A DNA stretch of 64,000 nt from Kiloniella litopenaei. Its GTDB lineage: Bacteria > Pseudomonadota > Alphaproteobacteria > Kiloniellales > Kiloniellaceae. The DNA is taken from the NCBI RefSeq assembly GCF_000982415.1, contig NZ_LANI01000017.1, positions 124,001-188,000 on the forward strand. Direction: 5' to 3'. Under the pieces are notes generated by a model that did no database searches, was not told the DNA's origin, and saw only the letters and a list, made by a program, of their open reading frames with translations. A program made the translations under genes and the position numbers. Below, one piece after another: positions 1 to 64,000 of the stretch (positions are counted from its first letter, which is position 1; every line of letters begins with the position of its first letter).

Positions 1-154
1 CAAAGCGCAGGCGACGCCCGTCAACTTCATCAGATGTCATATCTGTAATAGGGCCTACGCCAAAGAACTGGTTAGACGTTCTTGTTGGAGCACCGTTTGC
101 GGTAGCAGCCAAGGACGCATCGCGTTGTGCCTTTAGGTCATCAATCGATACCAT
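1..154 (-). CDS. Unidentified protein, N-terminal fragment
   Basis: Start of a minus-strand gene cut by the left window edge; about 51 codons are visible, beginning MVSIDDLKAQRDASLAATAN. The ATG at 154-152 is preceded on the minus strand by a weak GGGA about ten bases upstream. The visible residues are hydrophilic, with no signal peptide or membrane segment, and I do not recognise the family. It is separated from the FAH-family gene by about 490 bases, so it has its own promoter or a leader. The open frame to the edge and plausible codon use make it likely to be real, but no function can be assigned. Confidence 0.6.
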   Translation of the reverse strand, partial: MVSIDDLKAQRDASLAATANGAPTRTSNQFFGVGPITDMTSDEVDGRRLRF

Positions 155-642
155 GATATTAAATTCCCTGTGTTACTCAATAGTGATGGCCTGCTGGGCG
201 TGGTGAATGCACACGATCTGTCGATTGTTGTCAATCGTAAGAAAATAGGCTTAATCGGAATAATCCAGAGCCTAAAAAGTAATTTGGTGTTCAATTACCA
301 GCCAATTGCAGCACAAAATTTCAAAATTTTGTATTCCATGTGCTGTATATCCTCCCTGTAAATCAGGGGTATGCCGATCAGCGCAGCAAAATGTGGTAAA
401 TACGACCACTTGCTGTTTAGCTTATGAGTATAGCAGGGTTTGATAGGCAAATCCTACTATATGATTTGAGAAAACAGATAGGATTATTGATTGAGAGGCC
501 CAACGGACCCATCAGGAAAAGGCTTGGGCAAGTGTTTTTTCGGAAATATCATATATAAACAGCTCTGAATTTTACAACAGAGCTGTTTATAGGGAAGCTT
601 GTAAAGGCGGTATAAGGCAATCGCTCAAGCATGAGGTCGTGT
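155..642. other. Intergenic region with hairpin and possible leader
   Basis: No convincing full-size gene here. It holds the 5' region of the minus-strand gene at the left edge, including a tiny minus-strand frame (339-295) with a GGGAGG ribosome site, and a strong hairpin at 555-590 downstream of the FAH-family gene. A short plus-strand frame at 170-361 has no ribosome site or recognisable content and is not called. Confidence 0.6.
555..590 (-). terminator. Hairpin downstream of VOC-FAH operon
   Basis: A perfect 13-bp inverted repeat (ATAAACAGCTCTG and its complement) encloses a 10-base loop, 53 bases past the stop of the minus-strand FAH-family gene. The following minus-strand sequence is AT-rich but has no long T run, so it may be an imperfect terminator or an mRNA-stabilising 3' stem. 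Confidence 0.55.
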
Positions 643-1665
643 TTATTGTGGGGTAGAATATTCCACAACTTTTTGATCAATTCTCCCGAAGATTGATTGA
701 CCTTCTTTATCCAGCATTTCTATGGAAATCGTATCGCCAAACTTCATAAAGGGTGTTTGAGGTGATCCGGAATTAATGGTTTCAATCATGCGAACTTCTG
801 CAATGCAGGCATAACCAACTCCACCGTCGTTCACATGTTTACCTGGACCACCATCCAGTTTGTTGGAAACGGTTCCGGAACCGACAATTGTACCGGCGCC
901 TAATGGGCGTGTTTTTGCCGCGTGGGCGACAATTGTCGGAAAGTCAAAGGTCATATCTTCGCCAGCTTCTGGTTTTCCAAAGAGTTCACCGTTTAACGTT
1001 GATAGCAAGGGTAAGTGAACCCTGCCGTCTTTCCATGCATGGCCCAGTTCATCTGGTGTTACGGCGACAGGGGAAAAGGCACTGGATGGCTTGGATTGGA
1101 AAAAACCAAATCCTTTTGCCAGTTCTGCCGGAATTAAACCCCGAAGTGAGACATCGTTGACCAACATTAGAAGCTTGATGTGATCCGCCGCTTTATCAGG
1201 GGATGTGCCCATGGGCATATCATCTGTGATCACCGCAATCTCTGCTTCAAAATCAATGCCCCAGTCCTCTGAAGCCAGTGGGATATCGTCTCTGGGGCCT
1301 ATAAAACTGTCTGATCCACCCTGATACATCAAAGGATCTGTCCAGAAGCTATCCGGTAATTCGGCACCTCTTGCTTTTCTGACAAGCTCAACATGGTTTA
1401 CATAGGCAGAACCATCCGCCCACTGGTAAGAACGGGGAAGCGGGGATGCACATGCAGGTTCTTCAAAGTTAATAGTATCCGGCAGATCACCACTATTAAG
1501 GGATTTATAAAGTGTTTCCAGTTGAGGTGAGATCTTATTCCAGTCGTCCAGTGCTGATTGTAAGGTCGGGGCAATTGTTGTTGCTTTAACACACTTTTTA
1601 AGGTCGCGGCTGACAACAACAAGCTCACCATCTCTGGTGCCATTTTTATAGGTAGCGAGTTTCAT
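643..1665 (-). CDS. Fumarylacetoacetate hydrolase family protein
   Basis: A 340-residue FAH-fold enzyme. In tyrosine breakdown this family hydrolyses fumarylacetoacetate to fumarate and acetoacetate in the cytoplasm. The acidic metal-binding motif is visible at E140 and E142 (DFEAEIAVI) with D171 (NDVSLR), followed by the usual catalytic core rich in FGFFQSKP and GAGTIVGSGT segments. It is shorter than the about 420-residue animal-type FAH but typical of the bacterial form found in tyrosine loci. It lies 35 bases behind the VOC gene on the same strand, so the two form an operon. The window also carries maleylacetoacetate isomerase and 4-hydroxyphenylpyruvate dioxygenase with the same upstream palindrome, which supports fumarylacetoacetase over other FAH activities such as 2-oxopent-4-enoate hydratase. 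Confidence 0.85.
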   Translation of the reverse strand: MKLATYKNGTRDGELVVVSRDLKKCVKATTIAPTLQSALDDWNKISPQLETLYKSLNSGDLPDTINFEEPACASPLPRSYQWADGSAYVNHVELVRKARGAELPDSFWTDPLMYQGGSDSFIGPRDDIPLASEDWGIDFEAEIAVITDDMPMGTSPDKAADHIKLLMLVNDVSLRGLIPAELAKGFGFFQSKPSSAFSPVAVTPDELGHAWKDGRVHLPLLSTLNGELFGKPEAGEDMTFDFPTIVAHAAKTRPLGAGTIVGSGTVSNKLDGGPGKHVNDGGVGYACIAEVRMIETINSGSPQTPFMKFGDTISIEMLDKEGQSIFGRIDQKVVEYSTPQ

Positions 1666-1700
1666 TTTATTAACCGTATTATGGGGCTATTCAGCGTAAT

Positions 1701-2237
1701 TTATGAGGAAAGCTCTTTTTGGTGCATCCAGTCAGCATGCGTTGGGGCTTTTTTGGTTTTGGACCACTCTTCAAGCATTTGCCATTTCACGTCGTCGAGC
1801 TTTTTACTCATGTCCGGTGTTGCTGTGTTGACGGCCAGCTCAATACGATGACCACTTGGGTCAAAAAAGTATATGGATTGGAAAAGGGTGTGATCCGTTG
1901 GTCCTAATACATCAATACCATCCGCTTCCAGCTTGCTTTTAACGCCTAGCATTTCGTCCATTGTCCCTACGGAAAGTGCTAAATGCTGTACCCATTCCGG
2001 TGTGTTCGGATCTTTGCCCATTGGTGGGGAATTTGGAATTTCGAAAAAGGCCAAAATGGATCCTTTCCCGGCATCAAGAAAGATATGCATATAGGGATCA
2101 GGGGCCTTGGTTGAGGGCACTTCATTTTCAGCTATTGCGAGAATAAAATCCATGTTGAGGTATTTTCCATACCATTCGATAGTTTCTTTTGCATCTTTAC
2201 ATCTGTAGGCGACGTGATGGATTTGTTCTATTTTCAT
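1701..2237 (-). CDS. VOC-family dioxygenase/glyoxalase-like protein
   Basis: A 178-residue single-module vicinal oxygen chelate protein. H8, H85 (VQHLAL) and E133 (GHRIELA) give the 2-His-1-Glu metal site typical of extradiol dioxygenases and glyoxalases. The C-terminal 40 residues are charged and lie outside the module. GAGG sits seven bases before the ATG. It is the first gene of an operon with the FAH-family hydrolase, under a promoter containing the shared TAGTTTCA palindrome. The context points to a role in aromatic (tyrosine/homogentisate) breakdown. Whether it is the ring-cleaving enzyme, an isomerase or an accessory protein cannot be told from the sequence. Confidence 0.8.
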   Translation of the reverse strand: MKIEQIHHVAYRCKDAKETIEWYGKYLNMDFILAIAENEVPSTKAPDPYMHIFLDAGKGSILAFFEIPNSPPMGKDPNTPEWVQHLALSVGTMDEMLGVKSKLEADGIDVLGPTDHTLFQSIYFFDPSGHRIELAVNTATPDMSKKLDDVKWQMLEEWSKTKKAPTHADWMHQKELSS

Positions 2238-2344
2238 TTTAAGCCTCGCATTGTTATAGGCAGTTCTGAAAACTGATCCTGTAATTTGTTTTGAGAAGGG
2301 GGATAGGCCACCATTTTCTCTTCATTGCATCTTGATATATGATA

Positions 2345-2364
2345 TTAGTTGCAAATGAAACTAA
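2345..2364. promoter_or_regulatory. Palindromic operator 1, VOC-FAH promoter
   Basis: TTAGTTGCAAATGAAACTAA, an imperfect 20-bp palindrome with one arm mismatch. On the minus strand it fills the spacer of a plausible promoter: TTGCAT (2369-2364), a 16-base spacer, then TAATAT (2347-2342). The same palindrome recurs at 24371-24388 and 30029-30046. It is probably the binding site of the MarR protein at 27465-27962, acting as a repressor. Confidence 0.7.
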
Positions 2365-2484
2365 TGCAAGTTTAAACGAAATAAGAAAATTTTTAAGAAG
2401 CAAAAAACAAATATAATCAATAGGGTTTAATTGAAAATTTGCATTTAATATTAATGAGATTGGTGGATTATCTTATCTAAATAA

Positions 2485-3459
2485 TTAAGATACAATGCGT
2501 CGGCTTGTTTTGGGGGCCTGACCAAAACGATTACGATAGCTTCGGGCAAAAGATGTCGCAGAGTTAAAACCACATCGAATGGCAATGTCGAGGATGGATA
2601 GATCGGTTTGCTTCAATAACCGCTGTGCTATATCCAATCGATGGTTCCTGTAATAATTCGCTGGTGATGTTTTTAGATGTTTCTTGAAAAGCCGTTCCAG
2701 TTCTCTGACGGTAGAGCCAATTTCATGAGCCAGTTCTGTTATTAACAGTGGGGTTTCGACGGTTGCTTCCATCGTCTCAATTGCTTTTGTCAGGACTTTG
2801 TTATTCCTGATTTGTGGATTGTTTGAAATCAATCTTTGTGGGTTGTTGCCCTCTCTAAATCTTTGGTAAATAAAAATATCGGCGACATCAGTAGATAGCT
2901 TCAAGCCGTGTTGAACTCTGATAAGTTGCAGCATCATGTCCAGACTGGTTGTGCCGCCGCCTGATGTAAATCGGTTACGATCAACAATATAAAGATCCAG
3001 TTCTGCCTGCACATTAGGATAAGTCTCGGTAAAGCTCTCAAAGTTTTCCCAGTGAACGGTTGCTTTATAGCCATCGAGAAGGCCGGCCCTGGCAAGAATT
3101 TCGCTACCCGCATCCATGCCACCAAATTCAGTGCCTTTAGAACGAAGTCGTCGTAGAATTGCAGCGAGCTGTTTTGTATTACTCTCTTCTACATTATAGC
3201 TGGCACAAACGATTAAAACGGGAATATTGTCGTCCAGCGCAATTTCAGCATCAACATTAATGTCCATCCCGTTACTGGCGCGTACAGTTGAGCCCTGAAT
3301 GGAATATAACTTCCATTCATATATTTTTCCGCCAACTTTGAAATTGGCTGCGCGCAAGGGCTCCAGTGCTGATGAGAAGCAAAGCATGGAAAAACCTGGC
3401 ACAAGTAAAAAGGCAATTTTTTGAGGTTTGGATACTGCTTCTTTTCCAAATAGATACAT
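2485..3459 (-). CDS. cdhR: GlxA/CdhR-type AraC-family regulator
   Basis: A 324-residue transcription factor. A DJ-1/PfpI-like N-terminal domain (about residues 15-190) lacks an obvious protease triad, as is usual for the GlxA group. Two AraC-type helix-turn-helix units follow (about 220-320), ending in the typical DIAIRCGFNSATSFARSYRN segment. CdhR, the carnitine-responsive activator of Pseudomonas, has this architecture and is encoded beside the carnitine dehydrogenase genes, as here. It is divergent from the BKACE gene across a 151-base gap that contains two direct repeats 21 bp apart. I infer that it activates the plus-strand operon when carnitine or a derivative is present. The symbol rests on family and context. 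Confidence 0.8.
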   Translation of the reverse strand: MYLFGKEAVSKPQKIAFLLVPGFSMLCFSSALEPLRAANFKVGGKIYEWKLYSIQGSTVRASNGMDINVDAEIALDDNIPVLIVCASYNVEESNTKQLAAILRRLRSKGTEFGGMDAGSEILARAGLLDGYKATVHWENFESFTETYPNVQAELDLYIVDRNRFTSGGGTTSLDMMLQLIRVQHGLKLSTDVADIFIYQRFREGNNPQRLISNNPQIRNNKVLTKAIETMEATVETPLLITELAHEIGSTVRELERLFKKHLKTSPANYYRNHRLDIAQRLLKQTDLSILDIAIRCGFNSATSFARSYRNRFGQAPKTSRRIVS

Positions 3460-3492
3460 CTGACCGTTCTCATTTTTCAGATATGATGTTTA

Positions 3493-3522
3493 GCAAAATG
3501 TTTCATAATTAGTGCAAAATGT
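3493..3522. promoter_or_regulatory. Two direct repeats 21 bp apart, likely CdhR site
   Basis: GCAAAATGT occurs at 3493-3501 and again at 3514-3522, an exact 21-bp (two helical turn) phase in the divergent promoter between the regulator and the BKACE gene. AraC-family proteins commonly bind tandem half-sites with this spacing. The assignment is inferred from position and geometry. Confidence 0.6.
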
Positions 3523-3610
3523 AAATTGAGAAAAAGAAACCGACTTAAACTGAAAAAAAATAAAGAGGCGATCACTGGGATAGACAGGGTGGTCAAAAGA
3601 GGGAATTGTT

Positions 3611-4504
3611 ATGAATAACGAAGTTATTATTACCTGTCCTGTAACAGGGTCTGGTATAAAAAAAGAACGACACACGAATGTTCCTGTGACGCCGGAAGAA
3701 ATTTCGGATGCTGCTATTGAAGCTGCATTGGCAGGTGCTGCGGTTGCTCACTTACACGTTAGAAACCCTGATACCGGCCAAGCCAGTAACGACCTGGAAC
3801 TCTATCAGGAAACAGTTGGTCTTTTGCGCGATAAAATGAAGTCAAAAGGCGTAGATATTGTCATCAATATTACTGCCGGTATGGGCGGAGAGTTTGTACC
3901 AGATGCCACGAACCCCAATGTTGGTGGACCGGGAACTGATATGCTCAGTCCTGTTGATCGGCTCAAACATATCGATGCAATTCGTCCGGAAATCTGTACC
4001 TTTGATTGCGGGTCCTTGAATTTTAGCGACTATGCTTATGTTTCGACGCCGGATATGTTGCGTGAAATGGCGGCGATCATTCAAAAGATGGGGGTGAAGC
4101 CGGAAATTGAAGCTTTTGAATTCGGCCATATCTGGATGGCAAAGCAATTAATGTCAGAAGGTCTGATTGATGCGCCGCCTTTGTTTCAGCTTTGTCTGGG
4201 TATTCCCTTTGCAGCTGAAGCAAATGGTGAAACCATGCTTGCGATGCGTAACATGCTTCCAGAAGGGGCAAACTGGGGTGCTTTCGGGGTTGGTCCGGCA
4301 CAAATGCCCATGGCTGCACAGTCTGTGATCTTTGGTGGTCATGTTCGCGTAGGTCTGGAAGATAACCTTTATCTGGAGCGAGGCGTTCTTGCCACGAATG
4401 GACAGTTAGTGAGCAGAGCCAAGGAAATCATAGAACGGATGGGGGCAAAAACACTTACGGCCGAAGAAGCGCGTAAGAAGTTTAATGCCGTCAAACAGGC
4501 TTAG
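3611..4504 (+). CDS. cdhC: BKACE-family 3-dehydrocarnitine cleavage enzyme
   Basis: A 297-residue beta-keto acid cleavage enzyme (former DUF849). Members transfer an acyl group between a beta-keto acid and acetyl-CoA; the carnitine-specific one turns 3-dehydrocarnitine plus acetyl-CoA into betainyl-CoA and acetoacetate. The zinc-binding H-x-H is at H47 and H49 (HLHVRNPDTG), after a conserved ITCPVTGSG start, and the Zn-site glutamate region EAFEFGHIWM follows. GAGGG precedes the ATG. It leads an operon with the carnitine dehydrogenase gene 43 bases downstream and is divergent from the CdhR-like regulator. Substrate assignment rests on that context. Confidence 0.85.
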   Translation: MNNEVIITCPVTGSGIKKERHTNVPVTPEEISDAAIEAALAGAAVAHLHVRNPDTGQASNDLELYQETVGLLRDKMKSKGVDIVINITAGMGGEFVPDATNPNVGGPGTDMLSPVDRLKHIDAIRPEICTFDCGSLNFSDYAYVSTPDMLREMAAIIQKMGVKPEIEAFEFGHIWMAKQLMSEGLIDAPPLFQLCLGIPFAAEANGETMLAMRNMLPEGANWGAFGVGPAQMPMAAQSVIFGGHVRVGLEDNLYLERGVLATNGQLVSRAKEIIERMGAKTLTAEEARKKFNAVKQA

Positions 4505-4547
4505 ATAATAATTTCGAAATAGATAAATGAGAACAGGGTGTTACAAA

Positions 4548-6044
4548 ATGGCACGTGAAATCAAAACTGTTGCTGTCGTTGGGGCTGGCGTTATCGGAGC
4601 TGGATGGGCTGCTCGATGTCTTCATCGAGGCATTGATGTCGTCGTGACCGATGTCTCAGCCGATGCTGAACGTGGCATGAGAGAAGTGGTCTCAAATGCT
4701 GAACCAGCTTTGAACCAGCTTAGCCTTGCCCCCCGTAAAGAAAAGGGCACTCTGACTTTTACGACAAATCTTGTTGAGGCTGTCTCTAAAGCTGACTTTG
4801 TTCAAGAAAACGCCCCAGAGCGGGAGGACCTTAAAAGAAATCTTCTGGCTGAAATCAGTAAGCATGCCGCACCGGATGTTATTATTGCATCCAGTTCGTC
4901 CGGGTTGCTACCGTCCATTATTCAGGCAGACTGTATCCATCCAGAACGGGTTCTCATCGGTCATCCCTTCAACCCTGTTTACCTCTTGCCGTTGGTCGAG
5001 GTTCTCGGCGGTGAAAAAACAGGGGCACAATTTATCGAAGACGCAATGGCGTTCTATAGCTCAATCGGTATGAAGCCTCTGAAGGTTCGCAAGGAAATTG
5101 AAGGTTATATTTCTGACCGCCTACAAGAAGCTTTATGGCGAGAAGCGTTGCATATGGTTGCGGATGGTGTTGCAACAACGGATGAAATTGATCAGGCGGT
5201 TATATACGGACCGGGTTTGCGTTGGGCTTTTATGGGAACCTGTCTCACATTCCATCTTGCAGGTGGGGAACAGGGGATGCGTCATATGCTGGAACAGTTC
5301 GGACCAGCACTTGAGCTGCCATGGACCAAACTTAAAGCACCGGAACTGACCGATCAGCTTATTGATCGCATGGTTGAAGGCACGCAGCAACAGGCCGAAG
5401 GTTATTCGATCCGCGATCTCGAACAGCTGCGTGACAATTGTCTTGTTTCCATAATGCAGTCCCTGCGTAGCTTTAACTATGCTTCGGGGAAAGTCCTCAA
5501 AGAGGATGACGAAAAGCAGTATGAAGAAACCACTGGCTCAATTGAGTGGGCACCTGGTGATGATCTGAGCCAGCCCCTGAGCTTGCATAGTGACAAGGTG
5601 CATCCAGAGTGGGTTGATTACAATAATCACATGACGGAATCCCGCTATCTTCAGGTCTTTGGTGATGCTTCTGATGCGCTTTTCCGTTACGTCGGTGTCA
5701 ACGCTGATTACCACGCTAACGGGAACTCCTATTACACCGTTGAAACGCATATTAATAACATTCTGGAAGTGGCTGTTCATGAGCCGCTGAAGGTAACTAC
5801 TCAGTTAATGGGTGTCGATGACAAGCGTTTGCACTTCTACCACCGTATGTTTAACGCCAGAGACAACAGTCTTTTGGCGACGGCTGAACAGATGGTTCTC
5901 CACGTGGATATGAATGCAGGGAAAGCCTGCCCGGCAAAGCCACATATCCTGAAGACCCTTAATGTCATTATGGAAGCCCACAACAAGTTACCTGAACCTG
6001 AGAAGTTAAGCAGGCAGATGATGGTGCCTCCGGCCAAGAAGTAA
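4548..6044 (+). CDS. lcdH: L-carnitine dehydrogenase-thioesterase fusion
   Basis: A 498-residue protein, matching the length of the fused L-carnitine 3-dehydrogenases of rhizobia. The N-terminal half is a 3-hydroxyacyl-CoA-dehydrogenase-like NAD enzyme with a Rossmann GAGVIG at 12-17, then SSSSGLLPS and the signature GHPFNPVYLLPLVEVLGG. The C-terminal portion (about 345-480) is a hotdog thioesterase beginning HPEWVDYNNHMTESRY. The first part oxidises L-carnitine to 3-dehydrocarnitine. The second is expected to hydrolyse betainyl-CoA made by the upstream BKACE enzyme, giving glycine betaine. I chose the ATG at 4548 over one at 4527 because AGGGTG lies just before it and the protein then starts directly before the Rossmann strand. 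Confidence 0.88.
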   Translation: MAREIKTVAVVGAGVIGAGWAARCLHRGIDVVVTDVSADAERGMREVVSNAEPALNQLSLAPRKEKGTLTFTTNLVEAVSKADFVQENAPEREDLKRNLLAEISKHAAPDVIIASSSSGLLPSIIQADCIHPERVLIGHPFNPVYLLPLVEVLGGEKTGAQFIEDAMAFYSSIGMKPLKVRKEIEGYISDRLQEALWREALHMVADGVATTDEIDQAVIYGPGLRWAFMGTCLTFHLAGGEQGMRHMLEQFGPALELPWTKLKAPELTDQLIDRMVEGTQQQAEGYSIRDLEQLRDNCLVSIMQSLRSFNYASGKVLKEDDEKQYEETTGSIEWAPGDDLSQPLSLHSDKVHPEWVDYNNHMTESRYLQVFGDASDALFRYVGVNADYHANGNSYYTVETHINNILEVAVHEPLKVTTQLMGVDDKRLHFYHRMFNARDNSLLATAEQMVLHVDMNAGKACPAKPHILKTLNVIMEAHNKLPEPEKLSRQMMVPPAKK

Positions 6045-6195
6045 AACTTACGAGGACCTGTCATAAGCAGGTCTTCTAATAAACAACAATAATACAGATT
6101 GCCCGCGTGGCATCTCAGCTGTGCGGTCACTCTTCACGGTAAGGGACAGTCTTACCCAAACACGGACCCTGTTGAGAAGAATTGGGAGTAAGATT

Positions 6196-7356
6196 ATGGA
6201 TTTTGGTCTGTCACAAGAACAGCAAATGGTGGTCGACACAGTACGGGATTTTGTCGAAAAAGAACTGTATCCACATGAGAACACTGTAGAAGAGCTTGGT
6301 TATGTTCCCGAAGAACTCACGAAGGAAATCCGGCAGAAAGTTTTGGATTTAGGGTTTTATGCCGCAAACATTCCAGAAGAGTTCGGAGGCGGTGGACTGG
6401 ACTATGTCACTATGTCCTTGCTCGAGAGAGAACTGGGACGTGCTTCTCAGGCGCTGAGTGTTATTTTCGGTCGTCCTTCGAATATTCTTTGCGGCTGTAA
6501 AGGTGAGCAGGTTGAAAAGTACCTTATGCCTGCGATCCGTGGTGAAAAGATTGACTGTATTGCCATGACCGAACCTGATGCTGGATCAGATGTCAGATCC
6601 ATGAAAGCATCGGCCGTCAAGGATGGTGATGACTGGGTTCTCAACGGAACCAAACACTTTATCACCCATGCTGATGAAGCTGATTTTGCCATTGTTTTTA
6701 TTGCAACGGGGGAAGAAGAAACCCCGAGAGGCAAGAAAAAACAAATTACCTGTTTCCTTGTTGATCGTGGAACACCGGGATTTGAAATTCGAGAAGGCTA
6801 TAAATGTGTATCGCACAGGGGGTACAATAATTCCATTCTCAATTTTGATAATTGTCGTATTCCCGCTTCGCAAATACTCGGAGAGGAAGGTAAGGGATTT
6901 GACGAAGCCAATACATGGTTAGGGGCTACAAGGTTGACCGTAGCTGCCATGTCTGTCGGGCGGGCGCAACGTTGTTTTGATCTGGCAGTTAATTGGGCTG
7001 CAGAGCGAAAACAGTTTGGTCAACCAATTGGTAAATTCCAAGGCGTCTCTTTCAAGCTGGCTGATATGGCAACAGATATTCAGGCAGCCGAATATTTGAC
7101 TATGGGGGCAGCATGGAAACTGGATAAGGATCTTCCTGCTGATCAGGACATAGCCATGGCAAAAGTTCATGCGACAGAAATGCTGGCCAGAGTGACGGAT
7201 GAAAGTCTCCAGATCTTTGGCGGGATGGGATTGATGAACGAGCTGCCGATTGAGCGCTTCTGGCGAGATGCACGGGTAGAACGTATCTGGGACGGAACCA
7301 GTGAAATTCAACGTCATATCATTTCGCGTGGTCTCTTGCGGCCTCTTGGTGCGTGA
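6196..7356 (+). CDS. Acyl-CoA dehydrogenase (gamma-butyrobetainyl-CoA type?)
   Basis: A 386-residue FAD acyl-CoA dehydrogenase with the standard three-part fold. MTEPDAGSD marks the middle domain, RKQFGQPIGKFQ the C-terminal helical domain, and IWDGTSEIQRHI the end. In many family members the last motif carries the catalytic Glu just before GTS; here that position is Asp. In context with a CaiD orthologue it plays the part of CaiA, and in an aerobe probably oxidises gamma-butyrobetainyl-CoA to crotonobetainyl-CoA. The start at 6196 has GGGAG six bases upstream; a longer frame to 6121 lacks a ribosome site. It begins about 150 bases after the dehydrogenase gene, so a second promoter is possible. 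Confidence 0.85.
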   Translation: MDFGLSQEQQMVVDTVRDFVEKELYPHENTVEELGYVPEELTKEIRQKVLDLGFYAANIPEEFGGGGLDYVTMSLLERELGRASQALSVIFGRPSNILCGCKGEQVEKYLMPAIRGEKIDCIAMTEPDAGSDVRSMKASAVKDGDDWVLNGTKHFITHADEADFAIVFIATGEEETPRGKKKQITCFLVDRGTPGFEIREGYKCVSHRGYNNSILNFDNCRIPASQILGEEGKGFDEANTWLGATRLTVAAMSVGRAQRCFDLAVNWAAERKQFGQPIGKFQGVSFKLADMATDIQAAEYLTMGAAWKLDKDLPADQDIAMAKVHATEMLARVTDESLQIFGGMGLMNELPIERFWRDARVERIWDGTSEIQRHIISRGLLRPLGA

Positions 7357-7377
7357 TTTAAGTGAAGGTCCTGAGTG

Positions 7378-9456
7378 ATGGTCAGTCATGATAATATTAA
7401 ACGCCTCCTGAACCCGAAGACACTTGCTGTGATAGGGGGGCGAGAGGCTTCTGAGGTTATTCGACAATCCCGAAAGATGGGCTTTAAAGGCACAATTTGG
7501 GCAGTTAATCCCAAACGAGAAGAACTTGAAGGGATAAAGTGTTTCAGGTCGATTGCAGATTTACCGGAAGCGCCGGATGCAGCCTTTGTCGCGGTACCAA
7601 GAGCACCTGCTGTTGAGGTGATCGGGGATCTCAACCGAATGGGTGCAGGTGGTGCCGTTTGTTACACATCGGGCTTTTCAGAAACAAGTGATGGTCAGGC
7701 GTATCATCATACTCTCTTGGATAAAGCGGGTGATCTTCCTGTTGTTGGGCCGAACTGTTATGGGCTATTAAACTATCTTGATGGGGCCGCACTTTGGCCT
7801 GATCATCATGGCGGTGTCCATGTTGATAAAGGCGTTGCGATCATTGCGCAGAGCGGGAATATCGGCATTAGCCTTACGATGCAGGAAAGATCATTGCCTC
7901 TGGCCTATATGATCTCTGTAGGTAACCAAGCCCTATTGAGCATATCTGACTATATTGACGCCCTTTGTGAAGATGATCGCATAACAGCCATCGGTTTGCA
8001 TTTGGAAGGTGTTGAGAATATCTCTGAATTTTGTCGTGCGGTAAACAAGGCCAGAAGTAAGGGTATACCGATCGTTGCCTTGAAATCCGGTGGATCAGAT
8101 ATTGGTGCTGAGATTGCCCTGAGCCACACTTCCACTCTGGCTGGATCCGATGAATTGTATTCCGCATTGTTTCAGCGTATAGGCATCGCCCGCGTTCGTA
8201 CGCTGAGCGAGATGACCGAAACCCTGAAGTTGCTTCATGTTGCAGGACCGCTTTCAGGCAACAACATATCGTCACTTAGTTGTTCGGGGGGGGATGCCGC
8301 TTTGATCGCTGATTTTGGCAGTCAGCTTGGGCTTGGGTTCAACCCTATCCCGGATGTTCAGGCATCGCAGTTGAGAAAGCAGCTTGGCGATAAGGTTTCT
8401 ATATCAAACCCCTTTGATTACCACACCTATATCTGGGGAGATATCGAAGAGAAAACCGACTGTTTTACGCGGGTTATGCAGGGGGGATACGATATCAGCC
8501 TTTTGGTTCTCGATTATCCCAAAAGCGATCTGAGTGAAGCACATGAGTGGGATATTGCCTTGGATGCGATGATTGCGGCACAGAGAAACTCTGGGTATCA
8601 AGCGGCTGTTCTTGCCACCCTTCCGGAAAATCTCCCGGAAAAAGCACGATCCACTCTAATTAGAAACAACGTGGTACCTCTACAAGGCGTTGAGGATGGT
8701 TTAAAAGCCATTTCATCCGCCGCATGGATAAATGCCAAGTGGAAGGAGCTTGCTAATCATAAGGTATCTTCTACTGTCGAAAAATTTTCAAAGATCGAAA
8801 ATGAAATCGTTTTGCTGGATGAAGCACGGGCAAAATCAATTTTGGGAAAACAGGGAATTCCAATACCTAGAAGTAAAACGGTCTCTATTTCAGAAGCAGG
8901 TTTAACAGCGGAACAAATCGGGTTCCCCGTTGTCGTTAAAGCTGTAAGCGCCGAACTTGCGCACAAGACAGAGGCCGGCGGTGTGGCTTTGAACCTACAA
9001 GATGCTGAAGAGGTGATATCTGCGGCAGAAAGAATGGCGCATTTGTCTGACAAAGTTCTTGTCGAAAGTATGATCACAGATGTTGTTGCCGAAGTCATCA
9101 TTGGAGTGACAAGAGATCCTCAGTTCGGACTTTCACTTGTGGTCGGTTCTGGTGGTATTTGGGTCGAATTGTTGCAGGATTCAATACCGCTACTATTACC
9201 CATTTCCCGTGATGATGTTCTCAGTGCTTTGAAAAAACTTAAGCTTTACAGGGTACTGGAAGGTTACCGTGGCCAACCTGCTGGCGATATTGATGCGCTG
9301 ATTGATGTGATTTTATCAGTTGCTGATTTTGCCCTTCATAATCAAAAAACATTGGCCGAAATGGACTTAAATCCTGTTATGGTTCTGCCAAAGGGAAAAG
9401 GCGTTGTTATAGCAGATGCCATGATCCGCATGGCTAAAGAAGAAAGAGTGAATTGA
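7378..9456 (+). CDS. ADP-forming acyl-CoA ligase (carnitine/betaine type)
   Basis: About 692 residues with the acetyl-CoA synthetase (ADP-forming) architecture: a CoA-binding Rossmann domain (about 10-110), succinyl-CoA-ligase-like domains with the phosphohistidine loop [13 protein letters not shown], and a C-terminal ATP-grasp domain (about 470-690) with [20 protein letters not shown]. The family joins an organic acid to CoA using ATP. Placed between an acyl-CoA dehydrogenase and CaiD, it is the likely activator of gamma-butyrobetaine, crotonobetaine or carnitine, replacing CaiC or CaiB. A GTG three bases upstream is an alternative start; ATG 7378 is better spaced from AAGG. Its stop overlaps the next start (TGATG). 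Confidence 0.85.
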
Positions 9457-10238
9457 TGTCAGATGTTGTGAAAGTTGAGAGACGCGGGGCTGTTCTGGAG
9501 GTCACACTGGATCGCCCAAAAGCAAATGCTATTGATGCCGAAACAAGTAAGGTAATGGGAAAAGTCTTTTGTGATTTTCGGGATGATCCCGACCTTCGGG
9601 TTGCGATTTTAACGGGTGGCGGTGAAAAGTTTTTTTCCGCCGGGTGGGATTTGGTTGCCAGTAGCGAGGGAGAGGCCCCTGACACTGACTATGGTCCCGG
9701 AGGATTTGCGGGAATAACTGAGCTTCATGATTGTTATAAGCCAATTATTGCCGCCGTAAATGGAATGGCTGTCGGTGGTGGCTTTGAGCTTGCTCTTGCT
9801 GCTGATTTTATTATTGCCGCAGATCATGCACAATTTTTCCTTCCAGAAGCCAAAGTAGGGTTGATTGCTGATGCCGCATCTTTCCGTCTTCCCAAAAGGT
9901 TACCCCGGGCAATTGCCATGGAATTGCTTTTGACCGGACGACGTATGGGTGCAAACGAGGCCGCACAATGGGGGCTGGTCAATAAGGTCGTGGCAAGCGA
10001 AGATCTTTTAACAGCTGCACGAGCTTTCGCGGATCAAATTTTAGAAGCGGCGCCTTTGTCTGTTATGGCTGTGAAAGAAGTCCTGCAAAAAACATCCGAT
10101 CTTGATGATGAAGCCTGTTATCGGGATATGCGTTCCGGAAAGTGGCACTATTATGAAAAGATGCTTCATAGCGAAGACTCTAAAGAGGGATCCCTGGCTT
10201 TTGTCGAAAAAAGATCTCCTGTCTGGAAAGGAAGGTAA
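9456..10238 (+). CDS. caiD: Carnitinyl-CoA dehydratase (crotonobetainyl-CoA hydratase)
   Basis: A 260-residue crotonase-fold enzyme that interconverts crotonobetainyl-CoA and L-carnitinyl-CoA. It follows E. coli CaiD as I remember it over most of its length: [11 protein letters not shown] near the start, [24 protein letters not shown] with the catalytic-loop Glu, [20 protein letters not shown], and the [12 protein letters not shown] tail. The start overlaps the ligase stop by one base, so the two are translationally coupled. It closes the operon. With the ligase and acyl-CoA dehydrogenase it links gamma-butyrobetaine to carnitine, and so to the dehydrogenase/BKACE route upstream. Confidence 0.92.
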
Positions 10239-10293
10239 TTCAATAATATCAAATAGATAGGGTGTTTTTAACAAATCACCTCACCTCTAGTGA

Positions 10294-10311
10294 CAAATAA
10301 AACGATGTCTT
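10294..10311. promoter_or_regulatory. Shared 18-bp motif, copy 1 (GMC promoter)
   Basis: CAAATAAAACGATGTCTT, 97 bases before the GMC dehydrogenase start. It matches 17 of 18 bases at 12983-13000 in the LysR/enolase divergent promoter, and AGGCAAA follows soon after in both. It is probably the operator of the neighbouring LysR-type regulator. Confidence 0.6.
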
Positions 10312-10407
10312 GTTTTTGTAAGGCAAAATATTGTTTGAAGTGCTTGTGATTTTGCTCATAAATGGAAAAGAAATTCATTTGGGTGGTAATTTTTCAGGTT
10401 TTGAGCC

Positions 10408-12033
10408 ATGGGCAAAGAAAAGCAGTCTTTTGATTATATTATTGTTGGTGCTGGGTCTGCGGGCTGTGTCCTGGCAAGTCGGCTGAGTGAAAGCGGTAAA
10501 TATTCTGTTTTACTTCTCGAGGCCGGAGGAAGCGATAAACGCTTTTGGGTTCAGGTTCCAATTGGCTATGGCAAGACGTACTACCAAAAAGCTGTGAACT
10601 GGATGTATCTGACCGAAGCAGATGAAGGTACAGCAAACAGACAGAGCTATTGGCCCCGCGGAAAGGTTCTTGGGGGGTCCAGCTCTATTAATGCCATGGT
10701 TTATATTCGTGGACATAAAAAGGATTACGATGATTGGGCTGCGCTTGGAAACCCGGGATGGAGCTATCAGGATGTTCTGCCCTATTTCAAGAAGTCAGAA
10801 GTTAACCAACTGGGGGATGATGGCTATCGGGGAACGGATGGACCGATGCATGTTTCTGATGTTTCAGAAGATTTACATCCTCTATGTCAAAACTTTATTC
10901 GAGCAGGGCAAGAACTTGGTCTTGCTTATAATGAAAATTTTAATGGTGCAGAACAGGAGGGCATCGGGCTTTACCAGACGACAACCCGTAATGGTTTTCG
11001 AGAGTCCGCGGCCAAGGCCTTTTTGCATCCAGCCTTAAAGCGCAAAAACCTTAAGCTCACAACTCATGCCCACGTTTCAAAAGTGCTTTTCGATGGTAAA
11101 AAAGCTATCGGTGTTCAGTATGTTCGCAAAGGGAAAACCTCGACTGTTACGGCTAAAAAAGAAGTTATCCTCAGCGGCGGCTCCATCAATAGCCCTCAAT
11201 TGTTACAGCTATCGGGCGTAGGGTCTAAAGCCTTGCTTGATGAACACAATATACCCGTTGTTATAAATAGCCCGGCAGTTGGACAAAATCTGCAAGATCA
11301 TATTGGAATGGACTATCTTTATTCCTGCACAGTTCCGAGCCTGAATGATGAATTGCATTCCTGGTGGGGAAAGCTAGTTGCCGGGCTGAAATATGTTTTG
11401 TTCCGCCGCGGTCCTCTTAGTCTGAGTATCAATCAGGGCGGGGGCTTTATTAAAACCCGACCGGATCTGGAACAGCCGAATATACAACTGTATTTCTCGC
11501 CTGTTAGTTACACACGCGCCCCTGCGGGAACACGTCCTATGCTTAATCCAGACCCGTTCTCTGCCTTTCAGTTGGGTTTAACAAATTGTCGTCCAACGTC
11601 ACGCGGGGAAATTAAAATCAAATCGAACGACCCGTTTGAGCCACCGATGATAAAGCCTAATTACCTCTCTACAGACGAAGATGTCGCCGAGATGCTAGAA
11701 GGGGTAAAATACTTGAGAAAAATGGCTAAAACCAAAGCCTTTAAAGATATCATTATAGAAGAGTTTCGCCCCGGGAAAGAATGTCAGACAGATGAAGAGT
11801 TAATTGCTGATATTCGCGGTTATGCCTGGACCTGTTTTCATCCTTCGGGCACCTGTCGAATGGGGCCTGACCCAGAAAAATTTGTCGTTGATCATAAACT
11901 GAGAGTTCACGGTATCGACGCTCTTCGTGTGATTGATGCGTCAATCTTTCCGAATGTGCCCTCTGGCAACACCAATGCAGCCGCGATCATGGTCGGTGAA
12001 AAAGGGGCTGACCTTGTCCTGAGTGATGCATGA
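10408..12033 (+). CDS. GMC oxidoreductase, choline dehydrogenase-like
   Basis: A 541-residue FAD enzyme of the glucose-methanol-choline family, which oxidises primary alcohols to aldehydes, usually at the membrane with quinone as acceptor. DYIIVGAGSAGCVLASRL is the N-terminal FAD site, LEAGG the second beta strand, PRGKVLGGSSSINAM the first GMC signature, and FHPSGTCRMG plus GNTNAAAIMVGEKGADL the C-terminal active-site His and Asn regions. BetA (choline) is the best known member, but alkanol and polyethylene glycol dehydrogenases look alike, so no symbol is given. An aldehyde dehydrogenase nearby would take the product. The promoter carries the motif shared with the LysR/enolase promoter. Confidence 0.85.
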   Translation: MGKEKQSFDYIIVGAGSAGCVLASRLSESGKYSVLLLEAGGSDKRFWVQVPIGYGKTYYQKAVNWMYLTEADEGTANRQSYWPRGKVLGGSSSINAMVYIRGHKKDYDDWAALGNPGWSYQDVLPYFKKSEVNQLGDDGYRGTDGPMHVSDVSEDLHPLCQNFIRAGQELGLAYNENFNGAEQEGIGLYQTTTRNGFRESAAKAFLHPALKRKNLKLTTHAHVSKVLFDGKKAIGVQYVRKGKTSTVTAKKEVILSGGSINSPQLLQLSGVGSKALLDEHNIPVVINSPAVGQNLQDHIGMDYLYSCTVPSLNDELHSWWGKLVAGLKYVLFRRGPLSLSINQGGGFIKTRPDLEQPNIQLYFSPVSYTRAPAGTRPMLNPDPFSAFQLGLTNCRPTSRGEIKIKSNDPFEPPMIKPNYLSTDEDVAEMLEGVKYLRKMAKTKAFKDIIIEEFRPGKECQTDEELIADIRGYAWTCFHPSGTCRMGPDPEKFVVDHKLRVHGIDALRVIDASIFPNVPSGNTNAAAIMVGEKGADLVLSDA

Positions 12034-12059
12034 GTATTAATCGACACGTGGTTCTATGG

Positions 12060-12962
12060 TTACTGTTCTATCTGAGCTTGGCCCAGTAACCAGTTGCGAA
12101 ACAACAATGTTTCCGGTTTTGAGCTGCCGTCTTTAATTGGTGTTAACAGATAATGAGAGTCATCGTAGTCGAAATCTTGTTCGACAACTCTGGTTAACTT
12201 CCCGCTGTCCAGATCTGGTTGAGCATGGGCCTTGAGAACAAGGGATACACAGGCACCCGAAGACGCCAGTTGTACAGAATTCAGTGAGGTATCTACTGTA
12301 ATATTTACCTCTAGATCTGCGCCCTTAAGATGGGTGTCGAATATTTTTTGCCAACGACCTTCACAACCCATAATTCGGACACAGCTCAGATGACTGATAA
12401 GTGATTTATCACCTGTCTCAATTGATTGTTTAATAAGCCTGACATTTTCCGGTGTGGCCACCAGAACAGAAGGCTCGGTGTGTATTTTTTGGCTGTGAAA
12501 ACCGGGCCAGTTTCCGTGTCCGCTGCGAATATCAATATCAATGTTGTCGTGGTCGAGAGATTCTGTCCAGATTGCCGTATGCAATCTGATATTAATATCA
12601 GGATATTTGATGAGGAAATCCTTGAGCCGCGGTGTCAACCAGGACACAGAAAAGGCAACGGTACAAAGAATATTGATGGTTTGTTTGCCCTTGGTGCCGA
12701 AAAGTCCGGTCGTTGATACGGATATATCTTCAAAGGCACGTCGTACTGCCGGTAGATATGCTCTTCCCTTGTCTGTTAGCTTCAAGCTACGGGCAAGGCG
12801 TTCGAACAACAGGAAATCCAACTCTTTTTCCAATGATCTTACCTGGTGGCTAACCGCTGCCGGGGTGAGATTGAGTTCTTTTGCCGCTGTCGTGAAATTA
12901 TTATAGCGGGCGGCGGCTTCGAATGCGCGCAACCAGTTTAGAGGCGGGAGTTGATAGGCCAT
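12060..12962 (-). CDS. LysR-family regulator, GcvA-like
   Basis: A 300-residue LysR-type transcription factor. The N-terminal winged helix (residues 5-65) reads LPPLNWLRAFEAAARYNNFT then TPAAVSHQVRSLEKEL, the GcvA/AmpR-like subgroup. The remainder is the periplasmic-binding-like effector domain. It converges on the GMC gene (26-base gap) and diverges from the enolase-superfamily gene, the classic arrangement for a regulator of the adjoining operon. An 18-bp motif in its own divergent promoter recurs before the GMC gene, so it likely controls both sides. The effector is unknown. Confidence 0.88.
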   Translation of the reverse strand: MAYQLPPLNWLRAFEAAARYNNFTTAAKELNLTPAAVSHQVRSLEKELDFLLFERLARSLKLTDKGRAYLPAVRRAFEDISVSTTGLFGTKGKQTINILCTVAFSVSWLTPRLKDFLIKYPDINIRLHTAIWTESLDHDNIDIDIRSGHGNWPGFHSQKIHTEPSVLVATPENVRLIKQSIETGDKSLISHLSCVRIMGCEGRWQKIFDTHLKGADLEVNITVDTSLNSVQLASSGACVSLVLKAHAQPDLDSGKLTRVVEQDFDYDDSHYLLTPIKDGSSKPETLLFRNWLLGQAQIEQ

Positions 12963-12982
12963 GTGAATACAATTATCAGCTT

Positions 12983-13000
12983 CAAATAAAATGATGTCTT
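12983..13000. promoter_or_regulatory. Shared 18-bp motif, copy 2 (LysR/enolase promoter)
   Basis: CAAATAAAATGATGTCTT lies 21 bases from the LysR start codon and about 80 before the enolase-family gene. It differs from the copy at 10294-10311 by one base. ATAAAAT here and ATTTTAT near 13020 form a loose inverted repeat. A LysR-type operator is the likeliest role. Confidence 0.6.
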
Positions 13001-13078
13001 AGGCAAATAATACTTCGTTTGATTTTATCTTCAAGCTCGGACAATAGTACGCCATAATTTTTTTAAGTGAGATCCACG

Positions 13079-14188
13079 TTGAAAATAGCGAGCATTGAAA
13101 CCTTTACCAATGAATATGTCGGCTTTGTTCGGGTGCGAACCGTCGAAGGTGATGAAGGCTGGGGGCAGGTTTCAACCTACAATGCAGATATTACGTCTCA
13201 AATTGTACACAGGCATATTGCGCCTCACACTCTTGGTCAGGACGCTTCTGACCTCAGGGCGTTAACACAAACAGTGTTGGAGCGGGAACACAAGTTTCCG
13301 GGAAGTTATCTTTACCGTGCCCTTTGTGGCGTGGATACGGCTCTGTGGGATATTCACGGCAAGAGAGCCGGGAAAAGCGTTGCAAGTTTGTTGGGAAGCA
13401 CGCGCACAACATTTCCTGTTTATGCATCAAGCATGCGGCGCGATATTACACCGGAAGAAGAGGCCGAGAGGTTTGTCGCACTCAAAGAAGAATTTGGCTA
13501 TAAATCATTTAAATTCAGGGTAGGACGTGAATGTGGTCACGACGTTGATCAGTGGCCGGGTCGAACTGAAGACATTGTTAAAAGGGTGCGAGAAACACTT
13601 GGTGATGATGTCACGCTCTTGGTTGATGCAAATAGTTCCTATACACCGCAAAAGGCTATTGAGGTCGGGAATCTGTTGCAGGATCACGGCATTAGCCATT
13701 TTGAAGAACCCTGTCCTTATTGGGAACTGGACTGGACCAAACAGGTAACAGATGCTCTAGATATTGATGTGTCTGGTGGGGAACAGGACAACAACATGGT
13801 TGTCTGGAAGCAGATAATTCAAAACAGGGTTGTTGATATTGTGCAGCCGGATATTTGTTATATGGGTGGAATTACCCGAAGTCTCGACGTTGCGAAACTG
13901 GCTGAAGAAGCAAATATTCCCTGCACGTTGCATTGCGCCAACCTGTCTCTCGTGACCTTGTTTTCTGCGCACTTTATGGCTGCAATTAACAATCCGGGTA
14001 AGTATCTGGAATTCTCTATTGAAGGCCTAGATTACTATCCGTGGCAGGCGGGGTTGTTTAAGCCCGGATATGAAATTGTGGATGGTGATCTTATACTTTC
14101 AGATAAACCGGGATGGGGCATAGAAATTGATTCTCAGTGGCTTGCCAATGCAGATTATCAGGTTAGCTATAACGCTTCCCGCTTTTGA
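13079..14188 (+). CDS. Enolase superfamily, mandelate racemase-like enzyme
   Basis: A 369-residue enolase-superfamily protein. Acid-base and metal residues are in place: K145 in a K-x-R motif (FKFRVG), metal ligands D183 (LLVDAN), E209 (FEEPCPYW) and E235 (SGGEQD), and a likely D258/H285 dyad (QPDICYMGG, TLHCAN). This resembles the mandelate racemase subgroup, which abstracts the alpha proton of a carboxylate in racemases, epimerases and acid-sugar dehydratases. The substrate is not identifiable. I prefer the TTG at 13079 (GTGAG upstream; product starts MKIASIETF, as in relatives) over a GTG at 13067 without a ribosome site. The aldehyde dehydrogenase gene follows 55 bases later. Confidence 0.82.
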   Translation: MKIASIETFTNEYVGFVRVRTVEGDEGWGQVSTYNADITSQIVHRHIAPHTLGQDASDLRALTQTVLEREHKFPGSYLYRALCGVDTALWDIHGKRAGKSVASLLGSTRTTFPVYASSMRRDITPEEEAERFVALKEEFGYKSFKFRVGRECGHDVDQWPGRTEDIVKRVRETLGDDVTLLVDANSSYTPQKAIEVGNLLQDHGISHFEEPCPYWELDWTKQVTDALDIDVSGGEQDNNMVVWKQIIQNRVVDIVQPDICYMGGITRSLDVAKLAEEANIPCTLHCANLSLVTLFSAHFMAAINNPGKYLEFSIEGLDYYPWQAGLFKPGYEIVDGDLILSDKPGWGIEIDSQWLANADYQVSYNASRF

Positions 14189-14243
14189 TGAAACGCTCTA
14201 CATAAAAACATGGAACAAAAAGATAAGGCCTTTAGGTGTGATT

Positions 14244-15737
14244 ATGGCAAAAACAATTGACGCATTGATCAGTGAATATTTCCAGACCGGCACATTACAA
14301 GATCTGCCAAACAAACTGTTTATAAATGGCGAGTGGGTATCCGCCTCGACGACGAAAACAATTGAAAGTAAAGATCCGGGGAACGGTAAGGTCTTTGCAT
14401 CTGTCAGTGCCGGGCAAGCCGAGGATATAGATAAGGCGGTCAAAGCGGCCAGAGATGCTTTTATCAATGTTTGGCGTGATATGAAGCCAAGTAAACGCGG
14501 TCACATACTTTCCAAGGCTGCTGAAATACTGGAACAAAAAGCGGATTACTTTGCTGTTGTTGAAGCCCTTGATTCAGGTAAGCCTTTGGATGAAGCGAAG
14601 GGGGATGTCGCGAGTTCTGTTGGGGCACTGCGTTATTATGCGGGCTGTGCCGATAAAATACAGGGAGATACCTTTCCTTTGGGGGATGGTGTCTTCTCTT
14701 TTTCATCTGTCGATCCCGTGGGCGTGACAGCACATATTATTCCTTGGAACTATCCCCTTGCGACAACACTAAGAGGTGTGGCTCCTGCTTTGGCTGCCGG
14801 CTGTACCGCAGTTGTGAAGCCTGCAGAGCAAACGTCTTTAACGGCTTTGATGCTGGCTGATGTTTTTGTGGAAGCCGGGCTTCCCGATGGGGTTTACAAC
14901 GTTATAACCGGAACAGGGGCAGAGGCGGGGAGCCCGCTGGTCAATCATCCAGAGGTACAGCATATCACCTTTACGGGATCCGTTGGTACCGGAACATTGG
15001 TAATGGATGCCGCTGCCAAGAACATAAACAGTGTGACACTGGAACTTGGTGGCAAATCGCCAATTGTTGCCCTTGCTGATTGTGATTTGGAAAAAACAGC
15101 CGAGGGTGTTCTCTGGGCGATTTTTTACAATGCGGGACAAATCTGTTCTGCTGGTTCCAGGTTGGTCGTAGAAAGAACAATTCATCGCGAATTGGTTGAT
15201 AGAATTGTTGAGAAAACCTCACAGTTAAAAGCAGGGCACGCGCTGACCAATCCAAACTATGGTGCTATTAATTCTATAGAGCAACTAGAAAAAATAGATG
15301 GCTTTGTAGAACGTGCCAAAGCACGAGGAATAACAGTTGCTTGCGGTGGAGAACGCATAAAAACAAAAGAAACTGAAAATGGTTGGTTTTATGCGCCAAC
15401 AATTATGGACGATGTGCCAATGGATGACGAGTTGGTTCAACAAGAGATCTTTGGTCCTGTGTTGACGGTTCAGGTTGTTGATAGTCTGGAGGAAGCTATA
15501 AAAGCTGCAAACTGTACTGATTTTGCGCTTGCTGCAGGCGTTTATACTCAAAATATTTCTCACGCCCTTAAACTGTCCAAGTCAATCGATTCCGGGCAGG
15601 TAACGGTTAACGATTATTGGGCCGGCGGCATAGAGGTTCCTTTTGGTGGTAATAGATCATCAGGCATCGGTCGTGAAAAAGGGCTTGAGGCGCTTCGTAA
15701 TTACGTAACGACTAAAGCAATTACGATGACGTTTTAG
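14244..15737 (+). CDS. Aldehyde dehydrogenase, betaine-aldehyde type
   Basis: A 497-residue NAD(P) aldehyde dehydrogenase. IIPWNYPLATTLRGVAPALA, FTGSVGTGTLVM, the catalytic Glu in LELGGKSP and the nucleophilic Cys in NAGQICSAGSR are all present, followed by EIFGPVLTV and the tail YVTTKAIT. The BetB/GbsA-like subgroup is likely, which would pair with the choline-dehydrogenase-like GMC enzyme (alcohol to aldehyde to acid). Other amine-derived aldehydes are possible. AGGTG lies six bases before the ATG at 14244. The frame is open further upstream, but those starts fall inside the enolase gene and lack ribosome sites. Confidence 0.87.
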   Translation: MAKTIDALISEYFQTGTLQDLPNKLFINGEWVSASTTKTIESKDPGNGKVFASVSAGQAEDIDKAVKAARDAFINVWRDMKPSKRGHILSKAAEILEQKADYFAVVEALDSGKPLDEAKGDVASSVGALRYYAGCADKIQGDTFPLGDGVFSFSSVDPVGVTAHIIPWNYPLATTLRGVAPALAAGCTAVVKPAEQTSLTALMLADVFVEAGLPDGVYNVITGTGAEAGSPLVNHPEVQHITFTGSVGTGTLVMDAAAKNINSVTLELGGKSPIVALADCDLEKTAEGVLWAIFYNAGQICSAGSRLVVERTIHRELVDRIVEKTSQLKAGHALTNPNYGAINSIEQLEKIDGFVERAKARGITVACGGERIKTKETENGWFYAPTIMDDVPMDDELVQQEIFGPVLTVQVVDSLEEAIKAANCTDFALAAGVYTQNISHALKLSKSIDSGQVTVNDYWAGGIEVPFGGNRSSGIGREKGLEALRNYVTTKAITMTF

Positions 15738-16202
15738 ATCTGTTTTATTACGTAAAAATTATTCGGGTACTTAGTTGTGAAAATGTTTTGAAATTCACTG
15801 CAAAATTGTTTTCTATTGGTTAGTAAAATTAACTTGATAAGATTTTTACCAAAACCGACACCAATATGTGGTTTTTTGATCAAAAGTTGACGTTTTTTGC
15901 ATGGAAAGTCGCTGTCAGTGGTGTTGTTGTCTTTGATGCGACAAAATTTCGATGGGTAATACTATCGAACTAAGGTTCTGACAAACAGAGCCAAAACTGG
16001 AGGTGTATATAAGTTATTTTATGTCTCGGGCATCAGCACAAGACTTGGTCATAGCGTATCTGTGATTGTCGATCCGGCTATTGTTGGGCATTAAAATTAA
16101 TTAAAACTTATAATCAGTTGAATCATATGATAAAATAAAGGCGATTAAACGCTTATGTGGTTCTCACCTAAAAGGTTTATACAAACAGGGAGTAGAATAG
16201 AA
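15738..16202. other. Intergenic region before peptide-type ABC operon
   Basis: About 465 bases, AT-rich, with no convincing gene or strong terminator hairpin. It presumably carries the promoter of the ABC operon. Neither shared operator motif (TAGTTTCA palindrome, CAAATAAAAYGATGTCTT) is seen in it. Confidence 0.5.
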
Positions 16203-17789
16203 ATGACACAACATATTAATTATCTGGCAAAGCTTGCTGCTCAGGGCAAATTAGGTCGCCGTGAGTTCATGGGCAAAGCTGCTGCTGTCGGTGTCTCTAC
16301 CGCTGCTGCGGGTAGCCTGTTATCCAGCGCTGCTATGGCCGAAGGTCCGAAAAAAGGTGGAACACTCAAAGCTGGTCTTGCTGGTGGTGAAAGCACAAAC
16401 AGCCTGGATCCGGCAACCTTCCTGACACAGGTTTCCCACGATTTTGGTAAATGTTGGGGGGAAACACTTGTTGAGGTTTCCCGTATCGGTGAAATTAACT
16501 ATCGTTTGGCTGAAAGCATCGAACCTTCTGCTGATGCAAAGACATGGCACTTTACAATTCGTAAAGGTGTAGAATTCCACAACGGAAAAACTGTAACAGC
16601 CCAAGACGTACTGAAAACAATGCAACGTCATTCCGGTGAAGACACCAAGTCTGGTGCATTGGGTGTTATGCGTAACATTGAATCAATGAAGGCCGATGGT
16701 GATGTTTTCTCTGTTACCTTGAAAACAGCGAATGCTGATTTACCATACTTGATGTCTGATTATCACCTGATTATCCAACCTGATGGTGGTATGGATGCCC
16801 CGGATGCCGGTATTGGATCTGGTCCGTATAAAGTTACTGTTAATGAACCAGGCGTTCGTCATGTTGGTGAGCGTAATCCTAATTATTGGGATCCATCACG
16901 TGGACATGCTGATCAGGTTGAAATCGTTGTTCTAAACGATGCGACGGCTAGAACTGCTGCTCTACAGGGTGGTCAGGTTCATATGATTAACCGTGTCGAG
17001 CCAAAGGTTGCTGATCTGCTTGAGCGGGTTCCGGGACTGCAGGTCAAAAGTGTTTCTGGTCGTGGTCACTATGTTTTCTTGATGCACTGTAATACTGCGC
17101 CGTTTGATAACAATGATCTCCGTCTTGCGCTTAAATATGCTATTGATCGTGAAGAGATGGTTGATAAAATTCTGCGTGGTTACGGATCAGTTGGTAATGA
17201 CATGCCAATTAATGGTGGCTATCCACTATTTTCAGAAGATATCGAACAGCGCTCATTTGATCCGGACAAGGCGAAGTTCCATTTCAAGAAATCTGGTCAT
17301 GACGGCCCTATTACTCTGCGGACAGCCGGTACCGCATTTGCCGGTGCAGTTGATGCGGCTCAGCTATTCCAACAGTCTGCAGCAAAGTGCGGTATTACAC
17401 TGGATGTCAAGCGTGAGCCTGATGATGGTTACTGGACAGAAGTCTGGAACAAACAGCCTTTCTGTGCTTCTTACTGGGGTGGTTCACGTCCTGTTCAGGA
17501 TCAAATGTATTCTACAGCGTACCTATCAACTGCTGACTGGAATGACACACGTTTCTTCCGTGACGATTTTGACAAGCTCTTGATCGAAGCACGTGGTGAG
17601 CTTGATCAGGCAAAACGTATTGCGCTTTACCGTGAGATGGGCGTAATGGTCCGTGATGAAGGTGGTGTGATCGTACCGATGTTCAACGACTTTATTGCTG
17701 CTGTTAGTGACAAGGTTGCTGGATTTGAAGATGATCCAAGTGGTGAAATGATGAATGGTTTCGCCCTTGCAAAAACCTGGTTAGCGTAA
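16203..17789 (+). CDS. ABC transporter solute-binding protein, Tat-exported
   Basis: A 528-residue family 5 (dipeptide/oligopeptide/nickel type) binding protein. The N terminus carries a twin-arginine signal: GRREFMGKAAAVGVSTAAAG, ending near AMAEG. Typical family segments follow, such as WHFTIRKGVEFHNGKTVTA and GSGPYKV. It captures the substrate in the periplasm for the two permeases and the fused ATPase encoded next. Tat export of this family is common in Alphaproteobacteria. The start at 16203 puts GGGAG about ten bases upstream and places RR near residue 19-20; an earlier in-frame start at 16155 has no ribosome site. Confidence 0.9.
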   Translation: MTQHINYLAKLAAQGKLGRREFMGKAAAVGVSTAAAGSLLSSAAMAEGPKKGGTLKAGLAGGESTNSLDPATFLTQVSHDFGKCWGETLVEVSRIGEINYRLAESIEPSADAKTWHFTIRKGVEFHNGKTVTAQDVLKTMQRHSGEDTKSGALGVMRNIESMKADGDVFSVTLKTANADLPYLMSDYHLIIQPDGGMDAPDAGIGSGPYKVTVNEPGVRHVGERNPNYWDPSRGHADQVEIVVLNDATARTAALQGGQVHMINRVEPKVADLLERVPGLQVKSVSGRGHYVFLMHCNTAPFDNNDLRLALKYAIDREEMVDKILRGYGSVGNDMPINGGYPLFSEDIEQRSFDPDKAKFHFKKSGHDGPITLRTAGTAFAGAVDAAQLFQQSAAKCGITLDVKREPDDGYWTEVWNKQPFCASYWGGSRPVQDQMYSTAYLSTADWNDTRFFRDDFDKLLIEARGELDQAKRIALYREMGVMVRDEGGVIVPMFNDFIAAVSDKVAGFEDDPSGEMMNGFALAKTWLA

Positions 17790-17799
17790 TCAGCGATCC

Positions 17800-18759
17800 A
17801 TGGGCCATCCCATTCTGAATCTGGTGGCTCAACGCATAGCGTTGGGCCTCCTTCTCCTCTTTCTGGCATCTGGGTTAATCTTTATCGGAACCCAGATTTT
17901 GCCAGGAGATGTCGCACAATCTATTTTAGGTCAATCAGCAACACCGGAAGCTGTTGCCAATCTACGTAAAGAACTTGGCCTGAATGACCCGGCTTATGTC
18001 CGCTATTTCAAGTGGCTTGCGGGTGTTTTACAGGGGGATTTAGGTACTGCGCTTTCAAATGGCAAATCTATTGCCGAAGGTATATCCACGCGTCTTCAAA
18101 ATACATTATTCTTGGCAAGCTGGGCTGCTGCCTTTTCTGTTCCCTTAGCCGTCATTCTGGGACTTCTTGCGGTACAGTATCGTAATCGCTGGCCTGATAA
18201 GCTGATATCCGGTGTATCCCTCGCGTCTATTTCCTTACCGGAATTCTTTATTGGATATTTGCTTATCTATTTTGTCTCCGTGCAATTAGGCTGGTTTCCA
18301 TCTGTTGCGATTTTGAACGAAACTATGACCCTTGGTGAGAAACTCAACGCAATTACCCTGCCTGTTATTGTGCTGACAATGGTTGTTCTGGCGCATATGA
18401 TGCGTATGACACGCGCGGCAATCTTAAATGTGATGCAGTCAGCCTATATTGAAACAGCTGAGCTAAAAGGTCTTAATCCTTTTACTGTCATTAGAAAGCA
18501 TGCTTTCCCTAATGCTATTGCTCCTATTGTCAATGTCGTAATGATCAACCTCGCATATCTCGTTGTCGGGGTTGTGATTGTCGAAGTTATCTTTGTCTAT
18601 CCTGGCATGGGGCAATATCTGGTTGACCATGTTTCCAAACGTGATGTTCCCGTTGTTCAGGCATGTGCCTTGATTTTTGCTAGTGTTTATATCTCTCTGA
18701 ACATCATTGCTGACATCGTATCAATCGTGGCTAATCCACGTTTGAGACATCCGAAATAG
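17800..18759 (+). CDS. ABC transporter permease, DppB type
   Basis: A 319-residue inner-membrane protein with about six membrane helices and the DppB/OppB N-terminal LPGD (TQILPGDVAQ). The EAA loop ETAELKGLNPFTVIRKHAFP docks on the ATPase. It pairs with the DppC-type permease encoded 12 bases downstream. The gene begins ten bases after the binding-protein gene. Confidence 0.9.
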   Translation: MGHPILNLVAQRIALGLLLLFLASGLIFIGTQILPGDVAQSILGQSATPEAVANLRKELGLNDPAYVRYFKWLAGVLQGDLGTALSNGKSIAEGISTRLQNTLFLASWAAAFSVPLAVILGLLAVQYRNRWPDKLISGVSLASISLPEFFIGYLLIYFVSVQLGWFPSVAILNETMTLGEKLNAITLPVIVLTMVVLAHMMRMTRAAILNVMQSAYIETAELKGLNPFTVIRKHAFPNAIAPIVNVVMINLAYLVVGVVIVEVIFVYPGMGQYLVDHVSKRDVPVVQACALIFASVYISLNIIADIVSIVANPRLRHPK

Positions 18760-18771
18760 GGGATAGTATAA

Positions 18772-19593
18772 ATGAACTTTAAACGTATTCCCCTAAGTGC
18801 ACTTGTTGGCATCATCGCAACAAGTGGCTTTCTCTTTGTCGCTATCTTTGCCCCTACATTGGCGCCTTATGGTATGGCTGAAATTGTGGGCGACGTTTGG
18901 GAACCAGCTTCAGATAAATTTCTGCTTGGTACAGATAACGTTGGTCGTGATTTGCTTACGCGTATGATGTACGGTGCGCGCATAACTATATTTATCGCAG
19001 GTGCTGCAACGATCTTTTCCTTTGTAATGGGATCGGTTCTTGGTTTCACAGCCGCGGTAAGCGGTGGCTGGTTTGACATGGTGTTGTCACGTTTTGTCGA
19101 TCTGTTAATGTCAATTCCAACCTTGATCTTTGCCTTGGTTGTTCTATCCGTTTTACCCGGTAATCTTGTTACCTTGATTGTTGTTATGGGTGTTTTGGAC
19201 AGTACGCGTGTTTATCGACTGTCCCGCGCTGTTGCGGTTGATATTAACGTTATGGATTACGTGGAAGCGGCCAGGTTACGTGGTGAAGGGACGCGTTGGA
19301 TTATCTTCAGGGAGATTTTGCCAAATGCCCTGTCACCTCTTGTGGCTGAGTTTGGCCTCAGATTTATCTTTGCCGTTCTTTTCCTGTCTTCCCTGTCATT
19401 TCTTGGGCTAGGCATCCAACCCCCGGAAGCTGATTGGGGTGGTATGGTGAAAGAAAACAAAGAGGGTATTATCTTTGGTATTCCTGCTGCACTTATTCCT
19501 GCCTTTGCAATTGCCGTGTTGGCAATTTCAGTCAACCTTGTTGCGGACTGGATCCTCAATAGAACGAGCGATCTGAAAGGAGGGCGCGGATAA
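18772..19593 (+). CDS. ABC transporter permease, DppC type
   Basis: A 273-residue inner-membrane permease. The N terminus has one membrane helix and the family hallmark LLGTDNVGRDLLTRMMYGAR; the EAA loop is EAARLRGEGTRWIIFREILP, and SFLGLGIQPPEADWGGMV is near the end. GGGGATAG precedes the ATG. Its stop overlaps the ATPase start (TAATG), indicating coupling. Confidence 0.9.
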   Translation: MNFKRIPLSALVGIIATSGFLFVAIFAPTLAPYGMAEIVGDVWEPASDKFLLGTDNVGRDLLTRMMYGARITIFIAGAATIFSFVMGSVLGFTAAVSGGWFDMVLSRFVDLLMSIPTLIFALVVLSVLPGNLVTLIVVMGVLDSTRVYRLSRAVAVDINVMDYVEAARLRGEGTRWIIFREILPNALSPLVAEFGLRFIFAVLFLSSLSFLGLGIQPPEADWGGMVKENKEGIIFGIPAALIPAFAIAVLAISVNLVADWILNRTSDLKGGRG

Positions 19594-21227
19594 TGTCTGA
19601 TAATCTTCTTGAGATTAAAAACCTGAAAATCGGCGCGACCGTCTATCCCCCGGGTGAAAAACCACACGATATTACTATTGTCCATGATGTCTCCCTTACC
19701 TTGAAGAAGGGTCAGGTTATGGGATTGATTGGCGAAAGTGGTGCTGGTAAATCCACCATTGGCCTTTCTTCTATGAGCTATGGTCGCGGTGGCGTTGAAA
19801 TTACCGGTGGCGAGGTTTTCGTCAATGGCCGGGATATCCTGAAAATTCAGGCAAATGGTTTAAGGGAATTGCGGGGCAGGGAAGTAACCTATGTTTCCCA
19901 GTCTGCGGCGGCTTCTTTTAACCCGGCCATGCGTTTGATGGATCAGGTCATTGAAACCACGCTGTTGCATGGACTTTCAACCAAGGCACAAGCAGAAGAA
20001 CGCGCTGTTGAGCTTTTCAGATCTTTGGGTCTTCCCGATCCGGAAAACATCGGTAATCGCTATCCGCATCAGGTATCCGGAGGACAGCTGCAACGTGTTA
20101 TGACGGCGATGGCATTGTGCCCGAAGCCAGATCTGATTGTTTTTGATGAACCGACAACAGCGCTTGATGTAACAACCCAGATTGATGTCTTGGCGGCGAT
20201 TAAAAAAGCCATCAAGGACACAGGCGTTGCCGCGTTGTACATTACCCATGACCTAGCTGTCGTGGCACAGGTTTCTGATGAAATTCTTGTTTTGCGTCAC
20301 GGCAATATGGTTGAGCACGGAACTGTTCAAGAAATTATTGAGGCGCCAAAAGAAGAATACACCCAGGAACTGGTGAAAGCTCATTCAATTACCCATGAAG
20401 AAAAAAAACCAACAGACAACCCAATACTGCGTGTAGAAAATATTTCGGCGTCATATTCGGGGGAAATTCAAGTTCTGAAAGATGTATCGGTCGATATCCA
20501 TGCCGGGCAAACCCTAGCCGTCGTTGGAGAATCTGGTTCCGGTAAATCAACTCTTGCTCGGGTTATTACCGGGCTTTTGCCACCGAGTGAGGGACGCATT
20601 ACATTTGATGGTAAAGAGCTTTCTCGCGCTTTACCTGATCGAAGTATTGATGATCTTCGAGAGCTTCAGATGATCTATCAGATGGCCGATGTCGCTATGA
20701 ATCCCCGTCAGACTGTTGGGCAAATCATTGGTCGTCCGCTTGAGCTTTATTTCGGTATGAAAGGCGCTGAAAAACGCAAACGCGTTGTTGAGTTGCTGGA
20801 CGAAATCGAGATGGGTGAAAAGTTCATTGACCGTTATCCCGCTGAACTTTCCGGTGGTCAAAAGCAGCGCGTTTGTATTGCGCGTTCATTGGCGGCAAAA
20901 CCCAAACTGATTATTTGTGACGAGGTTACATCTGCGCTCGATCCATTGGTTGCGGATGGCATTTTGAAGCTTTTGCTTGATTTGCAAAAGATTGAAAACG
21001 TCGCTTACCTTTTCATTACCCACGATCTTGCAACGGTTAAATCAATTTCTGATTCCATTGCGGTTATGTATCTTGGGGAACTGGTGAGATATGGCACTAA
21101 ATCCGAAGTTCTGTCACCACCGTTTGATGACTACACAGATCTTTTGCTTTCTTCTGTCCCGGAAATGAAACTGGGATGGCTGGAAGAGGTCTTGGCGCAT
21201 CGCAAAATGGAAAGTGCCGGCAATTAG
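19593..21227 (+). CDS. Fused dual ABC ATPase (DppD-DppF type)
   Basis: A 544-residue protein with two complete ATP-binding cassettes: Walker A GESGAGKST and GESGSGKST, signatures VSGGQLQR and LSGGQKQR, Walker B LIVFDEP and LIICDEV. It replaces the separate DppD and DppF of E. coli and drives the transporter formed with the two permeases. Fusions of this kind occur in YejF and GsiA systems. A small inverted repeat (AAGTGCCG/CGGCACTT, 21212-21236) spans the stop codon. Confidence 0.92.
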   Translation: MSDNLLEIKNLKIGATVYPPGEKPHDITIVHDVSLTLKKGQVMGLIGESGAGKSTIGLSSMSYGRGGVEITGGEVFVNGRDILKIQANGLRELRGREVTYVSQSAAASFNPAMRLMDQVIETTLLHGLSTKAQAEERAVELFRSLGLPDPENIGNRYPHQVSGGQLQRVMTAMALCPKPDLIVFDEPTTALDVTTQIDVLAAIKKAIKDTGVAALYITHDLAVVAQVSDEILVLRHGNMVEHGTVQEIIEAPKEEYTQELVKAHSITHEEKKPTDNPILRVENISASYSGEIQVLKDVSVDIHAGQTLAVVGESGSGKSTLARVITGLLPPSEGRITFDGKELSRALPDRSIDDLRELQMIYQMADVAMNPRQTVGQIIGRPLELYFGMKGAEKRKRVVELLDEIEMGEKFIDRYPAELSGGQKQRVCIARSLAAKPKLIICDEVTSALDPLVADGILKLLLDLQKIENVAYLFITHDLATVKSISDSIAVMYLGELVRYGTKSEVLSPPFDDYTDLLLSSVPEMKLGWLEEVLAHRKMESAGN

Positions 21228-21296
21228 TCGGCACTTATACCTCTGCCAATAGATAAATATTGGCTAAATATCAGTGCTGTTTGGGGAGGTTGTCTC

Positions 21297-22136
21297 TTGG
21301 CTCTTAAAAATAAAGTGTTGTTGATCATCCTTGATGGTCAACCATGGAGAGATGCGCGTCGTTATATGGGAAACCTGGAAGGCTGGGTTCAATCCGGCGA
21401 AGCACGTGTCTGGAAAATGCGTGCCGTGTTACCGTCAACATCTGCATCCTGTTATGCCTCTATTCATACGGGGGTGACACCCCAGGAACATCATGTGGTT
21501 TCAAACCAGTCCATCTTTCGGGTGAAGCAGGCCGATATCTTTAGCCAGGTCAGAGAAGCGGGTGGGAAGACGGGTGCCGTGACCCACAGTTTCTGGTCGG
21601 AATTCTTTAATCGTGCTCCCTTTGATATGGTGCGGGATATTGAATATGACGAGCCTGAGAGCCCTATTAACCATGGTCGGTTCCACACCATGACCGGATA
21701 TGGTCATAAAAACCAGATGACGCCGTCAGACGCAGATCTCTTTGCGACCCTGACAATGCTGACGGAACGTCACAATATCGATTACGGTATCCTGCACACC
21801 TGTACTCTTGATTCCATGGGGCACCGTTTTGGGCATGATTGTCATGAAATGGATGATGCCTGTTTCGCAATTGACGCCATGTTGGCTCATTTTCTTCCCC
21901 GCTGGCGAAAGAATGGTTACGAAGTGATTGTGACCGCTGACCATGGTCAATCTGATCGTGGACACCACGGTGGTCGCGGTGAAGATCAACAGGATGTTGC
22001 TCTTTATTGGTTTGGCGGCGGCGAAGGACCTAAAGAAGACCTTCTGCTTGATCAATTGCAGCTTGCACCGACAATCCTTTCCCGAATGGGCGCACCAATT
22101 GCAGATACAATGAAGGCAGAGCCTTTCTTGAAATAG
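21297..22136 (+). CDS. Alkaline phosphatase-like phosphodiesterase/pyrophosphatase
   Basis: A 279-residue member of the alkaline-phosphatase superfamily, closest to the nucleotide pyrophosphatase/phosphodiesterase group. Metal and active-site elements in order: LDGQPWRD, LPSTSASCYASIHTG (the usual Thr nucleophile appears to be Ser), LDSMGHRFGHD, and TADHGQSDRGHHGG. There is no signal peptide, so it is probably cytoplasmic. The TTG start is supported by a near-perfect ribosome site (GGGGAGG, seven bases away). It lies 69 bases after the ABC operon, so it may hydrolyse a phospho- or sulfo-ester of the imported compound. The substrate is unknown. Confidence 0.75.
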   Translation: MALKNKVLLIILDGQPWRDARRYMGNLEGWVQSGEARVWKMRAVLPSTSASCYASIHTGVTPQEHHVVSNQSIFRVKQADIFSQVREAGGKTGAVTHSFWSEFFNRAPFDMVRDIEYDEPESPINHGRFHTMTGYGHKNQMTPSDADLFATLTMLTERHNIDYGILHTCTLDSMGHRFGHDCHEMDDACFAIDAMLAHFLPRWRKNGYEVIVTADHGQSDRGHHGGRGEDQQDVALYWFGGGEGPKEDLLLDQLQLAPTILSRMGAPIADTMKAEPFLK

Positions 22137-22252
22137 ACCGGTTTTATACTGTCTGATTTTTTGTAACTGGGTGCGAAAGCTTTCGATAAGATCCTCGTAT
22201 CCAGTTTTTCTTATGGCTGTTTATTCTCTTAATATGGTTTTTGAGGTGTAAT

Positions 22253-24316
22253 ATGGCGACAAGCTTCCAACCCCAATCAAATGTCATTCAACACAACGGT
22301 TTCTGCGTCTGGGAAAACATCTGGATACCCCTAAAGGATGGTCGCCAACTGTCTGCGCGTATCTGGATGCCTGATTTGGTTGAACTCGAAGAGGGGGGAA
22401 TTAAGCCCGTTCCTGCGATCTTTGAGTATCTTCCTTATCGCAAGCGTGATGGTACGGCACAAAGGGACGAAAGCACCTATCCGGTCTTTGCCAAAGCAGG
22501 ATATGCGGGGGTTCGTGTTGATATCTCTGGAACAGGTGAATCTGACGGGGTTTTTGATGATGAATATTCCCCTCGTGAACTTTCTGATGGCGTAGAAGCC
22601 ATTAACTGGATAGCTCAGCAGTCCTGGTGTAGTGGTAAAGTCGGGATGATGGGCATATCCTGGGGGGGATTCAATGCCTTGCAAGTCGCGGCTTTGCGGC
22701 CTGAACCTCTAAAAGCTGTAATTTCAATTGGTTCTACCGTTGATCGCTATAATGCTGATATTCACTATAAAAGCGGTTGCCACCTGAATTCAAACCTGTC
22801 CTGGTCTGGTGTGATGCAATGTTTTGCGAACCGCCCACCGGATCCGGCTTTGGTTGGTGATAGGTGGCGGGATATGTGGCTTGAACGGTTAGAGGGTGCA
22901 AATCTTATTCTGGATGAGTGGTTGTCGCATCAGCGCTATGACGACTTTTGGAAGCACGGCTCTATTGAACAGAATTATGAGGCTCTGGAAATTCCAAGCC
23001 TGGTCATTTCCGGGTGGGCTGATGCCTATAAAAATGCACCGCCCAAAGCCGCCGAAAACATGCCAGGTCTCGCCAAAGCCATTAATGGCCCCTGGGTGCA
23101 TAAGTATCCGCACTTTGCCTATCCGCGTCCCAGATCAGACTTTCATCAGGAAGCACTGCGTTGGTGGGATCGCTGGTTGTGTGATGAACAGAATGATGCA
23201 GAGAGCTTACCTGCCTATCGGGCCTATATCTCTGAAAATGTAAGACCTTCTCTCTGGCGGGAACATGAAGAGGGACGGTGGGTTGCTGAAGAAAACTGGC
23301 CATCAAATACAATTACGACGAAAAAACTGTACTTGACTACAGACCACAATCTTTTTGAAACCAGCAGTGCTGGTGGTCAATTATCCATTTGCTCACCCGA
23401 AGATACAGGTATTGCCTGCGGTGAGGTCTTTGCCCTTAAGCCAGACGCAGAAACACCGGGTGATCAACGTATTGATGACGGTGGTTCCTTGGTGTTCGAG
23501 ACAGATATTCTGAATGATGCCATCGAGATATTGGGGCAACCAACCTTGTCTTTAAATGTGGCGATTGATGCGCCACTTGGAAATCTGGCTGTTCGATTGA
23601 TCGATGTTCATCCCGACGGCGTATGCCACCGCGTATGTTTTGGTGTCTTAAATCTTGCACACCGCCATGGTAATGAAACACCGGAAAAAATGGAGCCGGG
23701 ACAAGCGGAAGATATCACGGTAACATTGGATCATATTGGCTATCGGTTTTTACCGGGGCACCGGATCAGGGTCTCAATATCTACAGCATATTGGCCCTTA
23801 ATCATGCCGTCGCCCTATCATGTCACAGCTTCAATTTCGATGGATAAAAACGCTTTTCTGTCTCTGCCTGTCAGAGCAATCGGCAATCAAATGACTGTTG
23901 CTGATGAAATTCATATGCCAGAGCCAGAAGACACCAATCCTTTGCCGGAATACAAACAAATTACGTCATCTAAAACAGAGCGTAGGGTGGAAAAGGATCT
24001 CGCTGAGAACCAAACACATTATTTTGCCGAGGATGATACAGGTACAACCGAAATCCCGGGTCACGCTTTACGAGTTAGGCACACAAGTTTTACAAAGTGG
24101 TCTGTTAATCCTGATACCCCTTTGGGTGCGGAAGCGACATCGCAATGGTGTTGTTATATGTCTCGAGATAACTGGTCAATAAAGCTCGAAACTAACGTTT
24201 CGATGGTTTTGAATGCAGATAACTTTGATATTTCTGGAAAAATGATTGCTTACGAAGGTGATAAAGAAATCTTAGCCCGTGATTATCGAAACACTATTCC
24301 CAGAGATCATATGTGA
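22253..24316 (+). CDS. CocE/NonD family hydrolase
   Basis: A 687-residue serine hydrolase related to cocaine esterase and X-Pro dipeptidyl-peptidases. An alpha/beta-hydrolase core (about 15-320) carries the nucleophile motif GISWGGF, and a jelly-roll C-terminal domain starts near residue 370. Relatives cleave amides or esters such as acyl-amino acids and glutaryl amides. There is no signal peptide. GAGGTG precedes the ATG. It ends with a perfect 12-bp tandem duplication spanning the stop. Together with the ABC importer and the phosphodiesterase-like gene it suggests breakdown of an imported conjugated compound. Confidence 0.85.
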   Translation: MATSFQPQSNVIQHNGFCVWENIWIPLKDGRQLSARIWMPDLVELEEGGIKPVPAIFEYLPYRKRDGTAQRDESTYPVFAKAGYAGVRVDISGTGESDGVFDDEYSPRELSDGVEAINWIAQQSWCSGKVGMMGISWGGFNALQVAALRPEPLKAVISIGSTVDRYNADIHYKSGCHLNSNLSWSGVMQCFANRPPDPALVGDRWRDMWLERLEGANLILDEWLSHQRYDDFWKHGSIEQNYEALEIPSLVISGWADAYKNAPPKAAENMPGLAKAINGPWVHKYPHFAYPRPRSDFHQEALRWWDRWLCDEQNDAESLPAYRAYISENVRPSLWREHEEGRWVAEENWPSNTITTKKLYLTTDHNLFETSSAGGQLSICSPEDTGIACGEVFALKPDAETPGDQRIDDGGSLVFETDILNDAIEILGQPTLSLNVAIDAPLGNLAVRLIDVHPDGVCHRVCFGVLNLAHRHGNETPEKMEPGQAEDITVTLDHIGYRFLPGHRIRVSISTAYWPLIMPSPYHVTASISMDKNAFLSLPVRAIGNQMTVADEIHMPEPEDTNPLPEYKQITSSKTERRVEKDLAENQTHYFAEDDTGTTEIPGHALRVRHTSFTKWSVNPDTPLGAEATSQWCCYMSRDNWSIKLETNVSMVLNADNFDISGKMIAYEGDKEILARDYRNTIPRDHM

Positions 24317-24370
24317 GATCATATGTAATGATCTCATAATATCATTGGGTTACAAGAATTGCTTGCAATA

Positions 24371-24388
24371 TAGTTTCACATGAAACTA
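24371..24388. promoter_or_regulatory. Palindromic operator 2, TRAP operon promoter
   Basis: TAGTTTCACATGAAACTA, a perfect palindrome with 8-bp arms around CA. It overlaps the -10 hexamer TATAGT (24369-24374) of a promoter with TTGGGT 18 bases upstream (24345-24350), as expected for a repressor site. A further 7-bp hairpin (24416-24436) lies in the leader before dctP. Confidence 0.75.
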
Positions 24389-24461
24389 CAATCTTTCCGC
24401 AAATAAATAATTTTCATCTCTGTATTAAGCAGAGATAAAATAAGAGCGGGAAGGCTATAGG

Positions 24462-25487
24462 ATGAAACGTACACTCATTGCGCTGACAACAGTTGCAAGT
24501 ACTGCATTGTTGTCAATTTTTTCTAATGCTGTCGCGGCAGAAATTGAACTAAAACTTAGTCACTTTTTACCGTCATCTCATCCGACCCAAACACAATTCC
24601 TTGAACCATGGGCAAAAGAACTCGAAGAACGAAGTGGGGGGGAGGTCAAGGTAACGATTTTTCCTGCTGGGTCAGCCTTTGGTCACGTCGCAAAGCAATA
24701 TGATCAGGTAAAGGCAGGCGTTGTTGATATTTCCCACGGTCTCACGGGTTTTCCTCGCGGGCGTTTGCCACGGACCTTGATCATGGACCTGCCATTCCTG
24801 ACAAAATCATCTGATGCTGCATCGCGAACATTATGGGATTTGTACCCGACTTATCTTGCCGAAGAATACAAGGGGTTAAAGGTACTCGCCTTACATGCCC
24901 ATAACCCCGGCCTTATTCATACGCGTGGAAAACAAGTTAAAAGCATGGATGATCTTGCCGGGTTGCGTGTACGTGCGCCGTCTGCGGCAACATCCATGAT
25001 GCTGAAGCAACTGGGGGCAACCCCGGTTGGTCTTCCCCCCACACAGGTTTATGAAAATCTGCAAAAGGGTGTGATTGACGGAACCATATTCCCTTATGAT
25101 GGTGTTCATGGTTTTAAGCTGGCCGAGGTTCTGGACTATCACCTTGATGCAAAGGCTTACACAACAAGCTTTTATTTTATCATGAACGAGAAAAAGTATA
25201 ACGCGTTACCTGAGAAAATCAGAACGATCATAGATGATATGTCCGGTGAGACACTGGTCGCGAAGTTTGGTCCCTGGTGGAATAATTGGGATAAACCGGG
25301 ATTGGAAGATATCAAGAAAAAAGGGAGTCCGGTTGTTGTTCTTGATGATGCTCAGAGAGAAGAGTGGCGCCGTGCGTTAGAACCAACGACAGCCGATTAT
25401 CTTAAAAGCCTTGAAGAAGCTGGCGTTGATAATGCACAGGAAATTTATGATGCTGCGGTAAAATCTATCGCAAAATACGAGCAGTAA
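24462..25487 (+). CDS. TRAP transporter solute-binding protein (DctP family)
   Basis: A 341-residue periplasmic binding protein with a Sec signal peptide ending at AVAA (about residue 26), then HFLPSSHPTQTQF and the family segment LRVRAPSAATSMMLKQLGATPVGLPP, which holds the Arg that binds the ligand carboxylate. It delivers a carboxylate substrate to the DctQ and DctM proteins encoded next. The unit also encodes a MarR regulator and maleylacetoacetate isomerase, and its promoter shares an operator with hpd and the VOC-FAH operon, so the ligand is probably an aromatic keto or hydroxy acid. A hairpin follows the gene. Confidence 0.9.
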   Translation: MKRTLIALTTVASTALLSIFSNAVAAEIELKLSHFLPSSHPTQTQFLEPWAKELEERSGGEVKVTIFPAGSAFGHVAKQYDQVKAGVVDISHGLTGFPRGRLPRTLIMDLPFLTKSSDAASRTLWDLYPTYLAEEYKGLKVLALHAHNPGLIHTRGKQVKSMDDLAGLRVRAPSAATSMMLKQLGATPVGLPPTQVYENLQKGVIDGTIFPYDGVHGFKLAEVLDYHLDAKAYTTSFYFIMNEKKYNALPEKIRTIIDDMSGETLVAKFGPWWNNWDKPGLEDIKKKGSPVVVLDDAQREEWRRALEPTTADYLKSLEEAGVDNAQEIYDAAVKSIAKYEQ

Positions 25488-25493
25488 TCACCC

Positions 25494-25533
25494 TGGAAAG
25501 ATCGTCTCAACAATTGTTTAGGCGATCTTTCCA
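25494..25533 (+). terminator. Intercistronic hairpin between TRAP dctP and dctQ
   Basis: TGGAAAGATCG and its complement form an 11-bp stem around an 18-base loop that itself contains AACAATTGTT. No T run follows, and dctQ begins 30 bases on, so it is more likely a partial terminator or mRNA stabiliser that keeps the binding protein in excess over the permeases. Confidence 0.65.
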
Positions 25534-25562
25534 AATTCTCTACAGAACCGTTCGTGTGATGC

Positions 25563-26087
25563 ATGATTTCGAATATATCTAAATATTTTAATCAACTAAT
25601 TAAATATGTTACTTGGGTTGCGATCTTGTTTTTACTGGGCGCTATGCTCATTACAACGGTGGATGTTGTGTTGAGAAAGATTAATAACGCAGGGATTTAT
25701 GGCACCATTGATTTGGTACAGCTGATGATTATGTCGGCTGCATATCTCTCGATACCCTATGCTTTTATGAAAAAAAGCCATGTTGCGGTATCCATTCTAT
25801 CTGAACGTATGCCAGAAAAGGCGGCAGCGTTATGCCAAGCCTTGGGCATGGTTCTTTGCGTTATCTTTATGAGTGCCATTGCCTGGTTTGGTTTTGAGCA
25901 GGCTGAGCAGCAGCATCAATACGGCGATATCTCTATCACTCTCGGGTTGCCGATGATTTACTATTGGATACCTGTTTTAACAGGTTCAGTATTATCCGCG
26001 ATCGTTTCTGTCAGATTGCTAATCACCAGTTTTTTTAGTTTGTGTGGCGTAACACAAAGCTCATCAGAAGAAGGTGTAAATATTTAA
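25563..26087 (+). CDS. TRAP transporter small permease (DctQ family)
   Basis: A 174-residue membrane protein with four predicted helices, typical of DctQ. Features include VDVVLRKINNAGIYGTIDLV after the first helix and a conserved PYAFMKKSHVAVSI stretch. It forms the membrane complex with the large permease; its stop overlaps that start by one base (TAATG). Confidence 0.88.
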   Translation: MISNISKYFNQLIKYVTWVAILFLLGAMLITTVDVVLRKINNAGIYGTIDLVQLMIMSAAYLSIPYAFMKKSHVAVSILSERMPEKAAALCQALGMVLCVIFMSAIAWFGFEQAEQQHQYGDISITLGLPMIYYWIPVLTGSVLSAIVSVRLLITSFFSLCGVTQSSSEEGVNI

Positions 26088-27391
26088 TGGCTTCTTCAAC
26101 AATTGGTCTTATCGCCTTTGCTGTTCTTTTCGGATTGATCGCCATCAGGGTTCCCATTGCGATTGCGATGGGGATGGTGGGCTTGGTAGGTGGTCTTATC
26201 ATCAACGGATTTGATTCAGTTGCCTTCATTATGGGATCTGTTCCGTTTGAATCAATCTTTCCCTATTCGCTATCTGTCATTCCGTTATTTATTTTGATGG
26301 GGGTATTTTCTTCAAAAGCAGGCCTATCCAGAGCACTTTATGATGCAGCACATGCCTTTATCGGACATTATAAGGGCGGGCTGGCAATGGCGACTGTTGG
26401 TGCCTGTGCAGCGTTTGGTGCCATATGTGGTTCTTCTTTGGCAACGGCAGCAACCATGTGTCGTGTTGCAATGCCTGAAATGCGTCGCCGGAACTATGAT
26501 GATGGTCTGGCAAGTGCCACAATTGCGGCTGGCGGAACCCTGGGGGTTTTAATTCCCCCCAGCGTCATCATGGTGATCTATGCTATTTTGACACAACAAT
26601 CCATTGGCCGTCTCTTTGCTGCTGCTCTCATACCCGGTTTACTTGCGACGATACTTTACATGCTGGCTGTAAGAATAAAAATGGCCAGAAATCCCGGTTT
26701 GGCCCCCGCAGATATACCTGTTGACTGGTCTGGACGGATTGTTGCTATGCTCAATGTCTGGCCGGTTATCCTGTTGTTTGCTGTTGTGATTGGCGGGATT
26801 TACGCGGGGTGGTTTTCCCCAACAGAAGCCGCCGCGATAGGGGCTATGGGGGCTTTTATTCTTGCATTTCTCAAGAAGAAGATGGATCGGGATACCTTCA
26901 TCGAATGTCTGGAAGAGACGGCGAGTTCGACAGGGATGATCTTTATGATCCTTATCGGAACCGCGGTGTTTAATTATTTTGTCGAGACAACAGGTCTTCC
27001 ACAAGCTTTGGTGGCCTATGTCGGTGAACTGGGGTGGAATGAATATACCATCCTGATACTGCTTATAGTCTTCTATATTATCCTGGGGTGTTTTATGGAT
27101 GCATTATCAATGATTTTGCTGACGTTACCCTTTATATATCCTTTGATTACCAACATGGGATTTGATCCAATCTGGTTCGGTGTGATTATGGTTTCCGTTG
27201 TTGAGGTGGGATTGATTACACCACCTGTGGGTATGAATTTGTTTATCATCATGGCCGGAACACCGGGATTGAAATTACAGACCATTAGCCGAGGTGTTGT
27301 CGCGTTTCTAATGGCAGATGTTGTAAGGTTGGCTCTTTTGATCCTTTTTCCTGCGCTATCCTTATGGCTTCCGTCTTTGTTGATGGATTAG
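26087..27391 (+). CDS. TRAP transporter large permease (DctM family)
   Basis: A 434-residue ion-transporter-superfamily permease with about 12-13 membrane helices and family segments such as GSSLATAATMCRVAMPEM, AAGGTLGVLIPPSVIMVIYA and the C-terminal LITPPVGMNLFIIMAG. It couples substrate entry to sodium flow. I chose the ATG at 26087, which overlaps the dctQ stop; an upstream in-frame start lies inside dctQ. Confidence 0.92.
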   Translation: MASSTIGLIAFAVLFGLIAIRVPIAIAMGMVGLVGGLIINGFDSVAFIMGSVPFESIFPYSLSVIPLFILMGVFSSKAGLSRALYDAAHAFIGHYKGGLAMATVGACAAFGAICGSSLATAATMCRVAMPEMRRRNYDDGLASATIAAGGTLGVLIPPSVIMVIYAILTQQSIGRLFAAALIPGLLATILYMLAVRIKMARNPGLAPADIPVDWSGRIVAMLNVWPVILLFAVVIGGIYAGWFSPTEAAAIGAMGAFILAFLKKKMDRDTFIECLEETASSTGMIFMILIGTAVFNYFVETTGLPQALVAYVGELGWNEYTILILLIVFYIILGCFMDALSMILLTLPFIYPLITNMGFDPIWFGVIMVSVVEVGLITPPVGMNLFIIMAGTPGLKLQTISRGVVAFLMADVVRLALLILFPALSLWLPSLLMD

Positions 27392-27464
27392 CAGTGAGAG
27401 TCTATTGGTTAAGCGGTCAAAATGTTAATCAACCTATCTATAGAAACGTGGCGTATCAGACGAA

Positions 27465-27962
27465 ATGACGGAACAAAATTCAATGAAATCAAATAACGAA
27501 GTTTTAGATTTAAAAGACTTCTTTCCCTATAAGGTCCGCGTTTTTTATCGCTCGGTCAGTCAGTCTATTGCCGAGGTTTATACAAAGTCCAAAGGACTGA
27601 CTGTTTATCAATGGCGTGTAATGGTTGTGTTGGGAAACAGCCAACCACTTTCAGCGAGCGAAGTCGTCGACTATTCCAGTCTGGACAAGGTGCAGGTCAG
27701 TCGAGCGATCAAGGGTCTTTTAGAGAGAGATTTTATTGAACGCCACGTGGATGACATCGATAAGCGTAAAGTAAACCTGCTTTTGACCGTAAAGGGTAAT
27801 GATACTCTTCAGGAGCTCATCCCCCTTGTATTGAAGCGTGAGCAGGAAATTCTCGACGGATTGAGTGAAACCGAAAAAGAAACGCTGGAAAACCTGATGA
27901 GTCGCGTCTTGAAAAATGCAGATAAGTGCTTTGGGGCGGATAAACTGGTCGAGGATATTTAA
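27465..27962 (+). CDS. MarR-family transcriptional regulator
   Basis: A 165-residue winged-helix regulator. The recognition region LSASEVVDYSSLDKVQVSRA and wing DIDKRKVNLLLTVKG are clear, with dimerisation helices at both ends. It sits between the TRAP genes and maleylacetoacetate isomerase (two bases to the next start), so it is in their operon. MarR repressors bind 16-20-bp palindromes; the three TAGTTTCA-N2-TGAAACTA sites in this window lie before exactly the tyrosine-type units, so I infer it represses all three and its own operon. The effector may be homogentisate or a related acid. Confidence 0.87.
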   Translation: MTEQNSMKSNNEVLDLKDFFPYKVRVFYRSVSQSIAEVYTKSKGLTVYQWRVMVVLGNSQPLSASEVVDYSSLDKVQVSRAIKGLLERDFIERHVDDIDKRKVNLLLTVKGNDTLQELIPLVLKREQEILDGLSETEKETLENLMSRVLKNADKCFGADKLVEDI

Positions 27963-27964
27963 CT

Positions 27965-28618
27965 ATGAAGCTCTATAGCTATTGGCGATCCACAGCGGCC
28001 TATCGTGTTCGAATTGCTTTGAATCTTAAGAAGGTTCAATACGACATAATACCAGTTCATTTGGTTAAAAATGGCGGGGAGCAGCTTGGTGATAAATACA
28101 AAGAGATCAATCCGCAAAAAATTGTGCCAGCACTGGAAACAAAAGAAAGCGGAATACTCACCCAGTCAATGGCAATAATTGAATATCTGGACGAGGTTTT
28201 GCCCGGACATAGCCTTTTACCGGATAATGCAGTTGATAGAGCATTTATCAGAAGTTTATCCCAATTGGTCTGCTGCGACATTCATCCGATAAATAATCTG
28301 CGAGTTCTTAAATATTTAACGGGTGAAATGTTGCTTTCGCAGGATCAAAAATCCACTTGGTATGCACATTGGGTGTTGGAAGGATTATCAGCCTTTGAGC
28401 AACGGTTAAAAAAACGTAACGTGGAAGGGCAATATTGTTTGGGTTCAGAGCCGGGAATGGCTGACTGTTGTCTGGTTTCCCAACTCTATAACGCCCACCG
28501 TTTTGATATCTCTATTGCAAATTTTTCTGAAATAAGAAGAATTGAAGAAAACTGCCTGAAGCTAGAGGCTTTTGATCGGGCCCGACCGGAAAATCAGGTC
28601 GATGCTGAACCCGTTTAA
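27965..28618 (+). CDS. maiA: Maleylacetoacetate isomerase
   Basis: A 217-residue zeta-class glutathione S-transferase that isomerises maleylacetoacetate to fumarylacetoacetate with glutathione. The thioredoxin-like N terminus MKLYSYWRSTAAYRVRIALN carries the zeta motif (usually SS-C; here R-S-T-A-A), followed by NPQKIVPALE and QSMAIIEYLDE; the helical domain contains CCDIHPINNLRVLKYL. Together with HPPD and the FAH-family hydrolase it accounts for three steps of the homogentisate route. Homogentisate 1,2-dioxygenase of the usual HmgA type is not in the window. Confidence 0.9.
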   Translation: MKLYSYWRSTAAYRVRIALNLKKVQYDIIPVHLVKNGGEQLGDKYKEINPQKIVPALETKESGILTQSMAIIEYLDEVLPGHSLLPDNAVDRAFIRSLSQLVCCDIHPINNLRVLKYLTGEMLLSQDQKSTWYAHWVLEGLSAFEQRLKKRNVEGQYCLGSEPGMADCCLVSQLYNAHRFDISIANFSEIRRIEENCLKLEAFDRARPENQVDAEPV

Positions 28619-28631
28619 ATCATGACAAACA

Positions 28632-28668
28632 AAAAAGGGCGCTGATCATCAAATCAAGCGCCCTTTTT
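28632..28668. terminator. Bidirectional terminator, maiA/hpd
   Basis: AAAAAGGGCGCT and AGCGCCCTTTTT form a 12-bp stem with a 13-base loop between the convergent genes. The A and T runs on both flanks let it stop transcription from either side. Confidence 0.92.
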
Positions 28669-28686
28669 ATCTTTAGCTAAAAGAGA

Positions 28687-29790
28687 TTAGTCTGTTTTCA
28701 GCACGCCGCGGTTAACCTGATCACGTTCAATTGATTCGAACAGGGCTTTGAAGTTGCCCTCGCCAAATCCGTCATCGCCTTTACGTTGAATGATTTCAAT
28801 AAAGGCAGGGCCGATAACACACTTGGTAAAGATTTGTAGGAGAAGGCGTGGGGCGCCAGCTTCTGTTGCGCCGTCCAAGAGAATGCCGAGTTTTTTAAGT
28901 TTTTCAGGGTCTTCTCCATGACCGGGAAGGCGTTCATCCAGCATTTCATAATAGGTTGCAGGCGGGGCATCCATGAACTCAACGCCATTGGCGCGCATGT
29001 CTGATATTGTCTTATAGATATCTGGTGTTGTTAATGCGATATGCTGAATGCCTTCACCATTAAACTTCATCAGATATTCTTCGATCTGGCCTTTTCCTAC
29101 ATCAGATTCTTCGTTAAGTGGAATACGGATCTTGCCATCAGGTGCCGTCATGGCCTTTGATGTCAGTCCGGTGTATTCACCTTTGATGTCGAAGAAACGA
29201 ATTTCTTTAAAATTAAAGAATTTCTCATAGAATTCAGCCCAGTACTGCATACGACCACGATAGACGTTGTGTGTTAGATGGTCGATAATATCCATACCGT
29301 AACCTGTTGGATTACGATCTACACCGGGAAGGTATTCAAAATCGATGTCATAGATGCTGGAACCGTCTTCATAACGATCAATCAGATAGATCGGTGCGCC
29401 ACCAATACCTTTGATAGCTGGAAGTTTTAGTTCCATGGGGCCGCATGGGATATCTAGAGGCTGAGCGCCCAGTTCCAGGGCACGGTTATAGGCATAATGT
29501 GCATTCTCTACTCTAAACGCCATACCACATGGGGAGGGGCCATGCTCTTCAGCAAAGTAATAGGCTGGACTCTTCTTTTCTTTGTTGATGATAAAGTTTG
29601 TATTGCCTTGGCGATAAAGTTCAACATCTTTTGAACGATGTTTTGCAACAAGGGTGAAACCAATCGTAGTAAAGAGATCTTCCAAGACAGAGGCATCAGG
29701 TGCAGCAAATTCAACAAATTCAAAGCCATTCAGGCCCATTGGGTTATCAAACAAATCTGAACGTTCAGCCATTTTGTTCATTGTGGTCAT
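28687..29790 (-). CDS. hpd: 4-hydroxyphenylpyruvate dioxygenase
   Basis: A 367-residue two-module VOC enzyme that turns 4-hydroxyphenylpyruvate into homogentisate using Fe(II) and oxygen. The iron ligands are H171 (IDHLTHNV), H250 (GIQHIALTT) and E332 (FIEIIQR), and the C-terminal gate helix [15 protein letters not shown] is intact. Its promoter region contains a copy of the TAGTTTCA palindrome about 240 bases upstream of the start, which leaves a long leader. It is convergent with maiA across a bidirectional terminator. Confidence 0.95.
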
Positions 29791-30231
29791 CTTTTTTATC
29801 CATAGAAAGTAATCAAAATTAGGGGTGTAATTTTGTTACTGAGGGGATCCTCTGGATAAGCCTCTGTTTTCATTGGATAGAGTTTGCCCTATTGTCATGA
29901 TTATATAGGGTGCAAGTATCTTTGTGCGTGTCACCAGACGAAAAGCACGAACACCAAAACTAGGGGGTGTTTTAATACGGTGATGTCTTGTCATCGTGTG
30001 TTCCCCTTGGTTAAGGTGTTTACCATAATAGTTTCATTTGAAATTATATTGGTTGGCGATTTGATAGTCAAGAATAAGAGAGCTATTCAGGACAGTATTT
30101 TTCAAAAATATTTGTCAATTATTCTGGCGTGATGAGATGAAAAAATTTACCAACCAGAAAATTATTGTCTGGCTTTTATGGACCTGTGTATGATCAGCTA
30201 ACTTTTAGACCTATCTGCCAGAAAGAATTTC
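29791..30231. other. Divergent promoter region, hpd and sugar kinase
   Basis: About 440 bases between divergent genes. It contains operator 3 (30029-30046) and AT-rich promoter-like sequence for both sides. A plus-strand frame at 29884-30132 has no ribosome site or recognisable content and is not called. The hpd leader would be unusually long if transcription starts at the operator. Confidence 0.5.
30029..30046. promoter_or_regulatory. Palindromic operator 3, upstream of hpd
   Basis: TAGTTTCATTTGAAATTA, matching the palindrome at 24371-24388 in all arm positions but one. On the minus strand it abuts a -10-like TATTAT (30030-30025). It lies between hpd and the ribokinase-like gene; the link with hpd is preferred because the other two copies precede tyrosine-route operons. 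Confidence 0.6.
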
Positions 30232-31131
30232 GTGAAGCACAATACAATTATTAATATTGGTTCTATAAATGTCGATCACGTCTATCGTGTTCCTTATTTC
30301 GTAAAGCCGGGTGAAACCTTACCCAGTAAATCTTATCAACGGGTTTTAGGTGGGAAGGGGGCCAACCAGTCTGTTGCCCTTGCCAGAGCTGGTGAAACCG
30401 TGAAACACATTGGCGTTATTGGCGATGATCACACTTGGATTATCGACGAACTGAAATCGTCAAAAGTTGATGCATCATCTATCGAGATTGGGACTGTGGC
30501 AACCGGCCATGCTTTAATTCAGGTTGATGACAATGCCGAAAACTGCATTTTGCTTTTTGCGGGTGCCAATCATGAACTCAATCTCGACACCTTAACTGAT
30601 AAGCTTGCGGGTTTTGAAAAGGGTGGATGGGTCTTGTTTCAAAATGAAATGCCAAATCTCAATCAAATGATTTCTTTGGTAAAGAAAATGGGCGCCCGGG
30701 TTGCGGTGAATCCCGCACCTTTTGATGATGAGGCAAAAGCGATTGATTACGATCTTGTTGATTTACTGATTGTAAACGATCTGGAGGCAGAAGAACTAGC
30801 CAGAACGAAGTGTCAGGGGGATTTGTCTAAACTCGCTGAACTTTGTCCTGTTGTGATTGTGACCAGAGGGACACAAGGTGCTATTTGTTATTTCGGGGAT
30901 GATACAATCGAGGTTCCGGCGTTTAAGGTTAAAGCCGTAGATACTACAGGTGCTGGAGATACCTTTGTTGGCTATATTTTATCGTCAATAGCACAAAATT
31001 TACCGTTAAAAGAAGCTATGCAAAGGGCCAGTGCTGCCTCGGCACTGGCTGTTACAAAAGCGGGTGCTTCTGTTGCTATTCCAACCTCTGTTGAGGTGAC
31101 GCAATTTTTAGAGACTAAGAGTGATTTATAA
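30232..31131 (+). CDS. PfkB-family kinase, ribokinase-like
   Basis: A 299-residue cytoplasmic sugar kinase. The substrate-side motif GGKGANQSVALA (40-51) and the ATP/anion-hole motif DTTGAGDTFVGY (about 240) are intact. The length and GGKGAN motif fit ribokinase, which phosphorylates ribose at O5. The start is GTG with AGAAAG six bases upstream. The nucleoside hydrolase gene begins one base after its stop, so a nucleoside-to-ribose-5-phosphate salvage pair is the natural reading; other sugar or nucleoside kinases of the family are possible. Confidence 0.85.
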   Translation: MKHNTIINIGSINVDHVYRVPYFVKPGETLPSKSYQRVLGGKGANQSVALARAGETVKHIGVIGDDHTWIIDELKSSKVDASSIEIGTVATGHALIQVDDNAENCILLFAGANHELNLDTLTDKLAGFEKGGWVLFQNEMPNLNQMISLVKKMGARVAVNPAPFDDEAKAIDYDLVDLLIVNDLEAEELARTKCQGDLSKLAELCPVVIVTRGTQGAICYFGDDTIEVPAFKVKAVDTTGAGDTFVGYILSSIAQNLPLKEAMQRASAASALAVTKAGASVAIPTSVEVTQFLETKSDL

Positions 31132-31132
31132 A

Positions 31133-32086
31133 ATGAAAAATCCTGTAATTTTTGATACGGACCCGGGAATTGATGATGCCTTTGCTATACATCATGCCCT
31201 TTACCATCTTGAAATTAATTTGATAGGGCTAACGACTGTTTTTGGCAATGTTCCTGTAGAAACTGCTGCCAAGAATGCAAAAATTCTTGTTGAAATGGCC
31301 GGTCAGGATATTCCTGTTTTTCAAGGGGCTTCTGGGCCACTTGTTGCCCCGCACAAAGGTTTTCCAGATTTTATTCATGGGGCCGATGGCTTTGGCGATA
31401 TTAATTTACCCGATCCTAAAGGCAGCATTGAAAAGACATATGCCCCGCAGTTTATTATTGATTCCGTGCGTAAACAGCCGGGCGAAGTTACAATTATAGC
31501 TGTTGGACCTCTAACAAATCTGGCAATGGCGCTTCGTATGGCGCCTGACATTGCACCTCTGGTGAAAGAGGTCATTATTATGGGTGGTGCAGCGAAGGAA
31601 TATGGAAATATTTCTGCTGTTGCCGAAGCAAATATATTCAACGATCCTCATGCTGCTGATATCGTTTTTCGTGCTGACTGGCCAATGGTCATGGCTGGGC
31701 TAGATGTTACGCATCAGGTTATTCTGCATAGAAAAGAAGCAGAAGAATTGGCACAAAAAGTACCTAGAATAGGTGGCTTTCTACTGGATGCGGCAGATCT
31801 GTATTTCAAGTTCTACAATGGCGCATTTGGTATAGATGGATGCTATTTCCACGATCCCTGTGCAACAGCATATTATGTAAATCCAGATCTATTTGGATCC
31901 ATTGATGCCGCTGTAAGGGTTAGTTGTGAAGGTCCGGCTTTTGGACAAACCTTGATTAAGCCAAAAGGGCACCCGGGACCCTCAACAGAGTGGGATGGTT
32001 GTCGTAATCACAAGATCTTAATGCAAGTCAAGGATGCTGAGACAAAAGACGAAGTTCTGGGAACGATAGCTCAATTTGCTGATTAG
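31133..32086 (+). CDS. Inosine/uridine-preferring nucleoside hydrolase
   Basis: A 317-residue hydrolase that cleaves ribonucleosides to base and ribose. The calcium-binding N terminus VIFDTDPGIDDAFAIHHAL and the LTTVFGN, AVGPLTNLA and IIMGGA segments are diagnostic, and the C-terminal HDPCATAYYVNP contributes the last calcium ligand. ATG 31133 is eight bases after AAGAGTGA; an earlier GTG at 31121 overlaps the kinase gene. The released ribose would be taken by the ribokinase-like enzyme encoded before it. A terminator follows. Confidence 0.9.
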   Translation: MKNPVIFDTDPGIDDAFAIHHALYHLEINLIGLTTVFGNVPVETAAKNAKILVEMAGQDIPVFQGASGPLVAPHKGFPDFIHGADGFGDINLPDPKGSIEKTYAPQFIIDSVRKQPGEVTIIAVGPLTNLAMALRMAPDIAPLVKEVIIMGGAAKEYGNISAVAEANIFNDPHAADIVFRADWPMVMAGLDVTHQVILHRKEAEELAQKVPRIGGFLLDAADLYFKFYNGAFGIDGCYFHDPCATAYYVNPDLFGSIDAAVRVSCEGPAFGQTLIKPKGHPGPSTEWDGCRNHKILMQVKDAETKDEVLGTIAQFAD

Positions 32087-32162
32087 CTGAATTTACAAGT
32101 AAGTCAAATCAATTGGGTTGAATGTACCTATTCGTTTTCTTCCAATACTATTTGTAAGTAAC

Positions 32163-32195
32163 CAAAGGCGCTTATCACTACTGATAGCGCCTTTG
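32163..32195 (+). terminator. Terminator after nucleoside hydrolase
   Basis: CAAAGGCGCTTATCA pairs with TGATAGCGCCTTTG (one bulged T), followed by TTGTTTCTCTT. It separates the nucleoside genes from the molybdenum hydroxylase operon. Confidence 0.8.
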
Positions 32196-32322
32196 TTGTT
32201 TCTCTTAATGAGGGAAAAATAATTGTAAAATTTTACCAAGAATAAAGGATTGGAATGCTTCACTGGGAGTTCGAAGGTGAGAGGTAAATTAATTACCCAT
32301 AATCTTTTCTCAGGGGGAGTTC

Positions 32323-35094
32323 ATGAAAAATACCGCGTTTTCTATGACGCGTCGGAGTTTCATTAAAACCGTAGCAGGGGTGTCGTTTACCGTAAATATG
32401 ATACCCGTAACAGAACTGCTCGCGGATGAAACGGACGAAATAACATCCTTAAATAGTGGTGACTGGTCAAAAGCCCCGGGGAAAGCCCGGTACCGAATTG
32501 ATGGATTGGTAAAAGTTACAGGGCAAAAGGTTTTTGCACGGGATTATCACGCTTGGAACCTCCCCGGGTGGCCTAAAGAAGAGCGCCCTGTAATGATTGT
32601 TCGAGCCACCGATGTTAACAATCCATTTGAATCTCTTGATTTGTCTTTAATTCCCCAAAATGCTCAGCCGATCGAAGTTCTTTATGGGGAAAAGATCATT
32701 AATGAAGTACTGCGCCCAAATAAGTTGCAAGATCGGGATACGCAAGAAAACCAACCGCTCATTCAGGATGTTAAAGTAAAAAGACCTAGTGCACTGACGT
32801 GGCCTTTTATTGTCTCAAAAGGCAAACGTGCAAGTTTTTATGGTCAGCCCGTTGCGTTTCTGATTTTTAAAGACGGCAAGGATTATAGGGCTGCAAAAAA
32901 GGCCATACAGTTTAACTCTGATTTTGTAATCTATGACAAAAAACCGAGTAACAAGCCTGTCTTTCCTTTTAATCCTCTGACAAATTATGTCCGTGTTGCA
33001 TCCGACACAAAGGGAAAAGATGTCTTTTCTTATGCACAGAATGGTGATGATAAAAACTATTCAGAGAAAGCTTTTGTGCATCGGACGCACATTCAAGAAG
33101 AAATGGCCTCGGGAGAGTGGAAAACCTATAGCACCAATTGCTCGATGCAGGCGATGGACCCAATGTTTATGGAGCCGGAAAACGGTCTGGGTTGGTATGA
33201 TGCCGCGAACAAAACACTGAATTTATTGGTTGGTACGCAATCTCCCGATGGTGACATGAATGACGTACTTGAAATGTTTACCGGTAATAACCCTGTTGTT
33301 GAGGTTAAAACTGTTAACATCATTTCGTGTTATCCCGGTGGTGGTTTTGGCGGACGAGACAGTTCTGTCTTTACCCTGAACCTTGCCATTGCTGCGGCCT
33401 ATGCAGGTGGCAAGCCGATACGTCTGGCCTACGATCGCTTTGAACAGTTTCAGGCAGGGTTAAAACGCCATGCCTGCGAATTGACAGAAAGTCTCTCAGT
33501 TGATGATGATGGAAAGATTCAGGCTCTGGATGTCATGATGTCCTTTGATGGTGGCGGGCGGGAAAATCTAAGCCCGTGGGTTGCTCAACTTGCCGGGTTA
33601 TGTGCCGGGGGATCTTATAGCATTCCCCGTGCTGCCATTAATTCTAATGCTATGTATTCAAAAAATATTTCTGGTGGATCTCAGCGCGGATTTGGTGGGC
33701 CACAGGCATTTTTTGCGATTGAAACGCTCCTTGACGAGATCGCAAAAGATAATGGGTGGGATCCCATCGAACTCAGGCGTAAAAATACTCTTTCCGAAGG
33801 TGAAAATACTGTTGTCGGTGGCCCTATAACTGAAAAATTACGTTTGCATGAAATTCTCGACAAATCAGAAGATCATGATATCTGGCGACATCAGAAAAGA
33901 GAAAAAGAAAGATGGCGCAAAGAGGGGCTTTTGTATGGCGTTGGTTTTGCAATGTCCATGCAAGCATTCGGAACCTCAGGCGACGGACTTATCGGTTATG
34001 TTGAGCTTGATCCCAAAGGTCAACTGGTCGTCAAAACAAACGCCGTTGATATGGGCAACGGGTCGGCAACAACGCTTGCCGTTTCAACCGCTCATCATCT
34101 AGGTCGTAATGCATCTTCTATTGATATGGGTAACCCGGATCTCTATCCCGTTCTCAAAATGAATTCAGATAGCAAAGGGTCTTGGAAAGAGGCTGATTGG
34201 ACAGCAAACGGTGTTGGATCTTCCAGTGCCTGTCTGACTGCATTTCATCAGGTGCATGCGATTAATCAAGCCTCTAAAGTTTTGTTTGATACTGCAATCG
34301 TTCCTGTTGCTCGGGAAATATTTGGATTACCGGATATTCCCGCCCATGATCTGATCTGGAAGAATGAGCGGCTTTACGCAAAAGACAGGGACCTTCCGCC
34401 AATTCCGATGGATATTATCGCTGATGTTATTCATCGAACGGGTCGTATCAAGGGCGCGCTTGTGCATGCCTATTTTCAGGAAATCTGGGTGAAAGCCGAT
34501 TTTGCTGTTCAGGGTATTACTCATAACTGGGAAATTGACGGTTTAGCGGTGTATTCAGCGGGACAAAAGAAACCTGAAATCATTCGAAGAGCAGTAAACA
34601 GCGGTCGTTACCCTTCAGCTGCTTCATCGCGTTATTCTCGGACAACATTTGCACCTTGCGGAAATATCATAGGTTTAACAGTTGATCCGGTTTCCGGTGA
34701 AGCGGTTGTCCGAAAATCTTTATCCGTTCTGAATGCCGGTCAGATCATAACGGAAGAGTTGGTATCTGGGCAAAGTCAGGGCGGTGTTGCTATGGCGATC
34801 GGTTATAGCCTTCTCGAAGATATGCCACCGGGCCTGGGTGGGCCTGCGGATGGTGACTGGAACCTAAATCAATATTTCGTTCCCCGTGCAGGCGATGTTG
34901 CGTTGAAGGGGCAGGAACTTATTACTCTGGATCCTCTCAAGGATGATAAAACAGGTAAGGGTATTGCTGAAGCTGTCATGTGTTCCGTGGCGCCGGCAAT
35001 CTCTAACGCCCTTTATGATGCAACCGGCGTACGGTTCCGTGATCTTCCCATAACAGCAGAAAAAATTCGTAAGGGGATGGATAAAAATGGCTGA
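32323..35094 (+). CDS. Molybdopterin-binding hydroxylase large subunit, Tat-exported
   Basis: A 923-residue xanthine-dehydrogenase-family subunit of the isoquinoline 1-oxidoreductase/periplasmic aldehyde oxidase type. A twin-arginine signal is present (MTRRSFIKTVAGVSF). Cofactor loops include GGGFGGRDSS and GGSQRGFGGPQAFFAIE, and the catalytic Glu lies in GIAEAVMCSVAPAISNALYD near the end. It hydroxylates an aldehyde or N-heterocycle with water, in the periplasm. It is longer than the about 740 residues usual for IorB-like proteins. GGGGGAG precedes the ATG. No FAD subunit is encoded; electrons should pass to the 2Fe-2S subunit and then the di-haem lipoprotein, whose genes overlap it. Confidence 0.85.
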   Translation: MKNTAFSMTRRSFIKTVAGVSFTVNMIPVTELLADETDEITSLNSGDWSKAPGKARYRIDGLVKVTGQKVFARDYHAWNLPGWPKEERPVMIVRATDVNNPFESLDLSLIPQNAQPIEVLYGEKIINEVLRPNKLQDRDTQENQPLIQDVKVKRPSALTWPFIVSKGKRASFYGQPVAFLIFKDGKDYRAAKKAIQFNSDFVIYDKKPSNKPVFPFNPLTNYVRVASDTKGKDVFSYAQNGDDKNYSEKAFVHRTHIQEEMASGEWKTYSTNCSMQAMDPMFMEPENGLGWYDAANKTLNLLVGTQSPDGDMNDVLEMFTGNNPVVEVKTVNIISCYPGGGFGGRDSSVFTLNLAIAAAYAGGKPIRLAYDRFEQFQAGLKRHACELTESLSVDDDGKIQALDVMMSFDGGGRENLSPWVAQLAGLCAGGSYSIPRAAINSNAMYSKNISGGSQRGFGGPQAFFAIETLLDEIAKDNGWDPIELRRKNTLSEGENTVVGGPITEKLRLHEILDKSEDHDIWRHQKREKERWRKEGLLYGVGFAMSMQAFGTSGDGLIGYVELDPKGQLVVKTNAVDMGNGSATTLAVSTAHHLGRNASSIDMGNPDLYPVLKMNSDSKGSWKEADWTANGVGSSSACLTAFHQVHAINQASKVLFDTAIVPVAREIFGLPDIPAHDLIWKNERLYAKDRDLPPIPMDIIADVIHRTGRIKGALVHAYFQEIWVKADFAVQGITHNWEIDGLAVYSAGQKKPEIIRRAVNSGRYPSAASSRYSRTTFAPCGNIIGLTVDPVSGEAVVRKSLSVLNAGQIITEELVSGQSQGGVAMAIGYSLLEDMPPGLGGPADGDWNLNQYFVPRAGDVALKGQELITLDPLKDDKTGKGIAEAVMCSVAPAISNALYDATGVRFRDLPITAEKIRKGMDKNG

Positions 35095-35602
35095 TATTTC
35101 TTTTTCCGTAAATGGTAAAGCTGTCCATGCCTCTCAAGACGAGGCTGATTTACCGCTCATTGACTTCTTGCAGGAAGATTTAAATCTGACAGGAACAAAG
35201 TTTTGTTGTGGTATTGGTGTGTGTCGTGCCTGCACCGTATCTGTAAGGCGGCAACCCGGGGCACCATCAGAACCAATGATTGCTTGCTCTACGCCCCTGT
35301 CATCCTTGTCCGGTGTAGAAGTTTATACGGTAGAAAGCGTTGCCGAGAATGGCAAGTTACATCCGTTACAACAAGAGTTTTTGGATCATTTTTCTTTTCA
35401 GTGCGGATACTGTACGCCAGGTTTTCTAATGGCTGCCATGACGTTATGGGATCGACTAACGGATAACCCCATTCCAAAAGATGCACTGGATAAGGTTATT
35501 GATGATGCCTTGAAAGATCATATTTGCAGATGTACAGGCTATATTCGCTATTATGAGGCAGTTAAGGCTGCCATTCTCAAACAGCCGGGGATGGTGGCAT
35601 GA
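35087..35602 (+). CDS. 2Fe-2S subunit of molybdenum hydroxylase
   Basis: A 171-residue ferredoxin-like subunit with two [2Fe-2S] sites: a plant-type N-terminal cluster (C41, C46, C49, C67 within CCGIGVCRACT) and a C-terminal helical cluster (C106, C109, C147, C149 within QCGYCTPGF and ICRCTGY). It transfers electrons from the molybdenum centre. Its start overlaps the large-subunit stop by eight bases, so the two are coupled. It has no signal of its own and would be exported by riding with the Tat-exported large subunit. Confidence 0.92.
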   Translation: MADISFSVNGKAVHASQDEADLPLIDFLQEDLNLTGTKFCCGIGVCRACTVSVRRQPGAPSEPMIACSTPLSSLSGVEVYTVESVAENGKLHPLQQEFLDHFSFQCGYCTPGFLMAAMTLWDRLTDNPIPKDALDKVIDDALKDHICRCTGYIRYYEAVKAAILKQPGMVA

Positions 35603-36606
35603 TGAAAAAAATCTTTAAAAGTGTTTCCGGGGCATCTCTGCTTTTCCTACTAAGCTGTAGCCCCAGCGATCAACCAAAACAGCCACAAGAAGGGCAGGAT
35701 CTGGCATCTTATGGAAATATGTGTGCCGAAGCGATAAGAGATCTCCCTGCCTTTAACTGTCAGGCCGGAACTATCATACCGATCACCATTAATGGTGGGG
35801 AAACTCCGGACAAGTATTATCCGAATATGGACTGTGATCGCCCTTCGTTGTTACCTCTTGGCAAGGATGCTGACGGTCAGTGCGTTCCCTATTCGCGCGT
35901 GCTTGATTTGTCTGAAGGGGATAATCAGGTTGCTGTTCTCTGCAGACAAAAGAAAATCAGAACAGCCAGCAGTGTTTATTATGACGAGATAGACATTGTT
36001 GCTCATTCTGCAAAAGACGGTAGTACCTGTTGGTTTCAGGCTACAGGGTCAAAAGGGTTGCCAATTGATGGATCTTTGGTGCCATCGCCAATGAAGAAGG
36101 CACCCTTTGAAGACTATGAAGAAGCCAGACAGATTTGGAATACTCCGAAAGAGGTATCAGAGGATGGTTGTGGGAATTGCCATGATAACGATCCCTTTAT
36201 GTTCAGTCCCTTTATTGGTCAGGTGTGGGACAAGGTCCCGACAGACCCGGAAGGATGGTATAAACATCTAGGGCGTGATTTCCAGAAGTGGAAGCCGATT
36301 TCCTTGAGCACCCGCGACAACCCTTGTGTTGGCTGTCACCGTCTTGGTGTTGACTTCACAAGCGGTCAGGCAACAGAAGAGGCTGTGGGAATGGTGGATA
36401 TTCCAAACGCCAATACCTGGGCACAAACCTATCCTGCATCACATTTTATGCCTGTGGGGAACTTCCATTCCAAAGCACAGTGGAATGTGATCTATGCCAA
36501 ATCAGTATCTGAAATTCTCAGCTGTCATGAAGCCTATCAAAATGATGATAAAACGGAACTGGCAAGGCTGGGCTGTATACTCAATCCCATAGGTGGTAAA
36601 CCATAA
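35599..36606 (+). CDS. Di-haem cytochrome c lipoprotein
   Basis: A 335-residue predicted lipoprotein: signal with lipobox LLSC (C20). Two haem c sites are present, C191-GN-C194-H and C243-VG-C246-H. The 170 residues before the first haem hold six further cysteines and resemble no domain I recognise. The start overlaps the 2Fe-2S subunit gene (ATGA), so it is most likely the membrane-attached electron acceptor of the hydroxylase, handing electrons to the respiratory chain. The family seems unusual; the haem sites are direct observations, the partner role is inferred from the operon. Confidence 0.8.
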   Translation: MMKKIFKSVSGASLLFLLSCSPSDQPKQPQEGQDLASYGNMCAEAIRDLPAFNCQAGTIIPITINGGETPDKYYPNMDCDRPSLLPLGKDADGQCVPYSRVLDLSEGDNQVAVLCRQKKIRTASSVYYDEIDIVAHSAKDGSTCWFQATGSKGLPIDGSLVPSPMKKAPFEDYEEARQIWNTPKEVSEDGCGNCHDNDPFMFSPFIGQVWDKVPTDPEGWYKHLGRDFQKWKPISLSTRDNPCVGCHRLGVDFTSGQATEEAVGMVDIPNANTWAQTYPASHFMPVGNFHSKAQWNVIYAKSVSEILSCHEAYQNDDKTELARLGCILNPIGGKP

Positions 36607-36610
36607 TGAT

Positions 36611-36640
36611 AAAAAAGCCCTGCTGAAACGGGGCTTTTTT
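36611..36640 (+). terminator. Terminator after hydroxylase operon
   Basis: AAAAAAGCCC and GGGCTTTTTT form a perfect 10-bp stem with a 10-base loop, five bases past the cytochrome stop codon; a further T and A follow. A strong intrinsic terminator. Confidence 0.93.
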
Positions 36641-36792
36641 TATGCCTGATACTTTCATCATCTCTGTTATAAAAATTTCATTGTTGTGGCTTGGTCAATA
36701 AGTGCAAAGTGGATCTATACTTGTTTTTGGAACAGGTTTTTAAATAAGAACAACATTATCAGTCGCCAATCTGCCAAGCTTCGGTGAAAAAG

Positions 36793-38355
36793 ATGACAGA
36801 CAAACAAATTAGAAACATCCTGCTTATTTCTGTTGATCAATGGCGTGGTGAATGCCTCTCGTCAGCGGGCCATATGGTACAAACACCAAATCTTGATAAA
36901 TTAGCCGCGGACGGCATAGCCTTTAGAAAACACTATACCCAGTGCGTTCCCTGTGGCCCTTCGAGGACGTCGCTCTTAACATCAATGTATGCAATGAACC
37001 ATCGGCATGTGTCTAATGGCACGCCATTGGATGCTACCTTTACCAATATTGCGCTGGAAGCTCGTAAAAAAGGGTATGAGCCAACACTCTATGGCTATAC
37101 AGATACCCCCGTCGATCCCAGAGGGCGTGATAAAAATGATCCTGATCTCAAAACCTATTGCGGTGTGATGCCGGGGTTTAAAGTTGGGTCTTTGGTTAGT
37201 GAAGAAATGGCCGTTGACTGGTTCGGTGAATTAGAGGCCAAAGGTTATAAGTTACCCGAAAATCAGTTTGATATTACAATCGGCAAAGATAACTACCCAG
37301 GTGTGGAGGAGAGGGGGCTGAGTTTTGCGCCTCCTGCCTATGACAAGGATAGCAGTGATACAGCCTTTATTGCGGATAAGCTTATCAACTATATAAAAAT
37401 CCACAAAGATCCCTGGTTTCTTCATGGCGTTTTCTTAAGGCCGCATCCTCCTTTGTTTGCGCCAGAGCCTTACAACACAATGTATAATCCTGACGACATA
37501 GAAATGCCGCATCGTGCTGCAAATGTTGATCTGGAGAAGATACAGCATCCATACCTGGAATTTGCCTTGGATAATATGGCAAAAGTCGGTGCCTATATGG
37601 GGCATGAAGAAAATGTCCGTGACCTTCCCGATCATGAAATCAAGCAAATGAGAGCTGCCTATTATGGTTTGATTTCGGAGGTTGACGATCAAATAGGGCG
37701 TGTCATTCAGGCGCTTAAAGATGCGAACCAGTATGACAAGACTCTTGTTGTTTTTACCTCTGACCATGCGGAGCAACTTGGTGATCACTGGCTTTGGGGG
37801 AAGCTCGGTTACTTTGACGAAAGCTGTCATATTCCTTTGATCATCAGGGACCCCAGAGAAGATGCGAATGCATCACGCGGGCAAGCCATTGATAGTCATT
37901 TTACCGAAGCGGTCGATATTATGCCGACCGTTCTTGATTTAATGGAAATGAAACCACCGATGCAATGTGACGGGCATTCTCTTCGCCCATTTATTGAGGG
38001 TAACAAGCCAGATAAATGGCGGGATGAGGTTCATTGGGAAGTTGATTTTAGAGACTTGAAAAAATTCAGTGCTGAAGAGAGATTTGACCTGACAAGTGAT
38101 CAGTGTGTGATGACAATCATCCGGGATGATGATTTCAAGTATGTACACTTTACCACGCTGCCACCGTTACTCTTTGATCTGAAAAATGATCCTCAAGAAG
38201 CTGTAAATCTTGCAGACAACCCCGATTATATGTCTGTTGTGTTATCTTATACCCAGAAGATGCTTAGTTGGCGTCAAAACTATGTTGCCCGCCGAATGAG
38301 TCATATTCAGTTGACATCTGACGGTGTTTTAGTGCGAGAATACAGCAGGATTTAA
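36793..38355 (+). CDS. Phosphonate monoester hydrolase/arylsulfatase family enzyme
   Basis: A 520-residue sulfatase-fold hydrolase. C54 in CVPCGPSRTS is the formylglycine motif (C-x-P-x-R), which needs a maturation enzyme not seen here. Further motifs are DQWRGE near the start, FLRPHPPLFAPEPYNTMY, LISEVDDQIGRVI, TSDHAEQLGDHWLWGKLGY and YVHFTTLPPLLFDL. From memory these run closely along the Burkholderia and Rhizobium phosphonate monoester hydrolases, which also cleave phosphodiesters and sulfate esters. No signal peptide, so probably cytoplasmic. ATG 36793 is preceded by GGTGA; a GTG at 36784 is an alternative. Confidence 0.85.
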   Translation: MTDKQIRNILLISVDQWRGECLSSAGHMVQTPNLDKLAADGIAFRKHYTQCVPCGPSRTSLLTSMYAMNHRHVSNGTPLDATFTNIALEARKKGYEPTLYGYTDTPVDPRGRDKNDPDLKTYCGVMPGFKVGSLVSEEMAVDWFGELEAKGYKLPENQFDITIGKDNYPGVEERGLSFAPPAYDKDSSDTAFIADKLINYIKIHKDPWFLHGVFLRPHPPLFAPEPYNTMYNPDDIEMPHRAANVDLEKIQHPYLEFALDNMAKVGAYMGHEENVRDLPDHEIKQMRAAYYGLISEVDDQIGRVIQALKDANQYDKTLVVFTSDHAEQLGDHWLWGKLGYFDESCHIPLIIRDPREDANASRGQAIDSHFTEAVDIMPTVLDLMEMKPPMQCDGHSLRPFIEGNKPDKWRDEVHWEVDFRDLKKFSAEERFDLTSDQCVMTIIRDDDFKYVHFTTLPPLLFDLKNDPQEAVNLADNPDYMSVVLSYTQKMLSWRQNYVARRMSHIQLTSDGVLVREYSRI

Positions 38356-38368
38356 TCTGACAAAATAA

Positions 38369-38399
38369 CAAGGCGATGATCTGATTAACCATCGCCTTG
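38369..38399. terminator. Bidirectional terminator, hydrolase/chemoreceptor
   Basis: CAAGGCGATG and CATCGCCTTG form a 10-bp stem with an 11-base loop, followed by TTTT. It lies between two convergent genes and can serve both. Confidence 0.85.
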
Positions 38400-38428
38400 T
38401 TTTGAGGGAATAAGATCTGTAATTCCGA

Positions 38429-40768
38429 CTAGCCAGCCTGATCCAGATGTCTTTGATATTCTGCAAGGCGTTCGCTTAACTTCTCAGCTTCCTCTGCAAG
38501 TTCTTTTGATGTCCCCAGAAGGCTCTGGGCAGAGCTACCTGTATTAATTGATTGTTGGTGGACATCATTAACCAGGTCCACAATCTGTCTTGACCCCTGG
38601 GCCATACTTTCAATGTTCTGGGCGATTTCACCCGCTGCACGGTCTTGCTCGTTAATGGAATCAGATATCTTGTTTTGTGTTTCGCCAACTTGCTGCATAA
38701 CGGTATCGATTGATTCCATTTTATCGGTTGTCGCTTGTGCGTGAACTTGTAGCTCTTTGATCATAGCGGCAACTTGATCTGTCGCAGAGGCTGTTTGTTC
38801 GGCGAGTGCTTTTACTTCTGACGCCACGACACCAAACCCGCGACCGGCTTCACCAGCTCTGGCAGCCTCGATTGTTGCGTTCATGGCCAGAATTTTTGTC
38901 TGATTGGTAATGGTGGTAATCAGCTCGTTAATTTGATTGATTTTATCGCTAGAACTCCGTAGTTGATTTACCGTTTCAGAAGCCTGTGTAAGATGATTGA
39001 GAGCTTCTGATGATGTATTCCTTGCATGATCGGATTCAGTATTAATTGTTCTGATGTCGTGGGACATTGTTTCTGTTGTTTGGGTAACCCCTTGTGCTGA
39101 ATCATAACCGCTCTGTGCAAGCTGTTGTGTATTCTCGGCCTGTTGAGTAACCGTTTGCGATTGTGAGTTCAAAGATGTCGAGGTTTCTTCAACGTTTTTA
39201 GACAAAGCACTAACACGATCGGCAACGCGTTGAACACTACTGATTAATTCACTTGCTGCCAGCTTATTGCTTTCGCGATCAGTTACATCAAGCCAGGTTA
39301 ACATACATGCTTTAAAATCTCCGGCATTATCCATCACAGCGGATGCAGAAACTTCTAACTGACGCCCCTGAAAAGTAATCAAACGTGTCATGGGCAGATT
39401 TTCTGGTGAGGTTAGGTTGTTAAACTCGGCTTCATCGAGTTCAAAAAAATTACCTGTCGTTCCCGTTAAGTCGTTATCTGTATTCTCAGAGCTGATAAAA
39501 CTTCTGGCTTTGAGGTTCGCAAAAGAAAGTGTCCCCTCAAGATCAATCATAACCGTGGACATTGGGCTGGTTTCAACCATGTTTTGCAGCTGGAAAACCT
39601 GTGCAACACTATTGCTGAGTTGATCTAATGCGGTTGCCATAGTTCTGAATTCATCGGGACCCACAGTTGGTGGAGTAATGTCAACTTCACCTTCGCTAAT
39701 GGATGTCATTGCTTTCGCAAAAGATTTGAGTTTTCCAAAAACGGCAAAGCGCAGCATTAGAAATGCAATAAGCCATGTTGTCAGAAAAACACCAGCTAGA
39801 ACTTTGATGGCATCTTGGGTTAATTGTTGAGACCCTTCCGCAAAATCACTTACATCTCGTACCAGGGTCGCCTTTGCCCAAACGGTATCATGTGTTCCCA
39901 TAATTGTGGCTGTTATATAGGCTGTTGCCCCATCAAGTCTTAAGCCATCCTGTAATGTTTGACTGTCAATCTGTATTTCCTCTGATGGTGCTTCTTCTGT
40001 TTGTTCTTGGTTTTCAGTCGGTTGTGTTTCAGTTTCAGTTACCTGTTCAGCACTTTCACTCGTTTCGGATGGTTCTGCTTGTTCAGGACGATGTTCTTCA
40101 AATGCAAAACCTGTTTCACTGGATGGGTCGTAGATTGTGACATCTGCCCCCAAGGTTTCACTAATACCAGTCAGATATTGCATTGGGTCAGTGACAAGCT
40201 CTACAAAACCGGCAACCTTAAATCCCCCAATAGGAAAGATGGTTGAATGAACAGGTTTGCCGTTTGGATCGGACCATATATAAGAGACTGGTTTCCTTTT
40301 TGCTTTTTTATCCCGGGTCTTGAGTTCTTCGAGTATCGTTTCATTGTCGGTAATACGTCCATCCTGGGATGACGTAATCAGTACCATGTCGGGATTGTAA
40401 AAGTGCGTTGAGATAAGGGAGATTTCACCAGTTTGAATTTCTTTATTGTCGCGATACCATTTGTCAAAAGTTGCAATTTCTTCTGGTTTATTGGCTTTCA
40501 TTGCTTTGACGAGGTGAGTATATCGCGCCCAATCAGAACCAAGAGTGTAAAGTTTCGGTTCGTATGTTTGTGTTATGCGTTCCAGCACCATAAGTTGGAA
40601 TTGTGAAGTGCTTTCTTTTTGTAATGTATCCAGTGAAAAATTTTTATATTTTTCAAAAGACCAAAACTGGGCTGCGACGATTGCAGCTGAGGCCAAAAGA
40701 CCAATCAAAAAAAGAATTTTACGTAAAGTCCAAATTGTGGACTTTTGATGGTCCCCCGACCCAAACAT
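38429..40768 (-). CDS. Methyl-accepting chemotaxis protein with PAS domain
   Basis: A 779-residue chemoreceptor. Membrane helix 1 (about 16-36), a periplasmic sensor (37-319), helix 2 (320-344), HAMP (345-395), a PAS domain (about 397-510, starting [15 protein letters not shown]), then the coiled signalling region with its conserved tip [19 protein letters not shown]. The sensor holds an acidic, Glu/Thr/Gln/Ser-rich stretch (225-268) that interrupts an otherwise CHASE4-like domain. It signals to CheA; no other chemotaxis gene is nearby, so it is an orphan receptor. The ligand is unknown. Confidence 0.9.
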
Positions 40769-41220
40769 GATTTTTATCCCTATTTATGATTACGCAAGAC
40801 ACTTATTATTTTATTCTTCCTAACCAAATTTGTTCATACAAGTGTTGCGATATCGTAAATAAAATTACTTTTCTCAATTCTGAAGAATATTTTCCACGAA
40901 CTTATATATTTAATTTGGATTGTATTTTGGGTCTGACAAGGCGTAGCAGGTAATGGATTTAGTGTTATTTTTCTATTAATCTTTTAACTTCATAATGTTT
41001 TTTCGTATTATTTATTGGGGTTTAGCTTTCTCCTTACCCATTCGGAGCATCAAAATGCTTCCTGTTGTACAGACAAATAGAATTTGTTCGCGGTTTCTCT
41101 TTGAAAGAAGTGAAATCATGATGTATAAATTCGTCCAGAATTATTTGCCATCCTATATACAAAACTTCCGGTACAGGATATTTTGTAAAGACACAGATGT
41201 AAAAGTACGAGGGGGGAAGA
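40769..41220. other. Divergent promoter region, chemoreceptor and M23
   Basis: About 450 bases of AT-rich sequence carrying promoters for both sides. A 79-codon plus-strand frame (40995-41234) overlaps the M23 start, has no ribosome site and is not called. The strong GAGGGGGGAAG before 41221 belongs to the M23 gene. Confidence 0.5.
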
Positions 41221-42816
41221 ATGGACGTGCATGAGTTCGCGCGAAAAGCAAAGCTTAAAGTTGATCAGGTTTTTGCTCTGCGTGAAATCCATATCCGTTC
41301 TCATGATCAGGTTAGATTTATCCGACTAACACCTCGCTTGCAGAAAACCATTGCAACAAGCGTACTAGCCCTAACCGGATGGGTTGCTTTCTCTTCAGGT
41401 TCAATGTTCTATACGGAACAAAGACTGGCTCACAAAGATACGATCATAGAGGAACAAAAGCTCAACTATTTTGACTTGTTACAACAAGTTGGTGAGTACC
41501 ACACTCAGTTCTCAAAGATTACGAAAGATCTTCAGGAAAATCAGGATCAGCTTATCAGTCTGTTAGATGGCGATGAAGTTGATACCAATAAAAGTACCAA
41601 GGTTGTTAATTTAAAGAATTCTGAAAATGAGCGCGCGCGCGTTGCATTGGCGCGACAGGTTCTGGAAGATAAGCTTGATCAGTTTGAAGATGATCTGGAA
41701 ACGATAGCTGGGCAAAGTGAAGCCCTTGAAACTCAAGCTAAACAGTTGCGTCAGGTGTTGGCAACTTCTGAAGAAGAGAGATTTAAATCTGCTGAAGCTG
41801 GTAAAATGCTTGGCGGTAAGCTTTTAAAACTTCAAGAAGAGCTTGCTGCTGTTACTTCGGCTAAGGAAGAATTGGAAAACAATAAAGTTTCCATTTTGGC
41901 TAATGTTGAAAACCTTGAAGCAGAAATCGTTAGTCTTAAGGGACAGATTGCAGAAAAAGACGAGCTTTTTGAAGAACAGCAAGCTCAAATGGCTTCTCTT
42001 ATGGAAGCACGACGCGTTGCAGATAAATCATCGCAGGAAGCCAGACAGAAGTTTATTGAGCAAGCGTCTATACTTGAGATGTATCGTAATGATAACGAAG
42101 GTCTGGAAAAAGAAGTTGGGCAGCTTCAAAATTCACTTATCGAAGTTTCTAATATTCAACGTGAACTTGTTGACCGCCTAACAGAGCGATCTAAATACAG
42201 CTTGGGTGTTATTGAGAAAACTGTCGAAATGACTGGTCTCAACTTGGATTCACTCCTGGGGTCTGAAAATCTGGATACAGGACAGGGGGGACCCTATATC
42301 CCTGTGGATGAAATTCAGGAAAGTGCTGATTTCGAGGCTTCGGTGAATATGCTGGATATGCAATTGACACGCTGGGAAACCTTGCAGGATGTTGTTGCCA
42401 AGCTGCCACTAACAACACCAATTGATCAGTATCGCATCACAAGCTCATTCGGAAAACGTCGCGATCCCGTTACTGGGAAAACTGCTGTGCATAATGGCCT
42501 GGATATGGCTGCGCCGATGAAATCATCAATTTATGCACCAGCACCTGGTAAGGTTGTGTATGCTGGTTGGCGCGGACGTTACGGTCGCCTGATTGAAATT
42601 GACCATGGTAACGGTATCCGTACAAGATACGGCCACCTCAGAAAATTGCTCGTAAAACAGGGACAAGAAGTTTCCCACCGAGAAAAAATAGCGCTTCTTG
42701 GAAATTCTGGACGGAGTACAGGGCCTCACGTTCATTACGAAGTGCGTTATAATAATAAGCCCGTAGATCCCCGTAAATTTATTTTGGCAGGTCGACATGT
42801 TTTCAAAGTCCAGTAA
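41221..42816 (+). CDS. M23 metallopeptidase with coiled coil, membrane-anchored
   Basis: A 531-residue cell-wall endopeptidase. One membrane helix (about 43-65), a long coiled coil (about 80-330, rich in Glu, Gln and Lys), then a C-terminal LytM/M23 domain with zinc ligands in HNGLDMAAP and GPHVHYEVR, so it looks catalytically competent. It cuts peptide cross-links in peptidoglycan. The bactofilin gene overlaps its last 20 bases, a pairing known from bacteria in which bactofilins place M23 enzymes to shape the cell. GAGGGGGGAAG precedes the ATG. Confidence 0.9.
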   Translation: MDVHEFARKAKLKVDQVFALREIHIRSHDQVRFIRLTPRLQKTIATSVLALTGWVAFSSGSMFYTEQRLAHKDTIIEEQKLNYFDLLQQVGEYHTQFSKITKDLQENQDQLISLLDGDEVDTNKSTKVVNLKNSENERARVALARQVLEDKLDQFEDDLETIAGQSEALETQAKQLRQVLATSEEERFKSAEAGKMLGGKLLKLQEELAAVTSAKEELENNKVSILANVENLEAEIVSLKGQIAEKDELFEEQQAQMASLMEARRVADKSSQEARQKFIEQASILEMYRNDNEGLEKEVGQLQNSLIEVSNIQRELVDRLTERSKYSLGVIEKTVEMTGLNLDSLLGSENLDTGQGGPYIPVDEIQESADFEASVNMLDMQLTRWETLQDVVAKLPLTTPIDQYRITSSFGKRRDPVTGKTAVHNGLDMAAPMKSSIYAPAPGKVVYAGWRGRYGRLIEIDHGNGIRTRYGHLRKLLVKQGQEVSHREKIALLGNSGRSTGPHVHYEVRYNNKPVDPRKFILAGRHVFKVQ

Positions 42817-43471
42817 AACAAACACAAAAGTTGCCACTACAACAGATACTCCTAAAAAACTTGCTCCTTCGGGGATACCTTCTATTTTGAGTCCTGATTT
42901 AAATCTTGTTGGTGATTTAACCTCTACTGGTGACCTACAGATAGATGGTAATGTACAGGGTGATGTTATTTGCCGTGCAGTAACTATTGGCGAAAAAGCT
43001 GTGGTTACCGGTTCTGTAAAAGCAGATGAAGTACGTGTTTGCGGAATGGTCAGTGGTCAGTTAAATGCCGATACCATTACACTTGCAAGTACTGCTAAAG
43101 TTGTGGGTGATATACTCCATAAATCGATAGCCATTGAAGCCGGAGCACAGGTTGAGGGGCAATTCCGACGTATTTCGGATAAACCGGAACCGTCATCTAG
43201 TTCAACTGTCAGCACGATTTCAGATGCCGAAACACCAAAGATAGCATCGTCTGCTGTTGCAAGCAGTAGCCCCGTGAGTGCAGTTGAAAGTGGATCTGTA
43301 GGCGGTGCCAACTCTGTCTTGCCGACAACGTCAGGTTCTGGTGCCATGTCATCGACATCACCCTTAAGCGAAGTCAAGACAGAAGCAAGTGAAGCTAAGG
43401 CCGAAGAGAAAAAGGATGAAAAGAAATCCAGTATCTATGGAGCTTCTTCATCATGGAATAGTTCAAACTAA
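42797..43471 (+). CDS. Bactofilin
   Basis: A 224-residue bactofilin (DUF583). The beta-helical core (about 30-120) shows the repeating pattern GDLQIDGNVQGDV and GEKAVVTGSVKADEVRVCG; the flanks are low-complexity, the C-terminal one Ser/Glu/Lys-rich. Bactofilins self-assemble into filaments without nucleotide. It overlaps the M23 gene by 20 bases, indicating coupling and a joint role in local wall remodelling. Its stop codon overlaps that of the convergent gene. Confidence 0.92.
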   Translation: MFSKSSKTNTKVATTTDTPKKLAPSGIPSILSPDLNLVGDLTSTGDLQIDGNVQGDVICRAVTIGEKAVVTGSVKADEVRVCGMVSGQLNADTITLASTAKVVGDILHKSIAIEAGAQVEGQFRRISDKPEPSSSSTVSTISDAETPKIASSAVASSSPVSAVESGSVGGANSVLPTTSGSGAMSSTSPLSEVKTEASEAKAEEKKDEKKSSIYGASSSWNSSN

Positions 43472-44451
43472 CTTTCTAGGCACATTTTAAAAATTGAAGG
43501 GTCAACATTCCCCCCGGACAGGGTAAGGGCGATGGCCTTTTTCTTTGTTTCTATCTTTTTATGTAGAATAGCGGCTAGCGCAACGGCGCCACCGGGTTCA
43601 ACCACTACCTTCAGGGTGTTAAAGGCAAATTTAACCGCTGCTTTTACTTCGTCATCTGTAACAACCAGCCCTTGTTCCAGAAGATCATTGCAGATCGAAA
43701 AAGTTACTTGTCCCGGCGTTGGCGTCAAAACGGCGTCACAGATAGATCTCGCAGATACCTCGTTACTCAGACGTTTTCCTGATACTAAGGATCGCGCCAT
43801 ATCATCGAAACCTTGAGGTTCGGCAGAATAGATTTTGGTGCTTGCGGATTTCTGCTCAAAGGCAAGTGCGATCCCTGATGTTAAACCACCACCACCAAAA
43901 CAAGAAACAACTGCATCCAAATGAACTCCTTGTGGGGATAATTGTTCAAGGATTTCCAATCCGCAAGTACCTTGCCCTGCAATTATAAGAGGGTGATCAT
44001 AAGGGGGGATCAATAAGGCGCCAGAAGAGTGCATAATGTTTGCACCTATTGTTTCCCTGTCTTCATTATATCGGTCATAGAGGATTACTTCGGCACCGTA
44101 AGCGCGTGTATTGTCGATTTTAATTTGCGGGGCATCACTGGGCATTATGATCGTTGCCTTCGCCCCCAATAATTTAGAGGCATAAGCAACACCCTGGGCA
44201 TGGTTCCCTGATGAATAGGTTAACAGGCCACGTTTTTTTTGCTTTTCTGTTAGTGTACTTATGAAATTATATGCGCCTCTGAGCTTAAAGGAACCAGTAT
44301 GCTGGAGCACTTCTGCCTTCAAAAATACGCGACCGCCCGTTAGATGATTTAACGTCGCGTTTTCAAGAAGTGGCGTATAAATTGACTTACCATTCAACTG
44401 TTGTTGAGCATCAAGTAAATCCTGATAAGTCGGTAGAGTTAATGAGGACAT
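43468..44451 (-). CDS. Threonine dehydratase-like PLP enzyme
   Basis: A 327-residue fold-type II pyridoxal-phosphate enzyme of the serine/threonine ammonia-lyase family. The Schiff-base Lys is in HTGSFKLRGAYNF, the phosphate loop near CFGGGGLTSGIA, and LTLSGGNVDPSIF ends the protein. It lacks the C-terminal ACT domain of biosynthetic IlvA, so it is a catabolic type (TdcB, serine racemase or threo-3-hydroxyaspartate ammonia-lyase); these cannot be separated here. Its stop overlaps that of bactofilin on the other strand. The haloacid dehalogenase gene ends 21 bases before its start on the same strand. Confidence 0.85.
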   Translation of the reverse strand: MSSLTLPTYQDLLDAQQQLNGKSIYTPLLENATLNHLTGGRVFLKAEVLQHTGSFKLRGAYNFISTLTEKQKKRGLLTYSSGNHAQGVAYASKLLGAKATIIMPSDAPQIKIDNTRAYGAEVILYDRYNEDRETIGANIMHSSGALLIPPYDHPLIIAGQGTCGLEILEQLSPQGVHLDAVVSCFGGGGLTSGIALAFEQKSASTKIYSAEPQGFDDMARSLVSGKRLSNEVSARSICDAVLTPTPGQVTFSICNDLLEQGLVVTDDEVKAAVKFAFNTLKVVVEPGGAVALAAILHKKIETKKKAIALTLSGGNVDPSIFKMCLES

Positions 44452-44471
44452 CGTAAAATTTCCGAAAAACG

Positions 44472-45155
44472 TTATTTTTTAGATTGATAGAGCTGTTCAA
44501 GTTCAGAAAGGCTTTCAATAATAAATTCTGGCTTACCGGGGAGTATTTCTGGCGGACGTTTGAAGCGGTTTATCCAGGCTACTCTGTAGCCAAAGTGATT
44601 TGCGCCAGCCACATCCCAAGCATTTGCTGATACAAATAAAATTTCTTCCGGTTTGCATTGTACATAATCAGTACCCAGTTCATAGACTTTCGGACTTGGC
44701 TTATAAACACCAACCTCATCAATAGAAATTGCCTTGTCTAGCAAAGGATGTAGTCCTGCATTTTCTATAGATTTATTAAGCATACCTTGGGATCCATTAC
44801 TTAAAACAATCGTAGAGTATTTGTGATTTTTGATTTCTTTTAAAGTGGTTACAGCGTCTTTGTAAGATGTCAAGTTAAGATACATATTCATGAGCTTATC
44901 ATGTAATTTTCGATTTTCTATGCCGTGATATTTCATCGCATAGGTCAAGGCATCAGAAGTGACTTGCCAAAAATCACTATGGGCCTGCATCATGCTTCGT
45001 AACCATGAATATTCCAATTGTTTGGTGCGCCAGATTTCTGAAATATTCTGCGCATCTGGCCCTATTTCGTCGGACATGTTGCGAACTGCTGAATGTACGT
45101 CAAGCAAAGTACCATAGGCATCAAATACAAATGCCTTAATGTTTGGGGCAGTCAT
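44472..45155 (-). CDS. Haloacid dehalogenase type II
   Basis: A 227-residue HAD hydrolase of the L-2-haloacid dehalogenase group. The Asp nucleophile is in VFDAYGTLLDV; LSNGSQGML is motif II, YKPSPKVYEL carries the motif III Lys, and FVSANAWDVAGANHFG resembles the S-x-N-x-WD dehalogenase segment. It would hydrolyse 2-haloacids with inversion to 2-hydroxyacids, though many members act on other small substrates. It is the first gene of a likely two-gene unit with the threonine dehydratase-like gene. Confidence 0.85.
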   Translation of the reverse strand: MTAPNIKAFVFDAYGTLLDVHSAVRNMSDEIGPDAQNISEIWRTKQLEYSWLRSMMQAHSDFWQVTSDALTYAMKYHGIENRKLHDKLMNMYLNLTSYKDAVTTLKEIKNHKYSTIVLSNGSQGMLNKSIENAGLHPLLDKAISIDEVGVYKPSPKVYELGTDYVQCKPEEILFVSANAWDVAGANHFGYRVAWINRFKRPPEILPGKPEFIIESLSELEQLYQSKK

Positions 45156-45278
45156 GTCAGTTCACCATAGAAAATGAATAGAATAAGGTTATTTGGGATA
45201 CGGCAGCAGTTCTAGATTAGTAAGTTTGGGATCTTTTGAGTGATAAGCCTTGGGGAAGGCCACGAATACATAACGGTT

Positions 45279-47348
45279 TTATCCGCCAGAATTTGTGTGA
45301 CCCCATAAAGAAAAGGGAAGATTACCTGTAATTGTCGTCGTATCTTGGTTAAGTTTACTTCTATATATGACGTGGCTTTCCAGAATTCGCTGGACGTAGT
45401 TTCTGGTTTCGTTAAAGGGAATTTGTTCCATCCAATCAATAATATTCACATCAGGATGTCTTGGATCGCCATAATCCTTTACCCATTTTCGAACGCGATG
45501 TGGTCCTGCATTATATCCAGCCAGGGCCATAACATAAGACCCGTTAAATGATCCAATCAGATCAGATAAATAAGCAGTTCCAAGTTGTATGTTATAGGTC
45601 GGATCATCCGTCAGTTTTCGTTTTTTATAGGACAATTTCTCTTTTTTTGCCACGGATTTGGCCGTCGCAGGCATTAATTGCATTAATCCCCTTGCTCCAG
45701 CATGACTTATCGCCTTGTGGTTAAATTCACTTTCTTGCCTGATGAGTGCAAGGACAAGAGCGGGGTCAGCATGTGAGTCTTTAATCGTGTCAATTTTCAT
45801 CTCTGGATAAAGAAGATCAGGCAAGAGTATTCCTTTTTGTCGTGCGGACTTAGCGGTTCTAAGGGCAATATTCGGATGGGATACTTCTTGCGCTAATTCT
45901 GCGGTCAAGATGTGATCCTGATCTGTCTGGGCATCCAGGCGAAGACGGGTTAAAAATGTTATGACTAATTTATCTTGATCAAGTTGATCCAGAAGTTTAA
46001 TGGCGCGGACAATTTTCTTGCTGTTAAATGTTGCGAGTTGTGTCGGATCAACCTCTTTATGTGCCGTGGCTATTATAGGCTCTTGGCCAATTTCATAGCT
46101 GGCCTGTTGCCCATAAAAAGTAGTTCTGTGTGTGGCTGCCAGGCTATACCAGCGTGTTGCCCAATCGTCATGACCGATGTCTTTTGCCGCTCGACCAGCC
46201 CAATATGAGGCTCTGGCCTTGCTAATTGGGGATTTAACTCCGTTATAAAGCTGATGAAAGTGTGTGTAGGCCCGCCGTGGCATCGACAACTTTCTGAGAG
46301 CAATCCATCCCGCCAGAAACTCACCTTCGGCAAATCCCACACCTTCTGTCAGGCCGTGGCCGGAAGCAATGCGATAGGCCTTTTCATACTTCTTTTGAAC
46401 CAAAACTTTTCTTGCCGCCCAATGGCGTATTGGCCACCACTTTTCGGCTTGTGGTGCGGTGGGGATCGGAGGGTCAAGAAGTTCGATTGTTTCTTGGTTT
46501 TTATTGGCTTTCAACCGCCATCTGGCCCGCGCGTAAATCAGGGATGGATCATTTTTAAGCTCAGGGGAAACTCTGTTGATTAGGCCATCAACGTTCCCTT
46601 TTCCTTTAAGAAGTGCAATTCTAGCTTTGCCAAGATTCTTATAATCGTTAGGTACTCTGGATAGCTGTCGTTCCGCAGCCACAAAATGTTTGTTCCAGAT
46701 TAAGATATCCAGTCGCTCTATATGATCTTGGGTCGTGATTATTGACTTGAAATTATTTATAAATTTTTTTTCGTCTGTCTTACCCAAATATTGGTTTATC
46801 CAAAAATCTTTAACCGTTGCTTCAGATTTATCAGCTTGCCCTGTTGCGTTAAGAGCAGAAATATATCGTGTAAGCCCGTTATAACTTCTGGGCGAGCTTT
46901 CTTGAAACCAGGAAAGAACCTGTTGATGAGAATATGTATCAGGAAGAACCTTTTCTGCATTTCGTAAAAGTCTTGATTGTCGCGGCCAATTATGAGGCTC
47001 ATCCGTAAACTTGGTAAGTGCTTCAAAGTCACGTGTCGAACCGTCATTGGAGTATATCATCCAAAGGGCTATATCCTTTAGCAGAGGCTTTTGGATTTTT
47101 TTAGCTTGGGCGAGGGCGCGTGAGTATTGTTTTTGGGATACATGCTGTGCAACAGACTTAAATATTGCCTTGTCGGTCATTAAATCTTTTATTTCTGATG
47201 TCGTATTTGCGTTTGCATTCGTAACGAATGAAGACAACAGAAATGTATTGGACGTCCCCTGAAAAAGGCTAATACTTCCGAGAATCCCGAGAATTCCGAT
47301 TAATTTTACTGATTTGGCTTTCCGAAGCCGGCGCGTAATTTCAAACAT
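45279..47348 (-). CDS. Soluble lytic transglycosylase, Slt70-like
   Basis: A 689-residue periplasmic muramidase that cuts peptidoglycan glycan strands with formation of 1,6-anhydroMurNAc. An N-terminal membrane/signal segment (about 18-45) is followed by a long helical superhelix (about 60-500) and a C-terminal goose-lysozyme-like domain, with the catalytic Glu in LIRQESEF and the segments GARGLMQLMPATA and ALAGYNAGPHRVRKW. Slt-like enzymes act at stalled wall synthesis. It diverges from dapA, a gene supplying the peptide precursor pathway. Confidence 0.92.
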   Translation of the reverse strand: MFEITRRLRKAKSVKLIGILGILGSISLFQGTSNTFLLSSFVTNANANTTSEIKDLMTDKAIFKSVAQHVSQKQYSRALAQAKKIQKPLLKDIALWMIYSNDGSTRDFEALTKFTDEPHNWPRQSRLLRNAEKVLPDTYSHQQVLSWFQESSPRSYNGLTRYISALNATGQADKSEATVKDFWINQYLGKTDEKKFINNFKSIITTQDHIERLDILIWNKHFVAAERQLSRVPNDYKNLGKARIALLKGKGNVDGLINRVSPELKNDPSLIYARARWRLKANKNQETIELLDPPIPTAPQAEKWWPIRHWAARKVLVQKKYEKAYRIASGHGLTEGVGFAEGEFLAGWIALRKLSMPRRAYTHFHQLYNGVKSPISKARASYWAGRAAKDIGHDDWATRWYSLAATHRTTFYGQQASYEIGQEPIIATAHKEVDPTQLATFNSKKIVRAIKLLDQLDQDKLVITFLTRLRLDAQTDQDHILTAELAQEVSHPNIALRTAKSARQKGILLPDLLYPEMKIDTIKDSHADPALVLALIRQESEFNHKAISHAGARGLMQLMPATAKSVAKKEKLSYKKRKLTDDPTYNIQLGTAYLSDLIGSFNGSYVMALAGYNAGPHRVRKWVKDYGDPRHPDVNIIDWMEQIPFNETRNYVQRILESHVIYRSKLNQDTTTITGNLPFSLWGHTNSGG

Positions 47349-47587
47349 GGTTAAACCTTAACAGTCTCTCGCGATCCTGACCACATAAGGATGATCACAA
47401 ATTAGACAGGGGCGATTCTAGTGGCAAATCTGTATATATTTACCAAGGATATCCCTTAACTATTAAAGAAATAACACCAAAGCCTTTATTTGGCCTTTTC
47501 GCAATGCAAAACTGTCGTTATTCTCCGCCTTTCATTAAGGCATTCGGCCCTTTTGACTACGCAACGATGATATTTTGAGGTATCGCT

Positions 47588-48481
47588 ATGACCGGCCCGC
47601 TTTTTAGAGGCTCTTTTCCAGCTCTTGCAACACCCATGCTTGAAAATGGTGATGTTGACGAGAAACGGTTTCAGAACTTCGTACAGTGGCAGATCGATCA
47701 AGGGAGCCACGCGGTATGCCCCGTCGGAACTACGGGGGAATCGCCAACCCTAGGTCACGACGAACATAAACGTGTAACAGAACTCTGTCTGGAAGTAGCA
47801 AAGGGCAAGGTACCGGTTATTGCTGGTGCTGGGTCTAACTCTACACGTGAAGCCATTGATTTCACCCGCCATGCTCAAGAGGTTGGCGCAGATGCTGCCC
47901 TTGTTGTGACCCCTTATTACAACAAGCCTTCACAAGAAGGGCTTTTCCAGCACTTTAAAGCTATTCACGATAATACAGATATTCCTATTATCCTGTATGA
48001 TGTACCGGGCCGTAGCATTGTAAATATAGATGTAGAGACGGTTAAACGACTTTCAGAGTTGCCCCGTATTCAAGGGATAAAAGATGCGACGGCAGATTTG
48101 GCATTACCCGTAAGAACACGCCTTGCCTGTGGTGACGACTTTACATTGTTGAGTGGCGAAGATGCGACAATCGTACCTTTCCTTTCTCTTGGTGGACACG
48201 GTTGTATTTCTGTGACGGCCAATATAGCGCCTAAACTTTGCTCAGACCTGCATGAAGCCTGGTGGGCAGGGGATTATGAGAAAGTCAGCCAAATTAATGA
48301 CATCCTGACACCTCTGCACGAGGTTCTCTTTATAGAGTCAAGTCCAGGACCCGTTAAATATGGTATGAGCCTTTTGGGATGGGGTGCTAATCGTCTTCGT
48401 TTACCACTTTTACCCGTAAGTAAGGAAACCGAAGATCGCGTTCGTGCGGCTATGGCGCATGCAGGTCTAATCGACGGTTAA
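47588..48481 (+). CDS. dapA: 4-hydroxy-tetrahydrodipicolinate synthase
   Basis: A 297-residue TIM-barrel aldolase that condenses pyruvate with aspartate semialdehyde, the first committed step to lysine and diaminopimelate. [21 protein letters not shown] with the catalytic Tyr, and the Schiff-base Lys in GIKDATADL are intact. GAGG is eight bases before the ATG. It heads the core block and is followed by smpB after four bases, the usual alphaproteobacterial pairing. Confidence 0.96.
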
Positions 48482-48485
48482 GTTT

Positions 48486-48974
48486 ATGGCTAAGTCAAAA
48501 AAGAAAAGCGCTTCGTCTGGAAAAGGAAATACGGTCGCGGTTAATCGCCGCGCTCGTTACGATTATAATATCGAAGACACCCTAGAGGCTGGTTTGGTTC
48601 TGACTGGGACAGAGGTAAAATCTCTTCGTACAGGCAAGGCATCTATACAAGAAGCCTATGCCAGTGAAGAAGAGGGCGAGTTCTTTTTGATAAATGCCAA
48701 CATACCTGTTTATGAGGCAGCAAACCGTTTTAATCACGAACCGAAGCGTCATCGGAAATTGCTTGTTCATCGTAAAGAGCTGGCAAAGATGATCGGGCTT
48801 TGTCGCAGGGATGGTTATACTATTGTGCCAATGTCTCTTTATTTTAACGACAGAGGTATTGCCAAAATTAATCTGGGCTTTGCACGTGGTAAGAAAGCTG
48901 TCGACAAACGTCACACAGAAAAAGAACGAGATTGGAAACGTCAGCAATCTCGTATTCTTAGGGATCGTGGATAA
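48486..48974 (+). CDS. smpB: SsrA-binding protein
   Basis: A 162-residue RNA-binding protein that partners tmRNA in rescuing stalled ribosomes. The core contains [34 protein letters not shown] and the C-terminal basic tail [20 protein letters not shown]-like region that enters the mRNA channel. It is co-transcribed with dapA and ends at a strong terminator. The tmRNA gene is not in this window. Confidence 0.96.
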
Positions 48975-49001
48975 GAATTTCGGATCACCATAAATATTTA
49001 A

Positions 49002-49035
49002 AAAAGGGGCCATGGAATTTCCCATGGCCCCTTTT
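49002..49035. terminator. Bidirectional terminator, smpB/NYN
   Basis: AAAAGGGGCCATGG and CCATGGCCCCTTTT form a 14-bp stem with a 6-base loop, followed by GTTTTTTTT. It separates the convergent smpB and NYN-domain genes. Confidence 0.95.
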
Positions 49036-49058
49036 GTTTTTTTTAGCGGATTGACATT

Positions 49059-49715
49059 TTAGTCTCTGTCATCGACATCATCATAATCTTCATCATCGTC
49101 GTAATATTCGTCATCGTAATCGTCTTCATCAACCGGTTGTTCATCCAGTGCCTGAATAGGATTAGGGGGCGACGGGCGATTGTCGGACACTTTTCGGCCG
49201 ACTTCGCTTTTGAGTTCGATAAGATCAAGGAAGATGTCTGCTTGGCGCCGAAGTTCGTCAGCTATCATCGAAGGTTGACTGCGAACTGTAGAGACAACTG
49301 TGACTTTAACGCCTTTGCGTTGAACGGCTTCGATAAGTCTTCTGAAATCTCCGTCACCAGAAAATAGAACTATATGCTCAATATGTTCTGACATTTCCAT
49401 GACATCAATTGCCAATTCAATGTCCATATTTCCCTTGATCTTTTTACGACCAGCAGCGTCTGTAAATTCTTTCGCTGGCTTCGTAACCATTGTGTAACCA
49501 TTGTAGTCAAGCCAATCAACAAGCGGGCGTATGGGGGAATATTCCTGATCTTCGATTAAGGCTGTATAGTAAAAGGCGCGTACCAGGCTGCACTGTTCTG
49601 CGAATAGAGATAAAAGCCTTTTGTAATCAATATCAAATCCCAGTGCGCGCGCGGTGGCATATAAATTAGATCCATCAATGAATAAGGCTACGCGTTCCTG
49701 AGGATAAAATTTCAT
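49059..49715 (-). CDS. NYN domain protein (LabA/DUF88 family)
   Basis: A 218-residue protein with a PIN-like NYN nuclease fold (about 8-165): VALFIDGSNLYATARALG supplies the first acidic residue, then DIELAIDVM and LFSGDGDFRRLIEAV the others, a pattern fitting a metal-dependent RNase. The last 25 residues are almost wholly Asp, Glu and Tyr. The gene regularly sits beside smpB or rpoZ in Alphaproteobacteria, which suggests a role in RNA turnover, but I know of no proven function. Confidence 0.88.
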   Translation of the reverse strand: MKFYPQERVALFIDGSNLYATARALGFDIDYKRLLSLFAEQCSLVRAFYYTALIEDQEYSPIRPLVDWLDYNGYTMVTKPAKEFTDAAGRKKIKGNMDIELAIDVMEMSEHIEHIVLFSGDGDFRRLIEAVQRKGVKVTVVSTVRSQPSMIADELRRQADIFLDLIELKSEVGRKVSDNRPSPPNPIQALDEQPVDEDDYDDEYYDDDEDYDDVDDRD

Positions 49716-50190
49716 TTTTAAATCCTTAAATAAAAATATTTTAAAAATATTCAGAATATAAATTTAACGATGATTATACGGTGATAAATTTTAAGTAACA
49801 GCTCTCGTGAAATTATATTCTTTCGATATTGTTATAAGCTTACTCTTTTTTGTTCGCCTATCAACAATCAAATTAAAGTAAAAATACATTAAAAGGTAAT
49901 TAAAATTATAATTTTAGCTGTTTTTGGTGGTTGTAAGTACGACGTTCTAATTTAACAGGAATTACCGCAGATTATACACTTTTTACTTGTGGAGCTTCTC
50001 TTTGTGAAAAGGGAAGGGGGGGCACATAATACCAGTTAGTTCTTCTTTATCTGTAATTCATTTACTGTTGAGAAAGTTCTTTTGCGTAAATCCGTTTGGT
50101 TTGGGCTTCAATCAACTGCTTTAAGTTTTGCCCGGATGTGATAAGTAGCAGGTCAATTGAACGTAAATATCATTTTAAGGTAAGAGCCAA
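49716..50190. other. AT-rich divergent intergenic region
   Basis: About 475 strongly AT-rich bases between the NYN-domain gene and folK. I see no gene, tRNA or strong hairpin; presumably promoters for both sides. The short frames in it have no ribosome site. Confidence 0.5.
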
Positions 50191-50703
50191 GTGATCATTA
50201 TTGCAATTGGGGCTAACCTAGAGAGTCCCAAATACGGTCTTCCTTTGCAAACATGCAAAAAAGCCCTTGAAAGGCTGGAAGAGCTTGGGGTTGAAATCGT
50301 GAGACAATCAAGGTGGTTGAAAACGGCACCAGTGCCGATTTCTGATGCCCCGTGGTATGTAAATGCGGTCGCGCAAATCAAGACCGCTTTACCCCCCAAT
50401 GAACTCCTGGAATTACTTCACCGTATCGAAGATGAGTTTGGTCGTGTTAGACCTTTTGTTAACGCTCCACGTATACTTGATCTGGACTTGATTGCCTATG
50501 ACGATTTTATAAGCACACCGGGTGATCATCTTGTTGTTCCCCATCCGCGCATGCATGAGCGTGCTTTTGTTCTTTTGCCTTTGTTAGATATTGACGAAGA
50601 CTGGCTTCACCCAGTGATTGGCAAAACAGCTAAAGAACTTTCCAAAACCATACCGGTGGATCAGGAAGCAATAGAATATTCAGATAATTCTTCGGAAAAT
50701 TAA
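50191..50703 (+). CDS. folK: Hydroxymethyldihydropterin pyrophosphokinase
   Basis: A 170-residue enzyme that pyrophosphorylates 6-hydroxymethyl-7,8-dihydropterin for folate synthesis. The signature RPFVNAPRILDLDLIAYDD, with the paired Asp that bind magnesium, is present, as are IAIGANLESPKYGLP at the start and PHPRMHERAFVLLPL near the end. The start is GTG; AAGG lies about ten bases upstream. It is a single gene between the NYN gene and rpoZ; neither folB nor folP is next to it. Confidence 0.94.
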   Translation: MIIIAIGANLESPKYGLPLQTCKKALERLEELGVEIVRQSRWLKTAPVPISDAPWYVNAVAQIKTALPPNELLELLHRIEDEFGRVRPFVNAPRILDLDLIAYDDFISTPGDHLVVPHPRMHERAFVLLPLLDIDEDWLHPVIGKTAKELSKTIPVDQEAIEYSDNSSEN

Positions 50704-50833
50704 ACAGATTGATAAAATGAAGTTTTTTAGCGGAATTATGTTGATTATCCTTGCGTTCTCGTGATCCCGTTCATATATTGCACCGATTCAATACCCCCTT
50801 ACGGGTGAACTACGACTATTGGAGTTATCATCT

Positions 50834-51208
50834 ATGGCACGCGTTACCGTCGAAGATTGTGTAGAAAAAGTTCCTAATCGCTTTGAACTTGTTATGCTTT
50901 CAGCCCAACGTGCACGGGAAATCGTATCTGGCGCTCCACTTACTGTAGAGCGCGATAACGATAAAAACGCCGTCGTTTCTCTTCGTGAAATCGCAGAAGA
51001 GACAATCAGCCTTGATGCTGTGAAGTCTTCTTTGGTCCAAGGTTTGCAAAAACAGGCAGCATTTTCTGAAGTGGATGAAGATGAGCCTGAGTTTGATGCA
51101 ATTGGTCCAGAAGCGCTTATCGCTGCTGATGCTGGTGAACAGTATGCAAACGCTGACGGTATGTCTGTTGAGGATACACCAACTGAACTTGCTAAAGATT
51201 CTGAGTAA
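50834..51208 (+). CDS. rpoZ: RNA polymerase omega subunit
   Basis: A 124-residue subunit that helps assemble and stabilise RNA polymerase around beta-prime. The conserved core [21 protein letters not shown] and AQRAREI is at the N terminus; the tail is acidic. ATG 50834 has GGAG ten bases upstream and matches the family start. A strong terminator follows, so rsh is mostly transcribed separately. Confidence 0.95.
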
Positions 51209-51237
51209 ATAAACTCTGTTTAGCAAATAATTCTAAG

Positions 51238-51302
51238 AATATAGCCTTCCAGAGCTTGGCCTACGCCTTTTCCCGGCGTATCATTTTCTGGAAGGCTATA
51301 TT
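51238..51302 (+). terminator. Long nested terminator after rpoZ
   Basis: AATATAGCCTTCCAGA and its complement make a 16-bp stem, followed by TTTTT (51300-51305). The 33-base loop contains its own small hairpin (TACGCC/GGCGTA). It sits only about 30 bases before the rsh start. Confidence 0.88.
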
Positions 51303-51328
51303 TTTGCATAAGGGCTGTTTGATCCACC

Positions 51329-53476
51329 ATGATCCGTCAGTTTGAGTTGGTTGAGCGCGTTAAGTCATACGATCATGACGCAGATGAAGATGCTATAAAC
51401 AGAGCGTACGTTTTTGCGACCAAGTATCATGGGTCACAAAAGCGGGCATCTGGCGATCCTTATTTTTCGCACCCGGTTGAAGTCGCAGGTATCCTGACGG
51501 ACCTGAAGCTGGATCATAATTCTATTATTACAGCCCTGTTGCATGATGTTGTGGAAGATACCGAGGCCAGTCTGGAGACGGTGGAAAAGGCGTTCGGTAC
51601 ACATATTGCCAGACTTGTTGACGGGGTGACAAAACTTACACGCCTTGAGCTTCAATCAGAAGAGAGTAAATACGCCGAGAACTTTCGCAAACTTGTTCTC
51701 GCCATGTCGGATGACATTCGCGTGTTACTGGTCAAGTTGGCGGATCGTTTGCACAATATGCAAACGCTTAAATATATCAAAAAAGAGGAAAAACGCCGCC
51801 GTATCGCTCGTGAAACTATGGATATCTATGCGCCGCTGGCCGAACGGATCGGTATGCATAGATTCAAAGATCAACTGGAAGATCTTTCCTTTGCCGAACT
51901 TAATCCGGAAGCTCGAGAATCTATTGTTAAGCGTTTAGAATTCCTCAAAGGTGAAGATGAAGATAATCTTGCCAAAAAGATTATTGATGAACTGAACAGG
52001 GTGATAAAAGCCCAGGGGATTGAAGGCGAAGTCTTTGGTCGCCTAAAAGCGCCATATTCAATCTGGAAGAAAATGCAGCGTAAAGCTGTCACCTTTGAGC
52101 AGCTTTCAGATATTATGGCATTTCGTCTTATCGTAAAGGATATGGCCAACTGTTATCAGGCGTTGGGGGTGATACACGGTAGTTACCCAGTGGTACCAGG
52201 ACGTTTCAAAGATTATATATCTACGCCAAAACCTAATGGTTACAAGTCGATCCATACCTGTGTGATTGGTCCGGAAAAGCACAAAATTGAAGTGCAGATC
52301 CGTACGGCAGAAATGCATGATATTGCTGAGATGGGGGTTGCTGCTCACTGGTCTTACAAACAGGGCGGGGAGCATATGGAGGGGCGTCAATACCGCTGGC
52401 TCCGTGAGCTACTGGATATTCTGGACCATGCCTCTAACCCCGAAGAGTTTCTGGAACATACCAAGATGGAAATGTTCCAGGATCAGGTTTTCTGCTTTAC
52501 GCCAAAAGGGGCGTTACTTTCCCTGCCGAGTGGGTCAACCCCGATTGATTTTGCCTATGCAGTTCATACAGAGGTAGGAAATACCTGTGTTGGCGCCAAG
52601 GTTAACGGGCGCATGGTTCCCTTTAGGTCCATTCTGCATAATGGTGATCAGGTTCAAATTCTAACATCAAAGAATCAAAGCCCTTCACCGGATTGGGAAA
52701 AGTTTGTTGTTTCCGGTAAAGCCAAAGCCTGTATTCGCCGCTATATAAGACTTCAAGAGCGGGATCAATATAGCTCTCTCGGGCATCAGATGGTTCAGAA
52801 AATCTTCCGTCAGGAAGGTTACGAGTTTACTGAAAAAGGTATTGAAGGCATTCTCGGCAAGTTCCACATGGATCAGGCTGAAGATTTATATGTCAGTGTC
52901 GGGCAGGGACATCATACGGCCCGTGAAGTGTTGGTTGCTGTTTATCCTGGTGCACGTGTTCTGCCAAAATCCCCGAGCCCGGGCACACAGCGTAAGAAGC
53001 AAAAATCATCCGGTGCCAAAGACAATGCCCTTCCCATTAAGGGGCTTATTCCGGGAATGGCCGTGCACTATGCCCGTTGCTGTCACCCATTGCCTGGTGA
53101 TCGCATTGTCGGCATTGTTACCACTGGTAAGGGGGTTACGATCCATACGATCGATTGCGATAATCTTGTGAATTATCAGGATACGCCAGAACGATGGATT
53201 GATGTTTCATGGGATTCCATGGAAGTTGAAGGGCCGCAACATACGGGGCGCCTCAAGCTTATTGTAGCCAACGAACCCGGTTGCCTTGGTAACCTATCGG
53301 TTGTTATTGGTAAAAATCAGGGGAACATCAGTAACCTGAAGATTGTTCATCGTTCCATGGATTTCTTTGAAATGAGGATTGATGTTGAGGTTACCGACGT
53401 AAAACATCTGGCTGATATTACCGCAGCGCTGCGGGCTATGTCTGTTGTTAACTCTGTTGAGCGGGCCAGAAATTGA
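51329..53476 (+). CDS. spoT: Bifunctional (p)ppGpp synthase/hydrolase (Rsh)
   Basis: A 715-residue RelA/SpoT homologue, cytoplasmic. Domains in order: HD hydrolase (HDVVEDTEAS, about 72) that looks intact, synthetase (about 235-345; RLKAPYSIWKKM, PNGYKSIHTCVIG, IEVQIRT), TGS (about 390-450), a helical linker, a conserved-cysteine region near HYARCCHPLPGDRIVGI, and a C-terminal ACT domain. Alphaproteobacteria normally have one such bifunctional enzyme for the stringent response. It follows rpoZ, a subunit needed for ppGpp binding by polymerase, but a terminator lies between. The acpS gene follows after 43 bases. Confidence 0.95.
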   Translation: MIRQFELVERVKSYDHDADEDAINRAYVFATKYHGSQKRASGDPYFSHPVEVAGILTDLKLDHNSIITALLHDVVEDTEASLETVEKAFGTHIARLVDGVTKLTRLELQSEESKYAENFRKLVLAMSDDIRVLLVKLADRLHNMQTLKYIKKEEKRRRIARETMDIYAPLAERIGMHRFKDQLEDLSFAELNPEARESIVKRLEFLKGEDEDNLAKKIIDELNRVIKAQGIEGEVFGRLKAPYSIWKKMQRKAVTFEQLSDIMAFRLIVKDMANCYQALGVIHGSYPVVPGRFKDYISTPKPNGYKSIHTCVIGPEKHKIEVQIRTAEMHDIAEMGVAAHWSYKQGGEHMEGRQYRWLRELLDILDHASNPEEFLEHTKMEMFQDQVFCFTPKGALLSLPSGSTPIDFAYAVHTEVGNTCVGAKVNGRMVPFRSILHNGDQVQILTSKNQSPSPDWEKFVVSGKAKACIRRYIRLQERDQYSSLGHQMVQKIFRQEGYEFTEKGIEGILGKFHMDQAEDLYVSVGQGHHTAREVLVAVYPGARVLPKSPSPGTQRKKQKSSGAKDNALPIKGLIPGMAVHYARCCHPLPGDRIVGIVTTGKGVTIHTIDCDNLVNYQDTPERWIDVSWDSMEVEGPQHTGRLKLIVANEPGCLGNLSVVIGKNQGNISNLKIVHRSMDFFEMRIDVEVTDVKHLADITAALRAMSVVNSVERARN

Positions 53477-53519
53477 CGATTTTTTCTTCCTGTTACAACA
53501 CGCCGACAGCGAGTTTGTG

Positions 53520-53927
53520 ATGATATTGGGAATTGGTAATGACCTGGTCGATATCAGACGTATTGAAAAGTCACTGTCAAAATACGGGGACCGATTTGTT
53601 CAGCGGGTTTTTACGGATGAGGAAAAGAAGAGGGCAGAATCTCGCCCTGATCCGGCGGCAACCTATGCCAAACGTTTTGCCGTAAAAGAGGCCTGTGCCA
53701 AAGCACTTGCTACTGGTTTGTGGCGGCAAGGGGTTCTCTTTACTGATATTGGTGTTACAAATAATTCAAATGGTCAGCCCGTATTGGTACTAACCGGGGC
53801 TGCGCAGGAACATTTGAAGAATATTGTCCCAAAGGGGATGACAGCTCAGTTACATGTGACTATATCTGACGATTATCCGCACGCGCAGGCTTTTGTAATC
53901 ATTTCTGCGGTGCCGGAGAAAAGTTAA
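53520..53927 (+). CDS. acpS: Holo-acyl-carrier-protein synthase
   Basis: A 135-residue phosphopantetheinyl transferase that activates ACP. ILGIGNDLVDIRRIEKSL holds the magnesium Asp, and RFAVKEACAKALATG the conserved Glu-Lys. I chose ATG 53520, where the family N terminus begins; the open frame extends to 53445 inside rsh. pdxJ, often found just upstream in related genomes, is absent. lepB follows after 40 bases. Confidence 0.95.
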   Translation: MILGIGNDLVDIRRIEKSLSKYGDRFVQRVFTDEEKKRAESRPDPAATYAKRFAVKEACAKALATGLWRQGVLFTDIGVTNNSNGQPVLVLTGAAQEHLKNIVPKGMTAQLHVTISDDYPHAQAFVIISAVPEKS

Positions 53928-53967
53928 AATATTGGGTAATTTTTTATCTGATTGACATAATGATGGA

Positions 53968-54756
53968 ATGAACAAAATGACAACTGGGTCAGAAGACGTG
54001 GAAAAAACAAAAGAAGATGAAGGTGTTGTCAAGACAGTTGTCTATGCACTGTTGATCGCCTTGACCGTACGAACATTCCTTTTTGAGCCTTTTAACATTC
54101 CATCGAGTTCAATGAAACCGACGCTTTTGATCGGTGATTATCTGTTTGTCTCTAAATATTCCTATGGCATCAGTAAATATTCGTTCCCCTTTGGGGCGAA
54201 GATTTTTGGTGACAGTTTTGAAGGTCGTATTCTTGGAAGCGAACCCGAGCGGGGCGATGTTATCGTTTTCAGACAGCCTACCAATATAAACATTGATTAT
54301 ATCAAGCGTCTGATTGGGCTGCCTGGTGACATGATTCAAGTAAAACAAGGACAACTCTACATTAATAACGAAATCGTTCCGCGAAAACTTGTCAGAATTG
54401 GTGACGGTCGCGATGGAATCCCTCTCAATGTCAGAGAATACGAAGAAACATTGCCCAATGGTGTTAAGCATTTAATCTGGGAAAGAAGTGATGATTGGTC
54501 TTTAGATAACTTTGGACCTTATCTTGTACCAAACGGGTATTATTTTTTTATGGGGGATAACCGCGATAATAGTAAAGATAGCCGAGTCTTGCATGAAGTT
54601 GGGCCGGTTCCTTACGAAAACTTTATCGGTCGGGCTGATATGTTGTTCTTTTCTCATCGTGGTGATGATGGTGGCGAAGACTATGGCGATTGGTGGGAAG
54701 TTTGGAAGTGGCCATCAATGATCAGATTTGGGCGTATTTTTAATGCCATCGACTAA
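53968..54756 (+). CDS. lepB: Signal peptidase I
   Basis: A 262-residue membrane serine protease that removes Sec and Tat signal peptides. One membrane helix (about 20-40, VVYALLIALTVRTFLF), the catalytic Ser in IPSSSMKPTL, the catalytic Lys in YIKRLIGLPGD, and the box FMGDNRDNSKDSR are present. Alphaproteobacterial types have a single helix, as here. It overlaps rnc by 14 bases. An in-frame ATG at 53977 is an alternative start. Confidence 0.95.
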   Translation: MNKMTTGSEDVEKTKEDEGVVKTVVYALLIALTVRTFLFEPFNIPSSSMKPTLLIGDYLFVSKYSYGISKYSFPFGAKIFGDSFEGRILGSEPERGDVIVFRQPTNINIDYIKRLIGLPGDMIQVKQGQLYINNEIVPRKLVRIGDGRDGIPLNVREYEETLPNGVKHLIWERSDDWSLDNFGPYLVPNGYYFFMGDNRDNSKDSRVLHEVGPVPYENFIGRADMLFFSHRGDDGGEDYGDWWEVWKWPSMIRFGRIFNAID

Positions 54757-55456
54757 TATATCTTATGCCGACAGCATCGCTTCGGTTACGGTAATACTAG
54801 AACACAAGTTTGATCGTCCAGAATTAATCAAACAGGCACTAACACACCCCAGTGCCTGTGGTCGTAATTTAATAGTATCTGATAGCTACGAAAGACTGGA
54901 ATTTCTGGGGGATCGTGTTCTGGGGCTTGTGATTGCCGATATGCTCTTGCATTCTTTCCCAAAAGAGAGCGAAGGTTCGCTGGCGAAACGTTTTACCGCC
55001 TTGGTTCGCCGTGAAGCTCTTGCGCTTGTGGCGAAAAAACTTGGCTTTGATAAGTTGATTGTTCTTGCAAAGGGTGAAGAGGAAAGTGGTGAACGCGAAA
55101 ACCCGGCACTTCAGGCTGACGTTTGCGAATCATTGATCGGCGCGCTTTATCTGGATGCAGGTTATGATGCCGCCTTAAGGTTTATTCAAAAAAACTGGAA
55201 ACCGCTTTTAAACCAGGATTTGTCGCCTCCACAGGATGCAAAATCAACCCTTCAGGAATGGGCGCAGGGGAGAGGTTTGCCACTACCAACTTATAAAGAA
55301 GTTTCTCGCTCTGGCCCGCCGCATGCCCCCCTTTTTAATATCCAGGTTTCTGTTAAGGGTCTTGACCCTGTCATTAAACAGGGAAATTCAAAACGTAAGG
55401 GCGAGCAGGAAGCGGCAAAAGAGCTCTTAAGATTTATCAGCGAAAATGGCATGTAA
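54743..55456 (+). CDS. rnc: Ribonuclease III
   Basis: A 237-residue double-strand RNase that processes rRNA precursors and structured mRNAs. The signature YERLEFLGDRVLGL carries catalytic acidic residues, ADVCESLIGALYLD the second metal set, and a dsRNA-binding domain ends the protein (about 165-235). ATG 54743 lies within the end of lepB; a TTG at 54728 is possible. era starts two bases after the stop, the usual rnc-era pair. Confidence 0.95.
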   Translation: MPSTNISYADSIASVTVILEHKFDRPELIKQALTHPSACGRNLIVSDSYERLEFLGDRVLGLVIADMLLHSFPKESEGSLAKRFTALVRREALALVAKKLGFDKLIVLAKGEEESGERENPALQADVCESLIGALYLDAGYDAALRFIQKNWKPLLNQDLSPPQDAKSTLQEWAQGRGLPLPTYKEVSRSGPPHAPLFNIQVSVKGLDPVIKQGNSKRKGEQEAAKELLRFISENGM

Positions 55457-55458
55457 CG

Positions 55459-56415
55459 ATGAGCAACAAAGAAGAAACTCCTTCTGATTTAAAAGATGCG
55501 CTTGGTACCCAGTTACCCGCAGATATGAGGTGCGGGTTTATCGCGTTGATCGGCGCACCAAATGCTGGCAAATCTACGTTAATGAACCGCATGGTCGGGG
55601 GTAAAGTTTCTATTGTTACCCATAAGGTGCAAACCACACGATCACAAATTCGCGGTATTGCGATGCATAAAAATGCTCAACTGATATTTGTTGATACACC
55701 GGGGATTTTTGCACCCAAAAAACGTCTCGAACGCGCCATGGTTTCTTCCGCTTGGCAGGGGGCAGGGGATGCTGAAATTATTGTTGTTTTACACGATGCA
55801 TCCAGAAAGAAAATTGGCGAAGATACCCGTGCTATTATCTCTGGATTAGAAACGCAAAGTAAAAAAGCCATTCTGGCGCTGAATAAAATTGATTCTATCA
55901 AGCCGGAAAAGCTCTTGGCCTTGGCACAAGAATTTATGGAAATGGGGGTTTTCTCGGAAATCTTTATGATTTCTGCGCAAGAGGGCGACGGGGTCAATGA
56001 TTTGCTGGACCATTTGGCAAGCACGGTTCCGGAAGGTATGTGGCTCTACCCTGAAGATCAATTATCTGATCATCCAATGCGATCTATCGCGGCAGAGATT
56101 ACCCGTGAAAAACTTTTTCTCAACCTTCATGACGAGCTACCTTATAATCTGACGGTTGAAACTGATAGCTGGGAAGATTTTGACGATGGAAGTGTCAAAA
56201 TATCACAGACAATCTATGTTCAGCGTGAACAGCACAAGGCAATGTGCTTGGGAAAAGGTGGGCGAACAATCAAGTTGATCCGTTCCAAGGCCCAGCAAGA
56301 CTTGCAAGAAACGATTGAGCGCAAAGTTCATCTTTTTCTTTACGTCAAAGTACGTGAAAAATGGGCTGATGACCCCGAAAGATACCGTGAAATGGGGCTG
56401 GATTTTAACAGTTAA
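55459..56415 (+). CDS. era: GTPase Era
   Basis: A 318-residue GTPase that binds 16S rRNA and assists 30S assembly. G1 GAPNAGKSTLMN, G3 DTPGIF, G4 NKID and the KH domain with its GKGGRTIKLIRSKA loop are present. A roughly 25-residue N-terminal extension is longer than in E. coli Era. Confidence 0.96.
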   Translation: MSNKEETPSDLKDALGTQLPADMRCGFIALIGAPNAGKSTLMNRMVGGKVSIVTHKVQTTRSQIRGIAMHKNAQLIFVDTPGIFAPKKRLERAMVSSAWQGAGDAEIIVVLHDASRKKIGEDTRAIISGLETQSKKAILALNKIDSIKPEKLLALAQEFMEMGVFSEIFMISAQEGDGVNDLLDHLASTVPEGMWLYPEDQLSDHPMRSIAAEITREKLFLNLHDELPYNLTVETDSWEDFDDGSVKISQTIYVQREQHKAMCLGKGGRTIKLIRSKAQQDLQETIERKVHLFLYVKVREKWADDPERYREMGLDFNS

Positions 56416-56523
56416 GCACAAGCATGCTTGCTGTAGTTGCGGAACATTTCGTGTATTCTTTTTCTGGATCTCTGGTTTGGAAATAGTTAGTATGTTCACC
56501 TGTTGTTCTTTTGAGGTTGGGTG

Positions 56524-57237
56524 ATGATACATTGGGAAGATGAGGGGATACTTCTTTCTGCACGGCCATTTGGAGAAAATGATCTGGTTGCACAGGTACT
56601 AACCCGTCAACACGGACGACATGCGGGATTGGTTCGGGGGGGGCAAAGTCTCAAAAAACGTTCGACTTACGAACCTGGTAACCGTTTACATGTTCGGTGG
56701 GGCGGGCGTTTGTCGGAACACCTGGGACATTACGATGCCGAGGTCTTGGATAATATTTCAGGCCGCCTTTTTGACGAACCGGGGCGTCTTGCCGCATTGT
56801 TATCAGCGGCTGCAATTTGCGAACAATCAGTACCAGAGAGAGAGGAAAACCCATCTTTTTTCGAAGGCTTTTTAGTGCTGCTTGAACATTTGGAAAGCGA
56901 CTTTTGGGGGGAGATTTATGTGCGTTGGGAACTGGCACAGCTCTCTGCCCTTGGCTTTGGTATTGATTTGAGCGCATGTGCCGGTGGTGGAAATAATGAC
57001 CAGTTGGCATACATAAGTCCCAAATCTGGCCGAGCAGTATCTTTAGCTGCCGGAGAACCCTACAAGGACAAGCTTTTTCCTCTCCCCATGTTTTTACTCG
57101 GTCAGGGCGGAGGAGGCATAACGGAAATCTATCAAGGCCTTGAAATCGCGGGGCATTTTTTGGAACGCCATCTGTTCCATCCCCATGATAAAACATTGCC
57201 ATCTGTGAGAGATCGGCTTGTCGAAAATTTTTCTTAA
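56524..57237 (+). CDS. recO: DNA repair protein RecO
   Basis: A 237-residue protein that loads RecA at gaps with RecR. The OB-fold start IHWEDEGILLSARPFGENDL and GLVRGGQSLKKRSTYEPGN are characteristic, and the C-terminal LDLSACAGGG-like region (LSACAGGGNND) has only one of the cysteines found in zinc-binding RecO, as in many Alphaproteobacteria. GAGG is seven bases before ATG 56524; a GTG three bases earlier is the alternative. Confidence 0.92.
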   Translation: MIHWEDEGILLSARPFGENDLVAQVLTRQHGRHAGLVRGGQSLKKRSTYEPGNRLHVRWGGRLSEHLGHYDAEVLDNISGRLFDEPGRLAALLSAAAICEQSVPEREENPSFFEGFLVLLEHLESDFWGEIYVRWELAQLSALGFGIDLSACAGGGNNDQLAYISPKSGRAVSLAAGEPYKDKLFPLPMFLLGQGGGGITEIYQGLEIAGHFLERHLFHPHDKTLPSVRDRLVENFS

Positions 57238-57304
57238 TTATAATTTGTGAAAACCAAATGCATACCATAGCATGTGCTCCTTGATTTCTCTGGAGGCAGT
57301 TTGA

Positions 57305-58090
57305 GTGCATAATTCTGTGCGTATTATCCTTATTGGGTGTTTGCTGTTTTTTTCTTTTTTCTCACGTGCTGATGAAGAAGAAAGGCAACCATTCAAAATT
57401 GCATATGCAGAATCCTGGGCGCCAATTTCTGTTGGTTCCGCAAATACTGTAACAGGTATCCTTCCAGAGCTAATGGATATTGTTATAGATAAAAAAATGG
57501 GGATTCCGGTAAAGCATCAAGGGCTTCCCTGGGCAAGAGCGCAAGAAGCTGTCAGGTCAGGAGAGGTCGATGCCTTTATAACAACGCCAACACCAGAACG
57601 TTTAAAATTTACCCGTGCCTCGAAAAACGTTGTCTTTACTTTGAATTTTCAACCAATTGTTAGAATTAATTCAGATGAGGAACATCTGCTTAAGTCTGAA
57701 AAAGACATTAATACTATTCTCAAGTCTAAAAAATATTGTGATGTTCTTGGGAATGGATGGGCTGAAAATTTTTATAAGGTAAAGAACCTGAAGTATCTGG
57801 TTGTTCCGACGCTTGATATTTGCCTGAAACATTTGGCGCAAGGGCAAATAGATATAATTATTCACGCAGCCCCCGTTTCTTTAAGTTTTATACAGAAACT
57901 CGGCATGGGAAAACAGCTAACAGTTTTACCTATTGTTATTTCTTCCAGTCCTGCCTTTCCTCTTTTAGTGTCTAATGAATCATCTTTTGGACAGGATTTT
58001 TTAAATGAATTTGACCACACTGTTTCAAATATGAAGCAACAGGGTATGTGGGATGAATTGGTGAACTTGTCTTCTTTTATCACGAATTGA
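57305..58090 (+). CDS. Periplasmic solute-binding protein, family 3-like
   Basis: A 261-residue protein with a Sec signal (about residues 1-22, ending at SRADE) and the amino-acid-binding fold (SBP_bac_3): FKIAYAESWAPISV near the start, GLPWARAQEAVRSGEVDAFI, and the second lobe ending near MKQQGMWDELV. No permease or ATPase gene is adjacent. It may be a stray binding protein or a sensor input. The GTG start has GGAGG nine bases upstream. It interrupts the usual recO-parC adjacency. Confidence 0.82.
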   Translation: MHNSVRIILIGCLLFFSFFSRADEEERQPFKIAYAESWAPISVGSANTVTGILPELMDIVIDKKMGIPVKHQGLPWARAQEAVRSGEVDAFITTPTPERLKFTRASKNVVFTLNFQPIVRINSDEEHLLKSEKDINTILKSKKYCDVLGNGWAENFYKVKNLKYLVVPTLDICLKHLAQGQIDIIIHAAPVSLSFIQKLGMGKQLTVLPIVISSSPAFPLLVSNESSFGQDFLNEFDHTVSNMKQQGMWDELVNLSSFITN

Positions 58091-58195
58091 TGATTTCTTT
58101 TTCTTAACAGCCCCTTATTCATATCTAAATTCACTCAAACAAGTTGCTTCGCCGGAACTGTTAGGTAAAATACCGGAAGAGTTTGTGAGGGGTAT

Positions 58196-60448
58196 ATGAG
58201 CAGTTCTTCAGATAGAGTTCCGTCCCAGGAAATTCGGGATATTCGTTTCGTTGATGCACTTTCTGATCGGTATCTCAGTTATGCACTATCAACTATCATG
58301 TCCAGGTCCTTGCCGGATGTTCGTGATGGTTTGAAGCCTGTCCATCGACGTCTTCTCTATGCGATGCGACAACTGAAACTTGATCCGGGGTCAGGTTTTA
58401 AAAAGTCTGCCCGTGTTGTCGGTGATGTGATGGGTAAATTTCACCCTCATGGCGACCAATCAATCTACGATGCTCTGGTTAGACTGGCACAGGAATTTTC
58501 CCTTAGATTTCCGCTGATTGATGGTCAGGGGAATTTCGGGAATATTGACGGTGATAATGCTGCTGCAATGCGGTATACAGAAGCTCGTCTGACGGCTATT
58601 GCCGGGGAGCTTCTCAGGGATATTGATCAAGATACTGTCGATATGCGTCCAACATACGACGGTGAATCTGACGAACCCTGTATTCTGCCATCTGCTTTTC
58701 CTAATCTCTTGGCAAATGGTGCACAGGGAATTGCCGTGGGAATGGCAACATCAATACCGCCCCATAATGTTGGCGAAATATGTGACGCCCTTCTCTATAT
58801 GATCAAAACCCCGAATGTGGGGTTTGATAAACTTATTGATTTTATTCCCGGACCTGATTTCCCGACAGGCGGCGTCATGGTCGAAGGGCGTGATGCGGTA
58901 TTGCAGGCCTATAGCACGGGCCGAGGATCTTTCCGTGTGCGGGCTAAATGGGAAACAGAAGACCTGAAGGCCGGACAGTATCAGATTGTGATCACTGAAA
59001 TTCCGTTTCAGGTTCAAAAATCAAAACTGATCGAGAAAATTGCCGAGCTTATTAACAATAAAAAGCTCTTCCTTCTCAATGATGTTCGCGATGAATCTGC
59101 CGAAGATATTCGCGTTGTTCTGGAACCGAAAAGCCGTAATGTTGACCCTGTTGTCTTGATGGAATCATTATTTAAACTGACCGAGCTGGAAAGCCGGGCA
59201 AGCTTAAATATGAATGTTCTTGATGCTGATCAGGTGCCGCGGGTAATGAACCTGCGCGAAGTTTTACAGGCATTTCTGGATCATCGTCATGTCATTCTTG
59301 TTCGGGCCAGTAACTTCCGACTGGGCAAGATTGCAACCCGTCTTGAGATTCTCGAAGGTTATTTAATTGCCTATCTTAATCTGGATGAAGTCATCAAGAT
59401 CATCAGGGAAGAAGACAAGCCGAAACAGGCTTTGATGAAACGCTTCTCTCTCTCAGAAGTACAGGCAGAGGCTATTCTCAACATGCGCTTGCGCGCCTTG
59501 AGAAAGCTTGAAGAGATTGCCATCAAAGGTGAGCATGCAGACTTGACTGCCGAAAAAGCAGATCTCGAAGATATTCTGGCCCGTGAAGAGCGCCGATGGG
59601 AAATTGTCGGCAATCAAATTAAAGACCTGCGCAAAGCCTATGGGCAAAAAACAGAACTTGGCAAGCGTCGCACAGAAGTTGCTGATGCGCCAACCGATGT
59701 TATTGTGCCACTTGAGGCCGTAATTGAAAAAGAACCTTTGACGATCCTTTGCTCTGAAAAGGGATGGATACGTGCGCTGAAAGGTCATCAGGAAGATACA
59801 AGTGATGCCAAGTATAAAGAGGGCGACACCGGACGTTTCTCTATTTTGGCGCAAACAACGGACAAGCTTCTCGTTTTTGCAAGTAATGGCCGGTTCTATA
59901 CATTAGGCGCTGATAAGTTGCCGGGTGGCCGCGGTTTTGGTGAACCTTTAAGTTTAATTCTGGATCTACCAAATGATCAGGAAATTGTCGATATCCTTGT
60001 TTATCGCCCTGGGCAAAAACTGCTCTTGGCATCTACAGATGGTAGAGGCTTCCAGATTAATGAAAATGATGTCATTGCCCAAACTCGTACTGGTAAGCAG
60101 GTTTTGAATGTTGCTGAGGGAGCAAGTGCTTTCATCTGCTACCAGATTGGCGAACATGATGATATGGTTGCTGTTATCGGCGAGAACAGAAAACTTCTGG
60201 TCTTTAAGCTAGAAGAATTACCGGAAATGGCCAGAGGTCGCGGTGTTATTCTTCAGAAATACAGAGATGGCGGCCTGTCAGATATTAAAACTTTTAAAAA
60301 TGGCATGGAAAAAGGTGAGGGACTGACCTGGTGTGATACATCCGGCCGCACCTGGACCCGTAATGAAATCATAGATTGGCACGGCCGCAGAGCGAGTGCA
60401 GGACGCCTGCCACCTACTGGGTTCCCAAGAACAAATAAGTTCAGGTAA
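58196..60448 (+). CDS. parC: DNA topoisomerase IV subunit A
   Basis: A 750-residue type II topoisomerase subunit that unlinks daughter chromosomes. The N-terminal DNA-binding/cleavage domain has [20 protein letters not shown] and the catalytic Tyr region [14 protein letters not shown]; the C-terminal beta-pinwheel is short. The quinolone-site stretch reads [13 protein letters not shown]: Gln stands where E. coli ParC has Ser80, as I recall for other alphaproteobacterial ParC proteins. GAGGGG precedes the ATG. Confidence 0.95.
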
Positions 60449-60604
60449 AGTAAATAATAAAGTTATGTGAAATTTTACTTAAATATACATTGGTGTTTAT
60501 TTGTTTAATTTCGAAATTATTTATTTTCATGCCATCTTTGAGATTTGATTTGGTGTTTTATTGGTTTTTATTGTATGATCTCTTTAAGTTGCGATTAACG
60601 TAAC

Positions 60605-61201
60605 ATGGATCAATATAAACACTTAAATGTCAGGTTTAAATATATGCCCCTTAGTGCTGAAGATGATAAACTTGATCAGGTATTCAAGGATCTTCCAATA
60701 GGGAGAGATCGTGATCAGTTTTTAAGAGAATTGTTAAGGGAGTTGGCAAAATCTCTTGAAGATGTTGTCGGTATGGAACAGGCATCGGGCTTTATAAGCA
60801 TCGTTGGGCATAGACTTGGGTCTGTTATGGATCAAGAATATCGAGAGCAATTTTCCTCAGATAAACTTGACCTACCACATGTGGTCCATGCTCTGGTCGA
60901 TTTAAAGCGCAGGATCAATGGTGGTTTTTCTATTGAAAGTTTCGATGCCAACAAGATTGTATTGATTAATAATAAATGTCCCTTTGGACGGTTTGTCGAT
61001 GGACGTCAATCATTATGCATGATGACGTCAAACGTTTTTGGTCGTATAACCTCTGCTAATTTAGGTTATGCACGGGTTAATTTGGAAAAAACAATTGCTT
61101 TGGGGGATAAAGGGTGCCGTGTCGTTATATATCTTTCTCCCCAAATACAAAACGATGATACTACGATGAGTGAGGGCGCACGTGAGTATTTCGGAGATTA
61201 A
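60605..61201 (+). CDS. Methanogen-output-domain-like signalling protein
   Basis: A 198-residue soluble protein. The C-terminal part (about 60-180) resembles the methanogen output domain 1 family, with cysteines C125 (NNKCPFG), C138 (SLCMM) and C171. A mostly helical N terminus (25-60) precedes it. No signal or membrane segment. The histidine kinase gene starts inside its last 20 bases, so the two are coupled and probably act together, this protein perhaps sensing or binding a metal or small ligand. The family name is my best match by pattern; the function is unknown. Confidence 0.65.
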   Translation: MDQYKHLNVRFKYMPLSAEDDKLDQVFKDLPIGRDRDQFLRELLRELAKSLEDVVGMEQASGFISIVGHRLGSVMDQEYREQFSSDKLDLPHVVHALVDLKRRINGGFSIESFDANKIVLINNKCPFGRFVDGRQSLCMMTSNVFGRITSANLGYARVNLEKTIALGDKGCRVVIYLSPQIQNDDTTMSEGAREYFGD

Positions 61202-62348
61202 TACTTGGTCCTCTCAAGAAAATGAAAATGCTATTATTCAGGCTTTTGAGTTCATCAAAGACCCTATTATTGTTTGTCGCCCGGACAGCACTGTTCTTGC
61301 AATTAATAAGGCAGCACTTAATTTATTCTCTTCTTTAGAGGTTTTACCGGAAGCGGGGAATAAACTCATCAGTTTTTCCTACAATAAAGAAAAGTTATTA
61401 TCTTTATTGAATATCGCAAAAGCGGTTACTGGACATATCCCATTACCCATCAGTTTTGCACAGGAATTAACTCGTGACCAAAGACAGAGAAATGTCGAAG
61501 GGCTTGTCGCGCGACGCATATCTGTCAACGGGGCATGTCCCTTAATACTTATTGAAAAAGCTCCTACAGGAGGGATGGTTACAAAATTACACCACCTTCA
61601 AGAAGAACTAGAGACAGCAAAGAGAGTTCTCAAACTTGAAAAAAAATTACGTCTTCAGCTTGAAAGTGAATACCAGAGCCTTGATCGCTTCTCGGCCATT
61701 GCTGCACATGATCTGAAGTCCCCTATTGGTCATATAGTAACATCCCTTTCTTATCTAAAGAACAGGTGGGAAAAAACGCTGCCTGCGAAAGAACTTGAAT
61801 GGCTTGATCTTCTGGAAGCATCTGGTTTGCGACTTGAAACCCTTATTGATGATTTGTTGCTATATACACGGAGTGTAAATTCAGAAATTACACTTGAAGA
61901 TGTTGATTTAAATGACCTCCTTGATGGTATCGTTACTGATCTTGGAGACGAAGTGCTAAAGGCATCCGCAACGATCTCAATTGATCAATTACCAATAATA
62001 AAGGCTGACTTGTCTCTTTCTAGGCTTGTTTTCCAAAACCTTATACTCAATGCCATAAAGTTTAGGGATGCAGACCGAGAACCCTTTGTTAAAATATCCA
62101 GCGGTGTCGATGAAGAGGGGGCAACTCATATTATCGTTAGCGACAACGGCATGGGCTTTGATAATCGAATGGCCAAGACTATGTTTTCCCCGTTTAAACG
62201 CTTGGAGACTGATCGAAAAATTGACGGTCATGGGTTAGGGTTAGCCACAGTAGATCAAATTATTCAGCATCACGGTTGGTCCATATTTGTTGATGGAAAA
62301 AAGGGGGTTGGTGCCACCTTTAAAATTATTATTCCAGCAGAAGCATAA
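61182..62348 (+). CDS. PAS-domain sensor histidine kinase
   Basis: A 388-residue soluble kinase. A PAS-like domain (about 15-125; FIKDPIIVCRPDSTVLAINK), a coiled linker (about 130-165), a dimerisation domain with phospho-acceptor H176 (AAHDLKSPIGHI), then the ATP-binding domain with N box NLILNAIKF, G1 DNGMGF and G2 GHGLGLATV. There are no membrane helices, so it senses inside the cell, perhaps through its neighbour. GTG 61182 has GAGGG five bases upstream; GTG 61170 is the alternative. No response regulator is adjacent. Confidence 0.88.
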   Translation: MSISEINTWSSQENENAIIQAFEFIKDPIIVCRPDSTVLAINKAALNLFSSLEVLPEAGNKLISFSYNKEKLLSLLNIAKAVTGHIPLPISFAQELTRDQRQRNVEGLVARRISVNGACPLILIEKAPTGGMVTKLHHLQEELETAKRVLKLEKKLRLQLESEYQSLDRFSAIAAHDLKSPIGHIVTSLSYLKNRWEKTLPAKELEWLDLLEASGLRLETLIDDLLLYTRSVNSEITLEDVDLNDLLDGIVTDLGDEVLKASATISIDQLPIIKADLSLSRLVFQNLILNAIKFRDADREPFVKISSGVDEEGATHIIVSDNGMGFDNRMAKTMFSPFKRLETDRKIDGHGLGLATVDQIIQHHGWSIFVDGKKGVGATFKIIIPAEA

Positions 62349-62388
62349 AATAATTGCCGTGCCTTTGGTGTCGTAACCATTAAAATTT

Positions 62389-63579
62389 TTATTCTTTAGT
62401 TTTCCACGATAAAAAGAAGTGTGACATATAAAGTATTATACCCCCGGCCAATAACCCCCAAAAAGCACCGGAAATACCAAAAAAAGAAACGCCTGAGGCC
62501 GTCACTAGGAAAGTAACCGCCGACGCTTCTCTGCTGTCTGTATCATCAAATGCTGCTAAAGATGCATTTGAAAAAGCCCCAATTAAAGCAAGTCCTGCAA
62601 CGGCAGCGATCAAAATACTGGGGGCTATCACTGCGAATGTTGTGACAAGGCCAGATAACAATCCAAATATGATATAGCCAATACCACTTATGACGGCTGA
62701 CCAATATCTTTTTTTGGGATCAGGATGCGCATCTTCGCTTGCACACATTGCGGCTGTGATTGCCGCCAGATTTACAGCATGCCCGCCAAATAAAGCGCTA
62801 ATACCTGAAAACAGACCTGTAAAAGCAATTAAAGGGCCTGATTTTGGTGTGTAGTTATGAACTTTGAGAACAGCAACACCCGGAACATTTTGTGAAGCCA
62901 TTGTCACAATAAAAAGCGGGATCGTAATGCCAATTAACCCGGCTATCGAAAATTCAGGTATGATAATCGTAAATGATGGAACAATGTTGCGGAACATCTC
63001 ACTTTGATCAGCGGTTGAAAAATCAATGCCAAAGGTCATTATCAATATTAGTGCTATAAGTGCTGCGGGAACTGCTAGTAGCTTATTTATGCGACCTGCC
63101 ACGATCCAGGCCATAAGTATACAAAGCCCGAATAAAGGCTCTTCGGATATCGCTTTGATGGGGGCTAGACACAGCCCAAGTAGAATACCGGCAAGCATTG
63201 CATTTGCTAATGCTGAGGGGATTTTATTCACGGCCTTTTCCAGTGGTTTCCACAAGCCTGCTATAACAAATAATATTGCACAAAGTATAAACGAGCCAAC
63301 AGCAACGGAAAAACCACCCGGAATAGTAGTTGTACTGGCCAATAATGCTGCACCCGGTGTTGACCAGGCAACACTAATGGGGAGCTTACTTTGCAAGCTC
63401 AATACAATCGCACATACCCCCATAGCGATTGACAATATCATCAATGCGGTCGCGGCTTGTTCTTCTGTCGCGCCGACTGCTCTTATTCCCTGAAGGACAA
63501 CAGCAAAAGAACTGGCAAAACCAACAAATGCCACCAATAGTCCCATAAATAGACTTTGTAACGATAGGTCACGCAACAT
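62389..63579 (-). CDS. BenE-family benzoate/H+ symporter
   Basis: A 396-residue membrane protein with about 11-12 helices, of the benzoate:proton symporter family. Segments such as SVAWSTPGAALLAS, the GHAVNLAAITAAMCAS loop and FGISGAFWGLLAGG are family features. The substrate may be benzoate or another small aromatic or purine-like compound; no benzoate catabolic gene is near. It stands alone between two opposite-strand neighbours. Confidence 0.88.
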   Translation of the reverse strand: MLRDLSLQSLFMGLLVAFVGFASSFAVVLQGIRAVGATEEQAATALMILSIAMGVCAIVLSLQSKLPISVAWSTPGAALLASTTTIPGGFSVAVGSFILCAILFVIAGLWKPLEKAVNKIPSALANAMLAGILLGLCLAPIKAISEEPLFGLCILMAWIVAGRINKLLAVPAALIALILIMTFGIDFSTADQSEMFRNIVPSFTIIIPEFSIAGLIGITIPLFIVTMASQNVPGVAVLKVHNYTPKSGPLIAFTGLFSGISALFGGHAVNLAAITAAMCASEDAHPDPKKRYWSAVISGIGYIIFGLLSGLVTTFAVIAPSILIAAVAGLALIGAFSNASLAAFDDTDSREASAVTFLVTASGVSFFGISGAFWGLLAGGIILYMSHFFLSWKTKE

Positions 63580-63703
63580 AAAAATCTCAATTTATATATT
63601 ATAGATAATTTTTAAACTCTATCATATTAACCTAGCGGGTCAAATACTCTCTTTGTTTTAAATAAAGCATTGTTACAAAGTTATCTCGGAGGTGTGATTG
63701 AAT

Positions 63704-63740
63704 AAAAAAGCCGCTGAAGTTTATCTTCAGCGGCTTTTTT
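63704..63740. terminator. Strong intrinsic terminator
   Basis: AAAAAAGCCGCTGAAG and its complement make a perfect 16-bp stem with a 5-base loop, ending in a T run on both strands. It terminates the minus-strand TRAP permease gene coming from the right edge. Confidence 0.95.
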
Positions 63741-63764
63741 TGATGTATCTTCAGGCTGTTTTAT

Positions 63765-64000
63765 TTAGCCAAAGATAACTTTCGGTAACCAGGTTGCGAG
63801 TTCCGGAAAGAGCGCCAGAATAAGCAAGGCGATGATCTGGATAAAGACAAAGGGAATGACACCCTTGTAGATCTGCATTGTGGTCACTTCCTTTGGTGCC
63901 ACCCCCCTTAGATAGAAGAGCGCAAAGCCAAAGGGAGGGGTGAGGAAGGATGTTTGCAGGTTCATTGCCATCATCACGCCGAGCCATACCGGGCTGATAT
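63765..64000 (-). CDS. TRAP transporter large permease (DctM), C-terminal part
   Basis: The 3' end of a minus-strand gene running off the right edge; about 77 codons are visible. Reading from the edge it gives ISPVWLGVMMAMNLQTSF, then LTPPFGFALFYLRGVAP and a final hydrophobic helix ending ATWLPKVIFG. The LTPPFGFALFYLRG stretch is typical of the C terminus of DctM proteins, especially those of the longer dicarboxylate/mannitol type. It is distinct from the TRAP system at 24.5-27.4 kb. A strong terminator follows at 63704-63740. Confidence 0.88.
   Translation of the reverse strand, partial: ISPVWLGVMMAMNLQTSFLTPPFGFALFYLRGVAPKEVTTMQIYKGVIPFVFIQIIALLILALFPELATWLPKVIFG

Follow-up and report, generated by a model that had tools for sequence, protein, structure and literature searches.

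Three copies of one palindrome in the 64-kb stretch of Kiloniella DNA that we analysed (the window) point to the operator regulon of an HmgS-type MarR repressor, in which a VOC-fold dioxygenase would carry out the HmgA step of tyrosine breakdown; we put the probability of this account as a whole at roughly 0.8. The regulatory principle is already known, and there is one recent PDB entry for the enzyme type. As far as the literature searched extends, the spread of the VOC enzyme and its coupling to the operator are undescribed.

A pattern scan of the 64-kb window with the motif TAGTTTCA-N2-TGAAACTA, allowing up to three mismatches, gave exactly three matches (Table 1). They lie where a preliminary description of this DNA had placed them (its interval 2345-2364 is copy 1 plus one base on either side), and that description was also right that the copy at dctP is perfect and that the window holds no further copy. 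The chance expectation for the window at this stringency is 0.33 matches, and one of 100 shuffles reached three. At up to one mismatch, a first-order Markov model predicts 0.0011 matches per 64 kb and 0.076 per 4.31 Mb, against the three seen. A scan of the whole genome, which had been suggested as a check, did not uncover many unrelated copies: in 4.31 Mb (85 contigs, completeness 100; genome G000), only the three copies of the window were found at up to one mismatch. Because a reversed control pattern gave more genome matches at up to three mismatches than the real motif (49 versus 20), weak matches are treated as background, and the looser genome matches (one with two mismatches, 16 with three) are regarded as background or as undecided. 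The window contains three perfect 8-2-8 palindromes of any sequence, the dctP site among them, so what is unusual is that one sequence recurs, not palindromy itself.

The match with two mismatches (G000:C14:86845-86862, outside the window; L004 1501-1518) lies upstream of a metallo-beta-lactamase-fold gene. The same letters, or one change from them, also occur in G009, G011 and G012. This weaker, fourth copy is a possible fourth member of the regulon.

Table 1. Palindrome copies, promoter-like matches and genes of the proposed regulon (window coordinates)
Feature	Position	Strand	Remark
Palindrome copy 1 (VOC-FAH)	2346-2363	.	TAGTTGCAAATGAAACTA, 1 mismatch
Palindrome copy 2 (dctP)	24371-24388	.	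TAGTTTCACATGAAACTA, perfect, 0 mismatches; in -35/-10 spacer
Palindrome copy 3 (hpd)	30029-30046	.	TAGTTTCATTTGAAATTA, 1 mismatch; over -10 of hpd
FAH, fumarylacetoacetate hydrolase family protein	643-1665	-	PF01557 with PF18288
VOC-fold protein, 178 aa, proposed homogentisate 1,2-dioxygenase in place of HmgA	1701-2237	-	
Promoter-like TTGCAA-18-TACAAT, encloses dctP palindrome	24363-24392	+	9 of 12
dctP, TRAP transporter solute-binding protein	24462-25487	+	
dctQ, TRAP small permease	25563-26087	+	
dctM, TRAP large permease	26042-27391	+	
MarR-family regulator, 165 aa, HmgS-like, proposed binder of all three palindromes	27465-27962	+	
maiA, maleylacetoacetate isomerase	27965-28618	+	TIGR01262 over cut-off
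hpd, 4-hydroxyphenylpyruvate dioxygenase	28687-29790	-	TIGR01263 over cut-off
hpd promoter-like TTGACT-17-TATAAT	30043-30071 (30071-30043)	-	11 of 12

The copies lie upstream of VOC-FAH, of dctPQM-marR-maiA and of hpd, as had been described, and the gene identities given in that description were confirmed by domain and family matches. Copy 3, however, sits between hpd and a divergent pfkB-type kinase gene at 30232, and is thus upstream of both. The MarR gene does form one unit with dctPQM and maiA; through maiA, and through hpd, which adjoins that unit, the regulator is linked to the homogentisate pathway. The palindrome had been said to overlap promoter elements, which is borne out at dctP, where it occupies the spacer of a promoter-like match, and at hpd, where it covers the -10 of one. 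Our promoter scan reported three promoter-like matches in the dctP region, compared with 0.8 in shuffles, and three in the hpd region, compared with 1.6. At the VOC site the claim stands in part: a TTGCAT-16-TAATAT frame, read by eye, is kept in 5/5 genomes, but the scan of this region did not report that pair and gave one other match, compared with 1.4 in shuffles. Such a placement of the palindrome would be typical of a repressor site.

The position of copy 3 raises the question of whether it serves the pfkB-type gene instead of hpd, in which case the regulon would not be purely one of the tyrosine route. hpd, site and pfkB occur together in L035, L037, L239 and L242, and also in G011, in a block away from maiA; we dropped the argument that the palindrome follows hpd and not pfkB in G011, as pfkB moved along with hpd there. 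Two observations nevertheless favour hpd. The best-scoring promoter match points towards hpd, and its -10 is overlapped by the site; in addition, G012 (L039) keeps site and hpd with no pfkB match in the ~600 bases that remain of its short contig. We therefore consider service to pfkB in place of hpd unlikely, although MarR control of the pfkB-type gene as well is possible, given that this gene stays with hpd and the site. The pfkB-type kinase gene and an inosine-uridine nucleoside hydrolase gene (window 30232-32086) are divergent from hpd in L035, L037 and L239.

A lack of conservation in relatives, which had been named as a danger to the regulon, was not seen: the sites are near-invariant in Kiloniella. 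Invariant columns number 18/18 at the VOC site (five genomes), 17/18 at dctP (five genomes) and 18/18 at hpd (four genomes), compared with 85/188, 54/169 and 61/177 in the flanks of the same alignments, where flank columns include alignment gaps. The site is present at VOC-FAH in 8/9 genomes of the genus and at dctP in 8/9 (with two mismatches in G012); in the ninth genome, G010 (77% complete), the sole match is parS-like. The site is kept at hpd in the five genomes checked (G000, G009, G011, G012 and G014), and a matching site lies on a separate contig in G013. Among the named genomes, the MarR protein stands at 93% to that of K. spongiae, and such hits place the window within Kiloniella or adjacent to it. 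In K. laminariae (G007), VOC-FAH and dctPQM-marR-maiA are back to back with one site apiece, but its hpd lies in another cluster (L133), where no site was found at up to three mismatches across 19.9 kb, so that membership of hpd in the regulon is not universal. With that reservation, the comparative evidence supports the proposal that one MarR protein would act on three units, its own included.

The regulator is a MarR-family winged-helix protein (PF12802 and PF01047 over cut-off), and MarR proteins bind palindromes of this kind as dimers. Outside the genus, the palindrome is often found beside MarR homologues and the same pathway genes. Among 25 VOC loci outside the genus, seven have a site with up to two mismatches, compared with a mean of 0.02 loci and a maximum of one for 500 shuffled half-site palindromes; the other 18 have no site within about 1.5 kb. 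We aligned 37 MarR rows (L075 and L107 are one locus) and compared recognition helices with sites. MarRs with DKS in the recognition helix pair in 5/5 cases with sites that do not begin TAG, those with HKT (six rows) pair with TAG sites that lack a TTTCA arm, of the TAGTTACA...TGTAACTA type, and most of those with DKV or DKP have at least one TTTCA arm, L095 being an exception. An altered recognition helix thus appears to go with an altered site. No convincing site was found within 1.5 kb in L006, L010, L011, L012 and L113 (the window alone was searched to 6 kb upstream). Because the presence of a site was the reason for first choosing some of the 37 loci, the proportion that have one cannot be taken as an unbiased rate; for the Pseudoalteromonas, Tistrella and Neorhizobium loci, MarR similarity was the only criterion of choice.

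These pairings bear on whether a regulator other than MarR binds the palindrome, be it the AraC/GbdR-like protein at 2485-3459 or an unlinked factor, with MarR a bystander. An AraC-family gene does lie directly upstream of the VOC promoter, and binding of the palindrome by MarR is predicted. In different genera and families, nevertheless, the palindrome accompanies MarR homologues, and its sequence changes where their recognition helix does; moreover, binding of such palindromes by MarR dimers is general knowledge of the family; we regard a different regulator as quite unlikely. As a separate observation, at 2485-9456 of the window the AraC/GbdR-like regulator has a CoA ligase and a 3-hydroxyacyl-CoA dehydrogenase-thioesterase fusion in its vicinity. 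The region resembles a catabolic island of the carnitine or choline type, and no palindrome copy was found inside it.

The preferred binder, MarR, has a described counterpart. From the part of Leyn et al. 2016 (PMC5343134) that we drew on, the nearest described system is the regulon of HmgS, a MarR-family regulator of Alteromonadales and Pseudoalteromonadales that is predicted to control hmgAB; it resembles the present system as a MarR-family regulator of homogentisate-pathway genes in tyrosine degradation. The Pseudoalteromonas MarRs, picked by protein similarity, are 32-37% identical to the window MarR and divergent from hmgA-maiA, with TACTCTCATGTGAGAGTA-type palindromes in between. These intergenic palindromes are of the TACTCTCA-N2-TGAGAGTA type, one of three with one mismatch, and have the same 8-2-8 skeleton as those of the window. 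This layout, together with the description of HmgS, leads us to place the window regulator with HmgS, of which it is likely a relative. The two systems differ in their targets, which are predicted to be hmgAB for HmgS (in the same portion of PMC5343134) and here would be hpd, maiA, FAH, a TRAP transporter and a VOC-type dioxygenase, with no hmgA. They also differ in the site, which is TAGTTTCA here and TACTCTCA in the Pseudoalteromonas loci (as read from those loci, not from the published HmgS motif).

The preliminary description had expected the motif before hmgA in particular, and this was not the case. The window genome has hpd, maiA and FAH, and no HmgA was found in it by TIGR01015 or PF20510 (one weak PF20510 match in G007, E 8e-5 in a 49-aa frame with stops, is taken as chance); the VOC protein would take its place. 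HmgA has a cupin fold, unrelated to the VOC fold, and the reaction proposed for the window VOC is that of HmgA (TIGR01015).

The distribution of the two proteins was compared in a class sample of 385 genomes, of which 119 have HPPD (E <= 1e-60), 122 match the HmgA model at some level (49 of them above its curated cut-off) and 27 have VOC at 182 bits or more. The 119 HPPD genomes divide into 17 with VOC and no cupin, five with VOC and cupin, 93 with cupin and no VOC, and four with neither, the last of which speak against the whole account. VOC is therefore present in 17/21 HPPD genomes without an HmgA-type cupin, versus 5/98 with one (Fisher p 8e-13, which ignores shared ancestry), and the 17 VOC-only genomes span 10 families. 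In the five genomes with both, the cupin is canonical in three and distant in two; a fragmentary HmgA in G222 was counted as canonical. The VOC threshold leaves uncounted 33 of 60 listed genomes with lower scores. Eight of these reach 131-148 bits, and the four among them with HPPD (G087, G207, G300 and G377) all have canonical HmgA. With the threshold lowered to 131 bits, the counts are 17 VOC only, nine both, 89 cupin only and four neither (p 8e-11, again ignoring ancestry). Within genus g47 (24 genomes), eight have VOC alone, 11 hmgA alone, two both and three neither (p 0.011, shared ancestry likewise ignored). A phylum sample of 398 genomes has VOC (E <= 1e-35) in 48; of the 42 of these that had not entered the earlier comparisons, 10 have HmgA over the cut-off and four have weaker or partial matches.

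A distant HmgA-like cupin, mostly scoring about 65-100 bits to TIGR01015 and in several cases beside hpd (e.g. G055:C3:227751-228605), is the only cupin in 59/119 HPPD genomes, compared with canonical HmgA in 39. It is a candidate third kind of homogentisate dioxygenase.

The VOC protein carries the residues of an extradiol dioxygenase. H8, H85 and E133, which would be the metal ligands, are invariant in 22/22 aligned VOC homologues, as are H116 and Y123, and what we take to be the extradiol dioxygenase signature, His...Tyr-x-x-Asp-Pro-x-Gly...Glu, is present in 21/22, the window protein included. The His-His-Glu set and this signature are shared with the two-domain extradiol enzymes catechol 2,3-dioxygenase and 2,3-dihydroxybiphenyl dioxygenase, and the window VOC weakly matches the C-terminal portion of the catechol 2,3-dioxygenase model. 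Unlike those enzymes, it is a single domain of 178 aa, and its proposed substrate is a para-diol. The predicted structure was poor (mean pLDDT 58.7, from three sequences) and was not used as evidence.

The closest solved relative is PDB 9U42, which aligned over residues 3-177 of 178 by phmmer (249 bits, E 2.6e-73) with 54% identity by Foldseek. The entry, released on 2025-07-23, is entitled 'Crystal Structure of Homogentisate 1,2-Dioxygenase from Acinetobacter in Complex with Zn ion'. The title is the depositor's label, and the VOC role was first assigned from gene context, before the title was known; the relationship to 9U42 rests on sequence, the fold searches having served mainly to read the title. 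No paper behind 9U42 was found in the literature searched, and none of the sources there, some of them partial texts, described a VOC-type homogentisate dioxygenase, a statement about print that is limited to that search.

Acinetobacter baumannii has a homologue that is nearly identical to 9U42 (394 bits) and 60% identical to the window VOC. It sits with fahA, maiA and hppD, and the regulator alongside is of another type (IclR). Available passages of several papers touch on this locus. PMC7646211, a pyomelanin study, describes Acinetobacter as having no hmgA homologue and, between hmgC and hmgR, a gene with a ring-cleaving domain that probably has no dioxygenase activity; this gene appears to correspond to the VOC gene. 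In PMC11945678, likewise on pyomelanin, 'hmgA' is a 633-base stretch that overlaps a 1308-base 'hmgB' by 14 bases. In the A. baumannii locus (L225 7045-9537), maiA and fahA have exactly these lengths and this overlap, so that the 'hmgA' of that excerpt is probably maiA, a mislabel that probably arose because Acinetobacter lacks a cupin HmgA. Among the biofilm-changed genes in the section of PMC3758355 consulted, the first ratios are 60.1 for fumarylacetoacetase, 24.5 for maleylacetoacetate isomerase, 24.3 for a glyoxalase/dioxygenase and 78.6 for HPPD. In the second ratio, in columns whose headings we did not read, the glyoxalase is not raised (1.02) and the other three are. The portion of PMC9431530 consulted reports a pigmented strain with an interruption in a gene it calls hmgA, whose overexpression removes the pigment.

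Gene neighbourhoods offer a further view of the VOC protein. The protein forms hpd-VOC-FAH operons, and proteins annotated only as 'VOC family protein' occur in hppD-VOC-fahA of Ideonella dechloratans, in fahA-maiA-VOC of A. baumannii, with hppD two genes on, and with FAH and maiA on an Enterobacter plasmid. In hand-compiled lists, VOC lying no more than about 1.3 kb from an HPPD with 55% identity or more (context A) occurs in 22 genomes, of which one has HmgA (G619, 452 bits) and another, G528, only a 30-bit fragment. VOC with a PRK08132-type FAD monooxygenase adjoining or one gene off (context B) occurs in 15 genomes, with canonical HmgA in six and the distant cupin in G206 and G224. Left out of both lists were G532 (an HPPD 43% identical beside VOC, with a distant cupin), G486 (HPPD 2.8 kb off), VOCs below 182 bits beside the monooxygenase (HmgA is present in G686 and G765 and absent from G439) and VOC genomes that lack the two neighbours; G720, which shows both contexts, was counted in A only. 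Since VOC in context B stands beside a FAD monooxygenase instead of hpd, substrates may differ between subgroups.

Three observations on neighbourhoods stand apart. L185, L186, L187, L189, L192, L193, L201, L204, L208 and L218 combine VOC and the PRK08132-type monooxygenase, often with FAH, maiA or hmgA, and possibly represent another route into homogentisate or a related ring. Five genomes of family f190 (G713, G711, G633, G729 and G430), in the same phylum but another class and, at a guess, gammaproteobacteria, lack hmgA and carry VOC in surroundings that have no relation to the pathway. Finally, a cluster of G288 (L135) combines FAH, maiA, a dctPQM homologous to that of the window, hpd and a MarR with canonical HmgA and no VOC; the TRAP transporter thus accompanies the pathway even where HmgA is used.

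Coexistence with HmgA could mean that VOC is an accessory protein of the pathway, homogentisate being cleaved by an unrecognised enzyme. The strongest fact against plain replacement is the cluster of G712 (L192), where monooxygenase, VOC, HmgA, MaiA and FAH are in one cluster; VOC and HmgA are also at most 12 kb apart in G352, G660, G730 and G496, and there are the 5/22 HPPD and VOC genomes that also have a cupin. An accessory role is nonetheless very unlikely in view of the distribution complementary to HmgA, the hpd-VOC-FAH operons, the invariant extradiol active-site residues and the close homologue solved as a homogentisate 1,2-dioxygenase. Substitution for maleylacetoacetate isomerase was ruled out for VOC because maiA sits in the same regulon. 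On these same grounds, namely distribution, operons, extradiol residues and similarity to 9U42, the VOC protein appears to fit the missing step of homogentisate ring opening.

That the palindromes are chance matches or parS-like sites is scarcely credible: the parS of ParB, TGTTTCACGTGAAACA, shares GTTTCA..TGAAAC with the palindrome, and some two-mismatch matches in relatives (TTGTTTCACGTGAAACTT in G007, G008 and G010) resemble it, but none of the three window sites has the CACGTG core; their arms are of the TAG/CTA type, and they lie, conserved, in promoters of one pathway, so that parS identity was rejected for them. The TTGTTTCACGTGAAACTT occurrences at G007:C1:119117, G008:C33:271429 and G010:C115:5740 look like parS sites and are not to be counted as operators.

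For Kiloniella we infer MarR binding, repression, the inducer, the transporter substrate and VOC catalysis as follows. The palindrome would be the operator of the HmgS-type repressor. Without inducer, a MarR dimer on each copy would block RNA polymerase at three promoters, those of VOC-FAH, dctPQM-marR-maiA (by autoregulation) and hpd, until a pathway intermediate, most likely homogentisate or 4-hydroxyphenylpyruvate, released it. The TRAP transporter would take up an aromatic or keto acid, Hpd would convert 4-hydroxyphenylpyruvate to homogentisate, and the VOC-fold dioxygenase, standing in for the missing HmgA, would convert homogentisate to maleylacetoacetate. MaiA would then yield fumarylacetoacetate, which FAH would split into fumarate and acetoacetate.

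More tentatively, and with rather less than even confidence, we speculate that a VOC-fold dioxygenase has repeatedly replaced HmgA across alpha-, beta- and gammaproteobacteria, together with hpd, FAH or maiA and often under an HmgS-type operator, and that in a second context it works with the FAD monooxygenase on homogentisate or a similar ring of different origin in an undescribed aromatic pathway.

The palindrome ties a protein annotated only as 'VOC family protein' to tyrosine breakdown. VOC would supply the missing homogentisate step in organisms with hpd but no hmgA, which in the class sample of 385 genomes are the 17 VOC-only genomes among the 119 with HPPD. For A. baumannii, the view in the consulted passage of PMC7646211 that dioxygenase activity is probably lacking stands against the title of 9U42, a near-identical protein. 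Annotation or metabolic models that seek only HmgA will call such pathways broken.
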